From the IMG/VR virus record IMGVR_UViG_3300042402_007915, positions 1-64,000 of that record: a stretch of 64,000 bases of DNA; one strand, written 5' to 3'. A program made the position numbers and the translations under genes. Origin of the DNA: a virus. The notes beneath the pieces are model-generated. The model worked only from the letters and a program-made list of their open reading frames with translations, had not been told where the DNA came from and ran no database searches. Of this stretch, positions 1-64,000 are shown piece after piece. The number at the start of each line of letters is the position of its first letter. Position 1 is the stretch's first letter.

Positions 1-351
1 TCAGGGATTCTGAAGTGCCCACTGATAGGCTTCCATCATAGTAGCGGTACCATAACTCATCTGCTTAGGGAAATTTGGGTGTGGCCTCAAGGCGCAACTG
101 AAGACTAGTTCTAAGTTGGTTTTTTCGTTGACAAAATCTTCAGCTACTCTTGGAAATGCCAAGATGGCATTTCGATGGGCACACTCAAACGTATACCTAA
201 GATGATTGCTTTGGTTACTTGGATGAATCTCATAAGCATGAGCTGCAGCATTTACCGCAGTATAAACAGCAGCATCGAAGTTTCCTTCTTTGCACTGCTT
301 CATACAAACAAGAAGCAAATCACAGATCTTCTGCTCTTTCTTGGTGAGCAC
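1..351 (-). CDS. Hypothetical early protein, 116 aa
   Basis: Unrecognised soluble protein, last gene of a five-gene overlapping operon read right to left. I chose the GTG at 351 because it overlaps the previous stop as TAGTG and is preceded by GAGAGGT; a TTG seven codons upstream is possible. The sequence is helix-rich with several Cys and His residues but no motif I can name. The stop codon occupies bases 1-3, so the gene is complete inside the window. Confidence 0.7.
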   Translation of the reverse strand: MLTKKEQKICDLLLVCMKQCKEGNFDAAVYTAVNAAAHAYEIHPSNQSNHLRYTFECAHRNAILAFPRVAEDFVNEKTNLELVFSCALRPHPNFPKQMSYGTATMMEAYQWALQNP

Positions 352-1091
352 TACCAACCTCTCTTTGTCCAATCGATTCGGATTGGATCTTTCTTCACTG
401 CGGGTTGTTCAGGAAAAATACCTTGAGGAAGCGGTGGGTTCCCTTGAATCATCTCAGCAGTTGTGCCTTTCTGTTCTTCGGGCCACATAGCTTCCATGTA
501 TTCCACAAGACGCACACTAAGCTTTTTGGCTCTGATGTCAATGCCGTGTTGTAGTAGGAAGGCAGTACGTTCTGGCTCCAAAATGTTAACGTTAGAACAT
601 TTAATCAAATGTCCGTGGAATATACTTGTTCCTTCTCTGCTTCGAAGAGCAGCTTTAGCATGGGTTCTGTAATAGGTATATTTTGCTTGAGTGTCCTTAT
701 CCCATGCGGCTTCAAATGCGTTAAAAGTAAACAGCCAAAACTCTGTCTCGGCCAACATTTTAGTGTAACGGTCTTCACTATTAAGTTGATTGTAGCTGTC
801 AAATCCACTTTGGAGCAGATCCACGAAATCAAGAAGTTTAGATCTGATGGTCTCATAGTTGAAACCTGGAGGCAGTCTTTTGCTTTCATTGATAACAATC
901 TTCAGCTCTTCGATAAGCTTTGGATATTCGTTTGGCGAATGTAGTTGTTCGAATCTAGTGTCCAGAGCCTGTGAGGCTTCTGTCCAATTGCTTCGGTTTA
1001 GGACTTTCCCATAGCAAACATAGAGGAGAGCATGCATAGTTCCCGCAAGAGCTCGCATATTCTCAATGTACTGGCTTTCAAGGTTTTGCAC
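351..1091 (-). CDS. Hypothetical early protein, 246 aa
   Basis: Unrecognised, mostly helical protein. It starts at GTG, with GGAGAAAGC directly upstream, and overlaps the end of the preceding gene by 14 bases, which suggests translational coupling. No membrane segment or catalytic motif is visible. A run of charged residues near the C-terminus (about residues 225-246, Lys/Asp/Arg-rich) is the only compositional feature. Confidence 0.75.
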   Translation of the reverse strand: MQNLESQYIENMRALAGTMHALLYVCYGKVLNRSNWTEASQALDTRFEQLHSPNEYPKLIEELKIVINESKRLPPGFNYETIRSKLLDFVDLLQSGFDSYNQLNSEDRYTKMLAETEFWLFTFNAFEAAWDKDTQAKYTYYRTHAKAALRSREGTSIFHGHLIKCSNVNILEPERTAFLLQHGIDIRAKKLSVRLVEYMEAMWPEEQKGTTAEMIQGNPPLPQGIFPEQPAVKKDPIRIDWTKRGW

Positions 1092-1476
1092 GCTTTCTCC
1101 TATTGAGACGGTTAATGGCTAGCTTTCGAAGTTCATTGTAAATCTTCGTTGCCATCGACGAGGCCTCTTCAGGTGAAATCTTTAGGGCTTCGCAGAGCAC
1201 CTGAACTGAATAATCTGTTGAAATGGAGACGCTACAGATATCTGGATCGGCTAAGGTTTTAAGATCCGCGATTTCGGCTTGTGCTTCAATCAATAGCTTT
1301 TGAGTTTCTTCTTGGGAATGTGAACGGTTCAAATGTCCGTCCAATTTATCCAAAGCAAAGCAGATATTACCGTGCGTCAACTCCTCCGGAGTCGGGACTT
1401 TCTCGGAGCCATGATAGATAGAAGACAATACTTGCGCAGCAAAGACATAAACTGGATCTTCTCTTTTATCGGTCAT
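1078..1476 (-). CDS. Hypothetical early protein, 132 aa
   Basis: Unrecognised. The reading frame opens upstream to 1584, but the ATG at 1476 (start MTDKRED) overlaps the end of the preceding gene by 11 bases, like the other junctions in this operon, so I prefer it. The C-terminus is strongly basic (about the last ten residues contain five Arg/Lys), which would suit nucleic-acid contact; this is inference only. Confidence 0.7.
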   Translation of the reverse strand: MTDKREDPVYVFAAQVLSSIYHGSEKVPTPEELTHGNICFALDKLDGHLNRSHSQEETQKLLIEAQAEIADLKTLADPDICSVSISTDYSVQVLCEALKISPEEASSMATKIYNELRKLAINRLNRRKRAKP

Positions 1477-2014
1477 GGCTTTTAAGGGCCTCGATAAGAA
1501 GTGCCAATTCCTCACGCTCTTCATAGAACGGAAAAGCGTTCTTATCGTCTGGGTACCACTCGAAGAAATCAATAGGACTGTCATCAGTTTCGTCCATGAA
1601 GTAGTCTTCTAATTCTTTCCAGTCCCGGAAGTACCGAGGAAGATGTCCTGGTCGCTCAAGGCAGTACTTGAATCTTGGTCTCTGGTAAGAAACTTTTTGC
1701 TTGAAAGTGCCACGAGGAGCAATACTTTCGTAGCCGATGGCATTCCAAAAATAGAAGTACGTTGGGCCGTCATGAATCCAGTCCCTGAATTTGTAGATGT
1801 ATCCCAACTGAGTGTTGAGCTTCCGAGAATAAGGATTCTCCAGGTTAAGCTCACCCCTGCGGTACAAAGCTCCGGATGATTCAGGAACGTAGGTAATACA
1901 AAACTTCAGAGCGATCCTCTCATCGGTGCAGCTCCACTGGCCTTGTCCGGCATCGTAAACGAAAGGAATATCTTGAGAGGCAACAAGCACGGTTTGCTGA
2001 GAACCTTGGCTCAC
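1466..2014 (-). CDS. Hypothetical protein, paralog of the next gene upstream
   Basis: 182 aa. The start is a GTG that shares bases with the stop of the upstream gene (GTGA overlap), with GGAAAGAAA as ribosome binding site. The C-terminal half has the pattern RYFRDWKELEDYF followed by SPIDF, matching RYFRNLEELEKYF and IPIDF in the neighbour at 2011-2448. The two therefore look like diverged tandem copies. Function unknown; rich in aromatic residues, suggesting a compact beta-rich domain. Confidence 0.75.
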   Translation of the reverse strand: MSQGSQQTVLVASQDIPFVYDAGQGQWSCTDERIALKFCITYVPESSGALYRRGELNLENPYSRKLNTQLGYIYKFRDWIHDGPTYFYFWNAIGYESIAPRGTFKQKVSYQRPRFKYCLERPGHLPRYFRDWKELEDYFMDETDDSPIDFFEWYPDDKNAFPFYEEREELALLIEALKSHDR

Positions 2015-2448
2015 TTTCTTTCCACGAGGCGCTTGATCATTTGGAGAATCTGGTCTTGCTCGACAAGGGAGACTCTTCCCTCTGGGCAATCGAAATCAAT
2101 CGGAATCTCAAGCGTGTCTAGCTTAAAGTATTTTTCAAGCTCTTCAAGATTTCGGAAATAACGCAAAGGTTCAGTGCCCATCTCAAGGATGTATCGGAAT
2201 GCCATAGGTTCTGTTGTGTTCATGAAAATCGTACTGCGAAAATTACTTTGCATAGTAGTGATTTCTTCTTCTGAAAAGATGATTGGGTTTTCATAAACCA
2301 AAAGAGCTCCATAACGAGTCTGCTTGTTGTTGAAATGTACCCAAGCAATATCGAGATTACCACTGACGAATGCAAGTCCGGCTGAGGGGAGCAGGCACTT
2401 GAGGTGATATTCTCTCAGGGGCGGAGGTCTCTGAAGGTCAGTTGACAC
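2011..2448 (-). CDS. Hypothetical protein, tandem paralog of 1466-2014
   Basis: 145 aa, GTG start (MSTDLQ) preceded by AGGTGA. Shares the RYFR-x2-ELE-x-YF and PIDF blocks with the following gene, at about residues 95-118, and ends in a Lys/Arg-rich helix. Nothing links it to a characterised family. It is the first confident gene of the five-gene operon that ends at base 1. Confidence 0.75.
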   Translation of the reverse strand: MSTDLQRPPPLREYHLKCLLPSAGLAFVSGNLDIAWVHFNNKQTRYGALLVYENPIIFSEEEITTMQSNFRSTIFMNTTEPMAFRYILEMGTEPLRYFRNLEELEKYFKLDTLEIPIDFDCPEGRVSLVEQDQILQMIKRLVERK

Positions 2449-2451
2449 TGT

Positions 2452-2658
2452 TCACCTACACACGGTTAAGCATTCTTTACTTTGACAATCTTTGAGCCGC
2501 CAACATTGACGCCTAGAACTGTCGAGACCAATGTACTCCCAAGGATAAGGGACCTTAGGAACTCGTATTGGTTTATTAGTTAGGTTTTGGTAATAGAAGA
2601 TTGCAGCTAATACAAGTATGAAAAGAAGTGAGAATTCTTCGAAAGTCTTGCGTTTCGT
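2452..2658 (-). CDS. Possible small membrane/Cys-rich protein with ACG start
   Basis: A 68-codon open frame has protein-like composition: a basic N-terminus, one hydrophobic segment (LLFILVLAAIFYY, about residues 10-22), then a Cys-rich tail with four Cys spaced 5, 4 and 4 residues apart. No ATG, GTG or TTG exists at its beginning, but an ACG lies five bases after GGAG, exactly where a start codon would be. Its stop overlaps the ribosome binding site of the next gene. It may use a rare start, be a mutated start, or not be translated. Confidence 0.35.
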   Translation of the reverse strand, partial: TKRKTFEEFSLLFILVLAAIFYYQNLTNKPIRVPKVPYPWEYIGLDSSRRQCWRLKDCQSKECLTVCR

Positions 2659-2768
2659 TTTTGCTCCGGCTTAGTAGCCCGCTTGCAGCGGGCTCCAGTC
2701 AAACCCGACGCCTGTTTCTTGGGGTGGAGGGGCCGATACCCCACCCGGAGTTCGGCCCCTCGTTTCGC

Positions 2769-3323
2769 CTACACGATGGTGTTCAGGATGATGGACACCC
2801 TGGTTCCCCTTCTGTGCCAGGCGTAGTGGCTTGGCCCCTGCTCTTCTTTTCCCTCGAAGAGGGTGGTGCAGGGTATTGAGATGGGTACTCGGCGTTGGTA
2901 TGGGATTTCTTCCAGGTGAACGCGGAGTTTTCCTTCGGTGAAGTCACCGAGAGGAAGAATGACGGTTTGCCCCTTGTTGGATTTGGGGTCTTTGTGCCGT
3001 CCAACTTCTGCGCCAGGTCTGTATACCTGGACGAAGAGGCAGTTGAACCTTTGTTCGTGACCCAAGAGCGCTTCAATCCATTCTTTCATACGAATGCCCG
3101 CTACACGAATCGCGGGTGGGGACTTGCGGCCCCTACCATATCCTTCGCCGAAAGCGGTGAACCGGAAGTCGCCGAGGAAGCTGGGAGAAGTGCCGAGCTT
3201 TAGGCTCTTTATTTCCTCCAGGACCGCAGTCTCTTCCTCTTCGGTGAGGATTGGCTCTGACCCGACGAAGGTCAGAGCTTTGTGGTGCCGCGAGAGACGC
3301 GTCATGTAATCGAAGTCCACCAT
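2769..3323 (-). CDS. AlkB-like Fe(II)/2-oxoglutarate-dependent dioxygenase
   Basis: 184 aa, the usual length of a minimal AlkB domain. Visible motifs: the fold's FNxLFVQVYRPG strand, the iron-binding HKD (HxD) at about residue 118, a distal His in HYAWH, and the RGTRVSIILNT segment carrying the Arg pair that binds 2-oxoglutarate. AlkB proteins oxidatively remove alkyl groups from nucleobases; relatives hydroxylate bases or proteins. In this phage it could repair alkylated or otherwise marked DNA or RNA, or help modify phage DNA. The fold is clear, the substrate is not. It lies one gene upstream of the 3327-3837 pair's end with no overlap and is followed by a strong hairpin. Confidence 0.88.
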   Translation of the reverse strand: MVDFDYMTRLSRHHKALTFVGSEPILTEEEETAVLEEIKSLKLGTSPSFLGDFRFTAFGEGYGRGRKSPPAIRVAGIRMKEWIEALLGHEQRFNCLFVQVYRPGAEVGRHKDPKSNKGQTVILPLGDFTEGKLRVHLEEIPYQRRVPISIPCTTLFEGKEEQGPSHYAWHRRGTRVSIILNTIV

Positions 3324-3326
3324 TAC

Positions 3327-3584
3327 TCACACTCCCTGCAGCGCTGCTTCGAGTTGGTCGAGCAACGCTGCTTTGAGGTTTAGGTCCCAGACTTTGGCGA
3401 TGAGGTCTGAGATTGCATTGAAGCCTTCTTCGTCGTTGCAAGTAAGGACTTTTTGGATTAGTCCGTTTTTGTCGACCAGGTATGTAGCTCCTGGAAGTTC
3501 CTGGAGTTGTTCTATGGTTGTGGATTCCGAGAGGAGGTGAGGCGATTCACCTTGTCTGCACCAGAATAGTTTAGAGCGAGACAA
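3327..3584 (-). CDS. Hypothetical protein, 85 aa
   Basis: Unrecognised small soluble protein. Two starts are possible: TTG at 3584, five bases after GGAGAG, or ATG at 3605 with no obvious ribosome binding site; I prefer the TTG. It overlaps the end of the upstream membrane-protein gene by 14 bases and ends three bases before the dioxygenase start, so the three are probably co-transcribed. Leu/Ala-rich C-terminal helix. Confidence 0.6.
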   Translation of the reverse strand: MSRSKLFWCRQGESPHLLSESTTIEQLQELPGATYLVDKNGLIQKVLTCNDEEGFNAISDLIAKVWDLNLKAALLDQLEAALQGV

Positions 3585-3837
3585 TAAACTCTCCTGCCAT
3601 CGCAATGAGACATCCCATTGAGATTAGTATTAGTGTTAGAAGTGGTAGGACCAATGCTGGGTTTGGTGTTGGTCCTTGAGGAATAGAAGTAGGCGCCGTT
3701 TTAAGTGGTGCTGTGGCTCGAACTGGCTTTGGGAATAGTTCTGCATCTGTTGGATGTGCCCAATCCCACAGAATCTGGCATGGGACATATACGGCGGTGA
3801 AAGCCGTTAGGGAGATGAGAACGATGAAGGCGTTCAC
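3571..3837 (-). CDS. Small membrane protein, two hydrophobic segments
   Basis: 88 aa. An N-terminal hydrophobic stretch (about residues 3-20) and a C-terminal one (about 66-84) flank a Pro/Thr-rich middle. The likely topology is a hairpin with a short extra-membrane loop. Such small membrane proteins are common in phage early regions; no specific role can be assigned. First gene of the short operon leading to the AlkB-like enzyme. Confidence 0.7.
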   Translation of the reverse strand: MNAFIVLISLTAFTAVYVPCQILWDWAHPTDAELFPKPVRATAPLKTAPTSIPQGPTPNPALVLPLLTLILISMGCLIAMAGEFIVSL

Positions 3838-3839
3838 GA

Positions 3840-3888
3840 AAGAAGGCCCCTCTACCTCTTTTTTAGGGAGATAGAGGGGCAGCTCCCC
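3840..3888 (-). terminator. Factor-independent terminator of the 3889-4635 gene
   Basis: On the - strand GCCCCTCTATCTC pairs with GAGGTAGAGGGGC and is followed by CTTCTTTC, immediately after the stop codon. Confidence 0.75.
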
Positions 3889-4635
3889 TTAGAAGGGGAT
3901 TTCGTCGGCGTTGGCGTCGGGGGCCGTGACCTCTTCGTGCTTCGCCGTGCTGGTCTGGGTCGGCGCGGGGGTGCTCGTGGGGACACCGCCGAGCACGAAG
4001 GCGTCGAACGCCTTGGACCGGGCGTTGCGGAACGCCAGGCCCCGACGCGCCCCCTCAGGGGCCGCTTGCACGGTGTCGTCCAGCTCCAGGATCAGCGCCT
4101 CGCTCATGTTGAGGTCGGCCATGATGGTGGCCAAGCTCTCCATGTTGGCGGCCCCCATGATGCGGCTCTGGGGGGTGGCCTCCGTGGTGCCCGCGGTGCT
4201 GGCCTTGGGCCGCCGCTCGGACAGGACCTCGTCGAAGGCCTGGGCGATGACGACGGCGTTCGGGCCGTTGAGCCAGATGACGGTGTCGCCGAGCGAGCCG
4301 CGGCCCGTCGGGTTGACGCTGGTCTGGGCGTTGAGGGCCATGCCCACGACCTTGCGGGCGGGCTGGTTCTCCCGCGCCGGCTGGTCCCGCTGGACCGAGC
4401 CGAGGTTGAGCTTCTGCGTGAGGAGCCAGCAGAAGACGTTTGCGGCCCGCGCAGCGGCGGCCTTGGGGATGCCGTCGGCGCCGTAGCGGTAGCCGAGGAG
4501 GTCACCGCCGTTGCGGTTCTCGATTCGAGCGCCGAGCAACGACAGCAGCGTGGCAGGCTGCGGTCCCTCGACGGGGATGGTGGTGGCGCCAACTTCGCGG
4601 ATGGCGGTCACGGCTTCGGTCTTGGTGAGGCTCAT
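3889..4635 (-). CDS. GC-rich protein with SSB-like C-terminal tail
   Basis: 248 aa, visibly richer in G and C at third positions than the flanking operons. No catalytic motif recognised. The protein has a folded-looking N-terminal two-thirds, a Thr/Pro/Ala-rich linker (about residues 215-235) and ends in an acidic tail DANADEIPF. A disordered linker plus D-D/E-hydrophobic-P-F is the layout of bacterial single-stranded-DNA-binding protein (SSB), whose tip docks onto many replication and repair enzymes. I cannot see a convincing OB fold, so it may be a divergent ssDNA-binding protein or a decoy carrying only the docking tip. It has its own terminator. Confidence 0.75.
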   Translation of the reverse strand: MSLTKTEAVTAIREVGATTIPVEGPQPATLLSLLGARIENRNGGDLLGYRYGADGIPKAAAARAANVFCWLLTQKLNLGSVQRDQPARENQPARKVVGMALNAQTSVNPTGRGSLGDTVIWLNGPNAVVIAQAFDEVLSERRPKASTAGTTEATPQSRIMGAANMESLATIMADLNMSEALILELDDTVQAAPEGARRGLAFRNARSKAFDAFVLGGVPTSTPAPTQTSTAKHEEVTAPDANADEIPF

Positions 4636-4744
4636 TTTCTTTGCCTTTGAGGGGGTTGCTGGCCCCTCGTTTTGAGGGCTGACCCCTCTCTTTTTTCTTT
4701 CGAAGGACTTATTCCTCCACGGAACTAACGCGCCGAAGGCGCAC

Positions 4745-4785
4745 GAAACAAACCCCCTCCCACTTGCGTGAGAGGGGGTCGGGGA
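4745..4785 (-). terminator. Terminator after the 4786-5061 gene
   Basis: ACCCCCTCTCACGC pairs with GTGGGAGGGGGT on the - strand and is followed by TTGTTTCG. Confidence 0.8.
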
Positions 4786-5061
4786 CTACTGCGCGGCTGC
4801 GGCAGCCGCCCCATCGGTGCGGCCCTTGCGACGGGCCCACTCGATGAAGGCGAGCTTGTAGGTGTCAATCGACGCCGAGCTGATGAGCCCGAGCGCCACG
4901 CCCAGCAACAGGACCGGCATCACGACATACATCGCGATTTCGATCATCCAATCGATGCCCCAGGCGTAGATGACGCCTGCGATCAGTCCCAGGCCAAGTG
5001 CGGCCTTGAGCGTTGCCAGAGTGCCCCCCGAGAGGGACACCTGCTCAGAGGGGCGCTCCAT
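4786..5061 (-). CDS. Small membrane protein, two membrane segments
   Basis: 91 aa. Hydrophobic segments at about residues 17-35 and 41-62, then a basic stretch (WARRKGR) and an Ala-rich end. Its ATG shares one base with the upstream gene's TGA (TGATG), so the two are translationally coupled; the upstream product is a coiled-coil protein, so they may form a membrane-anchored pair. Role unknown. Confidence 0.75.
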   Translation of the reverse strand: MERPSEQVSLSGGTLATLKAALGLGLIAGVIYAWGIDWMIEIAMYVVMPVLLLGVALGLISSASIDTYKLAFIEWARRKGRTDGAAAAAAQ

Positions 5062-5873
5062 CAGGACGCCTGCGTGCTGGCGGCGCTGGCCGCAGCCTCG
5101 ATCTTGGCCTTGGCCGCGCGGGTGGAGATGGCCGCACCGAGGATGCTCCCCACCTGGACCCGCTCCGGGTTGTTCGAGCTGCGCACGTTGACGCCCAGGT
5201 CGCTGATGCGCGACCAGAACGCCAGGAGGTCATCGCCCGCCTTGCCGGTGGGCACGGCGTAGCTGCCGTCGGGTTGACGCATGAGCTCGGCGACCCCGGA
5301 GAGCCGGGGCTTGCCAAGCACCTCGATCGTGGGCATGAGCGCCCCGTTGCGGCCGGTGAGGGCCGTGTAGAGGGTGGCGCGGGCCTGGTAGATGGCGTCC
5401 CCGGCGGCCCGGACCACGGCGTTGTCGCCCCGGTACTTGACGGCCTTGCCGTCGGGGCCGGTGGGGAGCACCCCCTTCCGGATCGCCGAGATGAAGTTCA
5501 TGTTCTCCCGGTGCGGGCGGAAGTCCGCCCGGAGCTGCTGGATCTGCTCGATCAGCTTGGCCCGCTCGGTGTCGAGCTTGTCGAGCTCGCTCTGCAGGGT
5601 CTTCGCGACGGTCGCCTCGGCCTTGCTCGTGCCGAGCCCCTTCAGCTGCTGGTACTTCTCGTTCCGGCCCTCGTTGAGGGCGTCGATCTCCGCCTGCTTG
5701 GCGTCGATGACCGCTTTGGCCGCGTTCGCGGTCAGCTCGAGGTTCTTGAACGTCGGCTCCGCGGCCGAGGCCGCCTGCTCGACCACGCTGTCGTGGGCGG
5801 CGAGCGCGGTCAGGAGGGGGAGCATGATCCGGGTGAAGTTGACGTTCGGCTTGGGGGTGTTGGTCTTGGACAT
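5061..5873 (-). CDS. Coiled-coil protein, GC-rich
   Basis: 270 aa starting at MSKTNTPK; the frame is open to 5939 but those codons cover a leader hairpin (GGCC-UUCG-CGCC type). Residues about 50-125 form a long charged heptad-like region, and the C-terminus is a globular-looking segment ending in Ala/Ser-rich helices. No known family. High GC and long coiled coil suggest a structural or scaffold-like early protein, possibly partnered with the coupled membrane protein downstream. Confidence 0.72.
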   Translation of the reverse strand: MSKTNTPKPNVNFTRIMLPLLTALAAHDSVVEQAASAAEPTFKNLELTANAAKAVIDAKQAEIDALNEGRNEKYQQLKGLGTSKAEATVAKTLQSELDKLDTERAKLIEQIQQLRADFRPHRENMNFISAIRKGVLPTGPDGKAVKYRGDNAVVRAAGDAIYQARATLYTALTGRNGALMPTIEVLGKPRLSGVAELMRQPDGSYAVPTGKAGDDLLAFWSRISDLGVNVRSSNNPERVQVGSILGAAISTRAAKAKIEAAASAASTQAS

Positions 5874-5963
5874 GGTGTAACCCGTGGGGGGCGCGAAGGC
5901 CCCGGTATTTTTTTTGCGCAATGAGGGACAACCCCTCACGGAACCAAAGCGCCGAAGGCGCAG

Positions 5964-5990
5964 GCCAAGGCTGACGAAGTCAGCCTTGGC
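5964..5990 (-). terminator. Perfect 12-bp hairpin after the macrodomain gene
   Basis: GCCAAGGCTGAC and GTCAGCCTTGGC flank a short TTC loop immediately after the stop codon. There is no clear T run next to it, but a second UUCG hairpin followed by TTTGG lies just downstream, so either may stop transcription or shield the 3' end. Confidence 0.5.
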
Positions 5991-6434
5991 TTATCGAAGG
6001 AGGTAGACCGTGAGAGGTGAGTCTTGGAAGATTTTGATAATCTCTTGTTTGATTTCCCCGTAGTCTAATCCACCCAATCCGCAACCCATTGGTGGGATAG
6101 AGATTGAAGAGGCGAGCTTAAGTTGAAACGCCTTGTCACTTCGCTCTCTTAAGGTTTGAAGGGCTTTTACGACCCATTCTTTTTGGGACGGGTACTTCCA
6201 GTGCCGCTTTGTAGCGGCGTTGGCGATGTATCTTCCACAAACCGCATAGATGACTACGTCGCCAGGCTTATACTTCCCAGCCTTACAGTCTCGGCGATAG
6301 AGCTGGAACATATCTGGATAGTGTTCTTTGTAGAACTTAGCCAGTCCTGCGCCCATGACGCCAACACAGTTGACTGTGTTGACTTCGATGTCAGCACCTG
6401 TTTGGGTGATGTTGGCTACCTCGATGAATGGCAT
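5991..6434 (-). CDS. Macrodomain protein, DarG/TARG1-type ADP-ribosyl hydrolase candidate
   Basis: 147 aa, about one macrodomain. Start at MPFIEV because GGAGGTG lies eight bases upstream. Visible family features: VNTVNCVGVMGAGLA (the ADP-ribose-binding loop after the first strands), YPDMFQLYRRDC, a KPGDVVIY strand, WKYPSQKEWV, and the IPPMGCGLGGLDY loop that binds the distal ribose and phosphate. This loop set matches the macrodomains that remove ADP-ribose from DNA thymidine (DarG, the antitoxin of DarT) and from proteins (TARG1). In a phage the expected job is to erase ADP-ribose that DarT-type defence places on phage DNA. No DarT-like toxin is visible nearby, so this is unlikely to be a toxin-antitoxin pair. 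Confidence 0.88.
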   Translation of the reverse strand: MPFIEVANITQTGADIEVNTVNCVGVMGAGLAKFYKEHYPDMFQLYRRDCKAGKYKPGDVVIYAVCGRYIANAATKRHWKYPSQKEWVVKALQTLRERSDKAFQLKLASSISIPPMGCGLGGLDYGEIKQEIIKIFQDSPLTVYLLR

Positions 6435-6499
6435 GCACACCTCCGCGGAAAACAAAGGGCGACGCCCTGTTGGCGTCGCCCGTACTGCTGAGGTTGAGC

Positions 6500-6727
6500 T
6501 TACTTCCGCATTCCCCAGCCAGAACCCGCTCCCTGTGCCGAGACGAGGAACCCCTTGGGGCGGCGAACGACGTTGGCCTGAATGGCTTTGCGTTGTTCGT
6601 CCTGTTGCGCGGCGTTCTGCGCCGCACAAACTTTCTGGAGCCTCCAGGAATCGTCTTTGCCGCCGTATTGCTCCTGGATAAGAGCGGCCCGTTCGTCGGG
6701 CGTGATCGGTTGGCGTTTGCGTGCCAT
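6500..6727 (-). CDS. Small basic hypothetical protein
   Basis: 75 aa, strongly basic at both ends and Gln/Ala-rich in the middle (VCAAQNAAQQDEQRKA). Its ATG overlaps the stop of the small membrane gene upstream (TAATG), so it is translated from the same message. Composition would suit RNA or DNA binding; no family recognised. Confidence 0.7.
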   Translation of the reverse strand: MARKRQPITPDERAALIQEQYGGKDDSWRLQKVCAAQNAAQQDEQRKAIQANVVRRPKGFLVSAQGAGSGWGMRK

Positions 6728-6903
6728 TAGAGCACCTCACACAAGTCTGCTGGCGAGTAGTCCAGCAGGATAAGGACAAGGAAGAGTGCTGCTACTCCCA
6801 GCACAATGAGGTTGGTGAAGGTGGGCTCTTTGATGACAGCCACGAGGCTGTACCAGAAGAACGCTGCCCACGCGAACAGGCCGGTAAGGAAGATGATGAG
6901 CAT
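6727..6903 (-). CDS. 58-aa membrane protein
   Basis: Begins MLIIFLTGLFAWAAFFWY and contains two hydrophobic helices (about residues 1-22 and 33-50) with an acidic C-terminus. GGAAGAG lies eight bases before the ATG, and the stop overlaps the next start. Short enough to be missed by length cut-offs. Likely an inner-membrane peptide of unknown role. Confidence 0.72.
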   Translation of the reverse strand: MLIIFLTGLFAWAAFFWYSLVAVIKEPTFTNLIVLGVAALFLVLILLDYSPADLCEVL

Positions 6904-6919
6904 TGGCTGCTCTTCCTGT

Positions 6920-7429
6920 TCAAGGACAAACCTTGACGCTGGTGGTCTGGATGAGGGAAGTGAAGTTGACCTTTGGACAGGCCAGCTTGTACCACACCTC
7001 GTTGTTGATAGAGACGCGCATGGTCTCGCCGTCTACGGCGGCCATCAGCTTCTGGGCCTTGATGCCACTTTCAAGGAACATCTGGCGGCCATGCTCTGCT
7101 TGGTTGCAGAGCTTCTTTTCTTTGACGTTCTTGGTTTTGTGGTTTTCGGCGATCCTTTTGATCTCGAAGCATACGATGGTGCCGTTGACGGAAAGAATCG
7201 CGTCAACGTTTTGTTTTTCGGTGTTGTCCAGGTGCAGGGTCGCACCGACTCCCAACACCTTGATGGGCGAGAGGAACATCTCTTGGATTGCAAGCAATCC
7301 CCGTGCGATCAGTCCGGCTTCTTTGTCGGACGAGATGGCGGCGAGGAGCGCAGCCTCTTTGATGGACAGCCCCGAAACGGTAACGATCTGCTTGGGACTC
7401 TGCTGACGACCACCAATAACGATTTGCAT
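6920..7429 (-). CDS. Possible PD-(D/E)xK-like nuclease
   Basis: 169 aa. The segment NVDAILSVNGTIVCFEIKR (about residues 74-92) has the spacing of a PD-(D/E)xK core: Asp, a turn, then E-x-K on the next strand, followed by a Lys-rich helix. A conserved-looking Gln/Glu helix (NQAEHGRQMF) follows, as in several restriction-like folds. The call rests on one motif and could be wrong. The start has GAGGT six bases upstream. First gene of a small operon with the two genes that follow. Confidence 0.55.
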   Translation of the reverse strand: MQIVIGGRQQSPKQIVTVSGLSIKEAALLAAISSDKEAGLIARGLLAIQEMFLSPIKVLGVGATLHLDNTEKQNVDAILSVNGTIVCFEIKRIAENHKTKNVKEKKLCNQAEHGRQMFLESGIKAQKLMAAVDGETMRVSINNEVWYKLACPKVNFTSLIQTTSVKVCP

Positions 7430-7448
7430 AGTTATACCTCGAGGAATA

Positions 7449-7467
7449 GTAGAACTGCATGTTCTAC
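7449..7467 (-). promoter_or_regulatory. Leader inverted repeat upstream of 6920-7429
   Basis: GTAGAAC and GTTCTAC flank TGCAT, a perfect 7-bp inverted repeat just upstream of the ribosome binding site. It may be an RNA leader hairpin or an operator. Confidence 0.4.
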
Positions 7468-7489
7468 CGAATAGAAGCCGCGAAGCGGC

Positions 7490-7519
7490 GGGTAAACGAA
7501 AGGCCCCCTTTCGGGGGCC
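7490..7519 (-). terminator. Terminator after the 7525-7746 gene
   Basis: GGCCCCCGAAAGGGGGCC on the - strand followed by TTTCGTTT, directly after the stop codon. Confidence 0.8.
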
Positions 7520-7524
7520 ATGTG

Positions 7525-7746
7525 CTACCAGCTGAGCGTGTCGTACAGTTCGTCCGCGGCCTTTTTGCCCCAGCGACGGTACGCTGCGTCAATCAGCAGG
7601 AAGTTGTAGTCGTTCTTTTTGGTGGCCAGGCAGAACGAGACGATACGCTTGCTCGCTTGGAATCCAAGCCAGTCTTTGCGTAGCTGGCGGACCCACCACC
7701 GCCAGCAGTGGCCGGCGTACTTTTTCTTTTCTTTCCTACGGGCCAT
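7525..7746 (-). CDS. Small basic Trp-rich protein
   Basis: 73 aa from MARRKEKKK; AAGGTG precedes this ATG, whereas the longer frame to 7836 overlaps the neighbouring gene. Very basic N-terminus, then WRWWVRQLRKDW, and a mixed C-terminal half. Likely nucleic-acid or membrane-surface binding, but no family is recognised. Confidence 0.65.
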   Translation of the reverse strand: MARRKEKKKYAGHCWRWWVRQLRKDWLGFQASKRIVSFCLATKKNDYNFLLIDAAYRRWGKKAADELYDTLSW

Positions 7747-7762
7747 GATACACCTTGTCTTG

Positions 7763-8029
7763 TTAGAAGGGAACGTCTTCGAGGCAGTTGGCTGCCATTG
7801 CTGCTTCAAGATCTGCTTGCCACTGACGCTCTGCATCAGTGATCATGAGCACCTTGGGCTTGCCGTCTTGGGTGCCCCAGCGGGCAGTCTTGGCCCAGAG
7901 GCACGCGAGTTCCAGGTCGGAGACTTCGGGGATGGTGGCGCCGCATTCGGGGCACTGCTCCCCTGCCGCGCCTTGTTCAAGGTAACCGCATTGGTGGCAG
8001 TACGGCATGTTGGGTCGTTGCAGTTCCAT
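7763..8029 (-). CDS. Zinc-ribbon protein with SSB-like tail
   Basis: 88 aa. Residues about 11-30 hold a rubredoxin-like zinc ribbon, C-x2-C then C-x2-C (CHQCG and CPECG). After a helical middle it ends in CLEDVPF, closely resembling the acidic D-x-P-F tip of bacterial SSB. Its ATG overlaps the upstream stop (TAATG). Inference: a small adaptor that binds nucleic acid or protein through the ribbon and recruits, or competes for, SSB-binding host enzymes. Confidence 0.78.
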   Translation of the reverse strand: MELQRPNMPYCHQCGYLEQGAAGEQCPECGATIPEVSDLELACLWAKTARWGTQDGKPKVLMITDAERQWQADLEAAMAANCLEDVPF

Positions 8030-8232
8030 TATTCACCTCCGAGCAGGAGTTTGATTGCCAGCTTGATACGCTGGCTGAGGGTTTTGGGAGCGGCTTTCAC
8101 TTGCTGCCGCTTGAACTTGCTCATCGCAATGAGCCTTGCGGCTGTTTTGAGTAGAGCCGGTGACTGCTTTGCTTCGATCGGGTGGCGCGATCGAAGCACT
8201 TCCTCCCATAGCCGGGTTTCGATTTTGTACAT
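8029..8232 (-). CDS. Small basic hypothetical protein
   Basis: 67 aa. Start at MYKIETR, chosen because GGAGGTCGC directly precedes it. Lys/Arg-rich with an amphipathic helix (about residues 38-62). It opens an operon with the zinc-ribbon gene and has a full leader: a UUCG-loop hairpin built from CCCCC and GGGGG, then GGTTC, then the ribosome binding site. Confidence 0.68.
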   Translation of the reverse strand: MYKIETRLWEEVLRSRHPIEAKQSPALLKTAARLIAMSKFKRQQVKAAPKTLSQRIKLAIKLLLGGE

Positions 8233-8338
8233 GCGACCTCCTGGCGAACCCACCCCCCCGAAGGGGGTGGGCTATTCCTCAGCCGCGCTTGTCTACGAGA
8301 TAGCGTGTCGTGGGGATCAGTTTGCCTTCTTTATTTTT

Positions 8339-8355
8339 ACCTTGAGAGTAGGCTA
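8339..8355 (-). promoter_or_regulatory. CTCAAGG element upstream of 8029-8232
   Basis: Reads TACTCTCAAGGT on the - strand, matching the 3' half of the repeated ~28 bp element found from 11 to 27 kb; the GGCGCC half is missing. It lies about 110 bases before the start codon, next to the stop of the upstream gene. Confidence 0.45.
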
Positions 8356-9033
8356 AGGGTAGTTGATGAGGAATCGGTTCAGTTCCTCATAGGACATACG
8401 GTCAATACGCTGCTGTGCCTTAATATGCTGTTCCATACGCATCTGAGGCTTGATTGCAGGAGGCGCATAGTCTGCTGCGTTGGGCAGCAGCATCAGCTCC
8501 ATTGTTGGCTTTTTGGACTTGTCTGTCGATGGCTTTGTGTTTTGGGGGTTACCGTAACTTCCTCGTTGTGGGATGTAGTCCCACCCGCAGTGGATTCGCA
8601 CTCCCATGGCGTTTACTTTATATTGGGGAGCAGCAATGTTGATTCCGACATTTGCGCCACTTTGTTCAGTGACTTTCTCTCCGCGTGCTCCAATAGCTTG
8701 AAGATATTCGCGCCCCAATATGGCTTCGACTTTTTCTTCAGGCATCTTTTGGGTTTGGACCTTTCGGATGTCCCAGAGCTGGATGATATTTTGCCAGGCG
8801 AAGTAGCTTGTAAAGTGGCTTGGGCGTTGGCCATCCAGACAGATCAGCATGCGTTCTTTGTCGAATACGGGCCTAAGCAGACACCAGAATGGGATAGCTG
8901 ACATTTGAGAGTCTGTTACGACTCCCAGGACTTCTGAGTTTCCGTATCCTTTCCATTCTTTTTCGGTGTCTTGAATCTCTTGTAGTGAGATCGGGCTGAT
9001 AAGCCCGTTGTCGATTGCTGCTTGGAAGCTCAT
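8353..9033 (-). CDS. Hypothetical protein, 226 aa
   Basis: Unrecognised. Start at MSFQAA with GAGGAGAG upstream; it overlaps the NADAR-like gene by four bases (ATGA type), implying coupled translation. Contains a Trp/Phe-rich N-terminal half and a Lys/Ser/Pro-rich linker (about residues 165-185), then a basic helical end. Because it is coupled to the NADAR-like gene it may act in the same process. Confidence 0.72.
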   Translation of the reverse strand: MSFQAAIDNGLISPISLQEIQDTEKEWKGYGNSEVLGVVTDSQMSAIPFWCLLRPVFDKERMLICLDGQRPSHFTSYFAWQNIIQLWDIRKVQTQKMPEEKVEAILGREYLQAIGARGEKVTEQSGANVGINIAAPQYKVNAMGVRIHCGWDYIPQRGSYGNPQNTKPSTDKSKKPTMELMLLPNAADYAPPAIKPQMRMEQHIKAQQRIDRMSYEELNRFLINYP

Positions 9034-9521
9034 CTGCTCTCCTCTTGGATCCACTTTTGGAACTTGGGGTTGCTTCTAATACTTTCCCAATGCTCTACGA
9101 TCCATTCGTAGCCAGCATGGACTGGTTTACCGCCGTATTGGTAATAGTGCGTGAGTGGGAGCGTAGATTCGGCGAATACTTTTGCCATTGCTGGGTGCTG
9201 GAATAGCTTCAGCTTCATGGCGTGTTTGAATAGTTCCAAGCAGGGTTCGTCAGTGATATGGCGAACACGGTCACTTGGGTTGGCCTTGAAGTAGTTCTTA
9301 GCATCCCAAGGGGTGCATCTTACGAGCTTTGGCTTTGCTTCGTCGGATGCTTGGAGCCAGAACCAATAGTTCTCCATACTGCGGAACTTTACTCCGTCGA
9401 TTTCGACGGGAATCTCTGCGAGGTTGGAGAGCCATCTACCCAGGGTGGTTTGGCCCTTGGTGTAGATGTTGATGTGTGTGGTACCGTCTTCTAACGGCAC
9501 CCACTTATATGGTTCTGGCAT
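9030..9521 (-). CDS. NADAR-like (DUF1768) domain protein
   Basis: 163 aa, the usual size of one NADAR domain. Family features seen in order: the opening LGRWLSNLAEIPVEIDG strand pair, the F-R-S-x-E motif (KFRSMENYWF), a short TPWDAKNYFK segment, a W/F-free helix carrying MKLKLFQHPAMAKVF, and the closing YGGKPVHAGYEWIVEHW with the final R of the fold (SIR). NADAR proteins hydrolyse ADP-ribose conjugates; some remove ADP-ribose from guanine bases modified by DarT-family enzymes. This gene would complement the macrodomain at 5991. It sits in an overlapping run from 10102 to 8353. Confidence 0.78.
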   Translation of the reverse strand: MPEPYKWVPLEDGTTHINIYTKGQTTLGRWLSNLAEIPVEIDGVKFRSMENYWFWLQASDEAKPKLVRCTPWDAKNYFKANPSDRVRHITDEPCLELFKHAMKLKLFQHPAMAKVFAESTLPLTHYYQYGGKPVHAGYEWIVEHWESIRSNPKFQKWIQEESR

Positions 9522-9805
9522 TACTCGAATCGGAAGGTGACTGGAAGGATCGTCATCACGCTTGATTTGCTATTTTGAAACTCCCATTTAACGTTGCAGT
9601 GGTATACTTCTTTCAGGATTTTTCGTATTTCTTCTTCATGGGCTGAGTTGAACTTAAACGATACTGCGGTTACTTGTGAGATATTCCAGTCTGGATAGGC
9701 TTTCCCTCGAGCCAGCATTTGCTTGACCACATTTTCAGCATTTGCCTGGATAGTGATGGGGCCGCCACTCAGCGTGCCATTTCCATTCTGGTTTGCGATT
9801 GCCAT
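9521..9805 (-). CDS. Hypothetical protein, tandem paralog A
   Basis: 94 aa. Shares QANAENVV (about residues 19-26) and YHCNVKW-like C-terminal blocks with the gene at 9815-10102, so the pair is a local duplication. Strong ribosome binding site AAGGAGGCGGA. One base overlap with the NADAR-like start. Small alpha/beta fold likely; function unknown. Confidence 0.75.
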   Translation of the reverse strand: MAIANQNGNGTLSGGPITIQANAENVVKQMLARGKAYPDWNISQVTAVSFKFNSAHEEEIRKILKEVYHCNVKWEFQNSKSSVMTILPVTFRFE

Positions 9806-9814
9806 TCCGCCTCC

Positions 9815-10102
9815 TTACAGGAACCTGAAGAGTTTTGGGTGGACTGAGATTGTCGGGTATACTGGATCGTCAGCATACCTTTTCCCTCTACAGTGGTATT
9901 TCGCTTCGAGCATAGTCATGATATCTCCCTCTCGGGAGACATGGCAGGTAAAGGTGTTAACACCAGTCTTTTTGATTTTCCACTCTTGGTAGTGAAGGCC
10001 CAGAGCTACAATAGCATCTACTACGTTTTCGGCATTGGCTTGGGCGAAGATAGTGCCGCCCGTGATTCTGTGTGTGACGTCTTCGTTTTGGGCGGTTGCC
10101 AT
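9815..10102 (-). CDS. Hypothetical protein, tandem paralog B
   Basis: 95 aa. Same QANAENVV block followed by a Y-x-E/D-W-x-I segment and a YHC motif as paralog A; both end in a Phe-Arg-Phe-type tail. GAGGTAAGC precedes the ATG. No family recognised. Gene duplication immediately upstream of the NADAR-like gene may reflect a dosage or specificity effect. Confidence 0.75.
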   Translation of the reverse strand: MATAQNEDVTHRITGGTIFAQANAENVVDAIVALGLHYQEWKIKKTGVNTFTCHVSREGDIMTMLEAKYHCRGKRYADDPVYPTISVHPKLFRFL

Positions 10103-10104
10103 GC

Positions 10105-10500
10105 TTACCTCGTGAAGATTGATGCGGCCAATTTAAACTCTTCTTGGGACAAGTTGAGGTTGTAGGTGTGGCCGGTTTCAATAAGTTGAATAAGTGCTTG
10201 CCGCTGCTTTCCTTCTGGAAAGTTCTTGGTCAGTGCTTTACACAAGCGCTTTTTGGTGCGCTTGGCACTTGTGAGAACGTCAATAAGGACAAGCACGATA
10301 ACTCGGCTTCGGTCTTCTGCTGTGATGGTAGAGAAGCGCCAGCGCTCCGGAGTGCTCCAGACGACCGAGTCTGCAATACGAACCGAAACCTCGTATTCTT
10401 GATTGGTTGCGATTTTTCCAATAAGGCCGTCATCTCGCATTACGCTGTAGTTGTCGAAGTGCCACTTTACGGGCAAGTCCTCGTAGCGTTCGAGTGGCAT
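10105..10500 (-). CDS. Hypothetical protein, 131 aa
   Basis: Unrecognised. N-terminal half is beta-rich; residues about 75-110 contain a basic stretch (TSAKRTKKRLCKAL). Spaced three bases from each neighbour, so part of the same message as 9030-10102. Ribosome binding site AGGAT overlaps the upstream stop codon. Confidence 0.72.
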   Translation of the reverse strand: MPLERYEDLPVKWHFDNYSVMRDDGLIGKIATNQEYEVSVRIADSVVWSTPERWRFSTITAEDRSRVIVLVLIDVLTSAKRTKKRLCKALTKNFPEGKQRQALIQLIETGHTYNLNLSQEEFKLAASIFTR

Positions 10501-10503
10501 ATC

Positions 10504-10722
10504 CTAACCTTCAATACACAGATGGGTGTAATATCCGCCACTAATCCCAGTGACTGTCTTGGTACCGGGAGGGCATGAATATGGGTCGCCTCCTTCGATA
10601 AGGAACCAGATCCAGGCAACGAGGCCGAGGATCAGTGCTGCGGTGAGAATGTAGCCAGTAATGTTACTGGCGCCGAACTTTGGCTTTGGGGCTTCGTAAA
10701 GCCTGGGTTCAAAGGGTTTCAT
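10504..10722 (-). CDS. Single-span membrane protein, 72 aa
   Basis: Basic, Pro-rich N-terminus (about 1-20), one membrane helix (ITGYILTAALILGLVAWIWF, about 21-42) and a short C-terminal part with two Cys that could form a disulfide if exported. AAGGAAAGTC precedes the ATG. Probable orientation: N-terminus inside. Role unknown. Confidence 0.72.
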   Translation of the reverse strand: MKPFEPRLYEAPKPKFGASNITGYILTAALILGLVAWIWFLIEGGDPYSCPPGTKTVTGISGGYYTHLCIEG

Positions 10723-10729
10723 GACTTTC

Positions 10730-10785
10730 CTTCTGGTGAAACAGACCCCACCAACGATTGTTGATAGGGTCTTGGGTTCATTTGG
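10730..10785 (-). terminator. Hairpin after the 29-residue membrane gene
   Basis: On the - strand GACCC and GGGGTC enclose a loop containing CAATCGTTG, followed by TGTTTC. Weak terminator candidate between 10790 and the next gene. Confidence 0.45.
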
Positions 10786-10789
10786 CTGA

Positions 10790-10879
10790 TTAGCGGGCGT
10801 ACCATGGGTAGAAGACCCACAACGCTGCCGCTGTCAGCGCTGCTGGGCCCACCATGTACACTACGAAGTCTTGCAACAT
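10790..10879 (-). CDS. 29-residue membrane peptide
   Basis: MLQDFVVYMVGPAALTAAAL begins an almost wholly hydrophobic peptide ending WYAR. Its ATG overlaps the upstream stop (TAATG), which supports translation. Too short to classify; likely forms one membrane helix and may act with the coupled membrane protein at 10879-11124. Confidence 0.5.
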   Translation of the reverse strand: MLQDFVVYMVGPAALTAAALWVFYPWYAR

Positions 10880-11124
10880 TACTGGAAACCTGCCATTTTC
10901 ACTGTGAAAGCGATTGCAGTCCAATATGTGAGGTACGCGGCCAGGCCGGCGAAGGCGGTTGCCCAGAAGTTGAGCTGCGGCAGCAGCATATAGACGCTGC
11001 CGATAAAGATGGTGCAGCCCAAGGATTCCCACTGGCTGTATCCATCCAGGATTGCTATATCAACAATCCCGAGAATACTGAAGAGTGCCGCCGCCAGCAT
11101 GGTCTCTTTGGTTTGTTTTTGCAT
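10879..11124 (-). CDS. Small membrane protein, three hydrophobic segments
   Basis: 81 aa from MQKQTK. The frame extends to 11163, but that part overlaps a terminator-like hairpin, so I use the later ATG although only a weak GAGAAC precedes it. Hydrophobic helices at about residues 9-25, 35-50 and 54-76. Coupled to the 29-residue peptide downstream. No family recognised. Confidence 0.62.
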   Translation of the reverse strand: MQKQTKETMLAAALFSILGIVDIAILDGYSQWESLGCTIFIGSVYMLLPQLNFWATAFAGLAAYLTYWTAIAFTVKMAGFQ

Positions 11125-11144
11125 TGCAGTTCTCTTTTGTGGAG

Positions 11145-11190
11145 GGTAAAGAAGCCCCGCCAACTCGCGTTGACGGGGCCCCTTTTTTCA
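11145..11190. terminator. Strong, possibly bidirectional terminator
   Basis: GCCCCGCCAAC and GTTGACGGGGC form the stem; the + strand continues CCCTTTTTTC and the - strand TTCTTTACC. On the - strand it closes the structured segment at 11190-11527. Confidence 0.75.
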
Positions 11191-11527
11191 ACGGAACATT
11201 TTTTGTGATGCTCTCACTTTAGCGTCCCGGTAGGTCGAGAGCCGGCGCTTTAGTGAGCGTTTGCGACAGCGAATGTTTACAGCATTGGCTGACCGCCTCC
11301 TTAACGGCGTTATGTTAGAGGCCGCGGGATTTGGCATGACCAGAGAGTTATTCTCTGGTCCAGGCAGTGGAGGGACGGTGCTAAACCTATTCAGGTTCGC
11401 TCCTGGCTGCCTCCAAAGAACCCAAGGCCCGAAGGGCCAAAGGGTAAGGACACGGTCCCGGGGAGGGGCAGTAATGGGACAAACACGGACAGGCTGGCTT
11501 TAAGCCAGCCCTTGCGATTGGGTTTGA
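11190..11527 (-). ncRNA. Candidate structured non-coding RNA, about 340 nt
   Basis: No convincing gene lies here. The segment is bounded on the - strand by the repeated CTCAAGG element (11527-11553) and by the terminator at 11145-11190. It contains GACCAGAGA/TCTCTGGTC (11339-11360), a long arm in which CTCACT-AGCG pairs with CGCT-AGTGAG around a CCGG stem (about 11215-11265), a GGCC-UUCG-GGCC hairpin (about 11425) and GGCTGGCTT/AAGCCAGCC (about 11490). Alternatively it is a very long leader of 10879-11124, but the terminator lies before that start. Confidence 0.5.
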
Positions 11528-11553
11528 CCTTGAGGAAGAAAGAAGGGCCGCGC
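11527..11553 (-). promoter_or_regulatory. Repeated CTCAAGG element (leftward)
   Basis: - strand reads GCGCGGCCC, then TTCTTTCTTCCTCAAGGT. One copy of the recurrent element proposed as a phage promoter; it starts the 11190-11527 segment. Confidence 0.55.
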
Positions 11554-11561
11554 TTCTTGCG

Positions 11562-12311
11562 CTACCAGTTAGAGTAGGTTGGCTCTTTTGGCGGGGTGAT
11601 TGGCTTGGTGGGTAGACTGTAGTCTTGCTTTACCCGCCTATACTCAGGCATACATTTTCTACTATTTTCTTTGAGAGTCGACATGAAGTTTTCGCCAGCC
11701 TGTTGGAGACTGACAATCGCAGCATGTGTCTCTGCAGATGGCGTTACTTCGATTGAATGATTGGGTCCGTATGCCCAAGTAATACATTCTTCGAGGGGCT
11801 GACAGAACGCAGCTCTCCAGTTTTGCAACACTTCGCAGGCTTTCCAGTATGTTGGGCCGTGAAAGAATCTTGCGGATAGCATTGCAGTTATTTGCTCTTT
11901 GCTTGGCAGAGCTACGCCGAAGCGTCCTTCATCGAAGATGCCTTCGGGGTAATACCACGGGTCATCATCGTACTCGACGACTGGAGACCTTCCTGGAAGC
12001 CCTGCGACGGCCTCATCAATCTTCTTTAGGAGTTCGTTCAGGATCAGGTCTTCTTCCGGATCTGCCCCGAGGGTGAGTTCGGGGTGCTCTTTTTGAAGCT
12101 TTTGTATTGCTTCAAGAGCTTTGTCATTGTTTTTCAATAAACGGAAGCCCTCTCCGAACATTACTTGTCCTGGACGGATTTCTCTCCAGTAGCGGTACTC
12201 GTCAAGTTCCGCTCTTGTCTGGTCTTTTTGTTGCTGTAGGATGACAAGCTGAGATTTTGGGTCCACTTGAACCTCTTGCGAGCCTTGAGTGAGAATAATA
12301 GAGGCCGCCAC
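11562..12311 (-). CDS. Hypothetical protein, 249 aa
   Basis: Unrecognised. GTG start (MAASII) about eleven bases after GGAGGT. Residues about 20-110 are charged and helical, possibly coiled-coil; the middle holds YDDDPWYYPEG, and the C-terminus is Pro-rich and probably disordered. It has a full UUCG-hairpin leader (CCCC-UUC-AGGGG variant). The stop is followed within ten bases by a GCGC-AAGAA-GCGC hairpin that merges into the next repeated element. Confidence 0.7.
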   Translation of the reverse strand: MAASIILTQGSQEVQVDPKSQLVILQQQKDQTRAELDEYRYWREIRPGQVMFGEGFRLLKNNDKALEAIQKLQKEHPELTLGADPEEDLILNELLKKIDEAVAGLPGRSPVVEYDDDPWYYPEGIFDEGRFGVALPSKEQITAMLSARFFHGPTYWKACEVLQNWRAAFCQPLEECITWAYGPNHSIEVTPSAETHAAIVSLQQAGENFMSTLKENSRKCMPEYRRVKQDYSLPTKPITPPKEPTYSNW

Positions 12312-12350
12312 TTATGTGCATACCTCCACGGAACCCAACCCCTGAAGGGG

Positions 12351-12378
12351 GTCGCCACTACTTTTCCTTTCGAGGTCA
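12351..12378 (+). promoter_or_regulatory. Repeated element (rightward orientation)
   Basis: GTCGCCACTACTTTT then CCTTTCGAGGTCA. On the - strand it follows directly after the terminator tail of the gene at 12433-13005. Confidence 0.5.
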
Positions 12379-12383
12379 TTTAT

Positions 12384-12426
12384 TAAGAAACAAAGCCCCG
12401 CTAATCCAATGAAGGATTAACGGGAC
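12384..12426 (-). terminator. Terminator after 12433-13005
   Basis: GTCCCGTTAATCC pairs with GGATTAGCGGGGC on the - strand, followed by TTTGTTTCTT and the AATAAAT tail shared by many terminators in this region. Confidence 0.85.
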
Positions 12427-12432
12427 TTGGGA

Positions 12433-13005
12433 CTACCATGCGTCTACGACTTCGAACTCTGGATCTTCGCCGTCAACGATCTCGTTGAACGCCTGGACGT
12501 CTGCATCGAGCGGCTCTTGCAGGGAGGTCAGAATGCCCCGACGAATCAGGGCCTTGCTCAGCTCCTTCTTATAGACACCGTCGAACGGCAGCTGCCTAAG
12601 CATCCGCCAGATTTCGAGCGTGTCCAGCTCGAAACCGATGAGGTCTTTTTCGTGCTCCGCCAGCAAGAGCTTGAGCTCGTACTGCTCCCGGAACTCTCCC
12701 GGGACTTCATCGGGGCCCTGCAGGAAGTTCTCCAGGTCGTTTGCAACCTGGAAGAAGGTGATTCGGCAGAGCTGCTCCAAGCCGAGAATGTCCTCTTCGG
12801 AGAGGGCCTCGAACCAGGTGCTCGTTTCCTTGTGCCCACTGTAGTCGCCGGACCCGTAGATCCAGCTACCGAACAGGGCTGCTCCAGCAGCCCCAACGTG
12901 GGATTCGATGAACTTCCACACGCAGTCGGGCATGTTGGCCGGACGGTGGGACGGCGTGAAGGTCGGAGGGGACCAATCAGGCCCTGGGGCCTTGGTGTCG
13001 GACAT
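12433..13005 (-). CDS. Hypothetical acidic protein, 190 aa
   Basis: Starts at MSDTKAPG, six bases after GGAG; another ATG four codons upstream is possible, but the much longer open frame to 13392 is translation through the repeat region and should be ignored. Residues about 60-190 are a highly acidic, helical domain (many LEE/LEDF-type repeats), with a Pro-rich N-terminal 20 residues. No family recognised. GC-rich coding with its own promoter-like element and terminator. Confidence 0.72.
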   Translation of the reverse strand: MSDTKAPGPDWSPPTFTPSHRPANMPDCVWKFIESHVGAAGAALFGSWIYGSGDYSGHKETSTWFEALSEEDILGLEQLCRITFFQVANDLENFLQGPDEVPGEFREQYELKLLLAEHEKDLIGFELDTLEIWRMLRQLPFDGVYKKELSKALIRRGILTSLQEPLDADVQAFNEIVDGEDPEFEVVDAW

Positions 13006-13071
13006 TGGATGCTCCATAATGAGGGAGGTATTCCCTACTTGTGAACTGACCTCACGAAGTGTAGAACGGTG

Positions 13072-13147
13072 ACCTTGAGGAAGGATTTGAGATGGCGCGG
13101 TTTGTGTGCGTGAAGGCGCGGCCACCCTATTATTCTCTCGAGGTACC
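13072..13147. promoter_or_regulatory. Inverted pair of the repeated element
   Basis: Leftward copy 13072-13100 (ACCTTGAGG to GGCGCGG on +) and rightward copy 13116-13147 (GCGCGGCCACCC to CTCTCGAGGTACC) separated by 15 bases. The leftward copy is about 65 bases upstream of the 12433-13005 start, whose leader carries CACTTCGTG. Confidence 0.6.
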
Positions 13148-13210
13148 TTGTCCTCCTCATACCTAAACCAAACACCTATTAATAAACTAATCCAATAGAA
13201 TTGGAATGGG

Positions 13211-13363
13211 AATGGGATAATGGGAAGGAGTGGGATGGAACTGCAATGGGATAATACCTGGAAAGGAACTGGGATAAGACTGCAATGGGATAAGGGGAAG
13301 GAACTGGGATAAACTGTAATGGGATAACTGCAATGGGATAAACTGCAATGGGATAATACCTGG
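13211..13363. repeat. Iteron-like tandem repeats, candidate replication origin
   Basis: Eight copies of GGGATAA start at 13214, 13248, 13271, 13287, 13306, 13321, 13335 and 13350; the last four are about 15 bases apart. Longer exact repeats include CTGCAATGGGATAATACCTG at 13241 and 13343, and AAGGAACTGGGATAA at 13263 and 13298. The complement TTATCCC resembles the start of a DnaA box. AT-rich sequence follows (13370-13510). Arrays of short direct repeats beside AT-rich DNA are typical of phage and plasmid origins. No gene is seen here. Confidence 0.55.
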
Positions 13364-13788
13364 TCCTCTCCACAAACATATAATATTAACAACTAACCCC
13401 TCGCACACGTACTTCTCACTTATCTCTCACTACACTCTCACTTAGGTCTGAACATCTAACTCTCTCAAGGTATATGTGTTTGGTTACTATGTTTGGTTTA
13501 GTTTGAATATTTATACCCCTGGGGTCCGGGGGTTGAAGTACCTTGTTTGGTTGATAGGTAATCCGTTTTTTCTCGGGTTTAGAGTTTTGGTTGGTGTTGG
13601 GACCCTGGGGGTTAGTGTATTTATTGACCTTGAGACATAAAGAGGTGGCGCGAACCCTCTCACGACACCCGAATCCCAGTTCCTAAACCTCTCCAGGTTC
13701 ACATTTCAGTATCATTTCGGTGACAGATTTGTGACAGCACTGTCCGGAAGGACTGATTATTTTATTCTTTCTCTTATGCAAGAAACAC
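13364..13788. other. AT-rich non-coding stretch beside the iterons
   Basis: No credible gene. Contains AT-rich DNA, one leftward repeated element (13627-13652), a degenerate rightward one (CCTCTCCAGGTTC at 13688) and GGACCCCAGGGG hairpin sequence near 13520 that might end a short - strand RNA. Confidence 0.4.
13627..13652 (-). promoter_or_regulatory. Repeated CTCAAGG element (leftward)
   Basis: - strand: CGCGCCACCTCTTTA then TGTCTCAAGGT. No gene start within 500 bases downstream, so it may drive a short RNA. Confidence 0.5.
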
Positions 13789-14163
13789 TTATACCCCGCA
13801 GGTCTTATCTGCAGGGTCCGATTCCAGTTTTGCTGGTCCTAAGTATCTATCTCTACCCTTCACTAATGAGTTTCGTGCTGGTTCATCCCCTCTAAGGATC
13901 TCCAGTTCACCATACATGCATTGTAGGATTGGTGTCTGATAGTTTTGACAGTTAGGTTGGTATGAAAGATTTGGGTTATTGTGTATTCCAGTGCAGATGT
14001 TCTCCAACTCGGGAGTAGTCCGGGAGAGGAACCAATAACCGATCCGGGTTTGTTTATAGCATTGTCCTTGAGAGAAAGATAGATGGCGCGGCTCTTTCAT
14101 GACTATCCTATTTCCAAGAACAGGACTGCTTGTGCGGAGTAAGGCGGCCCCTTCTATTTCCAC
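13789..14163 (-). CDS. Doubtful ORF, possibly a non-coding RNA instead
   Basis: 124 codons open, but the N-terminal third covers the pair of repeated elements and no start has a good ribosome binding site. The protein shows no motif beyond scattered Cys. The 3' end is a CCCTGCA/TGCGGGG hairpin followed by TATAAGTGTTT, which could terminate a ~270-nt RNA begun at the 14065 element. I lean towards non-coding. Confidence 0.25.
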   Translation of the reverse strand: MEIEGAALLRTSSPVLGNRIVMKEPRHLSFSQGQCYKQTRIGYWFLSRTTPELENICTGIHNNPNLSYQPNCQNYQTPILQCMYGELEILRGDEPARNSLVKGRDRYLGPAKLESDPADKTCGV

Positions 14164-14172
14164 TCAAGGTAA
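14065..14172. promoter_or_regulatory. Inverted pair of the repeated element
   Basis: Leftward copy 14065-14092 (TCCTTGAGAG to GGCGCGGC) and rightward copy 14144-14172 (GCGGCCCC to CTCAAGGTAA). The spacer contains GCGGAGT, also present in the spacers near 14825, 17325, 18304 and 18684. Confidence 0.6.
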
Positions 14173-14180
14173 ACTCGCAA

Positions 14181-14219
14181 GAGAAACATAAGACCGCCAC
14201 CTGGTTTGGTGACGGTCTC
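14181..14219 (-). terminator. Terminator after 14237-14722
   Basis: AGACCGTCACC pairs with GGTGGCGGTCT on the - strand, followed by TATGTTTCTC. Confidence 0.8.
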
Positions 14220-14236
14220 TCAGTACAGGTTGATCT

Positions 14237-14722
14237 TCAGCACCGGGGCAGCTCTGTCCACCCAAAGTGAAGGATGTAGGGCTCGCCTCCCTTCACTGTG
14301 AGCTTGACGTGGTTTCTGAATCCCGGTGTGTCCGGCAAGTTCCCGGACATCTCAAACACCAGGTTCATCTTCTCCAGCTCTTCCAGGGGGAGGCCAAGAA
14401 AGGAGAACAGCTCGACTCTTCCTGCGAAGATGTCCCAGACCTCCGCCGCCTGAACGCAGCAGGGAAAGGCCTCGAGGCTGAACACCCCGAAGTGGGGAGG
14501 ATCCTCCTCGAAGACGGACGCGGCCATGGCGTCCACCTCCTCTTGCTCGCCCTGGGACTCGTAGGGCTCCCAGGAGCCTCCCAGTTCCGGCCTCTCGTAG
14601 ATGATCGAGGGGCTGTACGGGGGTTTGCACAGGAAGGCCCGGATCATTGCCAGGCCCCTGTAACCGGTAACGGTACGGGACTTGAGTCCCGGGACCACCA
14701 AGTGGTAAGTGTTTTGGTTCAT
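14237..14722 (-). CDS. GC-rich hypothetical protein, 161 aa
   Basis: Starts at MNQNTYH with AAGGAGGTG seven bases upstream. Acidic, with a Pro/Glu-rich middle (about residues 55-80) and a beta-rich C-terminus ending in GWTELPRC. No family recognised. This gene shows the complete cassette: repeated element, A/C-rich leader, hairpin with UCCC-UUCG-GGGA, GTTCC, strong ribosome binding site, gene, terminator. Confidence 0.72.
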   Translation of the reverse strand: MNQNTYHLVVPGLKSRTVTGYRGLAMIRAFLCKPPYSPSIIYERPELGGSWEPYESQGEQEEVDAMAASVFEEDPPHFGVFSLEAFPCCVQAAEVWDIFAGRVELFSFLGLPLEELEKMNLVFEMSGNLPDTPGFRNHVKLTVKGGEPYILHFGWTELPRC

Positions 14723-14760
14723 GAACACCTCCTTGGGAACTTAAGTCCCGAAGGGATTTG
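14723..14760 (-). promoter_or_regulatory. UUCG-hairpin leader with strong ribosome binding site
   Basis: - strand order: ATCCCTTCGGGAC hairpin, TTAAGTTCCC, AAGGAGGTG, then ATG. This is the clearest of about a dozen leaders with the same layout, e.g. near 4720, 8260, 11425, 12335, 15400, 16385, 16735, 17310 and 18580. Confidence 0.6.
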
Positions 14761-14775
14761 TTTGTTTATTTATTT

Positions 14776-14875
14776 ACCTTGAGGAAGAATAGGGTGGCGC
14801 CCATTCGTCAGCCAGTCAAGCCGGCGGAGTCATACCCGCGTAAGGGCCGCCCCTCTATTTATCCCTCCAGGTAAA
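14776..14875. promoter_or_regulatory. Inverted pair of the repeated element
   Basis: Leftward copy 14776-14802 (ACCTTGAGG to GGTGGCGCCC) and rightward copy 14844-14875 (GGGCCGCCCC to CCTCCAGGTAAA). The leftward copy begins about 55 bases before the 14722 start. Confidence 0.62.
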
Positions 14876-14879
14876 CCCA

Positions 14880-15071
14880 GCCAGTCAAGCTCGGGCCAAA
14901 CCCCTCCAGTCAAACCCAGGAAGGGATGGGGCCGAAGCTGCACACAGGCCAGGCCACCACAGGCCTGGCCCGGAGCCGACCGAACTGAGTGGTAACTCAG
15001 GGAACGCACCAACCCGAAGGGTTAGGTTGAAGTAGGCCTGGTCTGGGGATTGTAACCCAGGAACGCACAGG
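14880..15071 (-). ncRNA. Candidate structured RNA with duplicated hairpin module
   Basis: No gene. Perfect inverted repeats GGCCAGGCC/GGCCTGGCC (14947-14970) and CTGAGT/ACTCAG (14985-15000), plus CTGGGG/CCCAG (about 15043-15060). The block GTAAC-T/C-CAGG-AACGCAC occurs twice (14991-15009 and 15051-15068), suggesting a duplicated stem-loop followed each time by the same single strand. A CCC-UUCG-GGG hairpin lies between. A leftward repeated element at 15072 could start it. Confidence 0.42.
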
Positions 15072-15163
15072 GCCTTGAGATAAGGGTGGGGTGACTATTT
15101 ATCGGGAACTAAACTCCCCCGGCTTCTATGCAACGAAGCGTGCCACCCTATTTATTTACGAAA
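15072..15163. promoter_or_regulatory. Degenerate inverted pair of the repeated element
   Basis: Leftward GCCTTGAGATAAGGGTGGGG (15072) and rightward GTGCCACCCTATTTATTTAC (15141). Both copies are weaker than those at 13072 or 14776. Confidence 0.4.
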
Positions 15164-15190
15164 CAAGAGCCCCCGACATGCCGGGGGCTC
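15158..15190 (-). terminator. Terminator downstream of the 15190-15415 segment
   Basis: AGCCCCCGGCATG/TCGGGGGCT on the - strand, followed by CTTGTTTCG. Confidence 0.8.
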
Positions 15191-15415
15191 AAGGAGACTT
15201 TTTAACGCAAGACGTCCTCACCCAATGGGCTCGGTCTTAGCGGACCTGGCTTGCTCAAGGCCAGGAACATTTTCTTCGAAGCCGGCCGGGACATCCCACC
15301 GGGTGACTTCGCGAGGGCAGCTGCACTCTATGAGCGCCGCACTTTCCCCGCAGAGGTGACCAGCACTCGTCAGTGGTGGTTCTCCAAGGAACACAAACCC
15401 CGAAGGGGAAACAGG
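15190..15415 (-). other. Short transcript unit, small ORF or non-coding RNA
   Basis: Bounded by a leftward repeated element and UUCG hairpin (about 15395-15410) and by the terminator at 15158. GGAGA is present but is followed by a 9-bp stem, ACCACCACT pairing with AGTGCTGGT, and no ATG. One frame (stop at 15218) could start from CTG and give about 48 residues with several Cys; another gives 30 residues from ATG (MSRPASKK) and stops just before the terminator. Neither is convincing. Confidence 0.35.
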
Positions 15416-15443
15416 CCCTTGAGGAAGGAATAGTTGGCGCCGC
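15415..15443 (-). promoter_or_regulatory. Repeated CTCAAGG element (leftward)
   Basis: - strand: GCGGCGCCAACTATTCC then TTCCTCAAGGGC. Confidence 0.6.
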
Positions 15444-15460
15444 TTAGAGTGAGTATTTAT

Positions 15461-15494
15461 AAGAGAAACAAAGCCCCGCCACATGGGGCGGGGC
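15461..15494 (-). terminator. Terminator after 15501-16277
   Basis: GCCCCGCCCC/GGGGCGGGGC-type stem around ATGT followed by TTTGTTTCTC and the TATAAATA tail. Confidence 0.8.
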
Positions 15495-15500
15495 GTAGGC

Positions 15501-16277
15501 TCAGCGGCGGGCCTGGGGCATGGGCCGGCCCAGGAGGCCGGCCAAGACCTCCTCCTGGCGGTCGTAGGCGGTGCAGGCCGCCTTGGCCCGCTTGACGTTC
15601 GCCTTCCGGCGAACGCTCTGGGCCTGGAAGGCCACGATGGCCTCCCAGTCGAGGCCGAGGGAGTCGCAGTCTGCCTGAGCGAGGCCGTCCTGCGCCGCCA
15701 TGGCGGCGCAGTGCGCGAGCCACAAGTCGTACGAATGCCGCCCCTCCGCTTCGGCGGCGCGGTGGGCGGCGATGGTGGTCTCGAGCCTGTCCACCCAGGC
15801 CTCGGAGGCCAAAGCGCCCGCGAGGGCCAGGACCTTCCCGTGGACGGCGACCACGGTTTGGACCTTGCGGCCACCCACGACGTCGTTCAGCCAGCCCTTC
15901 TCGGGCTCGGCGCGAACGATAACGAGGAGGCCTCCTTCCAGAACGGCGTAGACCGTCCGGTTGGTGCACGTCCGATGGACCAGGCGCTCGCCGGGCAGGG
16001 GGCTGACGATGCCCCCGTGGATGGTGTCGGAGGGGGGGCAGGCCTTCGCGAGCCCGTTCCGCCAGAGGCGGTAGTCTTCCCCGCTCCAGGCGGGAAAGGA
16101 CGCAGCCTGGGCGTCGACCGCCCAGGCGTGCTGGCGCCGCAGCGCCTCCTTCTGGAAGAGCTGGAACTCGGCGGGGGAGCAAGCGCCCGCTTGCACGGCG
16201 ACCCGGTCGAGGGCCTGCTCCGCCTCAGCCATAGTGAGGGTGGCGAGGCTGTTCACGAACACGGAAAGGTTGAACAT
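15501..16277 (-). CDS. GC-rich hypothetical protein, 258 aa
   Basis: Unrecognised. N-terminal 90 residues are helical with many Ala/Glu/Gln; residues about 95-150 are beta-rich (RTVYAVLEGGLLVIV); the C-terminal 100 are Ala/Arg-rich helices. GC-rich codon use like 3889-5873. The leader contains paired GGTCTTACC and complementary-looking blocks (16290-16370), so translation may be controlled by RNA structure. Own promoter-like element at 16398 and own terminator. Confidence 0.7.
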   Translation of the reverse strand: MFNLSVFVNSLATLTMAEAEQALDRVAVQAGACSPAEFQLFQKEALRRQHAWAVDAQAASFPAWSGEDYRLWRNGLAKACPPSDTIHGGIVSPLPGERLVHRTCTNRTVYAVLEGGLLVIVRAEPEKGWLNDVVGGRKVQTVVAVHGKVLALAGALASEAWVDRLETTIAAHRAAEAEGRHSYDLWLAHCAAMAAQDGLAQADCDSLGLDWEAIVAFQAQSVRRKANVKRAKAACTAYDRQEEVLAGLLGRPMPQARR

Positions 16278-16397
16278 GTTGACTCCCGGTCGGTCTTACC
16301 AGCCGTGCGAATGTGGCACTACACTCCAGTACAACACTGGGATGTAGTTGGTCCGGTAAGACTCTCCATGAACCTACACTCCGAAGGAGAAACATTT

Positions 16398-16434
16398 GCC
16401 CTTGAGAGATGATTGGGGATTAGAGGTGGCGCCG
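16398..16434 (-). promoter_or_regulatory. Repeated CTCAAGG element (leftward)
   Basis: - strand: CGGCGCCACCTCTAATCC then CATCTCTCAAGGGC, with a longer spacer than most copies. About 120 bases upstream of the 16277 start. Confidence 0.58.
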
Positions 16435-16458
16435 ACTTGTTGAGTGAGTATTTATTGA

Positions 16459-16486
16459 GGAAACAAAGGCCCGCCGAAGCGGGCCA
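16459..16486 (-). terminator. Terminator after 16489-16713
   Basis: GGCCCGCTTCGGCGGGCC followed by TTTGTTTCC on the - strand. Confidence 0.85.
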
Positions 16487-16488
16487 GG

Positions 16489-16713
16489 CTACCCTTGGAG
16501 CCATTTCGTGTCCACCCCGTCGGGGATGGGCACGTTGGAAGGCCACCGCCCTTCATGGACAACAACATCTTCGGCTATGTAGCGAGCCTCCCATACACTA
16601 TTCTGGGAGACTTCGTCCTGGACAACATCCAGGACGGCTTCGAGCTGGTTTCTACTAACCAGCCAGGGCTCTTTGATGGCCCTGTCAATCAGGGCCTTCT
16701 GTTCTGGTGACAT
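16489..16713 (-). CDS. Small hypothetical protein, 74 aa
   Basis: MSPEQKALIDRAIKEP start with GGAGGTGCAAGG upstream. Compact, acidic, helical N-terminal half and a Pro/Val-rich C-terminus. Has the UUCG leader (CCC-UUCG-GGG) and its own terminator. No family recognised. Confidence 0.7.
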   Translation of the reverse strand: MSPEQKALIDRAIKEPWLVSRNQLEAVLDVVQDEVSQNSVWEARYIAEDVVVHEGRWPSNVPIPDGVDTKWLQG

Positions 16714-16760
16714 CCTTGCACCTCCGAGGAATAGAACTCCCGAAGGGCATATTTATTGGG

Positions 16761-16788
16761 GGAAACAAAGGCCCGCCGAAGCGGGCCG
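16761..16788 (-). terminator. Second copy of the GGCCCG hairpin terminator
   Basis: The same GGCCCGCTTCGGCGGGCC stem as at 16468, followed by TTTGTTTCC. It would end a short RNA lying between 16790 and 16850; a 19-codon frame from GTG at 16850 to TAG at 16791 is the only ORF there. Confidence 0.7.
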
Positions 16789-16820
16789 GGCTACGGGAGG
16801 AACAGGGCCACCTCGAAGAG

Positions 16821-16850
16821 GGCGCGCCACCTATTTTCCCTCAAGGGCAC
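16821..16850 (+). promoter_or_regulatory. Repeated element (rightward)
   Basis: GGCGCGCCACCTATTTTCC then CTCAAGGGCAC, among the best matches to the consensus. It directly abuts the tail of the terminator at 16868. Confidence 0.6.
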
Positions 16851-16867
16851 AACGATTATTTATCAAG

Positions 16868-17092
16868 AAGAAACAAGAGCCCCTCCAATCCATTTAAGGA
16901 CAGAGGGACTCTCATAAAGACAGAGGGCCACAAGCCCTCCATCCCCGTTTACGACTGCTCCAAGGTTACCCTTGTGAGTCGAGCGATTCACGCTCACCCA
17001 TGCAGTACGGCTCTGCATGGGATTAGGAGATTGAGGAGGCCCAGTCGCCTGGGCTCCCTCCTCCGTCACCGAACCAAACCCCCCGAAGGGGG
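16868..17092 (-). ncRNA. Candidate structured non-coding RNA, about 220 nt
   Basis: The ORF here runs straight through a terminator and so is not a gene. The - strand shows five consecutive hairpins: CCCCC-UUCG-GGGGG (about 17073-17090), GGAGG/CCTCC with AGCCCAG/CTGGGC (about 17028-17055), perfect 9-bp CCCATGCAG/CTGCATGGG (about 16999-17024), GAGCG/CGCTC (about 16980-16996) and GAGGGC/GCCCTC (about 16922-16940), then a terminator (16878-16910) with CTTGTTTC. Function unknown. Confidence 0.55.
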
Positions 17093-17093
17093 A

Positions 17094-17279
17094 TTAACGA
17101 GTGGCCTGGCTACGCAACCAGGCCACTTTTCCGCTCGCCGCGTGGGCAATACCCCGGGCCTTTTTCAGCCACGGGGAGTTCTTTTTCCAGCGGGGGGTAG
17201 CCCGCTTGGCAGCGTAATAGTACTGCCAGGCCCTCCACTCCGCGCTGAGGGCGTTCTCGAGCTCCTCTTCCAGGTCCAT
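17094..17279 (-). CDS. Small basic protein, 61 aa
   Basis: Starts MDLEEELENAL with GGAGGTGACC directly upstream. An acidic first ten residues, then a basic Trp/Lys-rich remainder (PRWKKNSPWLKKARG). The last codons form a GTGGCCTGG/CCAGGCCAC hairpin, so coding and terminator-like structure overlap. Likely nucleic-acid binding; no family recognised. Confidence 0.65.
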   Translation of the reverse strand: MDLEEELENALSAEWRAWQYYYAAKRATPRWKKNSPWLKKARGIAHAASGKVAWLRSQATR

Positions 17280-17340
17280 GGTCACCTCCAAAGAAACCTT
17301 CAGAACTTAATCCTGAAGGGAGCGCGGAGTGCTGATAATG

Positions 17341-17370
17341 GCGGCCACCTCTTTATTCTCCTCAAGGGCC
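17341..17370 (+). promoter_or_regulatory. Repeated element (rightward)
   Basis: GCGGCCACCTCTTTATT then CTCCTCAAGGGCC. It is the only copy between the terminator of 17428-18162 and the 17094-17279 gene, so its orientation is opposite to that gene. Confidence 0.58.
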
Positions 17371-17382
17371 CATTATTTATAA

Positions 17383-17422
17383 CAAGAAACAAACCCCGCC
17401 CACCAATGAAGGTGAACGGGGC
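17383..17422 (-). terminator. Terminator after 17428-18162
   Basis: CCCCGTTCACC pairs with GGTGGGCGGGG on the - strand, followed by TTTGTTTCTTG and TATAAATAAT. Confidence 0.85.
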
Positions 17423-17427
17423 TGGGA

Positions 17428-18162
17428 CTACCAGGTGACGTGGCCGAAGCCAAGGTTCAACATCCAGGGGTCGGGCTCGACGAGCCGGCGGACCGGCCCT
17501 TCGGGGGGAGCAGGCACTTTTGCCCACTCCATGACCTCGAAGTCGGCTGGCGTGAGGCTGGCGATGCGGGCCTCGGCCTCTTCGGCTTTGGCCTCCAGTC
17601 CCGGAATCTTGACCTGGTACCAGGCCAAGAGATCAACGGCGCGTTCGTCGGCCTGAGAGGCGTACTTGGTCCCGGTGGTCCCGGGAGGCCATTCGAGAGT
17701 GGCCCACCCCGAATCCCGGCCCCGGGGCTTGTGGTGGATTACCACCTTGGTCCCCTTGGGCCACCAGCCCAAGAGGTCACCCTCGGCGTCCTGGACCACC
17801 CCGCCCACGAGACGGACTGGGGTGTCCTCCGCCAGGACGTGGTCGTGGCAGAGGCGAGCCGGGATGTGGGCCGCCGGGAGGTGCGCGTTGCGCACCTCCA
17901 CCTGGACCGCCCGTGCTTCGGCTTCGGCGGCCCGGGCTTCGACTTCCGGAAGGAGGCCCTTGAGGTGGGCCGCCTCCTTCCGCCAGTCTTCAACGTTGAC
18001 CAGGTCGCTCTGAGCGGCGTGCAGCCGCCCCTGCACCGGCCACAAGTACCCTTTGCCCTCGTCACCGTACCCGACGAAGAGGTGGGGGACAGGATCCACC
18101 ATCCGGGGGATGATGGGGGTCTCGGAGATCACGTAACCGTACTTCCAGCAACGATAGAACAT
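17428..18162 (-). CDS. Coiled-coil-containing GC-rich protein, 244 aa
   Basis: Starts MFYRCWKYG, with GGAGGTTATT upstream. N-terminal 55 residues look like a small beta domain; residues about 60-100 and 185-210 are Glu/Ala heptad-rich; between them is a Gly/Trp-rich domain (GDLLGWWPKGTKVVIHH) reminiscent of an SH3-like barrel. Function unknown. The leader (18163-18266) holds the inverted repeat ATACAACACT/AGTGTTGTA-like around 18238-18260. Confidence 0.7.
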   Translation of the reverse strand: MFYRCWKYGYVISETPIIPRMVDPVPHLFVGYGDEGKGYLWPVQGRLHAAQSDLVNVEDWRKEAAHLKGLLPEVEARAAEAEARAVQVEVRNAHLPAAHIPARLCHDHVLAEDTPVRLVGGVVQDAEGDLLGWWPKGTKVVIHHKPRGRDSGWATLEWPPGTTGTKYASQADERAVDLLAWYQVKIPGLEAKAEEAEARIASLTPADFEVMEWAKVPAPPEGPVRRLVEPDPWMLNLGFGHVTW

Positions 18163-18266
18163 AATAACCTCCACAGGACTTGCAGAGCCTGGTCTATCCA
18201 GGATGCAGTCCCTATCAATGAATCCACATCACGAAGTGTACAACATTAGTAGTGTTGTATAGTTTG

Positions 18267-18376
18267 GCCCTTGAGAGAATGAATGGCCGCGAGCTTCGTG
18301 TGAGCGGAGTTGGTTTGGAGTGGGGATTTGGGTGGCATCAACAAAGCGGCGGCTATCCTATTTCTCTCAAGGTAAC
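18267..18376. promoter_or_regulatory. Best inverted pair of the repeated element
   Basis: Leftward copy 18267-18291 and rightward copy 18346-18376. Read outward both give GCGGC, then TATT or CATT, then CTCTCAAGG, so the pair could face two promoters apart or fold one RNA into a ~23-bp stem with a ~55-nt loop. Confidence 0.65.
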
Positions 18377-18384
18377 AAAGAAGA

Positions 18385-18640
18385 GAAGACCCCTCTAACA
18401 TTTAAGTCAGAGGAGTCATGGTGAATACGCTTAAAGGGGAACCACCCCTACCAAACTAATCCCCTAAGCGCTGGGGAAGAAAGGAGATGAACTAACATAG
18501 CCTGGCCGCACCAAAGAGGGTACTAACATGACTTATCAACCACCAAGCACCAGGCCATGAAAGTCCAATCCCAACGAACAGAAACCCCCGAAGGGGAACA
18601 AAGGAAAGAACCTTGAGTGGGAAAGGGGAAGGATACCCAC
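18385..18640 (-). ncRNA. Candidate short non-coding RNA or leader transcript
   Basis: A leftward element (18609-18640: ACCTTGAGTGGG to GGATACCC), a CCCC-UUCG-GGGG hairpin (about 18580) and a terminator-like stem GACTCCTCT/AGAGGGGTC with TCTTCTCTTC (18385-18417) enclose about 200 bases that encode nothing longer than an 11-codon frame. No gene is seen between 18163 and 18830 otherwise. Confidence 0.35.
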
Positions 18641-18743
18641 CTCAAAGCCAAACCCATCAACCCAAACAAGCCACAACGTCCAAGCGGAGTGCGCGTGGCA
18701 CACTGGGTCTGCCCTTGACTCGGAGTCCGGCGGAGTAACAAGA

Positions 18744-18783
18744 AATTAAAATAAAAAGGGGCCCCATTTCTGGAGCCCCTCCC
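18744..18783 (-). terminator. Terminator of the RNA polymerase gene
   Basis: GGGGCTCC/GGGGCCCC-type stem around AGAAAT on the - strand followed by TTTTTATTTTAA. Confidence 0.8.
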
Positions 18784-18830
18784 AGGCAGTTAAGCCCGGC
18801 ACCCCCTACGCATTGTAGAGGGTGTTCGAA

Positions 18831-21800
18831 TCAATCCGGGACGTACTCAGTCCATTCGCCGAAACTTGGCTGGTCGTCTTCCGACTCCTCAGCACTAGGA
18901 CCATCCAAATAGGTGTCCTTCAAGTCTTCGGCGAAGCCCATGATGCTGATCCAGGAGGAGTAAATCCCCTGTTCAACCAAGCGGGCAAAGAACTCAGTAT
19001 ACATCTCATCCACCGCTTCCGGTTTCAGGAATGCGCGTTTACGGTTACAGGGCACCATTCCGGCGATACTGTTCCGATACGCATCCTTAGCCCGGAGCTC
19101 CCATCTACGTTGGGTCATTGCAAAATGGAGTGACTTGTCATCACGCAATTTCTTCTGCAATGCGGCAGTCAGCGAAACCAACTTGCCAGTAGACGGGAAA
19201 GCAGGAGCATTCGCGCTGCGGATACGAGCGACAGCAGCCTTTTTCAAGACAGCCATGCACTCTTCGCACTCGTGAAGAGGCTTATGCTTGGTCCGGAAAT
19301 GTTCCACCTGGATCCCAGGCACCTCCCCTTCTTGCGTCGGGTAGGCGTAAGCCGTGTCGAAGGCGAGCTCTGCAACCAAGGCACAGAGTTTAATCTCGTT
19401 CTTCCCACGGAGAGGAGTCAGCTTATGCTTCGAGACAAAGTAGCTAACATATCCGTCAGCATCCTCCGCCGTCAGCAGGCAAGACTCCTTGGTCTTGGTG
19501 GAAATGATATCCAGAAAGGTTGACCCCTCAAAGCACAGGGCGTCGAGAGCCCTGCTGTCTGCTTTGGTGAGCCAGTTCAAGCCGCCGTCTTTCTTGACGT
19601 TCAACTCGGACTGGGGGGTGCCCAAGGGTTTGTCCCCAACCTTCTGGAGCTCGACATAAATACCCGCCTCATTATTCCCACGCCGGTAGGCGATACACGA
19701 GAACAAGCTTTCGCGTGCCCAAGTGATCCAGGGAGCCAGGGCGTCTTTAGCCTGCTCTTCCCGCATTTCAGCCGAGAACTGCTCGTAAGCAAAGTCCATC
19801 GCCAATTTGCGAGCACTACTGGACTCTTGCGAGTCCGAGTTGTGGCCTTCCCCTTCACGGGTTTCCCCGTTCGAGTCGGACAAAGACATAGCCTCATAGA
19901 TGTTCTGATCGAGCCGAGCCAGCGGGTGGAGCGGGACTTTCGTCTTCTCCATCCACTTACCCATGGCATCGAAATCAATACACCGGCTATTCTGCAGGCG
20001 CCAGACAACGCGTTGATCGCGCCAAGCCGCCAAATGAGAACCCTCAGCAGGGTTTTTCCAAGAGTCCCCCTCCCCTTGGATAGTCCGGAAGATCTTATCT
20101 ACCACCCAGAAGAGCGGCAGCCGCTTCTCACCATAGTTCACCATCGGAGGGGTCGCCCCGCTCTGTTCGGCTTTCTGGTGGAGAGCACGGAGGATCCGGT
20201 AGGGAAGCCCTGCGCAAGGCTTAGCCGGGCGGTTAAACCCAAGCTCCTCACGCCGCTTTTCCCAAATTTGACACGCTTTGGTGTAAGCGATGTCAGAGAG
20301 ATTCGCTTGGTACCTCAACGACCCGAAGGCGTTGGGATCAATCCGCTTCCGGAGACGCTCACCCATTGCTGAGTTATTGCGCCGCCATCCGAGGACACCA
20401 AAGAACGCACTCATACCAACCGCCTCCTTAAACTTATCCTGGAAGTAAATCAGGACTTCGTCGGAGGAAATCAGCCGGCATTTTTGCGACAAGGTGAGCG
20501 AATCGAAGGTCTCGGCCGCTTCTCCAGGTATCAGCTTGAGGACAGCCTTATCCTGGTCGAGGAAGTTCTCAGATGAGATACCATTCCCCTTGAGCGAGCC
20601 AAACTTGAACGCCTTCCCGTTGGAGTCAAGGTCGTAGTGGCAGTAGATGTGACCATCTGCCATTTTCTTCCAGGCCCGAAGGTTAGAAACCTTCGGAGCG
20701 TTCGTCCAGCGCACGATCCGCTTGGCGCGGTCAATGCTTTCCTGAATGAACGTACCCCATGCGGGAATCCATCCTTTAGCTGCGTCAACGATATATTTCA
20801 CTCGTTCCGCGAGACCAAGGAACCCATCACCATCCTGCCAAGTAGCAGGGTTGGATTTCTGCTCAGACCAATAGAGGCTTTTAACCCTCCTAAAGGCAGC
20901 ATGCCACTTGCCCATTCCCTCAGGATCTTCCTTGAGGTACTCGATTTTATCGAGCCGAGCCCAGTACCGCAGATCAACGAGGCGCGCCTGATTAATGGCG
21001 TACGCACGAGCCTGCAGAATAGTGGCTTGCCCCACAGGACCCATAGGATCCTTGAGCAGGTAACCGTAAAACGCCTCTTGATCCTCGAAAGGAATCGACA
21101 TCTTTTCGCCAGCCGGTTCGATCCGGAAGGTAGGCTGCCAGATCCGACGGTTTGCAAGGAGTTTCACATCCTCGTCCGTGGTCCAAGCAGCAATGTCGCC
21201 GTCGTCGTCACCCTGGAGATCGGTTACATCATCCGGGTTCATGAAGACAGCAAAAGGAACGACAATCCGGTCGACTACCTCACCGTCAGCGTTTGCCACA
21301 CTCAGCGTCATGTGGGGGAGGGGATCCACCACCTTAAGCGTCATGAGCGACTGAGGGAGAATAGCAGGAAAGCGCCAAAGAACCGTTTCATCGCCTACAG
21401 CGGGAAGCTTCTGGTTAACACCGCCGATCACGCACTCACCCTTGTTCAGGGAGTTGTCCATGACCATGACGACCTGGTTCCCTTCGAAACCGGTGCCATT
21501 GGCAATGTTATACAGTCGCCGCTTGAGCTTATCCTCTGCCATCTGACGAAGGACAGGGATGTCAAGCAAGCTGTAGTCGAGTCCAAGCTCTTTAGCAACC
21601 CGAACCATGGTGATCTGGTTGTTGAGGGTGGTGTTGCCGCCACTATCCTCAGAGATCAAACCATCGACACCATCCTTGAGCAGCTTATCCATGGCCTTTT
21701 GGACCAAGCGTTCGACTGCCGCGGTAGTGTCGTTATCGACCTTGACGAGCTGCAATAGCTCAAAGCATGACTTGATCGTGCTTGCGCGTGACCAAGTCTT

Positions 21801-23000
21801 GAGAATGCCCAAATGAGCCTTAACAACCATTTCAGCGTCCACCTCATCCTGCGCTTTCGCCCAGTCTTTGGCAGTACCCTTAATCTGGTTCCAAGCAACC
21901 CGGACAGTGGGGTTACCGGCTGCATCGACACAAGTTTCATCGGGAACCAACAAGCCTTTAAGGAACATGTTCCTGTGCTCGGGGTTACCGGTGACTTCTT
22001 CGAGGCAGAGGCCACGAATTTGGATAACGGGAGCGATCATCCCACCCTGGTATGCGACCCCGCGTTCTTGGATGAACGCTTGAAGGAATTCGCAGTTCGG
22101 GTGGTACTTACCACTACCGTCAACCAAAGCCCGGATCTTCTTACCCTCGCGGTCGTTCACCCAAATATTACTAAGGGTTACTGGTACCTCGGGGAAGAAA
22201 CCACCGGGCAAAAGCGGGGACTTGAATGAACCAACGTAGGAACCCACGTTGATCGCATCACCGAAGACACGCTCCAGCAACGCAAAGGCAAAATGTTTGC
22301 CACCATTCTTACCCAAAGTGTTGAAGGCGGTCCGCCCTTCGAGCACACCCATATCATTCTGTCGGAAGACAGGATAGAGCAGCTCTCCAGGGGGCCTCCC
22401 CAGATTCTCCGTTGATTCGACCGGCAGGAAGAAATCCCCGTCGATATCAAGGAGCCCGTTGTGCCGCAAGACACAATCGAGCAAGCCTGGGGCCCGAAGG
22501 ACCTCCAAAGTTTGCACGCAAGGGAGGATTTTCTCCCGAGCAATGCTAGTCATTGCCGTAAAGTGGTAGGGGCTCTCAAAGCGATCCCCTTCCCGGCAAT
22601 GAGCATAAGCCTCAGCAGCATCCTCCAAGATGCCGTTCGACTTGAAGAAGCTGAGTGCAGTCTTGGACTGACCAGCAGCTGCAGCCATCCGGCCGGAGGA
22701 CTTGCGTTCCACCCGACCATAGGTCTGCATAATCTTGGTGCGGCGATAGAGCGCCGAGTTAGCCATCATGGCCGCGTACGTCGAGCGCCGCGCATCCAAT
22801 TTGGCCTTCAGCTTCTTAGCCGCAACCAGCAAAATCTGATCGACCTCGTCGGCCGTATCAGCGGGGATTGGAGTCCCCTTAATCAGCGCACGGAGAATCC
22901 CCGGCGCAAAACGACGGAGCACCTTTTCCAGGCGCCCGTTCGCTGCCAGAAGGGGCGGCACCACGACGGTGCGCCTCTCCTGGACTTCTGTTGCTTCCAT
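18831..23000 (-). CDS. Putative single-chain two-barrel RNA polymerase (DxDGD)
   Basis: 1389 aa. Start at MEATEV, four bases after AAAGGAG; a longer frame to 23054 lacks one. Residues 597-602 read GDDDGD: three aspartates D598, D600 and D602 in the DxDGD arrangement that binds catalytic magnesium in the beta-prime subunit of cellular RNA polymerase, QDE-1-type polymerases, YonO of phage SPbeta and crAss-like phage polymerases. About 70 residues upstream lie NKGECVIGG and LWRFPAILPQS, which resemble the strands leading to the catalytic loop in the same double-psi barrel. The length fits a single-chain enzyme carrying both barrels. Expected role: transcribing phage genes from phage-specific promoters. 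I have not found the first-barrel lysines with certainty. Not virion-associated by position (early strand). Alternative: another protein using an acidic loop by chance. Confidence 0.75.
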   Translation of the reverse strand: MEATEVQERRTVVVPPLLAANGRLEKVLRRFAPGILRALIKGTPIPADTADEVDQILLVAAKKLKAKLDARRSTYAAMMANSALYRRTKIMQTYGRVERKSSGRMAAAAGQSKTALSFFKSNGILEDAAEAYAHCREGDRFESPYHFTAMTSIAREKILPCVQTLEVLRAPGLLDCVLRHNGLLDIDGDFFLPVESTENLGRPPGELLYPVFRQNDMGVLEGRTAFNTLGKNGGKHFAFALLERVFGDAINVGSYVGSFKSPLLPGGFFPEVPVTLSNIWVNDREGKKIRALVDGSGKYHPNCEFLQAFIQERGVAYQGGMIAPVIQIRGLCLEEVTGNPEHRNMFLKGLLVPDETCVDAAGNPTVRVAWNQIKGTAKDWAKAQDEVDAEMVVKAHLGILKTWSRASTIKSCFELLQLVKVDNDTTAAVERLVQKAMDKLLKDGVDGLISEDSGGNTTLNNQITMVRVAKELGLDYSLLDIPVLRQMAEDKLKRRLYNIANGTGFEGNQVVMVMDNSLNKGECVIGGVNQKLPAVGDETVLWRFPAILPQSLMTLKVVDPLPHMTLSVANADGEVVDRIVVPFAVFMNPDDVTDLQGDDDGDIAAWTTDEDVKLLANRRIWQPTFRIEPAGEKMSIPFEDQEAFYGYLLKDPMGPVGQATILQARAYAINQARLVDLRYWARLDKIEYLKEDPEGMGKWHAAFRRVKSLYWSEQKSNPATWQDGDGFLGLAERVKYIVDAAKGWIPAWGTFIQESIDRAKRIVRWTNAPKVSNLRAWKKMADGHIYCHYDLDSNGKAFKFGSLKGNGISSENFLDQDKAVLKLIPGEAAETFDSLTLSQKCRLISSDEVLIYFQDKFKEAVGMSAFFGVLGWRRNNSAMGERLRKRIDPNAFGSLRYQANLSDIAYTKACQIWEKRREELGFNRPAKPCAGLPYRILRALHQKAEQSGATPPMVNYGEKRLPLFWVVDKIFRTIQGEGDSWKNPAEGSHLAAWRDQRVVWRLQNSRCIDFDAMGKWMEKTKVPLHPLARLDQNIYEAMSLSDSNGETREGEGHNSDSQESSSARKLAMDFAYEQFSAEMREEQAKDALAPWITWARESLFSCIAYRRGNNEAGIYVELQKVGDKPLGTPQSELNVKKDGGLNWLTKADSRALDALCFEGSTFLDIISTKTKESCLLTAEDADGYVSYFVSKHKLTPLRGKNEIKLCALVAELAFDTAYAYPTQEGEVPGIQVEHFRTKHKPLHECEECMAVLKKAAVARIRSANAPAFPSTGKLVSLTAALQKKLRDDKSLHFAMTQRRWELRAKDAYRNSIAGMVPCNRKRAFLKPEAVDEMYTEFFARLVEQGIYSSWISIMGFAEDLKDTYLDGPSAEESEDDQPSFGEWTEYVPD

Positions 23001-23067
23001 GTGACTCCTTTGTCTGGGAAGCGAAGGGTTGGGGAATATCGACGTTATTGTCATACCCCGCGTGACT

Positions 23068-23096
23068 CGGAACCCACCCCCCGAAGGGGGGTTGGG
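23068..23096 (-). promoter_or_regulatory. Leader hairpin upstream of the polymerase gene
   Basis: CCCCCCTTCGGGGGGTGGGTTCC on the - strand: the UUCG hairpin and GGTTCC of the leader family, about 75 bases before the start codon. Confidence 0.55.
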
Positions 23097-23107
23097 AACA
23101 CGAATCC

Positions 23108-23151
23108 ATAAAAAAGAAAAAGAAAAAAGAAGGCTGGAAATGTTCCAGCCC
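23108..23151 (-). terminator. Terminator after 23169-23924
   Basis: GGCTGGAACATTTCCAGCC followed by TTCTTTTTTCTTTTTC on the - strand; very strong. Confidence 0.9.
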
Positions 23152-23168
23152 CCTTTTGAGTCAGTTAG

Positions 23169-23924
23169 CTACCAAGTAAACTTGGAGCCAAGAGCAGGAC
23201 GCACCTCAGTGAGGTACCGCTCACGAAGAGCCGCCAAGATTTCCTCGTCTTTCTCGAGGTAAACCGCAGGTCCTTCGCCCATAACATAGACCTCAACATA
23301 AGGACAGAACTTCTTGTCCGGCGTCCCTTGACGAGCAAACGTCCGGAACACAAGCCTGTTCATCATGATGAGGCCCAAAGCAAACACCCAGCGTTCGGCT
23401 GAATTCTGGCGGCCAGTATAACGCATAAAGCGTTGGCCATCCTTGTTCATCCAAAGCTGAATGTTCAGAATCTCTCCGTGGTACACAAACTGGGTCTTAA
23501 CGAACCCAACAGTGTCCTGGAGAAGAAATTGGCTCAAAGCATTACGCCAGATGGCAATAAGCTTGGCCATTTCGCCAAACGGAGCCTTGCGAGACTCAGA
23601 CTTGGCATAGGCGATAAACGCACTAGCCCACATCTGGTACTCGTTAGCAGTGCCCCGAGCGGCAGTGAGTCCCCGAAGCTGAGCTTCGGATTGAGCGGCG
23701 TCAAGAAGCGCTTTGTTAGCAACTTCCGAAGCCGAGTTAACTTGGTCAATCAGGGCGACTCGCTCACGAGCGACATGCTCGAGGCAGCCCTTAATCTGCG
23801 GCTTGGTTTGCCGCATGAACGTGCCGAGGGGAACCTCAGCACCAAGTACCGGCAGAGTCTTGCCGGAATAGTTGGGCTTTGCAAGCCCGTTGGAACCCAC
23901 AGTGGGCTCCTTGCTCTTGGTCAT
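23169..23924 (-). CDS. Hypothetical protein, 251 aa
   Basis: Starts MTKSKEPTVG with AAGGAG upstream. N-terminal 35 residues are Gly/Lys-rich and probably flexible; residues about 45-95 are helical; the C-terminal half is mixed alpha/beta with many aromatic residues. No motif recognised. It directly precedes the polymerase gene in the reading direction, with its own terminator between them, so co-function with the polymerase is possible but not shown. Confidence 0.72.
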   Translation of the reverse strand: MTKSKEPTVGSNGLAKPNYSGKTLPVLGAEVPLGTFMRQTKPQIKGCLEHVARERVALIDQVNSASEVANKALLDAAQSEAQLRGLTAARGTANEYQMWASAFIAYAKSESRKAPFGEMAKLIAIWRNALSQFLLQDTVGFVKTQFVYHGEILNIQLWMNKDGQRFMRYTGRQNSAERWVFALGLIMMNRLVFRTFARQGTPDKKFCPYVEVYVMGEGPAVYLEKDEEILAALRERYLTEVRPALGSKFTW

Positions 23925-24011
23925 AATACTCCTTCGACCTAAGAGTGATATGGGGTAGAGTCAAACGGCCGATTCCGTCATACCCAATCCCACAAAGAAG
24001 ATAAAGAAATA

Positions 24012-24045
24012 AAAAGTAAAAGAAATAAAAGGGCCCGAAGGCCCT
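24012..24045 (-). terminator. Terminator after 24083-24211
   Basis: GGGCCTTCGGGCCC followed by TTTTATTTCTTTTAC on the - strand. An upstream hairpin with GTTAACAAAA lies at 24045-24080. Confidence 0.8.
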
Positions 24046-24082
24046 CCTGTTTTGTTAACCCAGACAGGAAACTGGGCCCCTG

Positions 24083-24211
24083 TCAGCTGGCGAACTGGAC
24101 CAGAGCGGTCCAGAACCAGCCCGACAGGGGAATCCACGGGGCCTTGATGGCCCCGTGGAAAACCACGAGACCAGCAAGGACGACCGTGGCGCCCTCGAGA
24201 TAGTTCTTCAT
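24083..24211 (-). CDS. 42-residue membrane protein
   Basis: Starts MKNYLEGATVVLAGLVVFHG with GGAGGGACT directly upstream; the longer frame to 24277 is not supported. One or two membrane helices, Trp-rich C-terminal half. First of several single-gene membrane-peptide cassettes from 24 to 28.8 kb. Confidence 0.68.
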   Translation of the reverse strand: MKNYLEGATVVLAGLVVFHGAIKAPWIPLSGWFWTALVQFAS

Positions 24212-24269
24212 AGTCCCTCCTAAGGACATTGAAGAGTTGTAATTTATCGTACCACTGGATTGTGATACG

Positions 24270-24310
24270 AAACCCATAGAAACAAAAAGGGGCCCGTTAG
24301 GGCCCCTAGC
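24270..24310 (-). terminator. Terminator after 24355-24579
   Basis: GGGGCCCTAACGGGCCCC on the - strand followed by TTTTTGTTTC. Confidence 0.75.
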
Positions 24311-24354
24311 TAGTATTTACCACGCGCCCTAGCTAGGCGCAGAATACGACGTGC

Positions 24355-24579
24355 CTAGAACGGCATCTCGTCGTATTCTTTCCCCTCTTCGGGAGCGGAA
24401 AGGGCGGGGACATAGCCCGCCCAAGGATCCGGGCGGCGCTCGGCCGCCAGGAGGTGAAAGAGAACGAGCTTCTCCTGGGCCAAAGCCCAGGAGAGGTCGC
24501 TGTGAGTGCGGCAGGTGTGGCATTCACCACACCCGACCGCACAGCCGCGGAAACGGTTGTCAATAACTTGCACCTTCAT
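24355..24579 (-). CDS. Cys-rich small protein with SSB-like tail
   Basis: 74 aa. Cys cluster CAVGCGECHTC at about residues 13-23 (possible metal site), an amphipathic helix, then a flexible segment and the end KEYDEMPF, close to the D-D/E-x-P-F tip of SSB. Ribosome binding site AAGGAGGAAC. Likely binds a metal and docks on an SSB-interacting protein; inference only. Confidence 0.7.
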   Translation of the reverse strand: MKVQVIDNRFRGCAVGCGECHTCRTHSDLSWALAQEKLVLFHLLAAERRPDPWAGYVPALSAPEEGKEYDEMPF

Positions 24580-24599
24580 AGTTCCTCCTTAGGAACTAG

Positions 24600-24697
24600 G
24601 GCTTAATTGCCCATGAGAAAGAAAAAGGCCGCCCTTCCTAAGAGGGCGGCCTGTGACCATGCTTTTTTGTTAACTCGGAAAGCCAACCGAGCGAGAC
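24600..24697 (-). terminator. Tandem 3' hairpins after 24698-25090
   Basis: First CTCGGTTGGCTTTCCGAG, then TTAACAAAAAAGCATGGTCA, then GGCCGCCCTC/GAAGGGCGGCC followed by TTTTTCTTTC. The same two-hairpin layout recurs after 27965-28105 and, in variant form, after 25266-25625. Confidence 0.75.
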
Positions 24698-25090
24698 TCA
24701 GAGAGTCTCGATCTCCTCCTCCCGGAGACGATACATCTCCGCGACGCGCCGCCGGGCCGTCTCCCAGTTTTTATCTTCTGCGCAAATCTCGGCCGTGCGA
24801 CCTTGATATGAGAACCTAAACCAGTAAAACCTGTAGATGGTGGGCCAGCCGGGCCCGCTGACCCATCTCACCGGGTCGCAGTCACCGCCCGCCTCGGAGA
24901 AGCCGTCGAGGTCGTCGGGGTCATCGCACATATCATGGTTAAGAAAGACGTCTTCGTCGTCCCCATGACAGTCCTTGGCGGCGGGGGCGGCGGTGGTGAT
25001 CATGCCGAGGTAGGCCTCGAGCTCGACCCAGCCGTCGCCGCCGAGGTCGAAGTCGAAGTCGAAGCGGTTGCCGCGGTTGGTGCTGGACAT
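24698..25090 (-). CDS. Very acidic protein, 130 aa
   Basis: Starts MSSTNRGNRF; GGAGGACAAC lies directly upstream (an ATG four codons earlier overlaps it). Residues about 9-65 are exceptionally Asp-rich, then an aromatic patch (YRFYWFRF) and a helical end. Strong negative charge recalls DNA-mimic proteins that block restriction or DNA-binding enzymes; that is a guess from charge alone. Confidence 0.7.
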   Translation of the reverse strand: MSSTNRGNRFDFDFDLGGDGWVELEAYLGMITTAAPAAKDCHGDDEDVFLNHDMCDDPDDLDGFSEAGGDCDPVRWVSGPGWPTIYRFYWFRFSYQGRTAEICAEDKNWETARRRVAEMYRLREEEIETL

Positions 25091-25184
25091 GTTGTCCTCC
25101 ATGGTACAATACCTAATACCTCATAAGCCCATCATACTAAATTGTATGACTGCCTCCTTTTGGCTTCAATAGATACGAGTACCA

Positions 25185-25262
25185 TAGAAAGAAAAAGGTC
25201 GCCCCTCCTAAGGGGGCGACCTATGACCATGCGTTTTTGACGCCCGGAACGCTAACCGGGGG
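25185..25262 (-). terminator. Tandem 3' hairpins after 25266-25625
   Basis: CCGGTTAGCG-type hairpin, CAAAAACGCATGGTCATA, then GGTCGCCCCCTTAGGAGGGG stem with TTTTTCTTTC. Confidence 0.75.
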
Positions 25263-25265
25263 CCA

Positions 25266-25625
25266 CTACTTGGTAGTGGCCAGGGCAACCCAGGAGGGCG
25301 TGCCGATCGTCAGGGCGGTGAGGCCCAGGACGCCGGCGAAGGTCGCCGGCACCAAAGCCGTGAGGCCCAGCAAAGACACCGCCGCCACAAGGACGGCGGC
25401 AGCGGCCATACGGGGGGCGATGAACTTCCGCACCGCTCGCGCGGTGCGGGCCACGGGGCGCCGAGGGGCGCGAATGACGCGACCCTCGGCAAGAGGCGAG
25501 ATGGAGGCCGCGACCCAAGCCGCCTCCATCGGGTTCGGGGCCGGGAGGGAGGCCGCCGCCTCAACGGCGACCTCCAGGGCGACGGGGAACTCCGCCGCAA
25601 CAAAAGACATCTGGATATGGTTCAT
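25266..25625 (-). CDS. Ala-rich membrane protein, 119 aa
   Basis: Starts MNHIQMSFVAAEF with TGGAGGT upstream. Ala/Val/Pro-rich N-terminal half, a basic middle (RAPRRPVARTARAVRKF), and a C-terminal region with two hydrophobic helices (about residues 72-112). Likely a membrane protein with a cytoplasmic basic segment. GC-rich codon use. Confidence 0.68.
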   Translation of the reverse strand: MNHIQMSFVAAEFPVALEVAVEAAASLPAPNPMEAAWVAASISPLAEGRVIRAPRRPVARTARAVRKFIAPRMAAAAVLVAAVSLLGLTALVPATFAGVLGLTALTIGTPSWVALATTK

Positions 25626-26027
25626 ACGAACCTCCAGCGGGTATTTCTACCCGAATAGTTGGGGAATCGCTCCCCCGGGGCCATAACACGCTCTGGCAGG
25701 CGCCAACCTCTTAATTATACTCCCAGAGATTGGTGTAGGAGTTTGGTGTCAAGGCTTCTAAGTACCTTGACGGGATAACCTCAGTTATCCACTTGGTCTG
25801 TCGGGAGTTTAGTGTCCGTGTGTGGTTTGACCAGTAACACACACAGACATCGGTTGCGTGAGCATAGGCTGCTCCTTTCGGGCCTGTAGGAGAGTGGGTT
25901 AGTTTTAAGTGCGGCCACTATTCCTCCCCTAAGAGAATAGCTTTCACACTAATGGGTTAAGCCCATTACTCTGTCCCTCTAGGTCTCTTTAGACTCTATA
26001 CCTTGAGGGGATAAGAAGAGGCGCGGC
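25626..26027 (-). other. Long structured leader or non-coding RNA
   Basis: About 370 bases between a leftward repeated element (25999-26027) and the 25625 start, without a gene. Inverted repeats: AATGGG/CCCATT (25951-25967), CTATTC/GAATAG (about 25918-25941), GTGTGT/ACACAC (about 25822-25850) and GGATAAC/GTTATCC (25773-25790). A TTATCCACT resembling a DnaA box lies at 25785-25793. Confidence 0.4.
25911..26027. promoter_or_regulatory. Pair of repeated elements in facing order
   Basis: Degenerate rightward copy at 25911 (GCGGCCACTATTCCTCC) and a good leftward copy at 25999-26027 (TACCTTGAGGGG to GGCGCGGC). Unlike the pairs at 13-18 kb these face each other. Confidence 0.5.
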
Positions 26028-26350
26028 TATTACGTAAGCCGCTCCTGGGATGATCCAGGACGCAATCCTTTTCACTCCACTGTGAGTGTTGGACCCAATT
26101 CCTATCTCTAGGTATTGGATTGGATTGATTCCCGCCAGACACGAACGCCGGCCATTAGTCCTGGCCCCGAAGGGCTTAGGATGCTTTGAGTCAATTGCTC
26201 ATAGAAATAAAAAGGATGAAAGAAAAAGGACCGCGTCTTTCGACACGGTCCTATTCCAAACTACAAGCGAGCCTAAACTCCCTTGCAGTTGTCCTCTACA
26301 CGGCTGTTAATCCCGGTAGAGCGCCCGATGAGCGGGTCTTTAGCCCCCCC
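26028..26350 (-). other. Non-coding stretch with hairpins and a terminator
   Basis: No gene. GGACCGTGTC/GACGCGGTCC with TTTTTCTTTC (26210-26250) is a strong terminator of the 26351-27004 transcript or of a small RNA; CTCTAC/GTAGAG (about 26293-26322) and CCTGG/CCAGG, GCGGCT/AGCCGC (26025-26065) are further stems. I looked for a tRNA at 26255-26345 and found no T-arm. Confidence 0.4.
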
Positions 26351-27004
26351 TTACTTCAGGGGGAGCTTTTGGGTGAGGGGGCGGGGCGGCAGGGGCCGGG
26401 GGGCCGGGGTGGGGCGCGCCTCGAGGGCGCGCCCGTAGGCCTTGCCCTTCTGGTACTGGGCCTGGGCGATCGCGGCCCGCAGGCCTTCCTGCGTGGCCTT
26501 GTACTCCCAGCCCGGCATCAGCCGGGCGGCGGCCCGCAGCAGGGTGACCTGGCGGTCGGTGACCGAGATCTTGGCCGCCGTCCAGGCGGCGAGGGCCGCC
26601 TCGGCCTTGGCCAGCGAGGCGGTGTCGGAGGCCGCCTTCTCCCGGGCCTCCTTCTGCTTGAGGGCCTCCTCGGCAAGAGCCTGGAGGCCCTCGCCGCTCG
26701 CCGCCGCCTTGGCCAGCTTCCGGTTGCGCTCGGCCTCCTGGGCGAGCGCCTTGGAGGCGGCGCGGGCCGCCTCCGTCTCGGCCAGGAGGGCCTGGACGGC
26801 GACGCCCTCCTCCATCCCCTCGCTCAAGAGGAGGAGGGCCTTGGCCTCCTCCTCCTCCTTGCGGGAGAGCGGGGCGGCCTTGGCCGCCTCCGCCGCCTTC
26901 TGGGAGGCGACCTTGGCGGCCTCCTCGGCCTTGGCCGCCAAGGCGGCCTTGAGGGCGGTCAGGGCGGCGGTGGCGGCGGGGGCGACAGTGCTGTTGGTGG
27001 ACAT
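26351..27004 (-). CDS. Ala/Lys/Glu-rich helical protein, 217 aa
   Basis: Starts MSTNSTVAPA with GGAGAGACAACC upstream; the longer frame to 27064 has no such signal. Residues about 8-170 are almost entirely Ala, Lys, Glu and Leu, predicting one long helix or coiled coil, and the C-terminal 25 residues are Pro/Arg/Lys-rich. Composition resembles histone-H1-like or LEA-like proteins, so it could coat nucleic acid or act as a stress/structural protein. Extremely GC-rich. Confidence 0.7.
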   Translation of the reverse strand: MSTNSTVAPAATAALTALKAALAAKAEEAAKVASQKAAEAAKAAPLSRKEEEEAKALLLLSEGMEEGVAVQALLAETEAARAASKALAQEAERNRKLAKAAASGEGLQALAEEALKQKEAREKAASDTASLAKAEAALAAWTAAKISVTDRQVTLLRAAARLMPGWEYKATQEGLRAAIAQAQYQKGKAYGRALEARPTPAPRPLPPRPLTQKLPLK

Positions 27005-27104
27005 GGTTGTCTCTCCAGGTCTTGTGCCTACACCCTCAAGCTCTATATTGTACGACATGTACAAGTGAGCTCTATTGGTATGCAGGCCTTAAGACCATAG
27101 AAAT

Positions 27105-27171
27105 AAAAAGGGGCATGCCCTAGTGCGTCAAATAGTTCTCCGGTCAAACGACTAAGCTAAATAGAATGAAA
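27105..27171 (-). other. Short segment between two terminators
   Basis: Lies between the poly-T of the 27172 RNA and a GGGCATGCCC-CTTTTT hairpin (27110-27125). Contains GGAGAAC but no start codon after it, and the direct repeat CGTCAAA/GTCAAACG. Possibly a second tiny RNA. Confidence 0.3.
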
Positions 27172-27236
27172 AAAAAGGATCGCGCCCAAGCTTTGTTAGA
27201 GCTGTTCTGGGGAGAACTCGCTAGTCAGTTGTGTTT
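27172..27236 (-). ncRNA. Candidate small RNA, about 65 nt
   Basis: Starts beside a leftward repeated element and ends in GGCGCGATCC followed by eight T residues. Contains GTTCTCCCCAGAAC and AGCT/AGCT hairpins; no room for a gene. Confidence 0.5.
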
Positions 27237-27264
27237 ACCTTGAGGGATAAACTTAGCTGGCGTC
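27236..27264 (-). promoter_or_regulatory. Repeated CTCAAGG element (leftward)
   Basis: - strand: GACGCCAGCTAAGTTTATCC then CTCAAGGTA. Upstream, CCCAAGCT/AGCTTTGGG (about 27280-27300) forms a large hairpin. Confidence 0.55.
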
Positions 27265-27319
27265 ATTGAGATCGACCCCAAAGCTCACATTAAGCTTGGG
27301 CAATCTGCTCGGTCGGTAA

Positions 27320-27392
27320 GACCATAAAAGAAAAAGGGCCCGATGAGCGGGTCCCTACCTTTGTTTAACGTCTTTAGGTTAGACGTCCCGGG
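27320..27392 (-). terminator. 3' hairpins after 27393-27614
   Basis: GACGTCTAACC/GGTTAGACGT-like stem with TTAAACAAA, then GACCCGCTCATCGGGCCC followed by TTTTTCTTTTATGG. Confidence 0.75.
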
Positions 27393-27614
27393 CTAGAACG
27401 GCAGGCCGCCGTTGTTCGCCCGGGAACCGGGCCCCCACTCGGTGAGCAGGCGCTGGGCCTGCTCATTTGTGGGGGAGGGACGGCCGAGATCATCCCAGAT
27501 CTCGACCGTCCCATAGCGGGCGTGGGCCTCCTCGGCCATCTGCAGGCCGAGGAGGATATCCTCCCGCAAAAGCTTTGCGGGAATACGCCGAGGAGGCTTA
27601 GGACTCTTCAGCAT
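27393..27614 (-). CDS. Small protein with SSB-like C-terminus
   Basis: 73 aa from MLKSPKPPRR, eight bases after GGGAG; longer starts at 27653 or 27704 lack a site and cross a terminator. Basic N-terminus, helix (LLGLQMAEEAHARYG), and a Gly/Asn-rich tail ending NNGGLPF. The tail lacks the acidic residues of a true SSB tip, so the resemblance is weaker than in the other three proteins. Confidence 0.65.
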   Translation of the reverse strand: MLKSPKPPRRIPAKLLREDILLGLQMAEEAHARYGTVEIWDDLGRPSPTNEQAQRLLTEWGPGSRANNGGLPF

Positions 27615-27684
27615 GGCTGAATCTCCCAATCCTTGCATATCTGCTTTCACCATTAGCAGATAGGGGCTTAATTGCCCATAGAAG

Positions 27685-27722
27685 AAAAAAGAGGGGCGCG
27701 CCACTACGACACGCCCCTCTAG
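27685..27722 (-). terminator. Terminator after the 48-residue gene
   Basis: GAGGGGCGTGTCG/GGCGCGCCCCTC-type stem followed by TTTTTTCTTC on the - strand. Confidence 0.8.
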
Positions 27723-27869
27723 CTACCCTGGCCCAAGAGGAAGGGGCAGCTGCTCCGCCTTCCTCTTCTTGCCTCTGGGCTTTTTCCACCCAGAGACAAC
27801 GGGAGCCAGTGGTTCTGTCACCACTGGCTTCTCGTAGCCAGGGAGCCTTGGCTGTTTATCTTCAGCCAT
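27723..27869 (-). CDS. 48-residue basic, Pro-rich protein
   Basis: MAEDKQPRLPGYEKP start, GGAGGTGAGC upstream, stop directly before a terminator. Contains WKKPRGKKRKAE, a dense basic cluster, so probably binds nucleic acid. Below usual length cut-offs but every expression signal is present. Confidence 0.68.
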   Translation of the reverse strand: MAEDKQPRLPGYEKPVVTEPLAPVVSGWKKPRGKKRKAEQLPLPLGPG

Positions 27870-27879
27870 GCTCACCTCC

Positions 27880-27964
27880 ATAGAAAGAAAAAGGCTATCC
27901 CTCCTAAGGGGATAGCCTATGCCAGTGCTTTTTTGTTAACTCGGAAAGCTAACCGAGAGGGTAG
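27880..27964 (-). terminator. Tandem 3' hairpins after 27965-28105
   Basis: CTCGGTTAGCTTTCCGAG, then TTAACAAAAAAGCACTGG, then GGCTATCCCCTTAGGAGGG stem with TTTTTCTTTC. Confidence 0.8.
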
Positions 27965-28105
27965 TTAGATCTTCTTGATCTTCTCCCCAAAAATCAGGAG
28001 GATGAAAAACAGAACGATGCCAACGAACATCGTCGTGGCGTCGCCCTCATACAAACCCTTGAGGAAGCAGAAGCAACCAATGCCCAAAATCGGAAGAATG
28101 AACAT
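27965..28105 (-). CDS. 46-residue membrane protein
   Basis: MFILPILGIGCFCFLKGLYE start, then a second hydrophobic helix (MFVGIVLFFILLIF) and a basic end (GEKIKKI). Two-helix hairpin expected. GGAGAG lies eight bases before the ATG. The frame to 28333 crosses another gene and is not real. Confidence 0.7.
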   Translation of the reverse strand: MFILPILGIGCFCFLKGLYEGDATTMFVGIVLFFILLIFGEKIKKI

Positions 28106-28204
28106 AGTACTCTCCAAAGAGCCTACTACCCTTACCTCAAGGCACGCGTGTACCCATGTACACCCACCTATATCGGTTTCTATAGTAGCTAGACCCATAG
28201 AAAG

Positions 28205-28232
28205 AAAAAGGGCCCTAAGGCCCTGTGTACCA
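28205..28232 (-). terminator. Terminator after 28233-28382
   Basis: CAGGGCCTTAGGGCCC followed by TTTTTCTTTC on the - strand. Confidence 0.8.
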
Positions 28233-28382
28233 CTACTTGCAGCGGTACATGCAGGCGGTAAGAATACCGCCTGCGAAGGAGAACACCCCCGCCACAAGGG
28301 CGGGGGTGTGGGAGACGGTGACACCCAGGGCAATCAAGCCCATGAGCGCCACCGACGGGGCGTACTTCACGATAGGGCTCAT
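28233..28382 (-). CDS. 49-residue membrane protein
   Basis: MSPIVKYAPSVALMGLIALG start and a second hydrophobic helix ending CMYRCK. The message contains a CCCCCGCC/GGCGGGGG stem inside the coding part. AGGAGGTAGGG precedes the ATG. Membrane peptide of unknown role. Confidence 0.68.
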   Translation of the reverse strand: MSPIVKYAPSVALMGLIALGVTVSHTPALVAGVFSFAGGILTACMYRCK

Positions 28383-28489
28383 CCCTACCTCCTACCCATA
28401 CACTACCCCTATACTACATGCCATGGTACCCACTACCATGCACATACTAGGGGATATAGGTATGGGCTATATGTCGTAGATAGTAAAGA

Positions 28490-28526
28490 AAAAGGCCACC
28501 ACACCTTACGGTGTGGTGGCCTAGTG
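28490..28526 (-). terminator. Terminator after 28529-28732
   Basis: GGCCACCACACC and GGTGTGGTGGCC stem on the - strand followed by TTTTTCTTTAC. Confidence 0.85.
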
Positions 28527-28528
28527 CC

Positions 28529-28732
28529 TCAGTAGAAGCGCGGGCGAGGGCCGGGGCGGCCCGCCTCGCGCCACTTGTGGACCTGCTCCTGCCAGCTCTT
28601 GACCGGCCAGGAGCCGTACAGGCCCGCCTTCTCGTCGGCCTCGATCATCTTCTCCCAGCTCCAGGCCCCCATCCAGCCGAGGCTGGAGGTGACGATGGTA
28701 ACGACGATGAAGAAGCGGAAGTTGTCAGACAT
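28529..28732 (-). CDS. Single-span membrane protein, 67 aa
   Basis: MSDNFRFFIVVTIVTSSLGW start forms one membrane helix; the rest is amphipathic with a basic Pro/Arg-rich end (GRPGPRPRFY). Short N-terminus, cytoplasmic basic tail. GGAGGACAC precedes the ATG, and a TATGC-UUCG-GCATA hairpin lies in the leader. First gene of the leftward set. Confidence 0.7.
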   Translation of the reverse strand: MSDNFRFFIVVTIVTSSLGWMGAWSWEKMIEADEKAGLYGSWPVKSWQEQVHKWREAGRPGPRPRFY

Positions 28733-28876
28733 GTGTCCTCCAAGGTCTACCCATCTCTTCCTCATATGCTCACTATGCACGAAGCATAGTTGCATCCTTT
28801 CGGATTCTGGATGGGTTAGATCCATAGAAATAAAAAGGGACTACCCATTGCATTGCGGTAAGTCTGCCAAGGCATA

Positions 28877-29071
28877 TTACTTTACCCGGGTGGGCTCGCA
28901 ACGATAGGGGACCCTAAAATCGCCTATATCAATACCAGGTACCTCCCGAAAATATATTTCATTTTCATTCTCAGGACTGACCATGAGGTATCTCCCGAAA
29001 ATATATTTCTTTCTCTTCCCCGGAACCACGAGCTGTACCACTCTAGACCTCCTCTCAAAATATATTTCCAC
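28877..29071 (-). CDS. Possible 64-aa protein overlapping the AT-rich repeats
   Basis: GTG start; frame open through three copies of a repeat that would encode EIYFERR, KYIFGRY and EIYFREV. A weak T-run follows. It may be a real gene made of short repeats, or the repeats may be regulatory and the frame accidental. No ribosome binding site decides the matter. Confidence 0.3.
   Translation of the reverse strand: MEIYFERRSRVVQLVVPGKRKKYIFGRYLMVSPENENEIYFREVPGIDIGDFRVPYRCEPTRVK
28938..29070. repeat. Three AT-rich repeats at the strand switch
   Basis: CTCCCGAAAATATATTTC at 28943-28960 and 28992-29009, and the variant CCTCTCAAAATATATTTC around 29051-29068. The spacing is 49 and about 59 bases. 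They lie between the leftward and rightward gene sets, so they are candidate operators or tandem promoters for divergent control. No confident gene lies between 28733 and 29270. Confidence 0.55.
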
Positions 29072-29205
29072 CTACCCCTTTGCTCGCGTAAACAACCTAC
29101 CCCAACCTACCCCTTGTTTCTATTATTTTTTGCAGTTCAGAATGTCCTAGTAAAGGCCGGATTCTACCCCTGCCTTTTGCTGAAAAAGTTATGTAGACAG
29201 TGCTG

Positions 29206-29235
29206 AGCCCTTTACTTTCCCTCTTGTCTAGGTCT
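29206..29235 (+). promoter_or_regulatory. Degenerate repeated element before the first rightward gene
   Basis: GAGCCCTTTACTTTCC then CTCTTGTCTAGGTC, similar to the good copy at 30573-30600. It lies about 40 bases upstream of the first + strand start. Confidence 0.4.
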
Positions 29236-29270
29236 ACTTTGGTGTTACTAACAAGAGGGGGCCGCACCTT

Positions 29271-29513
29271 ATGTTCTATGAGTTTTCTGTTAGAGTTAAA
29301 GGGTTGTATGATAAACTCAACTCTCTTAATGAGTTACATTGCTATCGGTACTTCTTCTTCGTTAAGAATTCTTCTTTGGGTACTGAATGTCGTTATGCTA
29401 AGTTAAGTGAAAAGATGTTTGTCCAAGAGAAGGAAAAGGAAAAGGCCGCCGCTATTCTCACTGCGATTAAGGATGAGTGCGATGTTTTACTCCGCCAACT
29501 TGAAACTCTCTAG
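29271..29513 (+). CDS. Hypothetical protein, 80 aa
   Basis: First rightward gene. Mixed N-terminus with several Tyr/Phe, then a Lys/Glu-rich helix (SEKMFVQEKEKEKAAAIL) and a second helix. Helical-hairpin architecture would suit a small DNA-packaging or regulatory protein. GAGGGGG upstream is a poor ribosome binding site. Confidence 0.6.
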   Translation: MFYEFSVRVKGLYDKLNSLNELHCYRYFFFVKNSSLGTECRYAKLSEKMFVQEKEKEKAAAILTAIKDECDVLLRQLETL

Positions 29514-29572
29514 AACTGACAGTTTGTTTGAGCTAATTGATACTGAGACCGGAGTGGTCGTTTGGAGTTGCT

Positions 29573-29761
29573 ATGCTACAGGTTACCAAGGTTGTTGTTG
29601 ATGGGAAGACAGTTCTTAAGTTTACTCCTGTTGAGGGCAAGGTAGAGAATACTGTTCCCTCTGAGTTGGTTGAACGTGCTATCAAGGCTACTCAGGATAT
29701 TGAGCCCTTGACTGAGGACTTTGTAAGTAGGCGCGAAGATTGGAGGCACACGGATGGCTAA
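29573..29761 (+). CDS. Hypothetical protein, 62 aa
   Basis: Start at MLQVTKVVV, five bases after TTTGGAG; an ATG at 29537 in the same frame is less likely. Beta-rich first half (VVVDGKTVLKF), acidic helical second half. Overlaps the next start by eight bases. Unknown role. Confidence 0.62.
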   Translation: MLQVTKVVVDGKTVLKFTPVEGKVENTVPSELVERAIKATQDIEPLTEDFVSRREDWRHTDG

Positions 29762-30545
29762 GAAGCTCTTTACATTGCCGGGAGATACGAGTCTCGAGCG
29801 TAGGCAGGAAGACGCAGTTAACGACATCATCAATGGTGATGGCAGTTATGAGAACTACATTGAGAGTCTTTCTGAGACCAAGAAGAAGCGTATTGAGCAG
29901 TCCGTGTCTCGGCGTAGGCATGGAATGCACACTGTTGCTCCTATTCAATGTATGGGGCCTTCTAAATGTCCTTTCTTTAGTCAGTGTCCTATCCCAGAGA
30001 GGGATGAGAATGGCCGCCCGATTGAAGGAGACGAGACGGACTACCCTCTGTACAGGCCGTGTGTCTTTGAAATGACCTTCCTCCAACAGAAGACCGTCGA
30101 TTACCTTCTTCATCTCAAGGTAGACCCTTCCAACCCAGTTGAAATGGCAATTGTTAATGAGTTGGCCATTCTTGACTTGTATAAGCAGCGCGGGCTTCTT
30201 GTACTTTCCAATGGAGACAGGGATGGAGATGGTCGTGACTTCCTTAAAGTGGACATTAATGAGATGCAGGGTGAGCATGGAATGCTAATGCAGAGGTCTA
30301 CTCAGTTACATCCCGTGGTGGCTTTGCTAAACAGCAACGAAAGCCGTAGGGCGAAGATCCTTGAGCAGCTAATGGAAACTAGGAAGGCTCGCGCTGATCA
30401 GGCCTACCGAATGGGCGACACCCAAATTTCCTCTGCACTTAGGAATGAAATTGAGGCAATCCGGAAGGCCTTGCAAGAAAGAACTGACAAAAAGGAAGTG
30501 CTTACTCTGGAAGAACCCAAAAAGACAAAACTTAAAATTGAATAG
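29754..30545 (+). CDS. Cys-containing protein, possible small terminase subunit
   Basis: 263 aa. Residues about 62-78 hold C-x5-C-x5-C with a further Cys at about 102, a likely zinc site. The second half has L-x-x-RGLLVL, an acidic stretch, then HPVVALLNSNESRRAKILEQLMETRKAR, the kind of helical segment ending in an Arg-rich region seen in small terminase subunits. It is separated from the large terminase by several genes, as in some large phages. The assignment is tentative. Confidence 0.45.
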   Translation: MAKKLFTLPGDTSLERRQEDAVNDIINGDGSYENYIESLSETKKKRIEQSVSRRRHGMHTVAPIQCMGPSKCPFFSQCPIPERDENGRPIEGDETDYPLYRPCVFEMTFLQQKTVDYLLHLKVDPSNPVEMAIVNELAILDLYKQRGLLVLSNGDRDGDGRDFLKVDINEMQGEHGMLMQRSTQLHPVVALLNSNESRRAKILEQLMETRKARADQAYRMGDTQISSALRNEIEAIRKALQERTDKKEVLTLEEPKKTKLKIE

Positions 30546-30559
30546 TTACAACAGTTAAG

Positions 30560-30600
30560 GTATAAGGGGCTTCGGCCCCTTTTCCTTTCTCTCGAGGTCA
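30560..30600 (+). promoter_or_regulatory. Terminator-like hairpin merged with the repeated element
   Basis: GGGGCTTCGGCCCC followed by TTTTCC ends the previous gene; the same bases continue as the element CGGCCCC, TTTCC, then TTTCTCTCGAGGTCA, one base before the 30602 ATG. It may stop one transcript and start the next. Confidence 0.6.
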
Positions 30601-30601
30601 C

Positions 30602-33600
30602 ATGGAAGACTGGATTAAGAAATATCTTGCCAATTCAGGCATCCTCGACACCGAAACCCTTGGCAGAGAGACTGGTTCGGGTATCCATGAACTGTCCTAC
30701 TACTCGTTTGCCAAGAATCAAGTAACTGAGTACTTACCGGCTCCGACTGTTGTAGATGTGTTGAGTGGTGTGCCTCAAGACGAAGCAAATATGCGTTCGT
30801 TCAAGGGCAACGTTTACTCTTCTCGTGTGTTTGCTGACTGGCGTACTGCTCTGCAGGACATGCTTGTTAACAAATACAAGATGGAGCTGGCGAATCTGCA
30901 GACTGATGATCATATCAAACATGCAATCTCTACTGTTAACTCGTTCTTGTATAAGCACCTTTATGAAGATAAGGCGTATCCTCACTTGTTAGGTGGTGCT
31001 CCTACTGCACAAGAGCTGGCCAAGAGAGAGGCAGAGTTTAAGCGTAGCGGTGTTAACTATAAGTTTGGTGGTTATGGTCTCACTGCTGAAGAGATGTATA
31101 AGCCCGGCGGAATTCTTCACTCTGCAATTAGAGAGACTGCAGATCCTACGATGGGCAGTACCGTCTGGATTGCTAACGCTAACTTCGAATCTAAACAGAT
31201 TGGCGCTTATGTTGGTGCAATGGCACAGGCCGGGGGTCCTGGCTCTGAGGACTTTAAGAGCATTTTTGAGTCTCGCTCTTCAACTCCGGAGCCTTTCTAC
31301 GTCACTGGAGCTGCTGTCAATAGGGCCCGCTCTAATGCACAGCTCACAGGAGACTGGACCCAAGTTTGGAAGGCCTATCGCGACAATACTCCTAAAGCAG
31401 GAGAGGTTGCTGTTCGAGACACCCTTGATCTTTCCAGGTCAATTCTGTCTTATGGTCAGAAGTTAAATCTGATTGATGTTAAAACGAAACAGACTCCTGG
31501 TGTTGGTACTGATTACCAAGAAAGACTGTTAAGAGGTGCTTTTGAGACCACTCGGGAGGGTCGTCTTAAGGGCATGCTTGCTTCTGAAGCCCACAGAGCA
31601 GCAGAAGACGCAGCTAGGTCTGAACGTTACGTACTTGAGAAGTCTCTTCAGGCTTTGTCTGTCCTTGAGAGAGTAGAGAAAGGTGGCGCCGATGCTGACA
31701 CCCTCTTAAGGGAAGCAGCAGAAGGTAGAGGTCCTCTTGCCCCTGTTATGCGGTACTTTGAGATCTACAATCAGTCCCTTGCACCAGCAATCAGAAGAAG
31801 GCACCTCTTGCAACAGTTTGAACGAGGGGTAACGGACTTAGAAACAAAGGGGTACGCCACACACACAACCGGGATTGACCAAACAATCGCGGAAAGACAA
31901 AAAACCCCAAGCGGACGGGCAACGACAATCCAGAGGAACTTGTACGCACAAAAGTACTTCAGGGACCCAGAAGAATATGGGCGGTATATTTCGCAAACTG
32001 GGGAGTTCCAGAAGTACGGATTTGATCCCGATGCCGAATGGAAGGCAATGCAGGAGTTTATAGACGAAGAACTCAAACACAGGCCAACTGCGACTCGGGC
32101 TACTCTTGCTACTGAATACGTTGAGACTGAAACGGGCGACTCTTTAACGAGTTACTTTGACAATAACGCTGCTAGGCTTTCTGGTTTGTCTGGTAGTTTC
32201 AATACCAGGAGAGTAAGGGCGGGTGGTATTCACTCTACTCAGGGGTTGCATACTTGGGCGACTGGTAAGATTGCCGGTGCAATTAAGAAGGCCCCGCTTG
32301 CGTTTGGTGCGGCCTCCGTTTTTGGTCTTGTTGGTGGAACCCTTGCGGCAGTTACAACCCCTTCTGAGGAACGGTACGCACCCCAAAACAGCATTCTGAG
32401 TATGTCTTACAGTGAATACTCGGCCGCAAGAGATTTAGAGACAGCAACTCACGACGGTTTCCCTGAAAAGGGCCTAGCAAAAATGACTAGGTCCAGCAGA
32501 ACAGACTTCGGATCGCCTTATCAGGGACCGGCCACCTCTTTATCAGTAATAGTACATCAAGACCTACTTAGAGCAAGAGAGCAAGAGCAGAGAAAGAAGT
32601 ACGGCGGCGGAAGTTACGACGAAAGGCCTGAATTGAGGTCAATGTTCACCTACACGAGACAAAGAAATACTGCACTGTCAGGTGATCCAGCTGATGGTTT
32701 GTTTACTGGTCTAAGAAACCAAAATGGAATGAAAGTTCTTAACATCGATGACAGCTACGACTTCGAAATCGAAGACGTTGACACGGTAAAGCTGCAAAAG
32801 AGGGGAATGTTTGCCTCCTTGCAGCGGTTCATGGGACTGGGCGGCTCCTATACCTTCCGTCTCGAGGGCATTGACGCTACAGAAACAAGCCACGGGATGT
32901 TTGACGACTCATGGCATACGCCACAACCTGGAGCACAGGAATCAATTGCAGGCTTCCAGAGGCTAGTACAAAAGGGCGGCCTTCAAATGGTGTTTGACCC
33001 CAATGACAACACCTATGGTCGCGGAGTAGGAACGCTCTTTTCTAACGGACAAAACATAAACCAAAAACTAGTAGAACAGGGTTTGGCGGCACATCTTCCT
33101 TACGGCTCATACATGGATGCACATGCAAACTGGGATGCAATGAGAAAAGCAGAACAGAAAGCTGTAGATGCCAGGAGAGGAATATGGTCGACAGCTTGGG
33201 CACAGACTTATAGGCACTTTACTGACTCTGCTGGAACTCAGATTACGTTCAACACGTTTGCTAGACCAAGTAAAATGGCCGAAAACTACAAAACAATGGA
33301 ATTGATCAGCCTTATGGAGCAGGCACAAGAGAAGGGCGCCATTTCTCCTCTCCAGGCCGAAACTGCATCTGCAATAGGCAAGTCATGGTCTCAATTCGGA
33401 GACAAGATGACCCCTTACCAGATTGAAGGAAATATTGCCGCCAACTACAGAGCGTCTATGCCCTCACTGATCAGAGACAATACTTCATTCATGCAAACCC
33501 AAGGAACCGGAAGTAACCCCAACAAGCTCGAAACAAAGAACTTTAACGACCTGAACGGTTACTTAGCAGTAGATTCAATGGGAAGCACAAACAGCCCCTA

Positions 33601-33742
33601 TACAAAAAATGCCTACCAGGCGTATGAAGTGTATGGCGTTGACAAAAAAAGAGCAGCTGAAAGAAGAGCTAGAATGGCTGCTATGCAAAGAAACATCAAC
33701 AACAAGTTTGGCGAGTCACCCATTAACCACCACAGGATGTAA
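30602..33742 (+). CDS. Large virion-type protein with thermonuclease (SNase-like) domain
   Basis: 1046 aa. About residues 560-590 are Gly/Ala-rich and hydrophobic (GAIKKAPLAFGAASVFGLVG). Residues about 735-865 match staphylococcal-nuclease-like domains: FRLEGIDATETSH with R753 and E761, a central NTYGRGVG with R807, and the closing helices LVEQGLAAHLPYG and AEQKAVDARRGIW. The Arg-Glu-Arg catalytic set therefore looks intact; the family cuts DNA and RNA with calcium. The rest of the protein is long, helical and unlike known enzymes. By position among virion genes it may enter the cell with the DNA and degrade host nucleic acid, or process DNA during packaging. The C-terminus ends HHRM. Confidence 0.78.
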   Translation: MEDWIKKYLANSGILDTETLGRETGSGIHELSYYSFAKNQVTEYLPAPTVVDVLSGVPQDEANMRSFKGNVYSSRVFADWRTALQDMLVNKYKMELANLQTDDHIKHAISTVNSFLYKHLYEDKAYPHLLGGAPTAQELAKREAEFKRSGVNYKFGGYGLTAEEMYKPGGILHSAIRETADPTMGSTVWIANANFESKQIGAYVGAMAQAGGPGSEDFKSIFESRSSTPEPFYVTGAAVNRARSNAQLTGDWTQVWKAYRDNTPKAGEVAVRDTLDLSRSILSYGQKLNLIDVKTKQTPGVGTDYQERLLRGAFETTREGRLKGMLASEAHRAAEDAARSERYVLEKSLQALSVLERVEKGGADADTLLREAAEGRGPLAPVMRYFEIYNQSLAPAIRRRHLLQQFERGVTDLETKGYATHTTGIDQTIAERQKTPSGRATTIQRNLYAQKYFRDPEEYGRYISQTGEFQKYGFDPDAEWKAMQEFIDEELKHRPTATRATLATEYVETETGDSLTSYFDNNAARLSGLSGSFNTRRVRAGGIHSTQGLHTWATGKIAGAIKKAPLAFGAASVFGLVGGTLAAVTTPSEERYAPQNSILSMSYSEYSAARDLETATHDGFPEKGLAKMTRSSRTDFGSPYQGPATSLSVIVHQDLLRAREQEQRKKYGGGSYDERPELRSMFTYTRQRNTALSGDPADGLFTGLRNQNGMKVLNIDDSYDFEIEDVDTVKLQKRGMFASLQRFMGLGGSYTFRLEGIDATETSHGMFDDSWHTPQPGAQESIAGFQRLVQKGGLQMVFDPNDNTYGRGVGTLFSNGQNINQKLVEQGLAAHLPYGSYMDAHANWDAMRKAEQKAVDARRGIWSTAWAQTYRHFTDSAGTQITFNTFARPSKMAENYKTMELISLMEQAQEKGAISPLQAETASAIGKSWSQFGDKMTPYQIEGNIAANYRASMPSLIRDNTSFMQTQGTGSNPNKLETKNFNDLNGYLAVDSMGSTNSPYTKNAYQAYEVYGVDKKRAAERRARMAAMQRNINNKFGESPINHHRM

Positions 33743-33745
33743 CTA

Positions 33746-34738
33746 ATGAGCCAAGGACTTCTAAGTTTCCTGTCTAACACCCTCAACAGGGGGTTTATTG
33801 ACGCAATCGGTGGCAACTACGTAGGTATGGGTCAGGGGACTCGGATTTACGAGTTTGGTCCCTCTCGCTTTTCGGTAGCAAGCAAGGCACCTGCCGCATT
33901 CGGTAAATCAGTAAGAGCTGGTTTAATTGGTGGCGCTGTTGCTGTCGGCCTAAACGTCTTTACGGACAGTGATCCGTCTGTGTTGGGAATGGCAGGCACT
34001 TTCTCTTTTATGGGAATGATGTCTGCAGGTATGCCAGACTTTAAGAACCCAATGAAAATGCCAGGGAGAGGTGCAAGCTCGCTACTTGGTGTGGCGGCCC
34101 CTCTTCTCTTCTCTGGGTGGAATATCTGGAATGGTTACAACAACGAAGGCCTTCAGGGAGCAAAAGACGCGGCAATCTTTGACGTGGCCGTAGCTGGTGG
34201 TGCTTCTTTTGGTATTAGAGGACAAGTACTCAAATCTACAGTAGGAGACGCCACCTATGGAATCACAAGTCGAGTCACGAACAAAGGACCGCTACGTAAC
34301 GCAGGTAGATATCTTGGTGCGGCGGTTGGTGCAACGCTTGGCGGATCTATTGGAGAGTATATTGGGGTACCTGGTGGTGAAACTGCTGGAGTTATTGGTG
34401 GAGCTCTACTTGGAGGGGCGCCGCTTAGAACGTTTGCGAGATTCCCAAAAGCCACAGCAGCGGGTGTAGTTGGAATGGCAGTTGGTGCAGGGGTTGCAAC
34501 TGTAGGTAAGGGCGCCGGATACGTAGTTAAAATGGCAAATGCACATCAAAAGGCAAGAAGATCTATACAAACGGACGGATCTTTGGCAGCTTTTATGACT
34601 GAAGGTGCAAGTACTATGCGTTCTCGAGCAGTACAAGCGATCCAGAACTCGCATATGAATGCGAGATCCGCGCTAGGTAGAGAAGCTAACTTTATGCACT
34701 ACCCCAGCAAGAACTACCATTCGAGTTATAGGATGTAA
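33746..34738 (+). CDS. Glycine/alanine-rich membrane-like virion protein
   Basis: 330 aa. Several Gly/Ala hydrophobic segments with G-x3-G spacing, e.g. AGLIGGAVAVGLNVF (about residue 57), LGAAVGATLGGSIGEY (about 190) and AGVVGMAVGAGVATVG (about 240). Such repeats pack helices in membranes or pores. It ends in SYRM, similar to the HHRM end of the preceding protein. Likely a virion protein that helps DNA cross the membrane; inferred from composition and position. Confidence 0.6.
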   Translation: MSQGLLSFLSNTLNRGFIDAIGGNYVGMGQGTRIYEFGPSRFSVASKAPAAFGKSVRAGLIGGAVAVGLNVFTDSDPSVLGMAGTFSFMGMMSAGMPDFKNPMKMPGRGASSLLGVAAPLLFSGWNIWNGYNNEGLQGAKDAAIFDVAVAGGASFGIRGQVLKSTVGDATYGITSRVTNKGPLRNAGRYLGAAVGATLGGSIGEYIGVPGGETAGVIGGALLGGAPLRTFARFPKATAAGVVGMAVGAGVATVGKGAGYVVKMANAHQKARRSIQTDGSLAAFMTEGASTMRSRAVQAIQNSHMNARSALGREANFMHYPSKNYHSSYRM

Positions 34739-34740
34739 GC

Positions 34741-35172
34741 ATGATTAACTTTAGCCACAAAACTGCTCTTTGGAATGAGATCCGAGAACTCCTAGTCGCA
34801 GGTAAGCGCGTAGCCGTGTTCGGCAATGATCAGAATTTTGAAGACTTAGTTTCTTTCCTCATTCCGGTTGTTTACATCCAGCTCGAACACGAAGGTCCGC
34901 CTCCCAAAAGGATCGGAAAGTCTTGGTCTATCCCCGTAACTAACTACAATACTGTCATTGAGTTCTACAATACAGACAGTATGGATCAGATTGACGAATT
35001 CAAAGACAGGTATCTTCTTAACCCCAGCAAGCTGGATTACATTGTTACAATTGAGCTCCGTGATAACCCGACTGTCTTTGATGCTCTCATGATGGATGTA
35101 TTGCCTGTTTTGGCAATCATCTCCGAAACTGAACCCGACATTTACGTTCAAAGGAAGATTTTTGATGTCTGA
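34741..35172 (+). CDS. Hypothetical protein, 143 aa
   Basis: Alternating beta and helix segments (AVFGNDQNFEDLVSFLIPVVYIQ) suggest a small Rossmann-like or flavodoxin-like fold, but no nucleotide motif is clear. Overlaps the terminase start by eight bases, so it may be a packaging accessory. Confidence 0.65.
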   Translation: MINFSHKTALWNEIRELLVAGKRVAVFGNDQNFEDLVSFLIPVVYIQLEHEGPPPKRIGKSWSIPVTNYNTVIEFYNTDSMDQIDEFKDRYLLNPSKLDYIVTIELRDNPTVFDALMMDVLPVLAIISETEPDIYVQRKIFDV

Positions 35173-37345
35173 AGAGCTGACCCTAAAAGGCCTAGAGAAG
35201 AGGCTGTACACTAAGAACGAGTACGGCATTAAACACCAAGACCCTAACCTTTCCCTCTCTGAGGAGGAAGAGGCGTTTCTTAGGGACTTGTTTACCATTC
35301 CTAGTCACTGGCATAAGACTTGCGTCTCTTGTATTGCAAGGCAGCATGCAAAGTACGGAGAAAACAAGATTAAGTGCAAAGGCATCAATAGTGAGTTGCC
35401 CGAAGGGTCCGCCGAGCTACTTGACGAGTTAGTAATTGAAAAGGGCATCGACAAAGACAGGGCCCTTCTGGTCCTTCGTGCAAGCCAAGACCCAGTTGCT
35501 TGGGCCGAGCTGATGTTTGGTTTTGATGACAAGACAAAAGGCACTGAAAACGAGTACTACATTCGGTCATATCAGAAAGAGCAGCTTCGTTGTACGGCCG
35601 AAAGTATGGTCATACGTGAAGGAAGGCGTACTGGTAAGTCTTTCGTTATTGCACTTAAGCTGATTTGGTTAGCCTTTAACCACAAAGTGTCTCGAGGCAT
35701 GAAAGACGGAGTTGCTGTAACTACAGGACCCCAAATTCTCATTGTTACTCCATACCAAGTACAGATTGACAACATCTTCCAAGAAATTGAAGGGCTACTA
35801 CTAAAGTGCCCTGAGCTGGCAGATGAGGTTTTGACTGGAAATAGCGGCTCTCTGTACGCCAAGACTCCTCCTTTGCGTATGGAGTTCAAGAACAGAGCTA
35901 GTATCAAGGGATTCGTTTCAGGCGTCTCAGCCAAAACTGACGGTACTGCAGGAGGTACTATCCGCGGACAGTCGGCCGACATCATTTACCTGGACGAGAT
36001 GGACATGATCCCCGAACCCATCTTGACCAACGCTATCCTCCCGGTACGTCTTACTCGTCGTGGAACGAGGATGATTGCCACCTCAACGCCTATCGGAAAG
36101 CGTGGCCACTTCTATAACTGGTGCAAAAACAGCTCAAATTACAAAGAAGATCACTTGCCCACTACAGTCTTGCCACACTGGGAAAGCGAAAAAGACAGTA
36201 TCCTAGGAGATCAGACTAAAGACTCACTCATGGCAGAGTACATGGCTGAGTTCATTGATGGAGATAACTCGGTATTTAAGTCTGAATGGATTAGAAGGGC
36301 CCGTTTTGAGTATGAATACGCCAAAACCACCTCGCATCGGTATGTAAAAGAGCGGCTCTTTGTTCAAAAGCCCCAAACTCTCTCAAAATGCCTTGGTATC
36401 GACTGGAACAAGAATGCTGGCACTGAATTCGTTGTCACTGGCTACGACAGAGACGCTCATAGGTGGGTAGTCCTTGAGGCAACAAACATCCCTCAGTCCG
36501 AGTGGTCTTCAATCAGGTGGAAAGAAGAGGTAATTCGCCTAAATCAGAAGTGGGAACTTGATTACATCTACGCAGACGAAGGATATGGCCACACAATCAT
36601 CGAAGACTTGCGTGCTTACTCACTAGCAATGCAGTCTATCGAGAAACCGGACGCAAGACAGAAGTCAATTGCACGTCTAGTAAACGTAATTAAGAGCCTC
36701 AACTTCTCATCTAAGATCATCTTGCGTTCTCCCGTAGATGGCAAGGAAATTCCAAAGACAGCAAAGGACTTCCTGATTGAGAACACAATCCGTATCTTTG
36801 AAGAGGACGCCGTTGCTTATCCTCTCGAGGACGACCAGCTGTTCAAAGAACTAGAAAACTACACAATCTTGAGAAGAAACCCAAGTACTAACAAGGCTGT
36901 TTATGGCCCCAAATCTGACAAGATTGGAGACCATAGGCTGGATGCCTTTATGTTGAGTCTTGGTGGGTTGTTCTTGGAGTTAAGTGAGTACAGTCCTAAC
37001 ATGTATGGAAGCTCGAACGCGCACTCCTTAGACAAAGAGACCCTTGAGAAGAGAGCGCAGGCAGAAGAAGCCGAAGGTACTGTTTCTCAATTCTTCAGGG
37101 ATATGAAGAAGACAAATGTTTCCCTAGACATGACTGCATTGTTAGTTTATGGAAATGATGGTAAAATCCTAAATAACCCAAATGAGGTAGAAAAGCTTTC
37201 TCATATTGGTAGAAGAGGGAAACCAAATACGTCTGGGTCTGCTTACGAGCACTACAAGGAACTAAGAAACGTTCCTAGCGGAGATCCTGACTATGCTCAA
37301 CAGAGTGAAGCAAAAGTTCTAACTCGTAGAGGATTCAGGAGGTAG
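35165..37345 (+). CDS. terL: Terminase, large subunit
   Basis: 726 aa. Motor domain: Walker A GRRTGKS (about 153-159, the Lys is K158), Walker B IIYLDE with D277 and E278, and the coupling motif ATSTPIGKRG. Nuclease domain: catalytic acidic residues in GIDW (D413), ADEGYG (D471, E472) and HRLDAF (D593), the RuvC/RNase H-like set. It pumps DNA into the prohead and cuts the concatemer, working with the portal and a small subunit. Start at MSEELTLKG, with GGAAGA upstream; a longer frame overlaps the preceding gene. Both activities appear intact. Confidence 0.95.
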   Translation: MSEELTLKGLEKRLYTKNEYGIKHQDPNLSLSEEEEAFLRDLFTIPSHWHKTCVSCIARQHAKYGENKIKCKGINSELPEGSAELLDELVIEKGIDKDRALLVLRASQDPVAWAELMFGFDDKTKGTENEYYIRSYQKEQLRCTAESMVIREGRRTGKSFVIALKLIWLAFNHKVSRGMKDGVAVTTGPQILIVTPYQVQIDNIFQEIEGLLLKCPELADEVLTGNSGSLYAKTPPLRMEFKNRASIKGFVSGVSAKTDGTAGGTIRGQSADIIYLDEMDMIPEPILTNAILPVRLTRRGTRMIATSTPIGKRGHFYNWCKNSSNYKEDHLPTTVLPHWESEKDSILGDQTKDSLMAEYMAEFIDGDNSVFKSEWIRRARFEYEYAKTTSHRYVKERLFVQKPQTLSKCLGIDWNKNAGTEFVVTGYDRDAHRWVVLEATNIPQSEWSSIRWKEEVIRLNQKWELDYIYADEGYGHTIIEDLRAYSLAMQSIEKPDARQKSIARLVNVIKSLNFSSKIILRSPVDGKEIPKTAKDFLIENTIRIFEEDAVAYPLEDDQLFKELENYTILRRNPSTNKAVYGPKSDKIGDHRLDAFMLSLGGLFLELSEYSPNMYGSSNAHSLDKETLEKRAQAEEAEGTVSQFFRDMKKTNVSLDMTALLVYGNDGKILNNPNEVEKLSHIGRRGKPNTSGSAYEHYKELRNVPSGDPDYAQQSEAKVLTRRGFRR

Positions 37346-37347
37346 TT

Positions 37348-38739
37348 ATGGGTTTGCTTGCAAAAAGAGTCCTTCAGGTACTAAGCCCTGACACGAATCG
37401 CATTATCTTAGAGCGTGCACAAAAAGAAGTTACAAGCTCACACGCTAGGCCAATGAGTCGTACAGCGCCAAACGTTGTAACTCATAGCGCTGGCGGGAAC
37501 TCCTCATCTTATGCTCCATATGCGCAGCTACCCGGGTTCAGGCCTAACTATAGCTTAGGAGCTGAGCCGCCTCGGCCTAGTCCCTGGAACGCATTGGGAG
37601 ACAGAGACGATATCAGCTTCGACCTTCGCGCTTCGGTGGAAGCCAGGAAGAGGCATGGTCCACAGGAACAGCCAATCCCGCCTTATGAAAACGCTCCTTC
37701 TAGGGCTGGTGTGGGACGAGCTACTCGCTACATACCGATTCGTGAAAAAGAACGAGGTTTTAGAGCAGGTCATGCACTTTTCAGCAACGACCCCCCGGAG
37801 TACAGAACTTCGGTCAGACGCTATGTTCCCAATTCAGACACCGTTTTCATCTTTAGCAATCTCCGTACCGGACAGCTAAACAGTTTTCATCGACCGACAG
37901 CGGCAGGCCTAAAAGTAGAAGGGTACAAACCACCTCCCGGTCTAGATCCGGTTGCAGTTGGTGTACATAGGCCAACAGAAAACGTCACGCATAGGCAGGT
38001 GTACCCAATGTCTAAATGGCAAAAGGACCTAGAAGCCAACCAGAGACTTGATAGGCTAGGGCGGATTGCAAACGATAGAATGGCCGAAAAAGCAGAAGCC
38101 GCAGCCCTAAAAGCTGCAGAATTAAAAGCGTCAGCTCCTGTTCAGCCAAGCGGCAAGCCTCCCTCCGATCCTTCCTCCTGGAACGCGAAGTCAAAAATGG
38201 CCGACGAAATTGGCAAGCAAGCTGAAATGGGTCATTACCAAATGGTTCTTTATTCCAAGCCTGCCGGCAAGGGAAACACTGCTGTAGACCAAGCCGTTAA
38301 GGCAGCCACGGGTGCCGCCCCGGTTCCTAGGAACCTAACTAGTGGTTTTGGTGGTATGGGTTCTGTTTTTGGTGGTGCTGCTCTTGGTGGCGGTATGGGT
38401 TATATTGGTAGTGACCCGGAGAGTAGAGGGTTTGGGGCCTTTGCTAAGGGTGCCGTTGCTGGTGCTGTTGGTGGTGCTATTGTTAGTGGTGCTGCTGCCC
38501 GGGGTATGATTAGTGGCGCCGCCGATTACGCAGGAACCTTTGCTAAGAACCACGATCTTGACGAGGCCTCCCAGTTCTTCTCCGACAATGCAAACCGTGC
38601 CCACATGGGTCTAGAGTCCGCTGAAAGCCGAGCCATGCTGTTTGGTGCTGGTGCTATGTTAAGTGGTGCTATGTTTGGTACAAGAAGAAATCGTGCTTCT
38701 GGTATCAACGCCAATAGAGGCAATCGTTTCGGAGGATAA
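37348..38739 (+). CDS. Virion-type protein with glycine-zipper segment
   Basis: 463 aa. Residues about 1-320 are hydrophilic, Pro/Arg-rich and probably flexible. Residues about 335-395 hold a dense Gly/Ala repeat (FGGAALGGGMGYIG, then GAVAGAVGGAIVSGAAARG), a glycine zipper typical of membrane-inserting or pore-forming segments, followed by a helix and a second hydrophobic patch near the C-terminus. Between terminase and portal; likely part of the ejection apparatus. Confidence 0.6.
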   Translation: MGLLAKRVLQVLSPDTNRIILERAQKEVTSSHARPMSRTAPNVVTHSAGGNSSSYAPYAQLPGFRPNYSLGAEPPRPSPWNALGDRDDISFDLRASVEARKRHGPQEQPIPPYENAPSRAGVGRATRYIPIREKERGFRAGHALFSNDPPEYRTSVRRYVPNSDTVFIFSNLRTGQLNSFHRPTAAGLKVEGYKPPPGLDPVAVGVHRPTENVTHRQVYPMSKWQKDLEANQRLDRLGRIANDRMAEKAEAAALKAAELKASAPVQPSGKPPSDPSSWNAKSKMADEIGKQAEMGHYQMVLYSKPAGKGNTAVDQAVKAATGAAPVPRNLTSGFGGMGSVFGGAALGGGMGYIGSDPESRGFGAFAKGAVAGAVGGAIVSGAAARGMISGAADYAGTFAKNHDLDEASQFFSDNANRAHMGLESAESRAMLFGAGAMLSGAMFGTRRNRASGINANRGNRFGG

Positions 38740-38741
38740 GA

Positions 38742-39176
38742 ATGGCGCTCGCTTTTTACGACAGCAGTCAGACCTTAATTGACGCGTCTAACCCAATTCG
38801 AACTTCACACAATGGCTTCGTTGGTGAGTCTGACGAAGTCTTGTTTCATATTCGCAATGACAGCACGGACAGGTACTACGAAGAGATCTCTGTAGAGATT
38901 GAAGACCTTGAGGGATATGGAACGACTCCTGAGTACGAGCACAAGGGCTGGTCCTTTAAGCTCCTATACGGCTCTAGACGGCCTACAGAGAAGGAGTGGG
39001 ACATGGCCACTAGTATGGCACCGCTTCTAGTTCCTGACCTGGGAGACGACACTGGGGGCGACGACACGACCTATCTTCCTATCTGGCTTCGCATCTACGT
39101 ACCAGGAGGAACAAGAGCACAGTACCGCCCCAATTACTCTCTCAAGATTACTGCTATTGAAAAGGTAGTGCCCTAA
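38742..39176 (+). CDS. Hypothetical beta-rich protein, 144 aa
   Basis: Repeated beta-strand patterns and a C-terminal LRIYVPGGTRAQY segment suggest an immunoglobulin-like or carbohydrate-binding-like fold of the kind seen in minor virion proteins. The start follows the previous stop by two bases with a GGAGG site in the previous gene's last codons. No specific function. Confidence 0.65.
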   Translation: MALAFYDSSQTLIDASNPIRTSHNGFVGESDEVLFHIRNDSTDRYYEEISVEIEDLEGYGTTPEYEHKGWSFKLLYGSRRPTEKEWDMATSMAPLLVPDLGDDTGGDDTTYLPIWLRIYVPGGTRAQYRPNYSLKITAIEKVVP

Positions 39177-39658
39177 TGTCTCGGTCCCTGTTTGAACAGT
39201 ACTCACCACCAAAAGAGATTGCCGATTTTGGTTCTCTTGCAGACAAGGTTAAAAGTCCAGAAAAGCAGATTGAGGAGACACGGGAGAGAATCAACGAAAG
39301 GGTTCAGCAAGCAAAACAAGAAGCAAGAAATGCTGAGTTTAAGGCCCTAAGCTACCAAGAGTCGGTTGAACAGCAGAAGCAGATTGCAGAGGCTCTGGAC
39401 AAGGTCCGGGAGACAAAGACAAGGCTCGGCGCCTTCTCTTCCTTTCTCGAGGCACAGCTCATCACAAACGGCATCTCACCAAATTTCAAACTGAATATCA
39501 GTAAGAGAAGAGCACTTAGAACAGCAACTAAACAGCTCTATGGGAAACCACAAGACGTAATCACCTACGAAATGTACAAAGAGCTTAAAGCCCTTAAAGC
39601 CAAAATGGAAAGAGAAGAGAGCCGAGAGTACGTTAAGGGTGACTGGAGTACCGAATGA
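39176..39658 (+). CDS. Coiled-coil hypothetical protein, 160 aa
   Basis: Starts on the previous stop (TAATG). Residues about 25-90 are Gln/Glu/Lys-rich with heptad spacing, followed by basic helices. Could be a scaffold-like or packaging accessory protein. Ends overlapping the next gene by four bases. Confidence 0.65.
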   Translation: MSRSLFEQYSPPKEIADFGSLADKVKSPEKQIEETRERINERVQQAKQEARNAEFKALSYQESVEQQKQIAEALDKVRETKTRLGAFSSFLEAQLITNGISPNFKLNISKRRALRTATKQLYGKPQDVITYEMYKELKALKAKMEREESREYVKGDWSTE

Positions 39659-39945
39659 GCTTCTTAAGAAAAGCCGCAAGAGAAGAAGACAGTTACGATT
39701 CGGACAAAGCAAGAGAAGAACAGTATCTTTACTTGTTTCCTAAAATCGGAAGGGACTTTGTTACCAGAGAGGACCTTAGTTCCATCCTTGGATTGATTCT
39801 AGTTTTGCTAGGAAGACCCGATCTGCAAGTAGATTTAGAATCAAACACCTATGCTAAACAAATGGCAGAGAACTATAAAGACAAAATCAACAAGGGTACT
39901 GGTCCCGACTACTCCAAATTAGACCTTGTTAACATGGATGACTAA
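39655..39945 (+). CDS. Hypothetical helical protein, 96 aa
   Basis: Acidic N-terminal part (REEDSYDSDKAREEQY), one short hydrophobic helix (LSSILGLILVLLG, about residues 40-53) and an acidic end. Overlaps both neighbours. Possibly a small structural or membrane-contacting protein. Confidence 0.6.
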   Translation: MSFLRKAAREEDSYDSDKAREEQYLYLFPKIGRDFVTREDLSSILGLILVLLGRPDLQVDLESNTYAKQMAENYKDKINKGTGPDYSKLDLVNMDD

Positions 39946-41546
39946 TGGCTCTACGAATCAAAGCTGACATCTACGATCAGGAGACTTACAACAACGTAGT
40001 TCTCCTGATTGACGCTTTTGAAAGTGCCGCGCTTGAGTCTGAGACTCGCGAAGGCATTCTTATGGCTATGCAAGGACCTATTCTTGGATATGGTCAGATC
40101 TTGGATGGCGCTGAAGAGACCCTTGAGAGAATGAAGAAGATAGGCGCCCCTCCTGACATGTCTAAGATGGGAGATCCAACGCCTAACGGCGGCTATGAAG
40201 TTCAGCAAGCAAACACTTCGGATGGATTCAACTACTACCCTGGAGATGCTGAAGGATTCACCGTCAATAGGGGTGCGGGAGGCCTGCCATTACCAAGTCT
40301 GACTATAGGAGGCGGCTCTGTCTCTGGAGAAGCGGACTGGCTAGGAGAAATGCTGAACCTTTCAGAGAAAGAGGCTGATGCTCTTAACGCCTACATGTAC
40401 GAGTGTTGGAACTGTAATACTCGGATTACGTTTAACTGGCAGATACCGCTCATCGACTTGCTGGCGCCAATCCTTTCCCTCCTCACGGACATCAACGAAA
40501 TCCTAGAGAGGCTTGAAGACCTAACAAACCCAGTAAACTTCTTACGGAACTTCTGTAAGTGGATGAACTGGTTTAGCCTAATCTGTCCGGCCGACTGGAT
40601 TTCACTCCTAATGGCCCTAAAGATGCTATTTACCAAGTACCTGACGTTCTCGCTTAGTATTAAGCTTGACTGGACTGTCTTACTTGGACCGCTAATCAAC
40701 TTCATTGTAGAGGCCCTAACCTCCCTAATCAGGCAGATTGCAGGAGTAGTGGTAAACCCCCTAGACTGTCTCATTGGCATCTTCAATACCCTCGTGGAAG
40801 TCGAATTTCAAGGGAAAGATACCTATGCAACCATGAAGGCTGCTAAAGATGAGTTCAAGGCTAGGCTAGAAGAGATTGCTAAAGGCGAAGTAATGCCTAG
40901 CGCTCGTACTTCGTTTGTTATGAGTGGGGTCTACTGGGATCCATTCCAGAAACAGTTTGTCAGGGTCGACCAGGACGTAGCCTTGAGGGATAAATATGAG
41001 TTTGCCGCTAGCAGTGGCAAGAAGACGAACCCCTGGGAGGCCTTCGTTTCCGGTGCCAAATACGAATCTGCCCGAAACATGAAAGAGGCAATTCAGCACC
41101 CCAAGCGGGAAGACATGTTCTTCTATACGTTTGTGGGGGCGGTTAAGGAAGCGAAGGACTACATCTTAGAAGTCTCGGCCCAGCTAATTGAAACCCTTAA
41201 CTCGATCAAAGGTCTTTGTGCCGGTGGGCTAAGCGTACAGCTCGAAGGTCTTGGGTTTATGCTTTTGATCCTGCAAATGATTCGCATGGTCCTTATGATC
41301 ATTAAGCTAATCCAGTCCAACAAAGATGTAACCGATTGGTGTGATTACCTTGAGAAGCATCCCGAGAAGCTTGAAGACGCACTTAAAGAGTTTGTCGACC
41401 CAGGTAGTAGCGCAAAAGAAGGCAGGGTCACTGTTAAGGGGCACTCTATCGACATGGCAAGTTGTATAAGTAGTCGTGATCCGCAAGAGTCTGTTATGCT
41501 TAGCAAATGGATCTCTGAACTTACGGAGAAAACTAATGCATCCTAG
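39945..41546 (+). CDS. Virion-type protein with a hydrophobic helix cluster
   Basis: 533 aa. Residues about 145-300 contain repeated hydrophobic helices rich in Leu, Ile and Trp with two Cys (CWNCNTRITF, then IPLIDLLAPILSLLTDINEI, then WISLLMALKMLFTKYL), and another hydrophobic stretch lies at about 430-455. This is unusual for a head or tail structural protein and suggests membrane interaction. It directly precedes and overlaps the portal by 11 bases. Function unknown. Confidence 0.6.
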   Translation: MALRIKADIYDQETYNNVVLLIDAFESAALESETREGILMAMQGPILGYGQILDGAEETLERMKKIGAPPDMSKMGDPTPNGGYEVQQANTSDGFNYYPGDAEGFTVNRGAGGLPLPSLTIGGGSVSGEADWLGEMLNLSEKEADALNAYMYECWNCNTRITFNWQIPLIDLLAPILSLLTDINEILERLEDLTNPVNFLRNFCKWMNWFSLICPADWISLLMALKMLFTKYLTFSLSIKLDWTVLLGPLINFIVEALTSLIRQIAGVVVNPLDCLIGIFNTLVEVEFQGKDTYATMKAAKDEFKARLEEIAKGEVMPSARTSFVMSGVYWDPFQKQFVRVDQDVALRDKYEFAASSGKKTNPWEAFVSGAKYESARNMKEAIQHPKREDMFFYTFVGAVKEAKDYILEVSAQLIETLNSIKGLCAGGLSVQLEGLGFMLLILQMIRMVLMIIKLIQSNKDVTDWCDYLEKHPEKLEDALKEFVDPGSSAKEGRVTVKGHSIDMASCISSRDPQESVMLSKWISELTEKTNAS

Positions 41547-43305
41547 AATCGCAGAGCTCATAATTGACCTCCGTAAGCAGGAGTTCGACACTGGTTACGG
41601 CATGTTTGTTGCTGACAGGAAGGCTGACGAAGTTAAGAAAGTCAGTTCTAGGGCCTTGTCTTACGTAGAGAAGTACGGCCGCGACATTTTCTTCAACGCC
41701 GAGTATGACTTTAGGGAGATTCAGATTGCACAGCACTCTGACGGGTACATCTCAAGGTCTATCCGGAAGAAGATCAACCGAATCCTAACTGCCGGGTTCA
41801 CTTTGGTCAGCCCAAGTGACGACCCTCTTAACTATGTAAAGGCCAGACTGTCCGCCATTGCTTTGGCTACGTCCTACCCTACTGAGTGTTTGGTCCGAGA
41901 CTTCTTGTTTGATGCCTCGAGGTATAACAACTGTATTGCTGTTAAGACTCGTAGTGCAGAGCTGTCAGACGGAGACTTGCGTTCTGATTTGAATGGGCGC
42001 GAGCTTAAGCCAGTGGCGGGCTACCATATTCTGCCCTTAGAGACGCTTAGGTTCAGAGCTAAAGAGAACGGCGAGCTTCTTGAAGTCGAACAGCGCATGG
42101 TCAATGGGACCTATAAGGTCTTCAAGGCCAAAGACATTCTGCACTTCAGTACAAACAAAAGCCCTGGATTCTTTCTTGGTACGCCTGAACTGATCCCTGC
42201 AATCGACGACATCGTTATCCTTAGACGTATTGAAGAAAACATTCAGGACCTAATCGAAACAAATCTGTTCCCGGTATACCACTACACCGTAGGCACTGAC
42301 GCAATGCCAGAGCGTATGTCTCCAGAGGGGTATAAAGAGTCAGATAAGTTGGCGACAAAGATTAAGTTCATGAACCCAGGGCAGGTCATCGTTAGTGACC
42401 ATAGGCACAAGATCACTGCAGTCGGCTCGGAAGGACGGTCCCTTAAGATTGAAGGCTACATAGACCACTTCAAGAAGCGCGTCTTTGCCTCTCTAGGTAC
42501 CTCTGGTCTCGATATGGGCGAGTCTGACTCTGCCAATAGGTCTACGGCCTCTACCTTGAGCAAGGGAATGCTACTGGACATTGAGGCGTTGACACTTGAG
42601 TTTACCTACTTCTTTAACAACTTTGTGCTGAATGAGCTGCTTATGGAAGGCGGCTACGACATCTTAGACCCGGAACAGCAGGTTAAGATTCAGTTTGGAG
42701 TCATTGACAAAGAAGAACGCCGCGCGGACGAAAACCAGATTATCCAGTTGTTTTCCGCCAACCTTATTGACATTGACGAAGCCCGCATTGCATTGGGACG
42801 CAAGGTCTTCGATGAAGACCAAATCGAAAAGACACACTACAAGATGTTTGGTGAACCGGCAGAGCTTCTCAAGGCCGCTCAGGTTCCTCTTGCAGCTGGT
42901 GAAGCCCTTGCTCAGTCTCCGACATCTTCTATCACACCAGAAGGGGTGAAGAAGGAAGAGAAGCAGCGCAACGAAGAGAACAAACTTGCGAAGAAAGCAG
43001 CGGCACAAAAGCCCGCTGCTGGGGCAAAACCCCAAAAGAGTGGAAGGCCAACAACCAGGAAGAACGGAACCTCTACAAATAGAAGCCGCCCTGCTAACCA
43101 GTATGGTAAGCGCTCCTCGGCCAAAACAACAAAAGATGTAGAATTCCCGAATAATCAACGTATAATGATTGAAAAAGATTTGGCAGATTCTCCCAACCTG
43201 GACTCCTGGGTCGAACTAGTTTGGCAAAGGTACGAGTCCATGGATGGCTTCAACGTTTCATTGCAAAGTGTAGCTGAATCTATGCTTTGGAGGCTAAATG
43301 AATAA
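41536..43305 (+). CDS. Portal protein
   Basis: 589 aa. Starts at MHPRIAEL, with CGGAGAAAA upstream. The body shows the portal pattern: a mixed N-terminal wing, PLETLRF and KDILHFS strands, FFLGTPELIPAID leading to the long central helix, HRHKITAV tunnel-loop region, and SLGTSGLDMGESDSANRSTAS as the helix of the stem and clip. A basic low-complexity extension (about residues 470-540, Lys/Ala/Arg/Ser-rich) precedes the C-terminus. It forms the dodecameric ring through which DNA passes and docks the terminase. Between the 533-residue protein and the protease. Confidence 0.88.
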   Translation: MHPRIAELIIDLRKQEFDTGYGMFVADRKADEVKKVSSRALSYVEKYGRDIFFNAEYDFREIQIAQHSDGYISRSIRKKINRILTAGFTLVSPSDDPLNYVKARLSAIALATSYPTECLVRDFLFDASRYNNCIAVKTRSAELSDGDLRSDLNGRELKPVAGYHILPLETLRFRAKENGELLEVEQRMVNGTYKVFKAKDILHFSTNKSPGFFLGTPELIPAIDDIVILRRIEENIQDLIETNLFPVYHYTVGTDAMPERMSPEGYKESDKLATKIKFMNPGQVIVSDHRHKITAVGSEGRSLKIEGYIDHFKKRVFASLGTSGLDMGESDSANRSTASTLSKGMLLDIEALTLEFTYFFNNFVLNELLMEGGYDILDPEQQVKIQFGVIDKEERRADENQIIQLFSANLIDIDEARIALGRKVFDEDQIEKTHYKMFGEPAELLKAAQVPLAAGEALAQSPTSSITPEGVKKEEKQRNEENKLAKKAAAQKPAAGAKPQKSGRPTTRKNGTSTNRSRPANQYGKRSSAKTTKDVEFPNNQRIMIEKDLADSPNLDSWVELVWQRYESMDGFNVSLQSVAESMLWRLNE

Positions 43306-44779
43306 CTTAAAGGACAAAAGCACTAATGTCCTGGGCGGAGAGACCGCTCTCGACGCTAAGGGCTTACTTGACGTTGCTTTTGATGAAGCTCGCGGCCCCA
43401 AGAAGGGAATTCTTGTGGATTTGGTGTTTAGCACCTCCGGTAAGGTGACGAATCATAGGATTTACAGAGCGAGCGGACACGTAGCAGGAATGTCTACTTG
43501 GACCAAGCCATACAAGAAGCCCATGATTGTGCAGCACAACATGGAAGGAAGCGAGCCTCTTGGCCGAGTCCAGTCTGTTCGATGGCAGGAAAATCCCGAG
43601 GCTGTTCGTTTCTTCAATAGCAAGGGTGAGTACGAGCTCTTCAAAAAGACCTTGAATGAAGGCAGTGCTGTTGAGGTCTACAAGGCTTTCGAAAAGCATG
43701 GCCTCCTAAACAACAAGGACTGGCCCGGTGTCGGAGACGTTATCGGTACTGTTCGCATTACTGACAAAACCGCCGCCGAAAAGTTCATTGATGAGCGGTA
43801 CCTAACAGTTTCAGCTGGGCAAGACACGGATAGCCTTGCATGTGGCCTCTGCGGAGCAGACCATGCTAAAGGCAAGCGTTGCCCCCACAAGCGTGGACTT
43901 AAGGACGACAAGGGCCGTGTTGCTATTTTTGTTACCGGAACCATGAGCGGATCTGAAATTTCGGTAGTGAATAGCCCCGCAAATGATCGTTCTACTACAG
44001 TTGGTATTTCGATTGAGGATTCGGAAGAGTCCCAAGAGGATACCGAAACTATCTCAATCGCAACCCTCTTAGACGAAAAGGAAACTGATAAAATGCCTAC
44101 TCTTGCAGACATGTCCATGGACGAGTTCAAGGCGTTGATCGCCGATATGATCTCGGTAAAGACTCCCGCGCCAGTTGAAGACGCGCTGGAGACCGTATAC
44201 AAGAAGAAGACCAAGATGAGCGGCGAGAACCTCCCTACTCTCTCGGACAGCAAGTATCCATACAGGACAGCGGACGACCTGAAGGTCCTCCTTGCACTTG
44301 TTGATGGCCTAGAGGATGAAGAGAGCCTCGCCCTCGCTAAGCTTGCTACCGACAAGGTAGAGGAGCTCACGAAGACCAGTACAATCGCAGATGAACTTGC
44401 GACCCTTAAGGCAGAGCTCGAAAGCGTTAAGGCCGATTACGCGGCTGCACTGGTTCTGAATGACAGCCTGAAGACTCAGGTTGCTGAGCTTTCAGAAAAA
44501 ATTTCTGTAGAAAAGAACACAGATGCTTCGGTTGGTGTAGACGCCGAGAAGCTAAGTAACGAAAATGAAACCAAGGTAATTGATAATCCCAGTGTAAGCG
44601 GGACTCCAGCCCTCGACTCAAAAGGTACGAAGCTGTCAGACACGCTTAACTACCATGTAAGTACATACCACAAGCTTCTGAAAGATAAGGGTGGGAGAGC
44701 TGCTGAAGGGTACTTGATGAATATCAAGGCAAACAGGCTTGTTCCACGCGATTTCGATCCTACTAAGTACAACTCATAA
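43298..44779 (+). CDS. Prohead protease fused to scaffold
   Basis: 493 aa, overlapping the portal end by eight bases. N-terminal half: KKPMIVQHNMEGSEPLGRV with H80, then LTVSAG with S172, and a zinc-type cluster CGLCG to CPH; this His/Ser arrangement plus Cys-His knot recurs in phage prohead serine proteases. The EISVVNSPANDRS strand follows. The C-terminal 220 residues are acidic and coiled-coil-like, as expected for an internal scaffold removed on maturation. Role: cleave scaffold and possibly capsid protein during head maturation. Confidence is good for the role, moderate for the catalytic residues. Confidence 0.72.
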   Translation: MNNLKDKSTNVLGGETALDAKGLLDVAFDEARGPKKGILVDLVFSTSGKVTNHRIYRASGHVAGMSTWTKPYKKPMIVQHNMEGSEPLGRVQSVRWQENPEAVRFFNSKGEYELFKKTLNEGSAVEVYKAFEKHGLLNNKDWPGVGDVIGTVRITDKTAAEKFIDERYLTVSAGQDTDSLACGLCGADHAKGKRCPHKRGLKDDKGRVAIFVTGTMSGSEISVVNSPANDRSTTVGISIEDSEESQEDTETISIATLLDEKETDKMPTLADMSMDEFKALIADMISVKTPAPVEDALETVYKKKTKMSGENLPTLSDSKYPYRTADDLKVLLALVDGLEDEESLALAKLATDKVEELTKTSTIADELATLKAELESVKADYAAALVLNDSLKTQVAELSEKISVEKNTDASVGVDAEKLSNENETKVIDNPSVSGTPALDSKGTKLSDTLNYHVSTYHKLLKDKGGRAAEGYLMNIKANRLVPRDFDPTKYNS

Positions 44780-44791
44780 GGAGTTTGAAAA

Positions 44792-46138
44792 ATGGCAAAG
44801 CCTCTTGTTCGTCGCGACGAATTCTTTGGGGAGATGACTCCCTCCAACACCCGTAACCAGAACGTTATCTTTCCTCAGGGTACTTACATCCCTGCTAAGT
44901 GGCTCCCGGTAGCATTTACTGTTACTGACCGTGATGCTGGCAGCGATGCTTTCGTAATCTCGGAAGGAAAGCCTGTCTGTTTTGATAGCACGGGTGCTCT
45001 CGTTCCTGCTGGTTACTACTGGTACGTTACCAAGCTGAACGCAACCACTGATAACTTTGTTACCTATACTGCTACCGACGTTGAGTGGGGAGTCCAGGAC
45101 ATCACCACTGGTGAGGCAGTTGCTGCTGCTGTCGCTTATGACGCAATCACTGTTGCCAAGGCTCTCGTTGAGCGTGGCCTCGTAAACAGCACCACGATCC
45201 CGTCAAACGCTTCGGGCTGCAAGACCATCTTTGGTCTGTTCTTCTCTCTGCCGGTTGGTCTGGCCCCATATGACTTCTATAAGTACCTTGGGAAGAACGA
45301 GGACGGCGATGCAGTTCTCCATAACTACCTCAAGCAGTCGAACGTTCAGTTCCAGACCGAGAAGATGCTTGACGTTCTGAACCGTGCTGCTGATAGTACC
45401 ACTTCAGATGCCTTTGACGCTGCGGCCATTACCACGATTACTGCTCCTTCGGCGGTTGGAGACTTCCCCGAGGCTGGACAGGTTTGGACTGCTGCCGCTC
45501 TCGCTGCGACTGTTCGTTTCTCCCTCATGGGCATTACCAGCTCCAAGCCAGTTGTTGCTCTGAAGCTTGCTAACCGTGACGTTGCTTCTGTAACTGACCG
45601 CACTCCGTTCAGCTGCGATGACGCTAGCGTTCTGGTTAAGCTCAAGGCTTCTCCGGCTGCTATCCGCTCGGAAGGCGATTACTACATTGACCACTCAATG
45701 GGTATTGTCTTCATTCACGATGACACTTGGGCCGCCCTTGTTGCTGACGCCGTCACCGCCACCTTCAGCTACTACTTCTACGCTGCTCCTGGTAGCATCA
45801 CTGACGTAGCTAGCGGCCACCGCCACGTTTACTTCGAGGGCATTTGCCGTCCAGGTGACCGCGTTGGTATCGACAAGCAGTCCAACTACGTTGTTGCAGG
45901 CGGAACGAGTGACGTTCTCCCCAGCGGCACTAGCTTTGGCTTTGTAAACTTCTGTGAATATGAGCCTTACGCCCTCATGACCCACGTCAAGAGCGCACAG
46001 GAAGAGCGTCCAGGCCGCACGGTACCCGCTACCGCTAAGATGCCAGGTACTGCTTCTAAGGGCTTCTCCGACAGTATCATGAAGGCTCGCGAGACGGTTG
46101 CTGATCGCCACGTCATCGTAACCCTTCGCTTCCTCTAA
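44792..46138 (+). CDS. Putative capsid-associated (decoration or minor head) protein
   Basis: 448 aa, SD AAGGAG. Soluble, beta-rich, with repeated TVTDR/TATDVEW-type strands and a GTSFGFVNFCEYEP segment. Its place between protease/scaffold and major capsid gene is typical of decoration or cement proteins. No motif proves it. Confidence 0.55.
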   Translation: MAKPLVRRDEFFGEMTPSNTRNQNVIFPQGTYIPAKWLPVAFTVTDRDAGSDAFVISEGKPVCFDSTGALVPAGYYWYVTKLNATTDNFVTYTATDVEWGVQDITTGEAVAAAVAYDAITVAKALVERGLVNSTTIPSNASGCKTIFGLFFSLPVGLAPYDFYKYLGKNEDGDAVLHNYLKQSNVQFQTEKMLDVLNRAADSTTSDAFDAAAITTITAPSAVGDFPEAGQVWTAAALAATVRFSLMGITSSKPVVALKLANRDVASVTDRTPFSCDDASVLVKLKASPAAIRSEGDYYIDHSMGIVFIHDDTWAALVADAVTATFSYYFYAAPGSITDVASGHRHVYFEGICRPGDRVGIDKQSNYVVAGGTSDVLPSGTSFGFVNFCEYEPYALMTHVKSAQEERPGRTVPATAKMPGTASKGFSDSIMKARETVADRHVIVTLRFL

Positions 46139-46165
46139 TTCATAACGATCTAAGGAGTCAATGAA

Positions 46166-47449
46166 ATGGCTACTCTAAAGCTTACTGACGGCAACGAGGT
46201 TCCGGTTGAGAACAACCAGGAGTCCGCTCGTCTTCTGAACTATGCGTTTAACAACTCGGGGCACATTCCTGGGCAGGCGGAGGCTCTTGATTGGAGTCGT
46301 TTCGTAGGCTCGCTGAAGGACACTGTCGCTGCAGGTTCGATTAAGCCGCTGCTTACCTCGAGCATTGAGATTACGATGCGTGAGAGCGTTGAGCCTCTTA
46401 TGCCAATCCATACCCTGTTTGATGTAATCCAGGCTCGCGGTATGTCGACTCAGGTTGTTGCTGGTGCAATCGGCGCTGCCTTCCATGCTGCTGACGTTGG
46501 TGAGCAGGGTACTTACCCTGAAGCCACGTTCACCATGGGTGGTGGCATGCAGACTGCCATGATTGGCAAGTGTGGTATCCAGCAGTCGTTCACCGACGAC
46601 GCTCTTCGCTACGCCAACTTCGACCTCATGGGCTTGAACCTCCGTGAGATGGCAAAGGCAATGAAGCGCCACAAGGAGAACAAGGCACGCGCCTTCCTCC
46701 GTCAGCTCGGTGTTCCTCTCTTCGACAACGCTGACCCCACTTCGTCTCTCTTTGGTATCTGCACTGGCCGCGGCCTTGATATGGCCGCTAACGGCGCCCT
46801 TACCATGGACGACCTCCTGAAGGCCGTTTCTCACTCTGCTGAGCAGGGTTATGTTTACGACCTCCTGATTGTCCATCCAACCACCTACCTCATGTTCCAG
46901 CACGATCCGGTTATGCGTAACCTGTTCCTCATGGGCCAGGGCGGTTCGTACTTCGGTCAGACTGCTGGTAACCCCGGTCCTCTCGATCCTTGGGGTTGGG
47001 GTAACATGGGTCCTGCTCGCGGTCGCTTTGTCACTCCGGTTGGCGCTGCTAACGGTGATGACCCGACTGGCAACTTCAACTCAATCGCTTGGGGTTCTGA
47101 TAGCCGCCCCGTCCTCCCCTCCTACGGTCCCAAGGGCATTACTGTCCTCGCTTCGGCTATGGTTCCGTTCGACGAGTCGACTGGTCTTTCGGACGCCTAC
47201 TTTGTCTCCAGCGGCAACGTTGGTATGATGCTGGTTGATGAGGGTGAGACCAAGGCTGAGTGGTACGACCAGACCCGCGAGGTAACGACCATCCGTATGC
47301 GCGAGCGTTACGGTTTCGCCATCAAGAACGATGGTATGGGCGTTGGTCTTATCAAGAACCTGAAGGTTGTCCGTAACTACTGGGATGGTGCTGTCCACGC
47401 CGAGGCTGCTCCTGTTGAGCCCATCGACGTGACCACTGCTGTAGTCTAG
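46166..47449 (+). CDS. Major capsid protein
   Basis: 427 aa, at the usual position after protease and decoration genes and followed by a strong terminator. Features consistent with the HK97 fold: N-terminal arm, MTMRE-type strand with the E-loop region (QVVAGAIGAAFH), the spine helix (LNLREMAKAMKRHKENKARAFLRQL), a P-domain and the A-domain strand series (GVGLIKNLKVVRNYWDG). Codon use is biased toward a few codons, as in highly expressed genes. Forms the icosahedral shell. Confidence 0.82.
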   Translation: MATLKLTDGNEVPVENNQESARLLNYAFNNSGHIPGQAEALDWSRFVGSLKDTVAAGSIKPLLTSSIEITMRESVEPLMPIHTLFDVIQARGMSTQVVAGAIGAAFHAADVGEQGTYPEATFTMGGGMQTAMIGKCGIQQSFTDDALRYANFDLMGLNLREMAKAMKRHKENKARAFLRQLGVPLFDNADPTSSLFGICTGRGLDMAANGALTMDDLLKAVSHSAEQGYVYDLLIVHPTTYLMFQHDPVMRNLFLMGQGGSYFGQTAGNPGPLDPWGWGNMGPARGRFVTPVGAANGDDPTGNFNSIAWGSDSRPVLPSYGPKGITVLASAMVPFDESTGLSDAYFVSSGNVGMMLVDEGETKAEWYDQTREVTTIRMRERYGFAIKNDGMGVGLIKNLKVVRNYWDGAVHAEAAPVEPIDVTTAVV

Positions 47450-47475
47450 ACGATCCAGGGGTGACCCTATAAGAT

Positions 47476-47503
47476 AGGGGGAGCGCAAGCTCCCCCTACT
47501 TAT
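47476..47503 (+). terminator. Terminator after the major capsid gene
   Basis: AGGGGGAGC and GCTCCCCCT enclose GCAA, followed by ACTTATTT. Confidence 0.85.
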
Positions 47504-47515
47504 TTGGAGATTCAT

Positions 47516-47707
47516 ATGGTTAGTTCTAAGTACGAAGACTTGTTAAGAGAGCTCCTTGGCCAAAAGACTAAGGTCCAGAGCGTTGCTGATCCGAGTAGAG
47601 AACTAGAAGTTGTAGATTTAGAGCTCGAGGTCTTTAATCAAGTCGAAGCAAGCGAGACCAAAGTCTTCAAGGCTAAATTCATTCGTCCGTCCGAAGAAGA
47701 GGAGTAA
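47516..47707 (+). CDS. Small acidic protein, 63 aa
   Basis: ATG start at 47516 with TTTGGAG six bases upstream; a TTG at 47504 in frame is unlikely. Acidic, helical, Leu/Glu-rich. Often a small head-tail gene sits here; role unknown. Confidence 0.68.
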   Translation: MVSSKYEDLLRELLGQKTKVQSVADPSRELEVVDLELEVFNQVEASETKVFKAKFIRPSEEEE

Positions 47708-47709
47708 CA

Positions 47710-48822
47710 ATGGCAAGTCCAGAATTGGTTCACAACTACCCTGCGAGTGGAGATACTGGATTCCCTGTGGGTGAAAAGATTCGCCTCTACTTCTCTAACT
47801 GTGTTGATCCTAAGACAGCTAAGGATTCGATTATCTTGGTTGGTAATGTAAGGGATAGGGCGCATGGGCCTGGCATGGCAAGTCTTGTTTCTCCCAAGGT
47901 AGGAGACGACAGGTTCTTTCTTAAGTCTCCAGGGTTCAGTGGAACTGTTCCTTTGAAGATGGAGTTTGGTCTTTACAGGACAGATGATAGTGACCGGGAG
48001 ATAGTAAGTGGCGCGCTTCCAGACAGAGATGCAGAAGTGGCAGGCCCTTACGCCTCGGCAGTTACTATTTGGCCCGAAGGCGGCTCTTTTGCTGCAGACA
48101 CTATTTACACCCTGTATGTCAATGGAGATCCGGAGAGTACAGGGATTGTTGGTGTGTCCTGTAAGACGGTCTATGATGTGGTCCCAGACCCTGCCAATGC
48201 CTCTACGACTGGAGTTGTGAAGGTAAGCGGTACATACACCGGAGACGGAGACGACACGGTTGTGGTGGTCATTACGACAGCAGGAGACCCTGGAGGTATG
48301 AAGTATAAATGGTGGTTCGACTCGGCGGGCGAACCCTCTGCCACTATGGGGAAAGTAAGCTCACGGCGCTATCGTTTGCTTGACGAAGGACTTCAGATCC
48401 GTTTTGACGGGTCTGAATTTGAAGTGGGCGATAGGTTTGAGGTACAGGTCTACTCTAGGGAAAGAATGGAGACCAGTTCAAACCTTACGTTCACGACTAA
48501 CGACGGTACTTGGTCAGAAGCCCCAGGAGTGTCTTCTATTCCGGCCTCGACAGTTCCGGCAGTTACTGACCTCATTGAAACCGAAGCCACCTATCTCACG
48601 GTCATTGAGATGGACCCGGAACACCAGTCCTACAACAACAAGAACAATCTTAGAAGGGTCTGGATTAAGTTCTCCGAGGAACTAGATGCGGATACTGTTA
48701 CTAAGGAAACGGTTGAGCTTTGGAAGCTTCCAGTAAGCGGTCACTACAACAAAACGTATCGCCCCGAGAGACTTGAGTTTGAGCTCGAAGTTGACGGTGA
48801 CGAAATCGTACTCAAGTTCTAG
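47710..48822 (+). CDS. Protein with Ig-like (SbsA/Big_5-type) domains
   Basis: 370 aa. The N-terminus LVHNYPASGDTGFPVGEKIR and the C-terminal KIRVWIKFSEELDADTVTKE show the pattern of SbsA-type Ig-like domains: P-x-G/D..., F-S, then a D-x-x-T turn. A beta-rich middle with VKYKWWFDSAGEP follows. Such domains decorate phage heads, necks or tails and may bind surfaces. Follows the small gene by two bases. Confidence 0.65.
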   Translation: MASPELVHNYPASGDTGFPVGEKIRLYFSNCVDPKTAKDSIILVGNVRDRAHGPGMASLVSPKVGDDRFFLKSPGFSGTVPLKMEFGLYRTDDSDREIVSGALPDRDAEVAGPYASAVTIWPEGGSFAADTIYTLYVNGDPESTGIVGVSCKTVYDVVPDPANASTTGVVKVSGTYTGDGDDTVVVVITTAGDPGGMKYKWWFDSAGEPSATMGKVSSRRYRLLDEGLQIRFDGSEFEVGDRFEVQVYSRERMETSSNLTFTTNDGTWSEAPGVSSIPASTVPAVTDLIETEATYLTVIEMDPEHQSYNNKNNLRRVWIKFSEELDADTVTKETVELWKLPVSGHYNKTYRPERLEFELEVDGDEIVLKF

Positions 48823-48830
48823 GAGGTACA

Positions 48831-49910
48831 ATGTTCTATAACAGACAAACAGGTGCTTCTCCTGGAGACACTATTACCCTGTATGCAATCTTTACTGATG
48901 ATGCAGGGGCACTTAAAGACCCAGACGCTTTGCCGGAAGTGTACTTGTATGATCCGGAAGCTGTGTACGAAGAGGTTGAAGAGGCGTTGCTTCTTGCTGA
49001 TTATTCCGGTGCTGCGGAAGGGCCTTTAGAGCCAGAACGTATTTCGACTGGGTATTACAAGTTAGAGTATGAAATTCCCTCTGGGGCAGCAGAGGGTACT
49101 TGGTTGGACGTTTGGGTGGGTGCTGTTGACGGGGTGTCGTTCTTTAATATCCTGTCCTATATCAGTAATGCAGGTCTTTCAGTTTCTCCTCAGAATATTG
49201 GTAACAACACTTTGGTGTTGATTAAGCTTCGCAAGGAAATTACTGCTAGTGAGACTGGTCATGTCCTTGAGGATGACACTAGTTTGTACTTCACAACAAT
49301 GTATTCGCCGCTTTACGCGTCACCCACGCTTGTCAGGCTTGAGCTTGGTCGTTGGGTTGAATCCTTCCCCGAGGACACACTTGCGTTGATGCTACACTGG
49401 TCTTCGCAAGAGTGCGACGCCATTTCCTCTCCGGGTGCAAATGGTCGTAATCTTGGTTTTGCCCGTACTAAGTTTTGTGTGTTTGACACGGCGCTTCGGT
49501 TGTTGACAATGCCTGGGGCTGGGTTGGTTGACGCCTTAGAGACAATTGGTCTGGGAAAGAAGATGTTGGGCGACCTTTCTATCACGAAGAACAACCTGAC
49601 CCCAGCAGAGGTGGACTCTGAGACGTTTGGCTGGCTTAAGAAACAGAGAGAAGAGTGGTGGCGTGTAGTAAACAGCGGCGGCACTATTGTCCCTGGGGAA
49701 GGCCTAGGTCCAGTAACAGCAAAACCTGGAGAACTAAGTCCAGACAGAATGAACATTGGAAGACTATGGGATTCACCCTTTGAAAGAGATTACGCACAAC
49801 CAACTGTAAATGGGAAAGGACCAAGCTACACTTCAGACGGGAGATTAAGAACTAGAGAGAGATTTAACTACAATGGAATGTTACTGCCCTTCCAGAGAAG
49901 GAGGAGGTAG
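48831..49910 (+). CDS. Possible neck or head-completion protein with beta domain
   Basis: 359 aa. N-terminal 120 residues are beta-rich and Ig-like (FYNRQTGASPGDTITLYAIF); the middle is helical; the C-terminal 60 residues are basic and aromatic (KGPSYTSDGRLRTRERFNY). Position between head and tail genes suggests a connector. Overlapping neighbours imply one operon. Confidence 0.55.
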   Translation: MFYNRQTGASPGDTITLYAIFTDDAGALKDPDALPEVYLYDPEAVYEEVEEALLLADYSGAAEGPLEPERISTGYYKLEYEIPSGAAEGTWLDVWVGAVDGVSFFNILSYISNAGLSVSPQNIGNNTLVLIKLRKEITASETGHVLEDDTSLYFTTMYSPLYASPTLVRLELGRWVESFPEDTLALMLHWSSQECDAISSPGANGRNLGFARTKFCVFDTALRLLTMPGAGLVDALETIGLGKKMLGDLSITKNNLTPAEVDSETFGWLKKQREEWWRVVNSGGTIVPGEGLGPVTAKPGELSPDRMNIGRLWDSPFERDYAQPTVNGKGPSYTSDGRLRTRERFNYNGMLLPFQRRRR

Positions 49911-49914
49911 TTCT

Positions 49915-50517
49915 ATGGCACCAAGACCCTCCCTTCATTCCTCTAGGACAACCCCAAGAGCAGCAACCGCAAGTCTGACTGGAGAGATCGATCTCCGAGA
50001 CGAGTTTGACAGGCTTGTACTTGGAAAGGGTGAAAAGATTAGGCACGGACACCCAATGCTGCTTCGTAAGATGAGACGTGAACCAAATGGAGAACCGACC
50101 TACTGTACCTGCTCAGTCAATGACTCAAACAGACAAGGAGACAAGGACTGCGTGTACTGTCTTGGAGAAGGGTATCTCTGGGACGAGAGCTGGACCATCG
50201 GCTATACACTCTACACGTCTTCAGAGGGCGGAAAGTCAGACACAATCGTGCGCATGCCTTCTGGAAACATTAAGGGCAATTACAAGTTGTTCTTTCTTCG
50301 GTATGACACCGGAATCCAGTACGGGGACAAAATTGTAGAGGTCAGGCTAGATGAGGAAGGAAAAATTCAGTTATCATCGAATACAAATAGTTATATCCGG
50401 AAAGAAATCCATAAGCCTCAAACGATTTCCGAGATGAGGTCTGATAACGGAAGACTTGAATACTACGCAATTTACTGCCGGGCAGAAGATGCCATTAGGA
50501 ATCCGACACCAACATGA
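49915..50517 (+). CDS. Neck-region protein with Cys-rich zinc site
   Basis: 200 aa. Start chosen at 49915 because GGAGGT precedes it; the frame is open to 49873. Residues about 65-85 contain C-x-C and C-x2-C-x-G (CTCS, then CVYCLG), a likely zinc site, amid basic residues. Position suggests head-to-tail joining. Overlaps the next start by four bases. Confidence 0.6.
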   Translation: MAPRPSLHSSRTTPRAATASLTGEIDLRDEFDRLVLGKGEKIRHGHPMLLRKMRREPNGEPTYCTCSVNDSNRQGDKDCVYCLGEGYLWDESWTIGYTLYTSSEGGKSDTIVRMPSGNIKGNYKLFFLRYDTGIQYGDKIVEVRLDEEGKIQLSSNTNSYIRKEIHKPQTISEMRSDNGRLEYYAIYCRAEDAIRNPTPT

Positions 50518-51272
50518 GTGAAACCGGTAAAGACCTTGAGAAAATTCTTGCTAGCCTTAAGGCTAGCTCTGGATCTATTGCTGCTGAGCTGACTGACGGG
50601 AATGGAATTGCAGACCCTATGAGCCAAGCAGTTCCTATCAGCTCTCCGTACCCATTTGACATGGGGGACTTCTCTCCTAACCAAAAACAGTACTCTCTTG
50701 AAGAGTTTGTTGAAACTGCAGAGCGTCTTATCCGTTTTGGGCAGGAACTTGAGTCTAATGACGCTTCCAAGTTTGTAAGCCTAATTGCTGAGTATCCGAA
50801 TGAAGACTTCTCTCGGTTTAACAGTGGCGAGGTCATTACCTGGAAAGTAATTAGGCGCGAACCTGCTATGCTTAACGCTAAGGCAAGTGGCCGTCCTGGA
50901 CGGACCTTTATGCATCAGCGAAACTTTAAGTCCCCCCTATTTCCGAATAAAATTGTTGAGTTAGAGACAAGATATTTGGACCATGTTATAGAGTTTACTT
51001 GCTACTCGAAAGAAGCCTCTAAAGCTAACAAGAGAGCGCTGTGGCTTGAAAGACTATTCGTAAACCACTCTTGGGCTTTTACGTTTAGTGGAGCAGACAG
51101 GTTCTTCTTCAAAGAAAGAGGTTCAGACAATTACAGAACAACTGGTGGGCAGCCCCTCTATGAGCGCTGCCTAAGATTTGATGTTAGATTGATCGAATTC
51201 AGGCTCAACATCCAGAGTGAGATCAAGACGATTATGATTCAGAACGGTATTTCTACCGACTACCTAGAATAA
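50514..51272 (+). CDS. Possible tail terminator or tail-completion protein
   Basis: 252 aa. Mixed alpha/beta with repeated LIRFGQELE and YLDHVIEFTCYSKEA strands; directly upstream of the sheath, the place of tail terminator genes in myoviruses. No specific motif, so the role is positional inference. Confidence 0.5.
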   Translation: MSETGKDLEKILASLKASSGSIAAELTDGNGIADPMSQAVPISSPYPFDMGDFSPNQKQYSLEEFVETAERLIRFGQELESNDASKFVSLIAEYPNEDFSRFNSGEVITWKVIRREPAMLNAKASGRPGRTFMHQRNFKSPLFPNKIVELETRYLDHVIEFTCYSKEASKANKRALWLERLFVNHSWAFTFSGADRFFFKERGSDNYRTTGGQPLYERCLRFDVRLIEFRLNIQSEIKTIMIQNGISTDYLE

Positions 51273-51283
51273 GGAGTTTTAAG

Positions 51284-53584
51284 ATGAGTTTTTCATCTCT
51301 AGGCGGTGTAACCGCTGCTTACGTTGACGGGAGCCTCGCTCCTGCCCGTTCACCTGCTCAGAACCGTGTCCTCGTTATTGGTGCTGCACCTTCTGGTCCT
51401 AGCGACGAGATCTACGGTGTTGGTTCGATTAACCAAGCAGAGCAGGTTTTCGGTGTTGAATCTGAAGTGATGAAGAGGGTTTGGGAGCTCTTTACCGAGG
51501 GCGCAGATAACATTGGTATCTTGCGTTGCGGTGGGCGTCCTGGAGTTGCAGTTATCGAAGACGGAGCTAGCACGATCACCATTACTCCGGTCCTCCGGGG
51601 AGATGAGGTTTGGGATCGTTATGCTCTGATTTTTGAGCCTCTTGACGGTCAGAACCGCCTTGTCATTTGGGACATTGAGGGCGAGACCTTCGTTTACGAC
51701 TCTGCTGGTATCTTGACCGTAGATGATTCTCTGTTCGAGGTTGAAGGCCTTGAGGAGATGGAGAGCCTGCTTGAGCTTGGTAGCGTTGCTCTTCCGACTT
51801 CAGTAGCTGCTGCTGCTGACCTCAGTGGTACTCCGTTCGTTGATGGTTCGACCACTTTTGCTGCCGATGCTGGTACTGATGGTGTCGACGTCTCTCTCGT
51901 AGAGAAGTACGCCAGCCTTTCTAGCGGTTATCACGAGCTGTCCTACAAGGATGCTTCTGCGCTGATTCCTGTTGGCGTTGACTTTGATGCTGCAAACATC
52001 GTTGACGAGAGCCTGAGCTATGGCTTGTACTGGAAGGGCCTCCCCGTCCAGGGCGAAGCTAACGACAAGCTTGGCTATCTCTGGCAGTACGTCTACCGTG
52101 GCGGCGTTTACACTTACTTCACGGACAGCGATCAGTACTTTACTGACGTTCCTGACCTTGAGTTTGCTACTCGCGCCCACGAAGGCGTAACGATTTCAGC
52201 CCTTAAGGCTGGTGTTGGTGGTAATGCTTGCCGCTTTGTGATTACCGCAGGTACTCTTGGCACAACCATCACCGAGACCGACTTTGGTCTGGATATCGCA
52301 GTTACTGCTGTTACTTCTACCAGCACCTACAACGCTATCATCAGCAGCATCAATACTGCTCTTGCTGCGTTCACGCTTGCTAACGGAGTCGTAGCTTCTT
52401 CTCTTCTCGAGGCAAGTCTCACCTCTGGCTCGACCGGAACTGATACCCTGAGCGCTCTGCGTAGCATTGTGAACCTCACTGGCGGTGTTGGTGGGCATGT
52501 ACTCACCCACGAAGACCTCACCGGTGTAGCGGCTCCTGGAGCGGTAGAGGACAAGTTTGAGGACGGCTCAGACGCTCAGCTTCGTGAGTGCAACTTCGGT
52601 CATCAGCTTGCTACCGCTTGCCACCTTGCTTCTTCGTACTGGCAAGATTGCTTGGGTGCAATCTCCTTCTCGAAGCCAAGCGCTTTTGGTCGGCGTGTCA
52701 TCTCTGGTCACCTTGGAAACTCTCCTACCTATACCACGAATGGAAGAGAGCTTTACATCGACACCGCTTCTCAGAATGGTAGCGGAGTCCTTGGTAACAA
52801 GCTGCTTGCAGGTCTGTCGGCTTCGGGTAATGGATACCGTGCTCACTTGGTCACCGATGGCGGAACCAATGACTCTATCGCTTACGGTGGATTGATCCTC
52901 ACCAAGGGCCTTTCACTCCCGAACGAAGGTAAGTTCTCTTACGGTATCGATGACGGCGATGAGGCCCTCGACAGCAATAAGCGCCCAGTTGATATTGGCC
53001 GCCACATCTTCGTGAACGCAAGCTGGGGTAACTGCGTGTCTGGTTGGAACTCTGGTGCAAGATACAAGGCTCCGGCCCACGCTATCTTCATGGGAGCCCT
53101 GCTCAGGACGGCTGCCAACGTAGAGCTGATTGGTGAGAACGGTCTGCTTCGTACCCCCTTCGCACAGATGGATATTCACCCGACGACTCAGGACGAGCTT
53201 GCGGCTGGTCGTATCGTGTTCGTGAAGCCCATCGACGGTGGTACCGCGCCCACCTTTGGTGCCTGCAAGACTGCTGCTCTTCCAAGCTCGGACTACAGCA
53301 GAATGTCTACGATTCGTATCGTGAACCAGCACCTTGCTGATATTCGTCGGATTGCTCGCCCGTTCCTTGGAAGGCCGTTCACCAACGCCGAGCTTCTTTC
53401 TCTCCAGGCCAGCATCTCACAGTACTGCCGCGAGCAGCAGAACCGCGGGATGAACAACGGAGCAGCTGCTGTAATCAGTTACAGCAATGTTGACCGCACC
53501 GTTGGGACTCTCCGGGTTGGCCTCCGTATCCGTCCCACCTTCTCGATGGAAACCATTACGGTTTCTGTCAGCATCTCAGAGTAA
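51284..53584 (+). CDS. Tail sheath protein
   Basis: 766 aa, larger than many sheaths. Opens MSFSSLGGVTAAYVDGSL and RVLVIGAAPSGPSDEIYGVG, a common sheath beginning; the C-terminal 100 residues match the inner core of sheath proteins (IRIVNQHLADIRRIARPFLG, then LQASISQYCREQQN, then VGTLRVGLRIRPTFSMETITV). The middle inserts (about residues 120-420) are probably surface domains. Six copies per ring contract to drive the tube. AAGGAG precedes the ATG. Confidence 0.9.
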   Translation: MSFSSLGGVTAAYVDGSLAPARSPAQNRVLVIGAAPSGPSDEIYGVGSINQAEQVFGVESEVMKRVWELFTEGADNIGILRCGGRPGVAVIEDGASTITITPVLRGDEVWDRYALIFEPLDGQNRLVIWDIEGETFVYDSAGILTVDDSLFEVEGLEEMESLLELGSVALPTSVAAAADLSGTPFVDGSTTFAADAGTDGVDVSLVEKYASLSSGYHELSYKDASALIPVGVDFDAANIVDESLSYGLYWKGLPVQGEANDKLGYLWQYVYRGGVYTYFTDSDQYFTDVPDLEFATRAHEGVTISALKAGVGGNACRFVITAGTLGTTITETDFGLDIAVTAVTSTSTYNAIISSINTALAAFTLANGVVASSLLEASLTSGSTGTDTLSALRSIVNLTGGVGGHVLTHEDLTGVAAPGAVEDKFEDGSDAQLRECNFGHQLATACHLASSYWQDCLGAISFSKPSAFGRRVISGHLGNSPTYTTNGRELYIDTASQNGSGVLGNKLLAGLSASGNGYRAHLVTDGGTNDSIAYGGLILTKGLSLPNEGKFSYGIDDGDEALDSNKRPVDIGRHIFVNASWGNCVSGWNSGARYKAPAHAIFMGALLRTAANVELIGENGLLRTPFAQMDIHPTTQDELAAGRIVFVKPIDGGTAPTFGACKTAALPSSDYSRMSTIRIVNQHLADIRRIARPFLGRPFTNAELLSLQASISQYCREQQNRGMNNGAAAVISYSNVDRTVGTLRVGLRIRPTFSMETITVSVSISE

Positions 53585-53596
53585 AAGGAGTAACTC

Positions 53597-54277
53597 ATGG
53601 CTACAAGTGCTCTTGAGCTTTCTAGAACCTACACATCCTATAGCGGCACTGATATCAAGGCCGTTATCAACGGACAGCCTCTGGCGACGCTTCAGGGCAT
53701 TTCTTACGCCGTGCAGCGCGAGAAGGCTCCGGTATACGTCATGGGCAGCAAAGACCCCCTTTCTTTCTCTCGTGGTAAGCGTGGCATCGCAGGCACCATC
53801 ATCGCGATGATGTTTGACGAGCACGCTCTCTACAAGGAGGCTGCGTTCAGGGATACGCAGGTCATCCTCGGGAAGGAAGAGATCTACGCCAACCCATCCA
53901 GCCTGAACTCGCTGACGACTGGCCCTTCCGGAGACCTTCTGGACCTGGGTTCTGTCGATCCGAGTTACGCCGGCCTAAACCCATCAGACCTGTCTGCCTC
54001 GTATCAGCCCTACAACCCATTCTACATGGACCAGCTGCCTCCGTTTGACATCGTTCTCGTTGCACAGAACGAGTACGGCAATGCTGCTACCATGAGAATC
54101 TATGGTGCTGAGATTCTGAACGAGGGCTCAGGCTTCTCAATCGACGACACCACCATCGAAAGCCAGATGACTTACGTTTGTAGGACCATCCTGCCTTGGC
54201 AGAAGCTTGGTAACTTCACCGTAAGCGGTTCTGGATTCAGCGGCGGCTTCACGACTTCGCCGGTTGGTCCTACCTAG
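53597..54277 (+). CDS. Tail tube protein, copy 1
   Basis: 226 aa directly after the sheath, the classic tube position. Contains LQGISYAVQREKAPVY, GRKGIAGTI-like glycine turn (KRGIAGTIIAMMF) and GAEILNEGSGFSIDD strands, which recur in the two following genes. Expected to polymerise into the inner tube through which DNA passes. Confidence 0.8.
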   Translation: MATSALELSRTYTSYSGTDIKAVINGQPLATLQGISYAVQREKAPVYVMGSKDPLSFSRGKRGIAGTIIAMMFDEHALYKEAAFRDTQVILGKEEIYANPSSLNSLTTGPSGDLLDLGSVDPSYAGLNPSDLSASYQPYNPFYMDQLPPFDIVLVAQNEYGNAATMRIYGAEILNEGSGFSIDDTTIESQMTYVCRTILPWQKLGNFTVSGSGFSGGFTTSPVGPT

Positions 54278-54303
54278 GCTGACAAAACAGTAACTAAATG
54301 ATA

Positions 54304-54336
54304 TACAGGGTGAGGCAACTCACCCTGTATTCTTTT
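54304..54336 (+). terminator. Terminator after tube copy 1
   Basis: TACAGGGTGAG and CTCACCCTGTA around GCAA, followed by TTCTTTT. Separates highly expressed sheath/tube genes from those downstream. Confidence 0.85.
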
Positions 54337-54348
54337 GTAGGAGAGAAA

Positions 54349-55071
54349 ATGCAGTATCGTTACTCGTATTCAGGTGCCGACTGTAAGGTTTATATCTGCC
54401 CGCACGGAGAGTACAGCAAGTTCATTGAACTAGAAAGTTTCAATACAATTTCGTACTCGATCCATGAGGCAAAGGGGCAGGCCAGAGCTTTAGGCTATAG
54501 AGGGGTAAAGGGCTTCTCTAGGGGCATTAGAACCATCGCCGGCTCTTTCATCCTCACGGTCATTGAAGACAACCCGTTCCGTCCGTTCTTAAAGCTCTTG
54601 CAAGAACCAGGAGAAAGCATCCCCGCTGTTGACAAGAGACAGTACGGCTACTCTGCTGATATGGGGCTGACAGGTACTGGGGCCTTTAATGATGATCTCG
54701 ACTTTAGCAACGCACTCCCAACCATCATGTACCCGTTCGATCTGCTATTGATCTATGCAACAGAGCGACCGTTTGAAGCAAGAACCGACACTATTTGGCG
54801 CGAAGATGAAACCTGGAGGCGAAAGACAGAAGATCGAGGGCTCGAGGCAGCATACGCTTCAAGCCTTATTGAGGCTATTGAGATTGTAGATAACGGTGTA
54901 GTTACTTCGATTAATGACTCGGTGACTGAAATGACGTGTTCATTTATGGCAAGAAACGTAATGCCAATGACGCTTGTCCTGCCAAGAAAAACAATCTTTT
55001 TGAACGACGATGAAAGGCCTCCTGTCCCTTTTCCAGCAGATTTGGGTAGCAGCACAGAGGAGTCTGACTAA
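54349..55071 (+). CDS. Tube-like protein, copy 2
   Basis: 240 aa from MQYRYSYSG, with GGAGAG upstream; the longer frame to 54298 passes through a terminator. Shares the FNTISYSIHEAKGQARALGY and FSRGIRTIAGSFILTV blocks with copies 1 and 3, so it is a diverged relative. It may form the tube end, a baseplate hub layer, or a second tube type. Confidence 0.68.
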   Translation: MQYRYSYSGADCKVYICPHGEYSKFIELESFNTISYSIHEAKGQARALGYRGVKGFSRGIRTIAGSFILTVIEDNPFRPFLKLLQEPGESIPAVDKRQYGYSADMGLTGTGAFNDDLDFSNALPTIMYPFDLLLIYATERPFEARTDTIWREDETWRRKTEDRGLEAAYASSLIEAIEIVDNGVVTSINDSVTEMTCSFMARNVMPMTLVLPRKTIFLNDDERPPVPFPADLGSSTEESD

Positions 55072-55670
55072 TGGAAAGACCACTTGGACAAAGATTCATT
55101 CCAGGTACTGCAGCGTACCCGTACGAGTATTTTTGCGGTGCCAATACTGTTCTTTACTTTAACGGTACCCCCGCCCTAGAGATTGCAGGGCTAAGCTTCA
55201 CCATCGTGGAAGGTAAGCGGCCACTCTATGGTTACTCCTCGAGGTTCTTTGATGGAGTCGCAAGAGGTAACGTAATCGTAGAAGGCTCACTACTTGTCAA
55301 TATGGTAGACAGTGCATATCTAGTAGGTCTCCTGGATGGAGTAGTACCAACGACTCCTCAGGGTAGAAGTGCCCTCGCAACGGGATTATCTCCAGATCTA
55401 AGCTGGGACGATTTGGAAGATACCCCAACAGTCGGAGTAAGAGACCTTGTGAGTTATAGAGGCAACCCCCATGATAGGGGTGTAGGTTTTTACATCAAAG
55501 TAGTTATGGGCGCGCAAGATGGAAGTGGCAATAGACTCCTTGGTAATTCAAGTGCTGGCTTTTCTCTAACTGGTCTTACCTTCACTGGACGTGGGAGTAG
55601 TATTCAGGTAGATGAGCAAGTCATAGTTGAACAGCACATGTTTTTGGCACGCAACTTTGTGCCAAACTAA
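55071..55670 (+). CDS. Tube-like protein, copy 3
   Basis: 199 aa. Overlaps copy 2 by one base (TAATG). Shows the same motif order: LEIAGLSFTIVEGKRPLYGY, FDGVARGNVIVEGS, then LLGNSSAGFSLTGLTFTG and a final VIVEQHMFLARNF strand. Lower length and missing N-terminal extension suggest a baseplate or tube-cap role. Confidence 0.66.
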   Translation: MERPLGQRFIPGTAAYPYEYFCGANTVLYFNGTPALEIAGLSFTIVEGKRPLYGYSSRFFDGVARGNVIVEGSLLVNMVDSAYLVGLLDGVVPTTPQGRSALATGLSPDLSWDDLEDTPTVGVRDLVSYRGNPHDRGVGFYIKVVMGAQDGSGNRLLGNSSAGFSLTGLTFTGRGSSIQVDEQVIVEQHMFLARNFVPN

Positions 55671-55680
55671 AGGATAAGTA

Positions 55681-56502
55681 ATGGCAAAGCTCTCTCCAGC
55701 GCAGATTGAACAGCTCAAGAAGCAGTCTGTAGACATGAATGCACTACTAACTGATGACGACTTCTTCGAGACCATTAACAAAGATATTTCGCAGACAGTG
55801 GCTGAACAGTGTGACCCAGAGGAAGTAAAGAAGGCTCACGAAGCGTTTGGCCTTCCTCTCCAGGCTCCAGTACCTCGGCCTACCCCACAGAAGACCATTC
55901 CCAGGAAGGAACAGACAATGAACAAGCGCCCAGTATCGGTTTCACCCGCCCCAGTTAGTCCCATCTCAAGCGAAGAGGAGAATCTTGAAGCAGAACTTGA
56001 GCGTCTCAAGGCTGCTCGTGTTGCCAAGGAGAGGGCCCTCGCAGAAGCACGGCAGAAGGAAGAGGAGGCCCGGCAGCCCGCAGCTGCCGAGGCGGAGGAG
56101 CCTCAGGAAGAGTTCCGGGACACAGTCCTCGGGCTGTTGACCAAGATCCCAGGTGCCCCAAACCCCAATCAGGTTGAAGCCCTGAAGAAGCAGTTCCAAG
56201 CGGTTTACGCCATTGCTTTCTCTGAGACCGAAGTGTTCCTGTTTACCTTCCTCCGTCGTTCGCAGTGGAATAAGATCCAGGAGATTATGCAGGAGAAGAG
56301 TCAGGCTATGACTCCTCAGCAGGCCGAGCGTGATCTTAGGGAGAAGGTAGTTCAGAACTGTATTGTTTGGCCAAACGTAAAGAGTGCCGAGTTTACGGCA
56401 TCGACTCCGGCCGGCATGATTGACACTCTGTTTGAGACAATCATGATCCACTCGTACTTCCTCACGACTCCTCAGGCAATGCAGCTGACCACCAAGCTCT
56501 AA
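55681..56502 (+). CDS. Possible tail assembly chaperone A
   Basis: 273 aa. N-terminal 130 residues are charged, Pro-rich and coiled-coil-like; the C-terminal 140 look folded (FRDTVLGLLTKIPGAP, then VFLFTFLRRSQWNKIQEI). The position just before the tape-measure candidate and the length fit a tail assembly chaperone. There is no overlap with the following gene, so the usual programmed frameshift fusion is not evident. Confidence 0.55.
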   Translation: MAKLSPAQIEQLKKQSVDMNALLTDDDFFETINKDISQTVAEQCDPEEVKKAHEAFGLPLQAPVPRPTPQKTIPRKEQTMNKRPVSVSPAPVSPISSEEENLEAELERLKAARVAKERALAEARQKEEEARQPAAAEAEEPQEEFRDTVLGLLTKIPGAPNPNQVEALKKQFQAVYAIAFSETEVFLFTFLRRSQWNKIQEIMQEKSQAMTPQQAERDLREKVVQNCIVWPNVKSAEFTASTPAGMIDTLFETIMIHSYFLTTPQAMQLTTKL

Positions 56503-56511
56503 GGAAATACC

Positions 56512-57183
56512 ATGCTCGACATCAAGAAGATTGTCGAGAGTGAGGGACTGTATAGAACGAGCCTCCCTTTCGGAGGCTCGTTTACTTGGCGCCTCTTAAC
56601 TCTCAAAGAATACAACGCCTTCGCTTCCCTCAAGGACTCCGGTACCATTAACGACTATGAGTTCTACACAAAGGTGTTTGAGTACTGTTTTGTGGGGAAT
56701 CCTTTACTCATTGATGGAAGCATGCCAATGGGTATTATCTTCGGGATTGGACGGCTAATCATTGACCTGTCAGGACACAAAGACGCAGAGCAAGAGAAGG
56801 CTGAACTTGAGATTGCTCGCCAAAACTATCCCAGGAATACTCTGCTTGAGTACATGAAAAGAGTAATACTTAGAACGTTTTCAACGTATACTCCAGAAAT
56901 TATTGAGAATTGGACAAGGGAAAAAATCCTAGAAAGATTTGTCTTGGCAGAGTCTGTCTTGGCTGATGCTACGGGATACACCCCAATCTCAATGGACAAC
57001 ATTCTGTCTCCGCAAGAGGCGAAGAAGAAGGCAAAGAAGAAGGAGAAGATTGACTTCGAGAAGGAAAACAGAGCACTCGAAAAGTCTCTTGGTAAGAACG
57101 GACAGCACTTTGTTGAGAACACTCCAACTGATCCAGAGTATGAAAAGCGTCTTCGGATAGCGAAGGCGATGGGAGGTAGGTAG
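56512..57183 (+). CDS. Possible tail assembly chaperone B
   Basis: 223 aa. N-terminal domain with F-G-G-S-F-x-W-R and LTLKEYNAFASL, similar in type to chaperone B parts; C-terminal 60 residues are Lys/Glu-rich. Starts nine bases after the previous stop. It ends overlapping the GTG start of the long next gene. Confidence 0.52.
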   Translation: MLDIKKIVESEGLYRTSLPFGGSFTWRLLTLKEYNAFASLKDSGTINDYEFYTKVFEYCFVGNPLLIDGSMPMGIIFGIGRLIIDLSGHKDAEQEKAELEIARQNYPRNTLLEYMKRVILRTFSTYTPEIIENWTREKILERFVLAESVLADATGYTPISMDNILSPQEAKKKAKKKEKIDFEKENRALEKSLGKNGQHFVENTPTDPEYEKRLRIAKAMGGR

Positions 57184-60100
57184 TGGCATTTGAATCGTTT
57201 AGGGGCCCAGACATTTGGAGCAGTGAAGAGGCTCCGAACTCAAATGCAAACCTGTACAACTCGGGACAGTTCGCCGTTGCTGCAGCAGTAGCCGGTGGGG
57301 GTCTTTACGCTGGGTACAAGTTTAACAATAACTCGATGTACCCAATGATTGAAGGTGCGTCAGATAAGTTTAGACGTATTGGTAACCTGACCCCCTTTCA
57401 GCTTGCGAACACTTTCCGTATCCCTGAGTTTTTGTCTTTCTTTACGTCAGCCCAGTACAAGAATCGGGTCCTAAATCTAAGTGGCAACGCTTCTCCTGTT
57501 TCAGGAGTAATTGAGTGGGGTCGTGATGCTCTACAGAACGAAGACACTGCCGATTACATTTCTAGTATTACCGGGAGAAGTAGGAATGAGTTGGCGGCTC
57601 TTGGGTTCGAGCCCACTCGTATCAAGAATCTTGTTGGTGCTGACAACGCCAAACTGTCTTGGGAAGCAACCGGTGCAGGCAGAGGACGGCTCTCGTTTGT
57701 TCAGAGCCTAAGTGGTGTAGAAAGTCGGGCTCTTCTTTCTGAGGACATTGCTGTCGGTGCTTTCTCTCATGAGGTTAATGCTGCTGCTGGCGGGCACAAG
57801 GGAGAAGTAAACAAGCTAACCGAAGGAATGATGCGGGCGGCTGGCGTTGGGGAACGAACCGACGACTCCGTCAACAAGATCCTAAGAAGTTATACCGCCT
57901 CTGGAAGTACTGCACCCTCGTTTATGCCAGTACCGTCCATGTTGGGAAGGCTTGATAGCTTTGAGGACCTAGCACGACGCAGTACGATCCTTCGAGGTAT
58001 CTACTCGTTCTCTGCAAACCGCTTTAATGAGCTTATGGAAACGTTCGTCGACACTATGGGCGGCGACAAGACCAAAGAGTTCATGCGGAATGTTTTGGGT
58101 GTTAATCCTAAAGTCAAAGGCGGTACCGCAAGCTCTCTTATAGCTCGTTATGCGGGTAGAGCAGCAGCTTTTGGAGGAGCTGTTCTTGCCGTTGACCAGC
58201 TCGATTGGTTTAGGCGTCAGCACTCCTTCGGCCAAGTCTTTTCCTCTGGGGTAATGTCTGCAGGCTTTGCCTATGCCGCCCAAAAGATGGGCCATACTAG
58301 AGTCGCCAAGTATGGGGCCGCTGCTACTTTCTTGGGTCAGTTGATCCTTCCCGGTTTTGATGAAGGTGTTGTACCTGGAGTAGCAAGTAGTCTTGCGTCC
58401 TTGGACGTAATAAGAGGCTCGCCCCTTAACCCAATGACCCACTACAGAAGGGCGGTGGAAGGTCTGCTCCCCGGATTTACTGGGTTTGAGTTTACTGCGC
58501 TTACAGGTGCAGCTGCCCTTCTTGCAACTTCTATTCGGTCTCCAATTAGCGGACAGACCTTAGCGGAGAAAATCTTCTCAAAGTACGGAAACATTGTAGG
58601 TGTCGGACATGGAAATATCGACAACTACTATGGCGTAAACAAAGAAGCTCTCAGCCCAAGAGATATCTACTGGAACAAGGTGTCAGAAGCTGTTGACCAG
58701 AAGGTAGGCGCTCCTATTGGAATGGAAAGAAGGACGCTAAAAGAACGAGCTCTGTTATTTAACCGGTTCGAAAAGCTGTTTGGTGCGGACGCAGACTTTA
58801 CTGCCAACTCACTATTCCAAGCAGCAGAGACCGAACACAAAGAGTTGATGCGGAACTCTTTCACTACTTCTGGTGGCATTAACAACCGAATGGTTGAAGC
58901 CTTACGTGGAGTCGCAAGCAAATACCAAGGTCAAGGCTTGGGCAAGAAAGTAATGATGAACGTAGAAGGGTTTGGCGTTCAGTTACTGTATTCGGTGTTT
59001 GGCGCGGACGCTTCTTACAACAAGGACATTAGATCTGCGATCAAAGGTTTGGGTTTTAAGGGACCGGTTGGTTCGTTTGGTAAGCTCCTGACCGTTGCTG
59101 GTGCAGGTATGGCCGCCCATTCTATTCTCTCGGGTAACCTGCTTGGTTCATTAGCAGGCTCTGAAGAGCTGTCTAGAATCTATTCAGGTGAACAGTTAGT
59201 TGAGGTGAAGAGTTCTAGGGCCTGGGAAGCTGGTGGTACTCCTTTTGAGGGAGGTGAAACTTCTTACTTCAGACCACACCAGTTAGCGTTGATGAGGAGT
59301 AGGGCAAGAGAGAAGGCGGTTTGGGGTGAGAATGAAGACGAGATTTCGCCTCTGAAGAAGTTCTTCATTAAGAACTTCACTTATGACCTCGAGAGAATGA
59401 ATTACTACAGGCGGCCTTATCAGATGACAGGGTCTGCATTCCAAGACGTCCCTATTGTTGGTGATATCTTGGCAGGCTCTGTTGGGCAGTTAATCAAGCG
59501 CGCAAGGCCGATGCATTTGGGTGAGTGGGTTCGTGAGGGCGAGTCCGGTTTGGAGTACGCCTCTTTGTTCAAGGGGGCAAAGGCCGAGCCGGCTTATGCG
59601 CTTGGGGCGCCTAAGCCTGGCGCTCCTGTCAGTCCGTTTGCAGCCGGTGAAATTGCCAAGCAGATGGTGTACCAGTTTAGAGAAATTGAAGGTATGACGG
59701 GATGGGCCAAGAACATCATCCAGCAGACGCTCACGGGTTCAGCTCAATGGGAGAACCCGGCTCAGTCTATTGCAACCTCAAACGAGATGGACTCGACAAA
59801 GCGTAACTTCTGGGAGATGAACTTAGGAGGCGCACTCTTCAGCAACGAAATCATGCGCCGTATCCTTCCTCCAGACAGACAGGGGTTAGTAAAACAAAAC
59901 GCAATTCGTAACGACATGCCTTACTGGTTGCCAGATAAATTCCACTATGGCGATCCATTCACACAGGTTGAATGGGGAGACGCAAGACTTCCAGGTGCAG
60001 GTTACGAGGCACTACATCCAGAACTAAGGGGAATGGACCCTAACGACTACCCACTAATTGCAAGGTACGCAATCTTGGGAGACGTAGCACCTACTTCATA

Positions 60101-61280
60101 CGAGTTTAACAAAACCCAAAGAGAGGTTTATAAGAAACGGTACGAAGGTGGTTACAACAAAGAGCAAGAGGTACTGATTGATACTGTAGCGGCTAATGCA
60201 GCATCAGTAATCTCAAAGCTGGATTTCAGAAGGAATGACCCTAACGCGTATAACACGGCACTGACACCGATAACAGGCGGCCTCTTCCATTCTCTCCTCT
60301 CGGTAGCAAGAGAAGTAGCAGCACCTGCTGAGTACTTATTCCCAATGGGTTTCCGCCCAATGCAGAAACTTACTGGACAACTAAGAACCCCAATTGAAGA
60401 GTACGAACACAGAAGAATGTACGGAACAAATATGGCCTTCTGGGATAAGCCAATCCGAGACTGGTTCCGTCCTGCTGCTTACAGTGCTGCTCACCTTGCG
60501 GGCTTTGATGGGAAGCCTGGCTGGAGAACAGAAGCAGATGCGGCGTCTCAAAGATTCGACCAAATTGAATTTGTAAAGTGGATGCGTCTTGCACAGACAG
60601 CTAAAGAAAATGGTCTCAAGAATGAAGAGAACCAATACCTCTGGGCTGCTCAGCAGACCCGCGCAGGAGTAAACCCTCAAGGCTCCCCCCTTGCCATTTA
60701 CTGGGCTCTCCCTGCCGAGGACAGAGCCTTTATGGACGCGTTCGCAAGGGCTGCACCTACTGAGAGGGGACGTATCCTAGAAATGGTTCCTAAGGACCAG
60801 CAGCACCTCTACAAGGCCTTGTGGAGTCGACTCGACAGTGGAGATCCAACAGTCCAGTACCCGACAAGTGCCAAGGTAGACGGCTTAGCCTTAGCACAAA
60901 AAGCAGCAGTCCTCGAGCAACAAATAGCTATGCCCAAAGAAGACTGGATTGGCTGGAATCAAGAAGTGGATATTTCAGACATTAAAGTACGCTATGCTCA
61001 AAACCATGCACTTGATCTTCAAGACTATGGCATGTGGGACAAGCAGCTTAAAAAGTCTTATAACCAGTCCTTTCTTGATGGAGCTGAACTAGAAGTGCCT
61101 GTGCCAAGTGCAATCATGGCGCAAGAGATTCGAAACAGCCTTTCATCAATGGGGGGGCCGCTAAATTCGAACTATACAGTCAATACCACGTACGGTATGT
61201 CTAGGGCAAAGATTGCTGTTAACGATGACAGAGAAGGCGCTATTCAAAGGTTAAGAAGGGAGGCTAACTATGGGCTTTGA
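57183..61280 (+). CDS. Tape-measure-position protein, 1365 aa, with hydrophobic segments
   Basis: GTG start right after GGGAGGTAGGTA, overlapping the preceding stop by one base. Gly/Ala-rich hydrophobic stretches occur at about residues 28-45, 320-400 (AAAFGGAVLAVDQLDWF, then GAAATFLGQLILPGF), 430-455 and 620-665. The remainder is helical with many charged residues. Position directly after chaperone candidates and a length of 1365 residues fit a tail tape measure (or a combined tape/ejection protein), but the repetitive coiled coil usual for tape measures is weak. Confidence 0.55.
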   Translation: MAFESFRGPDIWSSEEAPNSNANLYNSGQFAVAAAVAGGGLYAGYKFNNNSMYPMIEGASDKFRRIGNLTPFQLANTFRIPEFLSFFTSAQYKNRVLNLSGNASPVSGVIEWGRDALQNEDTADYISSITGRSRNELAALGFEPTRIKNLVGADNAKLSWEATGAGRGRLSFVQSLSGVESRALLSEDIAVGAFSHEVNAAAGGHKGEVNKLTEGMMRAAGVGERTDDSVNKILRSYTASGSTAPSFMPVPSMLGRLDSFEDLARRSTILRGIYSFSANRFNELMETFVDTMGGDKTKEFMRNVLGVNPKVKGGTASSLIARYAGRAAAFGGAVLAVDQLDWFRRQHSFGQVFSSGVMSAGFAYAAQKMGHTRVAKYGAAATFLGQLILPGFDEGVVPGVASSLASLDVIRGSPLNPMTHYRRAVEGLLPGFTGFEFTALTGAAALLATSIRSPISGQTLAEKIFSKYGNIVGVGHGNIDNYYGVNKEALSPRDIYWNKVSEAVDQKVGAPIGMERRTLKERALLFNRFEKLFGADADFTANSLFQAAETEHKELMRNSFTTSGGINNRMVEALRGVASKYQGQGLGKKVMMNVEGFGVQLLYSVFGADASYNKDIRSAIKGLGFKGPVGSFGKLLTVAGAGMAAHSILSGNLLGSLAGSEELSRIYSGEQLVEVKSSRAWEAGGTPFEGGETSYFRPHQLALMRSRAREKAVWGENEDEISPLKKFFIKNFTYDLERMNYYRRPYQMTGSAFQDVPIVGDILAGSVGQLIKRARPMHLGEWVREGESGLEYASLFKGAKAEPAYALGAPKPGAPVSPFAAGEIAKQMVYQFREIEGMTGWAKNIIQQTLTGSAQWENPAQSIATSNEMDSTKRNFWEMNLGGALFSNEIMRRILPPDRQGLVKQNAIRNDMPYWLPDKFHYGDPFTQVEWGDARLPGAGYEALHPELRGMDPNDYPLIARYAILGDVAPTSYEFNKTQREVYKKRYEGGYNKEQEVLIDTVAANAASVISKLDFRRNDPNAYNTALTPITGGLFHSLLSVAREVAAPAEYLFPMGFRPMQKLTGQLRTPIEEYEHRRMYGTNMAFWDKPIRDWFRPAAYSAAHLAGFDGKPGWRTEADAASQRFDQIEFVKWMRLAQTAKENGLKNEENQYLWAAQQTRAGVNPQGSPLAIYWALPAEDRAFMDAFARAAPTERGRILEMVPKDQQHLYKALWSRLDSGDPTVQYPTSAKVDGLALAQKAAVLEQQIAMPKEDWIGWNQEVDISDIKVRYAQNHALDLQDYGMWDKQLKKSYNQSFLDGAELEVPVPSAIMAQEIRNSLSSMGGPLNSNYTVNTTYGMSRAKIAVNDDREGAIQRLRREANYGL

Positions 61281-64000
61281 TCCATTCACAAGAATGCAAG
61301 AGAAGAAGGAAAGGACTACAGACGGCTTTGCGGTCGCCGCTAGTCTTGCGCCTGCTGTGGGCGTGGCAAGCTATCTTTGGAAGCAGCAAGTGAAGAACGG
61401 CCCCATTAATCCTGTCTCCTCTCTAGGTCTGAAGAATGACACTTCTGACTTCGGTAGAGAACTTGGTAAGGCCCTAAAGCCAAAAGAAAAAAAGGAAGCA
61501 GCAATAAAGGCCTTCCTGGAAGGAGATGCTTTTGCCAAGGTAGTTAGTAAAGCCCAAGACAGAAGAGCCTTAATTCAGTCTGTACTGATTGGACTGGACG
61601 CTGATGAGCTTGGAGTCGACAAGGGAGCCCTTGCTGACCTAAAGGACAAACTTCTTAAAATCGGTGAATTGGACCAAGACGACCTTGCCGATGACCTGAT
61701 TCGTCCTCTCAGGGAGGTCATTGATACGCTTAACACCTCTGGTAACGATTCCATGAGGAGTAAAGTGGCCGAGAACTTCCAGGAGCTAAAAGCGTTCAAG
61801 AAGAAGATTGTTCCGGCCAAGCCTTTTGGCAGTCGTCCCTCTTCGACGAGTTTCAGGGTGCTGGATCAAAGCGCTCTAACTAACTTTGACACCTTCAGGA
61901 CTCAAGTTAGGTCTGCCGGTGCAAACGCAGGAGACGAAGAGCTTTCAAGAATCTTCAATGACCAAGTTGGAAGCATTAAACGGTTTATCGGTACGAATCT
62001 CGATAATGCTCAGCTAGTCGTTGTCGACGCTGCAGCTGGTGTTAAGTCACTAAACCTTAGAATCATGCAGGGTACTAAGGGGAACATGAGACCGGTTATG
62101 AACCTGCCAGTAGCGTTCAACCTCGGCAACACCGATGCGTCGATGCCTAACATCACAAGAATGGGGCGTGACTTTGCTACAGGGTACTTTGTTCCGCAAG
62201 GCGTTATCGACACAAGAGAAATCTTGCATCAGCTTAAGGAGGGAAAGATCACTCCGGGTAACGTAAAGGGTGTTCAGTCGAATATGAAAAGCTTCGGCAG
62301 CTATGCTCTTGGCTTACTAGAAGAACACTTTGAAATGACCCCGAGTGGAAGACTGAAGTCTCGACTTGGCACCACCAACAAAAAAGCACAGTCTGAAATG
62401 TTTGCAGTGCTAAATGCGAACATGGAGAACATGCCTAGGTCTCTGTCTGCGACTCTAGAATCGAATGAAGCTCAGGCCGAATACCAGTCTCATGTTAAAA
62501 AGCGTGCTGGTGCTAAACACAAGACTGTTTTGCTGACTCATGGTGAAGCTCTTACAGATGCTGACTTCAACTATGTGCATACTTCCTTGATTGGTGGAGA
62601 TTCTCCTTTTGACCCTGGTGTTGGTGCTTCTCGTTTGCAGAACATAATTGGTGGTCGCAAGTTTGGTTTGCTTCAGTTGTCGAGTCATTCTGTTCATAGT
62701 CGTTACAGATTGCCGTTTAAGGTGTCGCGTAAAGACGCGCCACTTATTGCTCGACAGGAGCAGGTAGAAGGTCGTATTGGTCAGTTCATTGCTCGAGGTG
62801 GAAAGGAAAACAATCCGACTATCAGAGGCGGACTGACTCTGGGAGAAGAGACAGCCTCTCCTATCCTTGAGGGAATGACGGGACACAAGAACGTACTTGT
62901 TGCAGTTGACGTCACAATGGGAAAAGGAAAGGGCGCTTATTCTGCGGCAGAAAATGAAGGTCAGTACTTTGTTCCAAAGAACAAAGGAGCAGGTCTTGGT
63001 GCCTACATCACAGAGAGCACAATCCCGCTACTCGACCCCGAAGAACACAAGCTTATGTCTTCAGAGCTACTCGAACAATTAAAGGCAGATTTCGAGGCAG
63101 GAAAGCCGCCGCGTTATTTCACGCTTGAAGAGATCGGCAAGCTTAACGGATATCTTGGTCACTCAACGCTTGGTAACAGGACTGTAAGGATTGATCCTCG
63201 TATGCTCGGCGCGTATATGGGTATTGCAGAGACAACAAGTGCTTCTGGAAAGAAGCAAATTCACCTGACATCTCGAGCTGTTAGAAAGGCTAGCGCAGGC
63301 AAAGTCTTCTCCACCTCGACAGTAAAAGGAACTTATAGAGCAACGAGAACTGCTTCTATCCGGCGAGATCTATCTACTTATGGTAGGACTAACTTGGTAG
63401 ACGGAAGACTTGTCAGAGAAGACGTATTCGACCGCATTCTCACTGACGTAAGTGGTGTAAAAAGCGGAGCCGGCCTAAACATCAAGGGTTCGTTTATCAC
63501 GGGCTCTGGAGACGTGCTGAAGAAGTCTGCTGCAAACAGGGCCAACTTCCTATTGACCTCCGCCGCTGTCTCTCTAGGTCAAAAGCACTCCAACCTCCTT
63601 CATGAAATGACTGGTAAAGTAAGCAGCTCGGAAGAACACTCCAGTTACCTGTTTAACAAGATTGCCACAGCTTTCGAAGCGGGACAAATCTCGGAAAGCC
63701 AAGCAGCCAATAGCTTATCTCTACCTTGGTGGGGAGGAGGCAGAGGAACAGGTAAAGGCGCTTACGCTCCGGAAATGAAGTCTATCGCAGATGAAATGCT
63801 TAAGCGTTCGCAAGAGACTACAGAGCAAGGAAAGAAGTGGGCTGCCCTGCTTGAGCTAACAGAAAAAGGACTTCAGGTAGGTGTGGATACTGTCACGCAG
63901 GGTACGGGACACGGAGATTACGGACTGGGTCGCGCATCTATTGAACCGAGAGCAATCGGGTTCATTCGCATGTCTCTCCAGGACATGGGTTTTGACAGCA
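61270..64000 (+). CDS. Partial large virion-type protein, open at the right edge
   Basis: At least 910 codons with no stop; ATG at 61270 overlaps the previous gene's last codons by 11 bases. Starts MGFDPFTRMQEKKER, then a hydrophobic stretch (FAVAASLAPAVGVASYLW) and a long mixed protein with Gly-rich turns (GTGKGAYAPEMKS, GTGHGDYGLG). Likely a tail or ejection protein continuing past the window. No enzyme motif was certain in the visible part. Confidence 0.72.
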   Translation, partial: MGFDPFTRMQEKKERTTDGFAVAASLAPAVGVASYLWKQQVKNGPINPVSSLGLKNDTSDFGRELGKALKPKEKKEAAIKAFLEGDAFAKVVSKAQDRRALIQSVLIGLDADELGVDKGALADLKDKLLKIGELDQDDLADDLIRPLREVIDTLNTSGNDSMRSKVAENFQELKAFKKKIVPAKPFGSRPSSTSFRVLDQSALTNFDTFRTQVRSAGANAGDEELSRIFNDQVGSIKRFIGTNLDNAQLVVVDAAAGVKSLNLRIMQGTKGNMRPVMNLPVAFNLGNTDASMPNITRMGRDFATGYFVPQGVIDTREILHQLKEGKITPGNVKGVQSNMKSFGSYALGLLEEHFEMTPSGRLKSRLGTTNKKAQSEMFAVLNANMENMPRSLSATLESNEAQAEYQSHVKKRAGAKHKTVLLTHGEALTDADFNYVHTSLIGGDSPFDPGVGASRLQNIIGGRKFGLLQLSSHSVHSRYRLPFKVSRKDAPLIARQEQVEGRIGQFIARGGKENNPTIRGGLTLGEETASPILEGMTGHKNVLVAVDVTMGKGKGAYSAAENEGQYFVPKNKGAGLGAYITESTIPLLDPEEHKLMSSELLEQLKADFEAGKPPRYFTLEEIGKLNGYLGHSTLGNRTVRIDPRMLGAYMGIAETTSASGKKQIHLTSRAVRKASAGKVFSTSTVKGTYRATRTASIRRDLSTYGRTNLVDGRLVREDVFDRILTDVSGVKSGAGLNIKGSFITGSGDVLKKSAANRANFLLTSAAVSLGQKHSNLLHEMTGKVSSSEEHSSYLFNKIATAFEAGQISESQAANSLSLPWWGGGRGTGKGAYAPEMKSIADEMLKRSQETTEQGKKWAALLELTEKGLQVGVDTVTQGTGHGDYGLGRASIEPRAIGFIRMSLQDMGFDS

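What the first reader, a model, noticed from the sequence alone, without database searches (positions are those of the whole stretch)
5991..9521. Macrodomain and NADAR-like enzyme in one early region
A DarG/TARG1-type macrodomain (5991-6434) and a NADAR-like protein (9030-9521) belong to two unrelated families that erase ADP-ribose from nucleobases, thymine-type and guanine-type respectively by published family knowledge. No DarT-like toxin accompanies them. Together they would give the phage broad protection from DNA ADP-ribosylation defence.
Basis: partly seen in the sequence, partly recalled or inferred. Interest (0 to 1): 0.8.

Follow-up and report, generated by a model that had tools for sequence, protein, structure and literature searches.

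The report
Two phage ADP-ribose erasers
This phage carries two unrelated genes of kinds that strip ADP-ribose tags from DNA, probably to resist bacterial toxins that tag phage DNA; both genes are real, but many phages, including the classic phage T4, carry the same pairing, so the find is ordinary apart from an unusual active site in one of them.

Summary
Both genes are real. Window 5991-6434(-) encodes a standalone 147-aa DarG-type macrodomain. It scores 140 bits against antitoxin_DarG, its AlphaFold model (pLDDT 95.7) finds DarG macrodomains as the top PDB matches, and the DarG catalytic lysine (K80) is kept as K76. Window 9030-9521(-) folds as a NADAR; the only meaningful PDB matches are YbiA and two solved NADARs. 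It belongs to a divergent phage clade with histidine (H125) in place of the acidic residue. The lysine essential in DarT1-linked NADAR (C7 K95) is Q57 here, so guanine activity is uncertain. No DarT was found in the 147-kb record. Among 42 viral records with DarG-type macros, full-length DarG comes with DarT in 13/14 and short standalone ones in 0/28, so this macro belongs to a large orphan class, consistent with counter-defence. The pairing is not new: T4 carries Tk.4 (macro) and gp30.3 (NADAR), matching the same PHROGs; Erwinia phage Ea35-70 has them adjacent; 24/50 NADAR-bearing viral contigs carry a macro; the co-occurrence is published. The genes lie in separate, terminator-divided cistrons, and the closest sister contig shows no macro. 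"Broad protection" is plausible for thymine, unproven for guanine. Early expression was not shown.

The parts
5991..6434 (-). Standalone DarG-type macrodomain protein, 147 aa (ATG 6434; catalytic-type K76, N22, GCGLGG loop)
   Evidence: families and PDB; K76 and N22 in 80/80 sequences; model pLDDT 95.7; DarG top PDB matches
9030..9521 (-). Divergent phage-type NADAR (YbiA-fold) protein, 163 aa; E50, K75, H125 kept; Q57 at the essential-lysine position
9521..9805 (-). Small ORF immediately upstream of NADAR; its stop overlaps the NADAR start (TAATG)
   Evidence: 34% identical to the next ORF upstream
9815..10102 (-). Paralogue of 9521-9805, upstream in the same cluster
8353..9033 (-). 226-aa protein of unknown family; start overlaps the NADAR stop (ATGA), so probably co-translated
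   Evidence: no family match
7502..7519 (-). Terminator-like hairpin between the NADAR and macro genes
6457..6481 (-). Strong terminator-like hairpin (10-bp stem) just upstream of the macro gene
5949..5961 (-). Terminator-like hairpin downstream of the macro gene

Best explanation
Two independent phage counter-defence genes of known kinds. The macrodomain is an orphan DarG-type hydrolase: host DarT2-like toxins put ADP-ribose on thymine of single-stranded phage DNA, and the phage enzyme binds the ADP-ribose in the macrodomain cleft and cleaves it off with K76 as the DarG-like catalytic lysine, letting replication go on. The NADAR-fold protein is a gp30.3-like (His-type) ADP-ribosyl hydrolase that most likely removes ADP-ribose from guanine in DNA or RNA, but with an altered active site. 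Shown here: both folds, family placement, residue conservation, absence of a detectable DarT, the orphan class, and commonness of the pairing. Inferred: catalysis, substrates, benefit to the phage.
For: Macro: (DarG specifically, ahead of TARG1); K76 in 80/80 sequences; short orphan macros never with DarT (0/28) versus full-length DarG 13/14. ALC1-like standalone macrodomains such as SCO6735 remove T-ADPr and rescue cells from DarT (PMC9411070). NADAR: fold; E50, K75, H125 conserved in 52-54 of 54; T4 gp30.3 falls in the same PHROG and has G-ADPr hydrolase activity in vitro (PMC11125620). No DarT, ARG or Nudix match in the record.
Against: Lysine K95 (C7) / K50 (P. nicotianae), essential for efficient G-ADPr hydrolysis, is Q57 here and is K in only 8 of 54 family members. 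T4 gp30.3 does not rescue from DarT1 in cells. TARG1/SCO6735-type macros also act on protein-ADPr, so the macro's substrate is not fixed by sequence. No expression data and no known host.
Confidence: 0.6

Rival explanations
1. The two proteins mainly process small ADP-ribose derivatives (cADPR isomers, ADPr-1''-P and others) used as immune signals or RNA-repair by-products, not tagged DNA.
For: Iyer et al. argue this for phage Macro/NADAR in general (PMC9503650). The sister contig has a SLOG/DprA-like gene directly after its NADAR, Ea35-70 has NADAR fused to a SLOG domain, and SLOG genes lie near NADAR in further contigs. The NADAR lacks the phosphate-binding lysine.
Against: The macro is DarG-type, a class with T-ADPr hydrolysis as its unifying activity. 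No homologue of the sister's SLOG protein was found in this phage (a weak test). NADARs tested in the papers read act on guanosine-ADPr.
Confidence: 0.22
2. The NADAR-like protein is not a hydrolase any more but an ADP-ribose-binding sensor, or acts on another glycosidic substrate; only the macro is a counter-defence enzyme.
For: Lysine position variable across the clade; no Pfam NADAR match for this member.
Against: E50, H125, Y126, G13, H16, N18 invariant in 54/54, the pattern of a conserved active site; purifying selection.
Confidence: 0.13
3. One half of a phage-borne toxin-antitoxin system whose toxin was missed.
For: DarG and NADAR are the antitoxins of DarTG2 and DarTG1 (PMC11543638).
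Against: No PF14487 match in the record; orphan short macros never accompany DarT; the DarG C-terminal DarT-binding part is absent (147 aa; NCBIfam match covers positions 7-143 of 338).
Confidence: 0.05

Closest known systems
DarG macrodomain (DarTG2 antitoxin; PDB 5m3e, 5m31, 5m3i)
   Same: Fold (TM 0.83-0.89), 32-35% identity over the domain, catalytic lysine and asparagine kept
   Different: No C-terminal DarT-binding domain and no DarT found
SCO6735 / TARG1 (standalone ALC1-like macrodomains)
   Same: Standalone domain of the same class; SCO6735 rescues from DarT (PMC9411070)
   Different: Sequence and fold scores are closer to DarG than to either; keeps the DarG lysine that SCO6735 lacks
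T4 Tk.4 and gp30.3 (macro and NADAR in one phage)
   Same: Same two PHROGs, 335 and 652; T4 has both genes, far apart from each other
   Different: Tk.4 has no lysine at the K76 position; gp30.3 keeps the NADAR lysine lost here
Erwinia phage Ea35-70 macro and NADAR-SLOG (Ea357_151, Ea357_152)
   Same: Related macro (29% identical) and NADAR genes, adjacent to each other
   Different: There they are neighbours and NADAR is fused to SLOG; here they are 2.6 kb apart with several genes and terminators between
AdfN, the orphan NADAR anti-DarTG1 factor of T4-like phages (from memory, Johannesman et al. 2025; paper not in the library)
   Same: Orphan phage NADAR without DarT
   Different: Relation to this clade not tested; no sequence compared

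Membership tests
DarG-type (ALC1-like) macrodomain hydrolase | Macro fold closest to DarG/TARG1 | tested here: met
   Foldseek top 3 are DarG macrodomains; NCBIfam DarG 1.1e-40
DarG-type (ALC1-like) macrodomain hydrolase | Catalytic lysine (T. aquaticus DarG K80) and conserved asparagine | tested here: met
   K76 aligned with the DarG lysine in TKKHW; K76 and N22 in 80/80 sequences
DarG antitoxin (full protein) | C-terminal DarT-binding domain and adjacent DarT | tested here: not met
   147 aa, match covers only the N-terminal part; no DarT. It may work like the DarG macrodomain but is not a DarG antitoxin
DarG-type (ALC1-like) macrodomain hydrolase | Thymidine-ADPr hydrolysis | not testable with these tools
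   needs an enzyme assay
NADAR superfamily | YbiA/NADAR fold | tested here: met
   Model pLDDT 94.2; only meaningful PDB matches 2b3w, 8bau, 8bat; profile match 8bau 1.6e-4
NADAR superfamily | Catalytic-centre glutamate (C7 E88) and E/D/H in the last strand | tested here: met
   E50 and H125 invariant in 54/54; phage NADARs are known to carry His
NADAR superfamily, DarT1-antitoxin type | Lysine K95 (C7) | tested here: not met
   Q57 at the aligned place; K in 8/54
NADAR superfamily, DarT1-antitoxin type | Lysine K115 (C7), needed for DarT1 rescue | tested here: met
   K75 aligned; K in 52/54
NADAR superfamily | Guanosine-ADPr hydrolysis | not testable with these tools
   needs an enzyme assay

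The most novel reading that the evidence does not exclude
The lysine-lacking, His-type phage NADAR clade (phrog_652/11222 outside T4), sometimes next to or fused with SLOG, is a distinct enzyme with a substrate other than guanine-ADPr DNA, such as a soluble ADP-ribose immune signal, while the orphan DarG-type macro handles DNA.
Probability: 0.25. Interest if true: 0.55.

Novelty: new member of a known kind. Interest (0 to 1): 0.3.

Why it matters
If both enzymes work as inferred, the phage would blunt both known kinds of DNA ADP-ribosylation defence (DarTG1 and DarTG2). More generally, the sampled viral DarG-type macros split cleanly: full-length with DarT, short without. That suggests a simple rule for telling phage counter-defence macrodomains from toxin-antitoxin antitoxins, and the variable lysine in this NADAR clade gives a concrete residue to test for substrate change.

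Tried and rejected
Pfam NADAR on the window protein and record gave nothing; only a family profile and the fold settled it. Single-protein scan of viral contigs for the macro found no close relative. Nucleotide search of phage genomes found no match. Idea that the two genes form one operon: rejected, terminator-like hairpins and several genes lie between. Idea that they are a conserved pair: rejected, the closest sister (70% NADAR identity, shared neighbours) shows no macro in its 54-kb contig. Physical linkage of macro and NADAR elsewhere: about 6 of 24 co-carrying contigs within 10 kb against 2.5 expected by random placement, some contigs related to each other, so weak. From the macro side co-occurrence is low: only 1 of the 28 short-macro records has a NADAR of this clade. 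Papers naming AdfN were not in the library. Bacterial genomes hold few relatives of this NADAR clade (9 loci, all in metagenome bins), so no bacterial operon could point to a substrate.

Full report
What is there. The window is the first 64 kb of a 147,225-base viral record of a tailed phage: T4-type terminase, DnaG/DnaB-like primase-helicase, PolIII-alpha-like polymerase and a C5 cytosine methylase. The region has no nucleotide match among 50,697 phage records, and the terminase is at best 31% identical to a known one. Both reported ORFs are present on the - strand.

The macrodomain (5991-6434). The ATG at 6434 follows a good ribosome site (GGAGGTGTGC). Family searches name DarG specifically: NCBIfam antitoxin_DarG 1.1e-40 over residues 8-143, covering positions 7-143 of a 338-position model, and PADLOC DarG 1.2e-40. 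phmmer against the PDB gives M. tuberculosis and T. aquaticus DarG macrodomains first, then a Thermosipho DarTG entry, then TARG1. An AlphaFold model with 33 sequences (pLDDT 95.7) finds DarG as the first PDB matches (TM 0.83-0.89), then the Thermosipho entry and TARG1, and lower down SCO6735 (5e3b). The DarG lysine in the motif TK(K)HW aligns with K76, which with N22 is present in 80 of 80 sequences.

Orphan class. 293 viral loci encode relatives. The best 80 split by ORF length into about 146-225 aa and 306-416 aa. In 42 records, DarT (PF14487) accompanies 13 of 14 long ones and 0 of 28 short ones (Fisher p 5e-10, not corrected for relatedness). The window protein is of the short kind, and no DarT was found in its record. 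A standalone ALC1-like macrodomain, SCO6735, rescues cells from DarT and removes thymidine-ADPr (PMC9411070), so the missing DarG C-terminus does not speak against function.

The NADAR-like protein (9030-9521). Pfam NADAR does not match it, but it belongs to phrog_652, the PHROG that also holds T4 gp30.3. A profile of the window protein and 53 viral relatives finds NADAR 8bau at 1.6e-4 and YbiA 2b3w at 1e-3. The AlphaFold model (pLDDT 94.2) matches YbiA and the two solved NADARs in the PDB and nothing else of note. It is thus a NADAR-fold protein of the phage clade.

Its active site. In published work (PMC11543638) E88, K95 and D171 of E. coli C7 NADAR carry guanine-ADPr hydrolysis, K115 is needed for rescue, and phage NADARs carry His for D171. 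Here E50 (for E88), H125 (for D171) and K75 (for K115) are kept and near-invariant in the clade. The K95 place, seven residues after the glutamate in the profile alignment, is Q57, and across the clade it is mostly L, S, K, G, A or T, lysine in 8 of 54. T4 gp30.3 keeps the lysine, cleaves guanosine-ADPr in vitro, yet does not rescue from DarT1 (PMC11125620). Guanine activity of the window protein is therefore likely but unproven. The residue correspondence rests on sequence-profile alignment; the model was not superposed residue by residue.

Arrangement. NADAR sits in a tight cluster: its start overlaps the stop of a small ORF (9521-9805), and its stop overlaps the start of a 226-aa unknown (8353-9033). 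Terminator-like hairpins at 7519-7502 and 6481-6457 separate it from the macro. The sister contig L007 (NADAR 70% identical) shares several flanking genes and the AlkB-like gene, has a SLOG/DprA-like gene after NADAR, and shows no macro match. This suggests that the two enzymes were gained or lost independently. Early expression is only guessed.

What is known. Iyer et al. [quoted passage not shown] T4 carries Tk.4 and gp30.3. Erwinia phage Ea35-70 has macro and NADAR side by side. Of 50 viral contigs with this NADAR clade 24 have a macro. In tblastn, 516 and 697 phage records hold relatives of the NADAR and the macro respectively.

Verdict. The thing is a new member of a known kind; the parts worth following are the orphan-macro class and the lysine-lacking NADAR clade.

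Noticed in passing
window 2769-3323 (-): 184-aa protein with an AlkB-like 2OG-Fe(II) oxygenase look (HKD ... H ... RVSIILN), 43% identical over 143 residues in the sister contig L007; no Pfam or PDB match, so unproven.
   Followed up: partly
window 6920-7429 (-): 169-aa protein with a PD-(D/E)XK-nuclease look (VDAI...FEIK); only a weak match to phage Holliday junction resolvases (E 0.065).
   Followed up: no
window 13211-13357: Tandem repeat array (period 29-34, 3-4 copies; inner 15-base unit).
   Followed up: no
L007:10495-11043: SLOG/DprA-like gene directly after the sister phage's NADAR gene (PF02481 4.4e-6); the window phage has an unrelated 226-aa gene in that place.
   Followed up: partly
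window 9521-10102 (-): Two small tandem paralogues (34% identical) upstream of NADAR, no PADLOC match.
   Followed up: partly
window 18831-23054 (-): 1407-aa ORF with no Pfam or PHROG match.
   Followed up: no

Follow-up and report, generated by a model that had tools for sequence, protein, structure and literature searches.

A predicted single-chain, two-barrel RNA polymerase of a phage lineage related to Bacillus phage 0305phi8-36

The gene at positions 18831 to 23000 of the window, i.e. of the whole 64,000-nucleotide stretch analysed here, which is contained in a virus record of 147,225 bases, very probably encodes a phage RNA polymerase (RNAP) that carries two barrels on a single chain and belongs to the clade comprising RdRP, YonO and the P23-45 enzymes. 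Homology, conservation of the motifs, fold class and conserved gene position were established by computation. The open reading frame (ORF) spans 18831-23054 on the minus strand without internal stops and corresponds to 1407 aa if counted from its first ATG. An in-frame ATG at 23000 gives a protein of 1389 aa, and the start of the nearest homolog, L122, aligns with this codon. In the 1389-aa numbering NKGECVIGG is located at 519, LWRFPAILPQS at 541 and DDDGD at 598-602, which confirms a preliminary description of the sequence that had reported D598-x-D600-G-D602 preceded by these two strands. That description also assigned the gene to an early gene set, which is suggested by orientation and position only. 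No tRNA genes were found in the window. The gene and its predicted elements are as follows.

18831..23000, minus strand: gene of the probable single-chain two-barrel RNAP, 1389 aa (1407 aa from the alternative upstream ATG at 23054)
21771..22199, minus strand: DPBB-A, beta-type barrel, approximate; residues 268-410, strand-rich, pLDDT about 75-96, inferred boundaries
21957..21959, minus strand: K348 of F-x-K-G-(I/L)-L-V-P, invariant in 15 sequences, aligned with KGLLVP of YonO
21867..21881, minus strand: K374-G-x-x-K378, within Q-(V/I)-K-G-x-x-K; DPBB-A lysines of presumed catalytic or substrate function
21180..21485, minus strand: DPBB-B, beta-prime-type barrel, approximate; residues 506-607, pLDDT 83-96, inferred boundaries
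21366..21374, minus strand: R543-F-P545, the R-x-P motif ahead of the catalytic loop, invariant in 15 sequences, aligned with P23-45 gp64 and YonO
21195..21209, minus strand: D598-D-D600-G-D602, metal-binding loop, with a predicted helix (589-594) before and a predicted strand (603-607) after it
20721..20744, minus strand: Q753-x3-D757-x2-K760 downstream of the catalytic loop, invariant in 15 sequences, aligned to P74-26 gp62/P23-45 gp64 and QDE-1
19257..19268, minus strand: C1245-x-x-C1248, C-terminal CxxC, invariant in 15 sequences

As a single query the 1389-aa protein gave no significant match in Pfam, PHROGs, PDB sequences, INPHARED or IMG/VR. We reached relatives of the phage via terminase alignment, which yielded 80 IMG/VR relatives, and with the window protein as query a single-sequence search of 50 records (49 terminase relatives and one phage record) detected homologs in 14, the best of them being 37% identical across residues 147-1294 (E 6e-150). 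Further homologs came from scanning IMG/VR and GTDB contigs with profiles. In the profile search seven additional records turned out to carry larger, more divergent versions of about 1,850-2,200 residues with the motif GD(D/N)DGD or RDSDGD, and this subfamily matches the polymerase family with E 5.5e-21 (2.2e-11 for one member alone).

In the 15-member alignment (A7; alignment positions +149 correspond to the 1389-aa numbering) K348, G349, K374, G375, K378, R543, P545 and D598-D602 are invariant, as are Q753, D757, K760, W777, C1245 and C1248. In the 12-member alignment (A3) K374 is likewise invariant and K378 is present in 11 of the 12 sequences. The aspartates are retained throughout, every member of the family alignment having DDDGD or DNDGD, and the DxDxD triad of the two-barrel superfamily is thus present in the second barrel, formed by the invariant D598, D600 and D602. 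The basic residues expected from the first barrel are present as K348, K374 and K378, with the KG and Q-x-K elements aligning with YonO. Another D-x-DGD of the protein, DIDGD at residue 185, is not conserved in the homologs and is incidental. By comparison with QDE-1 and gp64 the region of Q753, D757 and K760 probably corresponds to the bridge-helix area, and the two C-terminal cysteines may form a zinc site.

Profile-profile comparison with YonO, which the preliminary description had proposed, gave a significant, colinear match: hhalign aligned the polymerase family with the YonO family over 342-362 colinear columns, with E 3.1e-6 for 12 and 6.1e-7 for 15 sequences. The score of 69.1 compares with a maximum of 20.5 among 60 column shuffles, with 21.6-22.0 for reversed alignments and with 14-16 for terminase and capsid profiles used as negative controls. 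The order WVKGLLVPF, SQFK, RSPHL, DNDGD and ID-x-AK of YonO recurs in the window protein as FLKGLLVPD, NQIK, RFPAI, DDDGD and ID-x-AK. Against P23-45 gp64 as a lone sequence the family scored 46.7 (E 8.5e-5) over a stretch spanning RxP, DxDGD and the bridge region. Pfam PF05183 (RdRP) matches the homolog L183 with E 5.4e-12 (45.6 bits, cut-off 23.8) and also a second homolog, that of record G015 (2.1e-5), and two YonO relatives; the window protein itself was not matched by PF05183, and neither it nor its homologs matched phrog_8308, the profile matched by YonO. Searching the PDB sequences with the family profile resulted in matches that are non-significant alone but correctly placed: QDE-1 (E 0.42), in an alignment spanning catalytic loop and bridge region, and P74-26 gp62/P23-45 gp64 (E 0.64-0.73). 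A TrpA-like match (52 residues, E 4e-4) was judged spurious, being confined to a brief helical segment of a TIM barrel.

AlphaFold2 was run on residues 150-1340 with 15 sequences and gave a model with a mean pLDDT of 69.8 and a pTM of 0.72. Within model residues 120-470 most blocks reach 79-96 and the core blocks are mostly above 85, with 289 residues below 50. The catalytic loop of the model is flanked by a short helix and a strand. In Foldseek searches against the PDB all 25 matches at E<=0.001 were two-barrel RNAPs, among them QDE-1 (8.6e-10), P23-45 gp64 (5.9e-8), RDR2 (7.4e-8; RDR2 of maize and Arabidopsis are both listed), P74-26 gp62 and P23-45 gp96, and the viral library returned the same class, including P23-45 gp64 (A7XX94). 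Cellular largest subunits were found only at E 0.07 or worse and AR9 nvRNAP at 0.2. TM-scores to the known structures stay modest at 0.14-0.44, in part owing to the poor modelling of the large extensions. The structure prediction thus points to the fold class of two-barrel RNAPs.

Both barrels lie on one polypeptide with the first barrel N-terminal, K348 and K374 being followed by R543 and D598 in a single ORF, colinear with YonO. This differs from the multisubunit RNAPs of jumbo phages, whose beta and beta-prime barrels are on separate chains. Conservation, the profile matches to YonO and gp64, the PF05183 matches of the homologs and the predicted fold all support the single-chain two-barrel enzyme that had been proposed from the sequence. 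Its placement outside the known groups, as an evolutionary link, does not hold, as the protein aligns with the RdRP/YonO/P23-45 clade and an RNAP of this lineage, orf99 of 0305phi8-36, has already been proposed.

The lineage was assigned by two proteins.

35096..37345, plus strand: terminase large subunit (PF03237 4e-11, phrog_2), served in the search for relatives and as the anchor for synteny
46166..47449, plus strand: major capsid protein, grouping the phage with ME3, KLEB27-3 and MTATph1

Both are related to proteins of Acinetobacter phage ME3, Bacillus phage KLEB27-3 and Moorella phage MTATph1, and ME3 is annotated in turn as resembling Bacillus phage 0305phi8-36. The polymerase gene is divergent and lies 10-21 kb upstream of the terminase gene in 19 of 19 records (18 of the lineage, three of the 19 treated as circular or circularly permuted, plus ME3). 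In ME3 this position is taken by ME3_309 and ME3_307, the latter with DVDGD, with an endonuclease-like ORF in the stretch between them. Comparison of the ME3_307 and ME3_309 pieces with the polymerase by profile was non-significant, and it is mainly synteny that suggests they are intron-split halves of an orthologous RNAP. DxDGD matches in MTATph1 and KLEB27-3 were rejected by context, the former being an annotated primase and the latter lying in the structural region.

The gene position also bears on the question whether the window protein might be a virion RNAP that is packaged and injected rather than made after infection. P23-45 possesses both kinds of enzyme (PMC10770324), and the first genes need some transcriber if the host enzyme does not serve. 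However, the window gene lies outside the structural cluster and on the opposite strand, as does the gene of P23-45 gp64, a protein undetectable in virions, and we regard a packaged enzyme as improbable here.

The single-chain polymerase has several relatives of known or proposed function. orf99 of 0305phi8-36 was proposed as phage RNAP in 2007 on the basis of a PF05183 match, its transcript being monocistronic and phage-specific 21-bp promoter candidates being described (PMC2147016), and the enzymes of 0305phi8-36 and c-st were later described as YonO-like with both barrels in a single chain by Iyer et al. 2021 (PMC7824862); we relate the window protein to orf99 by lineage, through the terminase and capsid relatives, and by this published proposal. 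YonO of Bacillus phage SPbeta is a verified single-chain DNA-dependent RNAP (PMC5467207) and shares with the window protein the one-chain architecture and the colinear DG-x-G, KGLLVP, Q-x-K, R-x-P, D-x-DGD and ID-x-AK elements, whereas identity is only 14% over the aligned part, YonO has 839 aa as compared to 1389 aa, and the window family carries long N- and C-terminal extensions and the C-terminal CxxC. P23-45 gp64 and gp96 are verified RNAPs with demonstrated activity (PMC10770324). The non-virion enzyme P23-45 gp64/P74-26 gp62 (8f72, 8f5m) resembles the window protein from R-x-P to Q-x3-D-x2-K in the hhalign alignment, in fold and in its divergent gene upstream of the terminase, but it comprises 616 aa, under half the size, and similarity is undetectable at the level of single sequences. 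The crAss-like phage RNAP phi14:2 gp66 is also a single-chain two-barrel enzyme and crAss-like proteins are among the weak fold matches, but it was compared by fold alone and reached only E 0.008.

The best fold matches, QDE-1 and plant RDR2, are eukaryotic silencing enzymes of RNA interference, and PF05183, which matches the homologs, is named RdRP. The window protein might accordingly be read as an RNA-dependent or mixed-template polymerase that copies RNA in a regulatory role instead of transcribing phage DNA. The tested phage members of the clade, YonO and P23-45 gp64 and gp96, are transcriptases, however (PMC5467207, PMC10770324), and RNA copying is of no obvious use to a dsDNA phage, as argued for 0305phi8-36 (PMC2147016), which makes this reading slightly less probable still than a packaged enzyme. 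It is even harder to envisage that the two-barrel fold was retained while catalysis was lost, leaving a regulatory or structural protein: the sequence is very divergent and its extensions are long, but none of the three aspartates, the lysines or R-x-P varies among 15 divergent homologs. The reading of DxDGD as a random string of a large, unrelated protein, for which the non-conserved copy at residue 185 and isolated others in the proteome might speak, is refuted by the conservation, profile and fold results.

We thus favor a phage transcriptase. In such an enzyme the first barrel (residues about 268-410) would contribute the conserved K348, K374 and K378, and the second (about 506-607) would contribute R543-x-P545 and the aspartates 598, 600 and 602, which would hold the catalytic magnesium ions, with Q753, D757 and K760 forming part of the bridge-helix area further downstream. 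If it acts like YonO and P23-45 gp64, the protein would be a non-virion, DNA-dependent enzyme that is made post-infection and transcribes a set of phage genes independently of the host core enzyme; its timing, and the genes and promoters it may serve, are likewise inferred.

A repeated intergenic element, CCTTGAG-N(4-20)-G(G/C)CGC, occurs in 19 copies in the window as compared to 0.54 expected and in 30 copies in the whole contig, with several copies lying antisense within late genes; the preliminary description had considered the polymerase a plausible reader of such an element. Nine relatives, including the two closest polymerase carriers, have 0-1 copies per genome. The element was therefore rejected as a promoter of the lineage and no link to the polymerase was drawn. 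Phage promoters diverge fast, so its absence from relatives neither supports nor refutes such a link.

A second candidate RNAP begins in the structural cluster at the end of the window.

61270..64000, plus strand: first part of a structural-cluster protein of 1767 aa (contig 61270-66573), a candidate second RNAP with DADGD beyond the window

This protein has DADGD at residue 1350, and its homologs have DADGD, DNDGD, DMDGD or DFDGD, with DFDKD and DHDAD in two of them, so that the three aspartates are constant wherever the motif region was aligned; the invariance extends to R-x-P, one lysine and a K/E set further downstream. The hhalign comparison of the family with P23-45 gp96 was non-significant, though R-x-P aligns. 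The AlphaFold2 model is poor (pLDDT 58.3, pTM 0.51) and gave no significant Foldseek match (best E 0.017), with nearly all of the top 50, many of them redundant, being RNAP beta-prime chains. These observations are suggestive of a virion RNAP. It is conceivable, if slightly on the doubtful side, that the lineage has two distinct two-barrel RNAPs, the single-chain non-virion enzyme and the 1767-aa protein of the tail/baseplate cluster, which would transcribe the first genes after being injected along with the DNA, like the tape-measure-fused P23-45 gp96 but from an unrelated-looking sequence family. If true, a P23-45-like two-polymerase strategy would exist in a distant group of myoviruses.

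Since orf99, YonO and P23-45 gp64 and gp96 have already been proposed or verified as RNAPs, the window protein represents a strongly diverged addition to a known polymerase type, not a new type. Its identification implies that the whole 0305phi8-36-like lineage, which is mostly metagenomic, has its own single-chain RNAP, with lengths spanning 950 to about 2,200 residues, that standard annotation misses. These compact and diverse relatives of cellular RNAP provide material for structural and evolutionary work, and early transcription in 0305phi8-36-like phages becomes testable.

The genes ME3_309 and ME3_307 of the related Acinetobacter phage ME3 look like two exons of one gene for the putative single-chain RNA polymerase (RNAP), parted by an intron-like stretch that contains an endonuclease-like ORF and sits just upstream of DVDGD. 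At the same locus other relatives (L165-L170) carry RNAP versions of ~1,850-2,200 residues with extra domains.

L017:31800-37200 (ME3 222-227 kb): ME3_309 / ME3_307
Window 3674, 11528-18372, 26001, 31663, 40121, 40981, both strands: CCTTGAG-N(4-20)-G(G/C)CGC repeat
Window 24274-28841: CCATAGAAA-N-AAAAAGG repeats, then conserved TTTCTATGG
Window 30602-33742: 1046-residue protein, staphylococcal-nuclease domain at residues 751-863
Contig 61270-66573 (window part 61270-64000): 1767-residue structural-cluster protein
Contig 66573-75479: 2968-residue protein, Peptidase M23 (4.4e-8) and endolysin-family stretches

The bipartite repeat reaches 19 copies in the window (0.54 expected) and 30 in the contig; the nine relatives compared lack it, having 0-1 copies each. 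The AAAAAGG-containing repeats resemble the T-tract side of hairpin terminators of minus-strand genes.

The terminase gene lies just downstream of the nuclease-domain gene, and the 2968-residue protein is a putative tail lysin or tape-measure-type protein. R-x-P and DxDxD are invariant among divergent homologs of the 1767-residue protein (L193-L198, L205-L217), which is a candidate second (virion) RNA polymerase.
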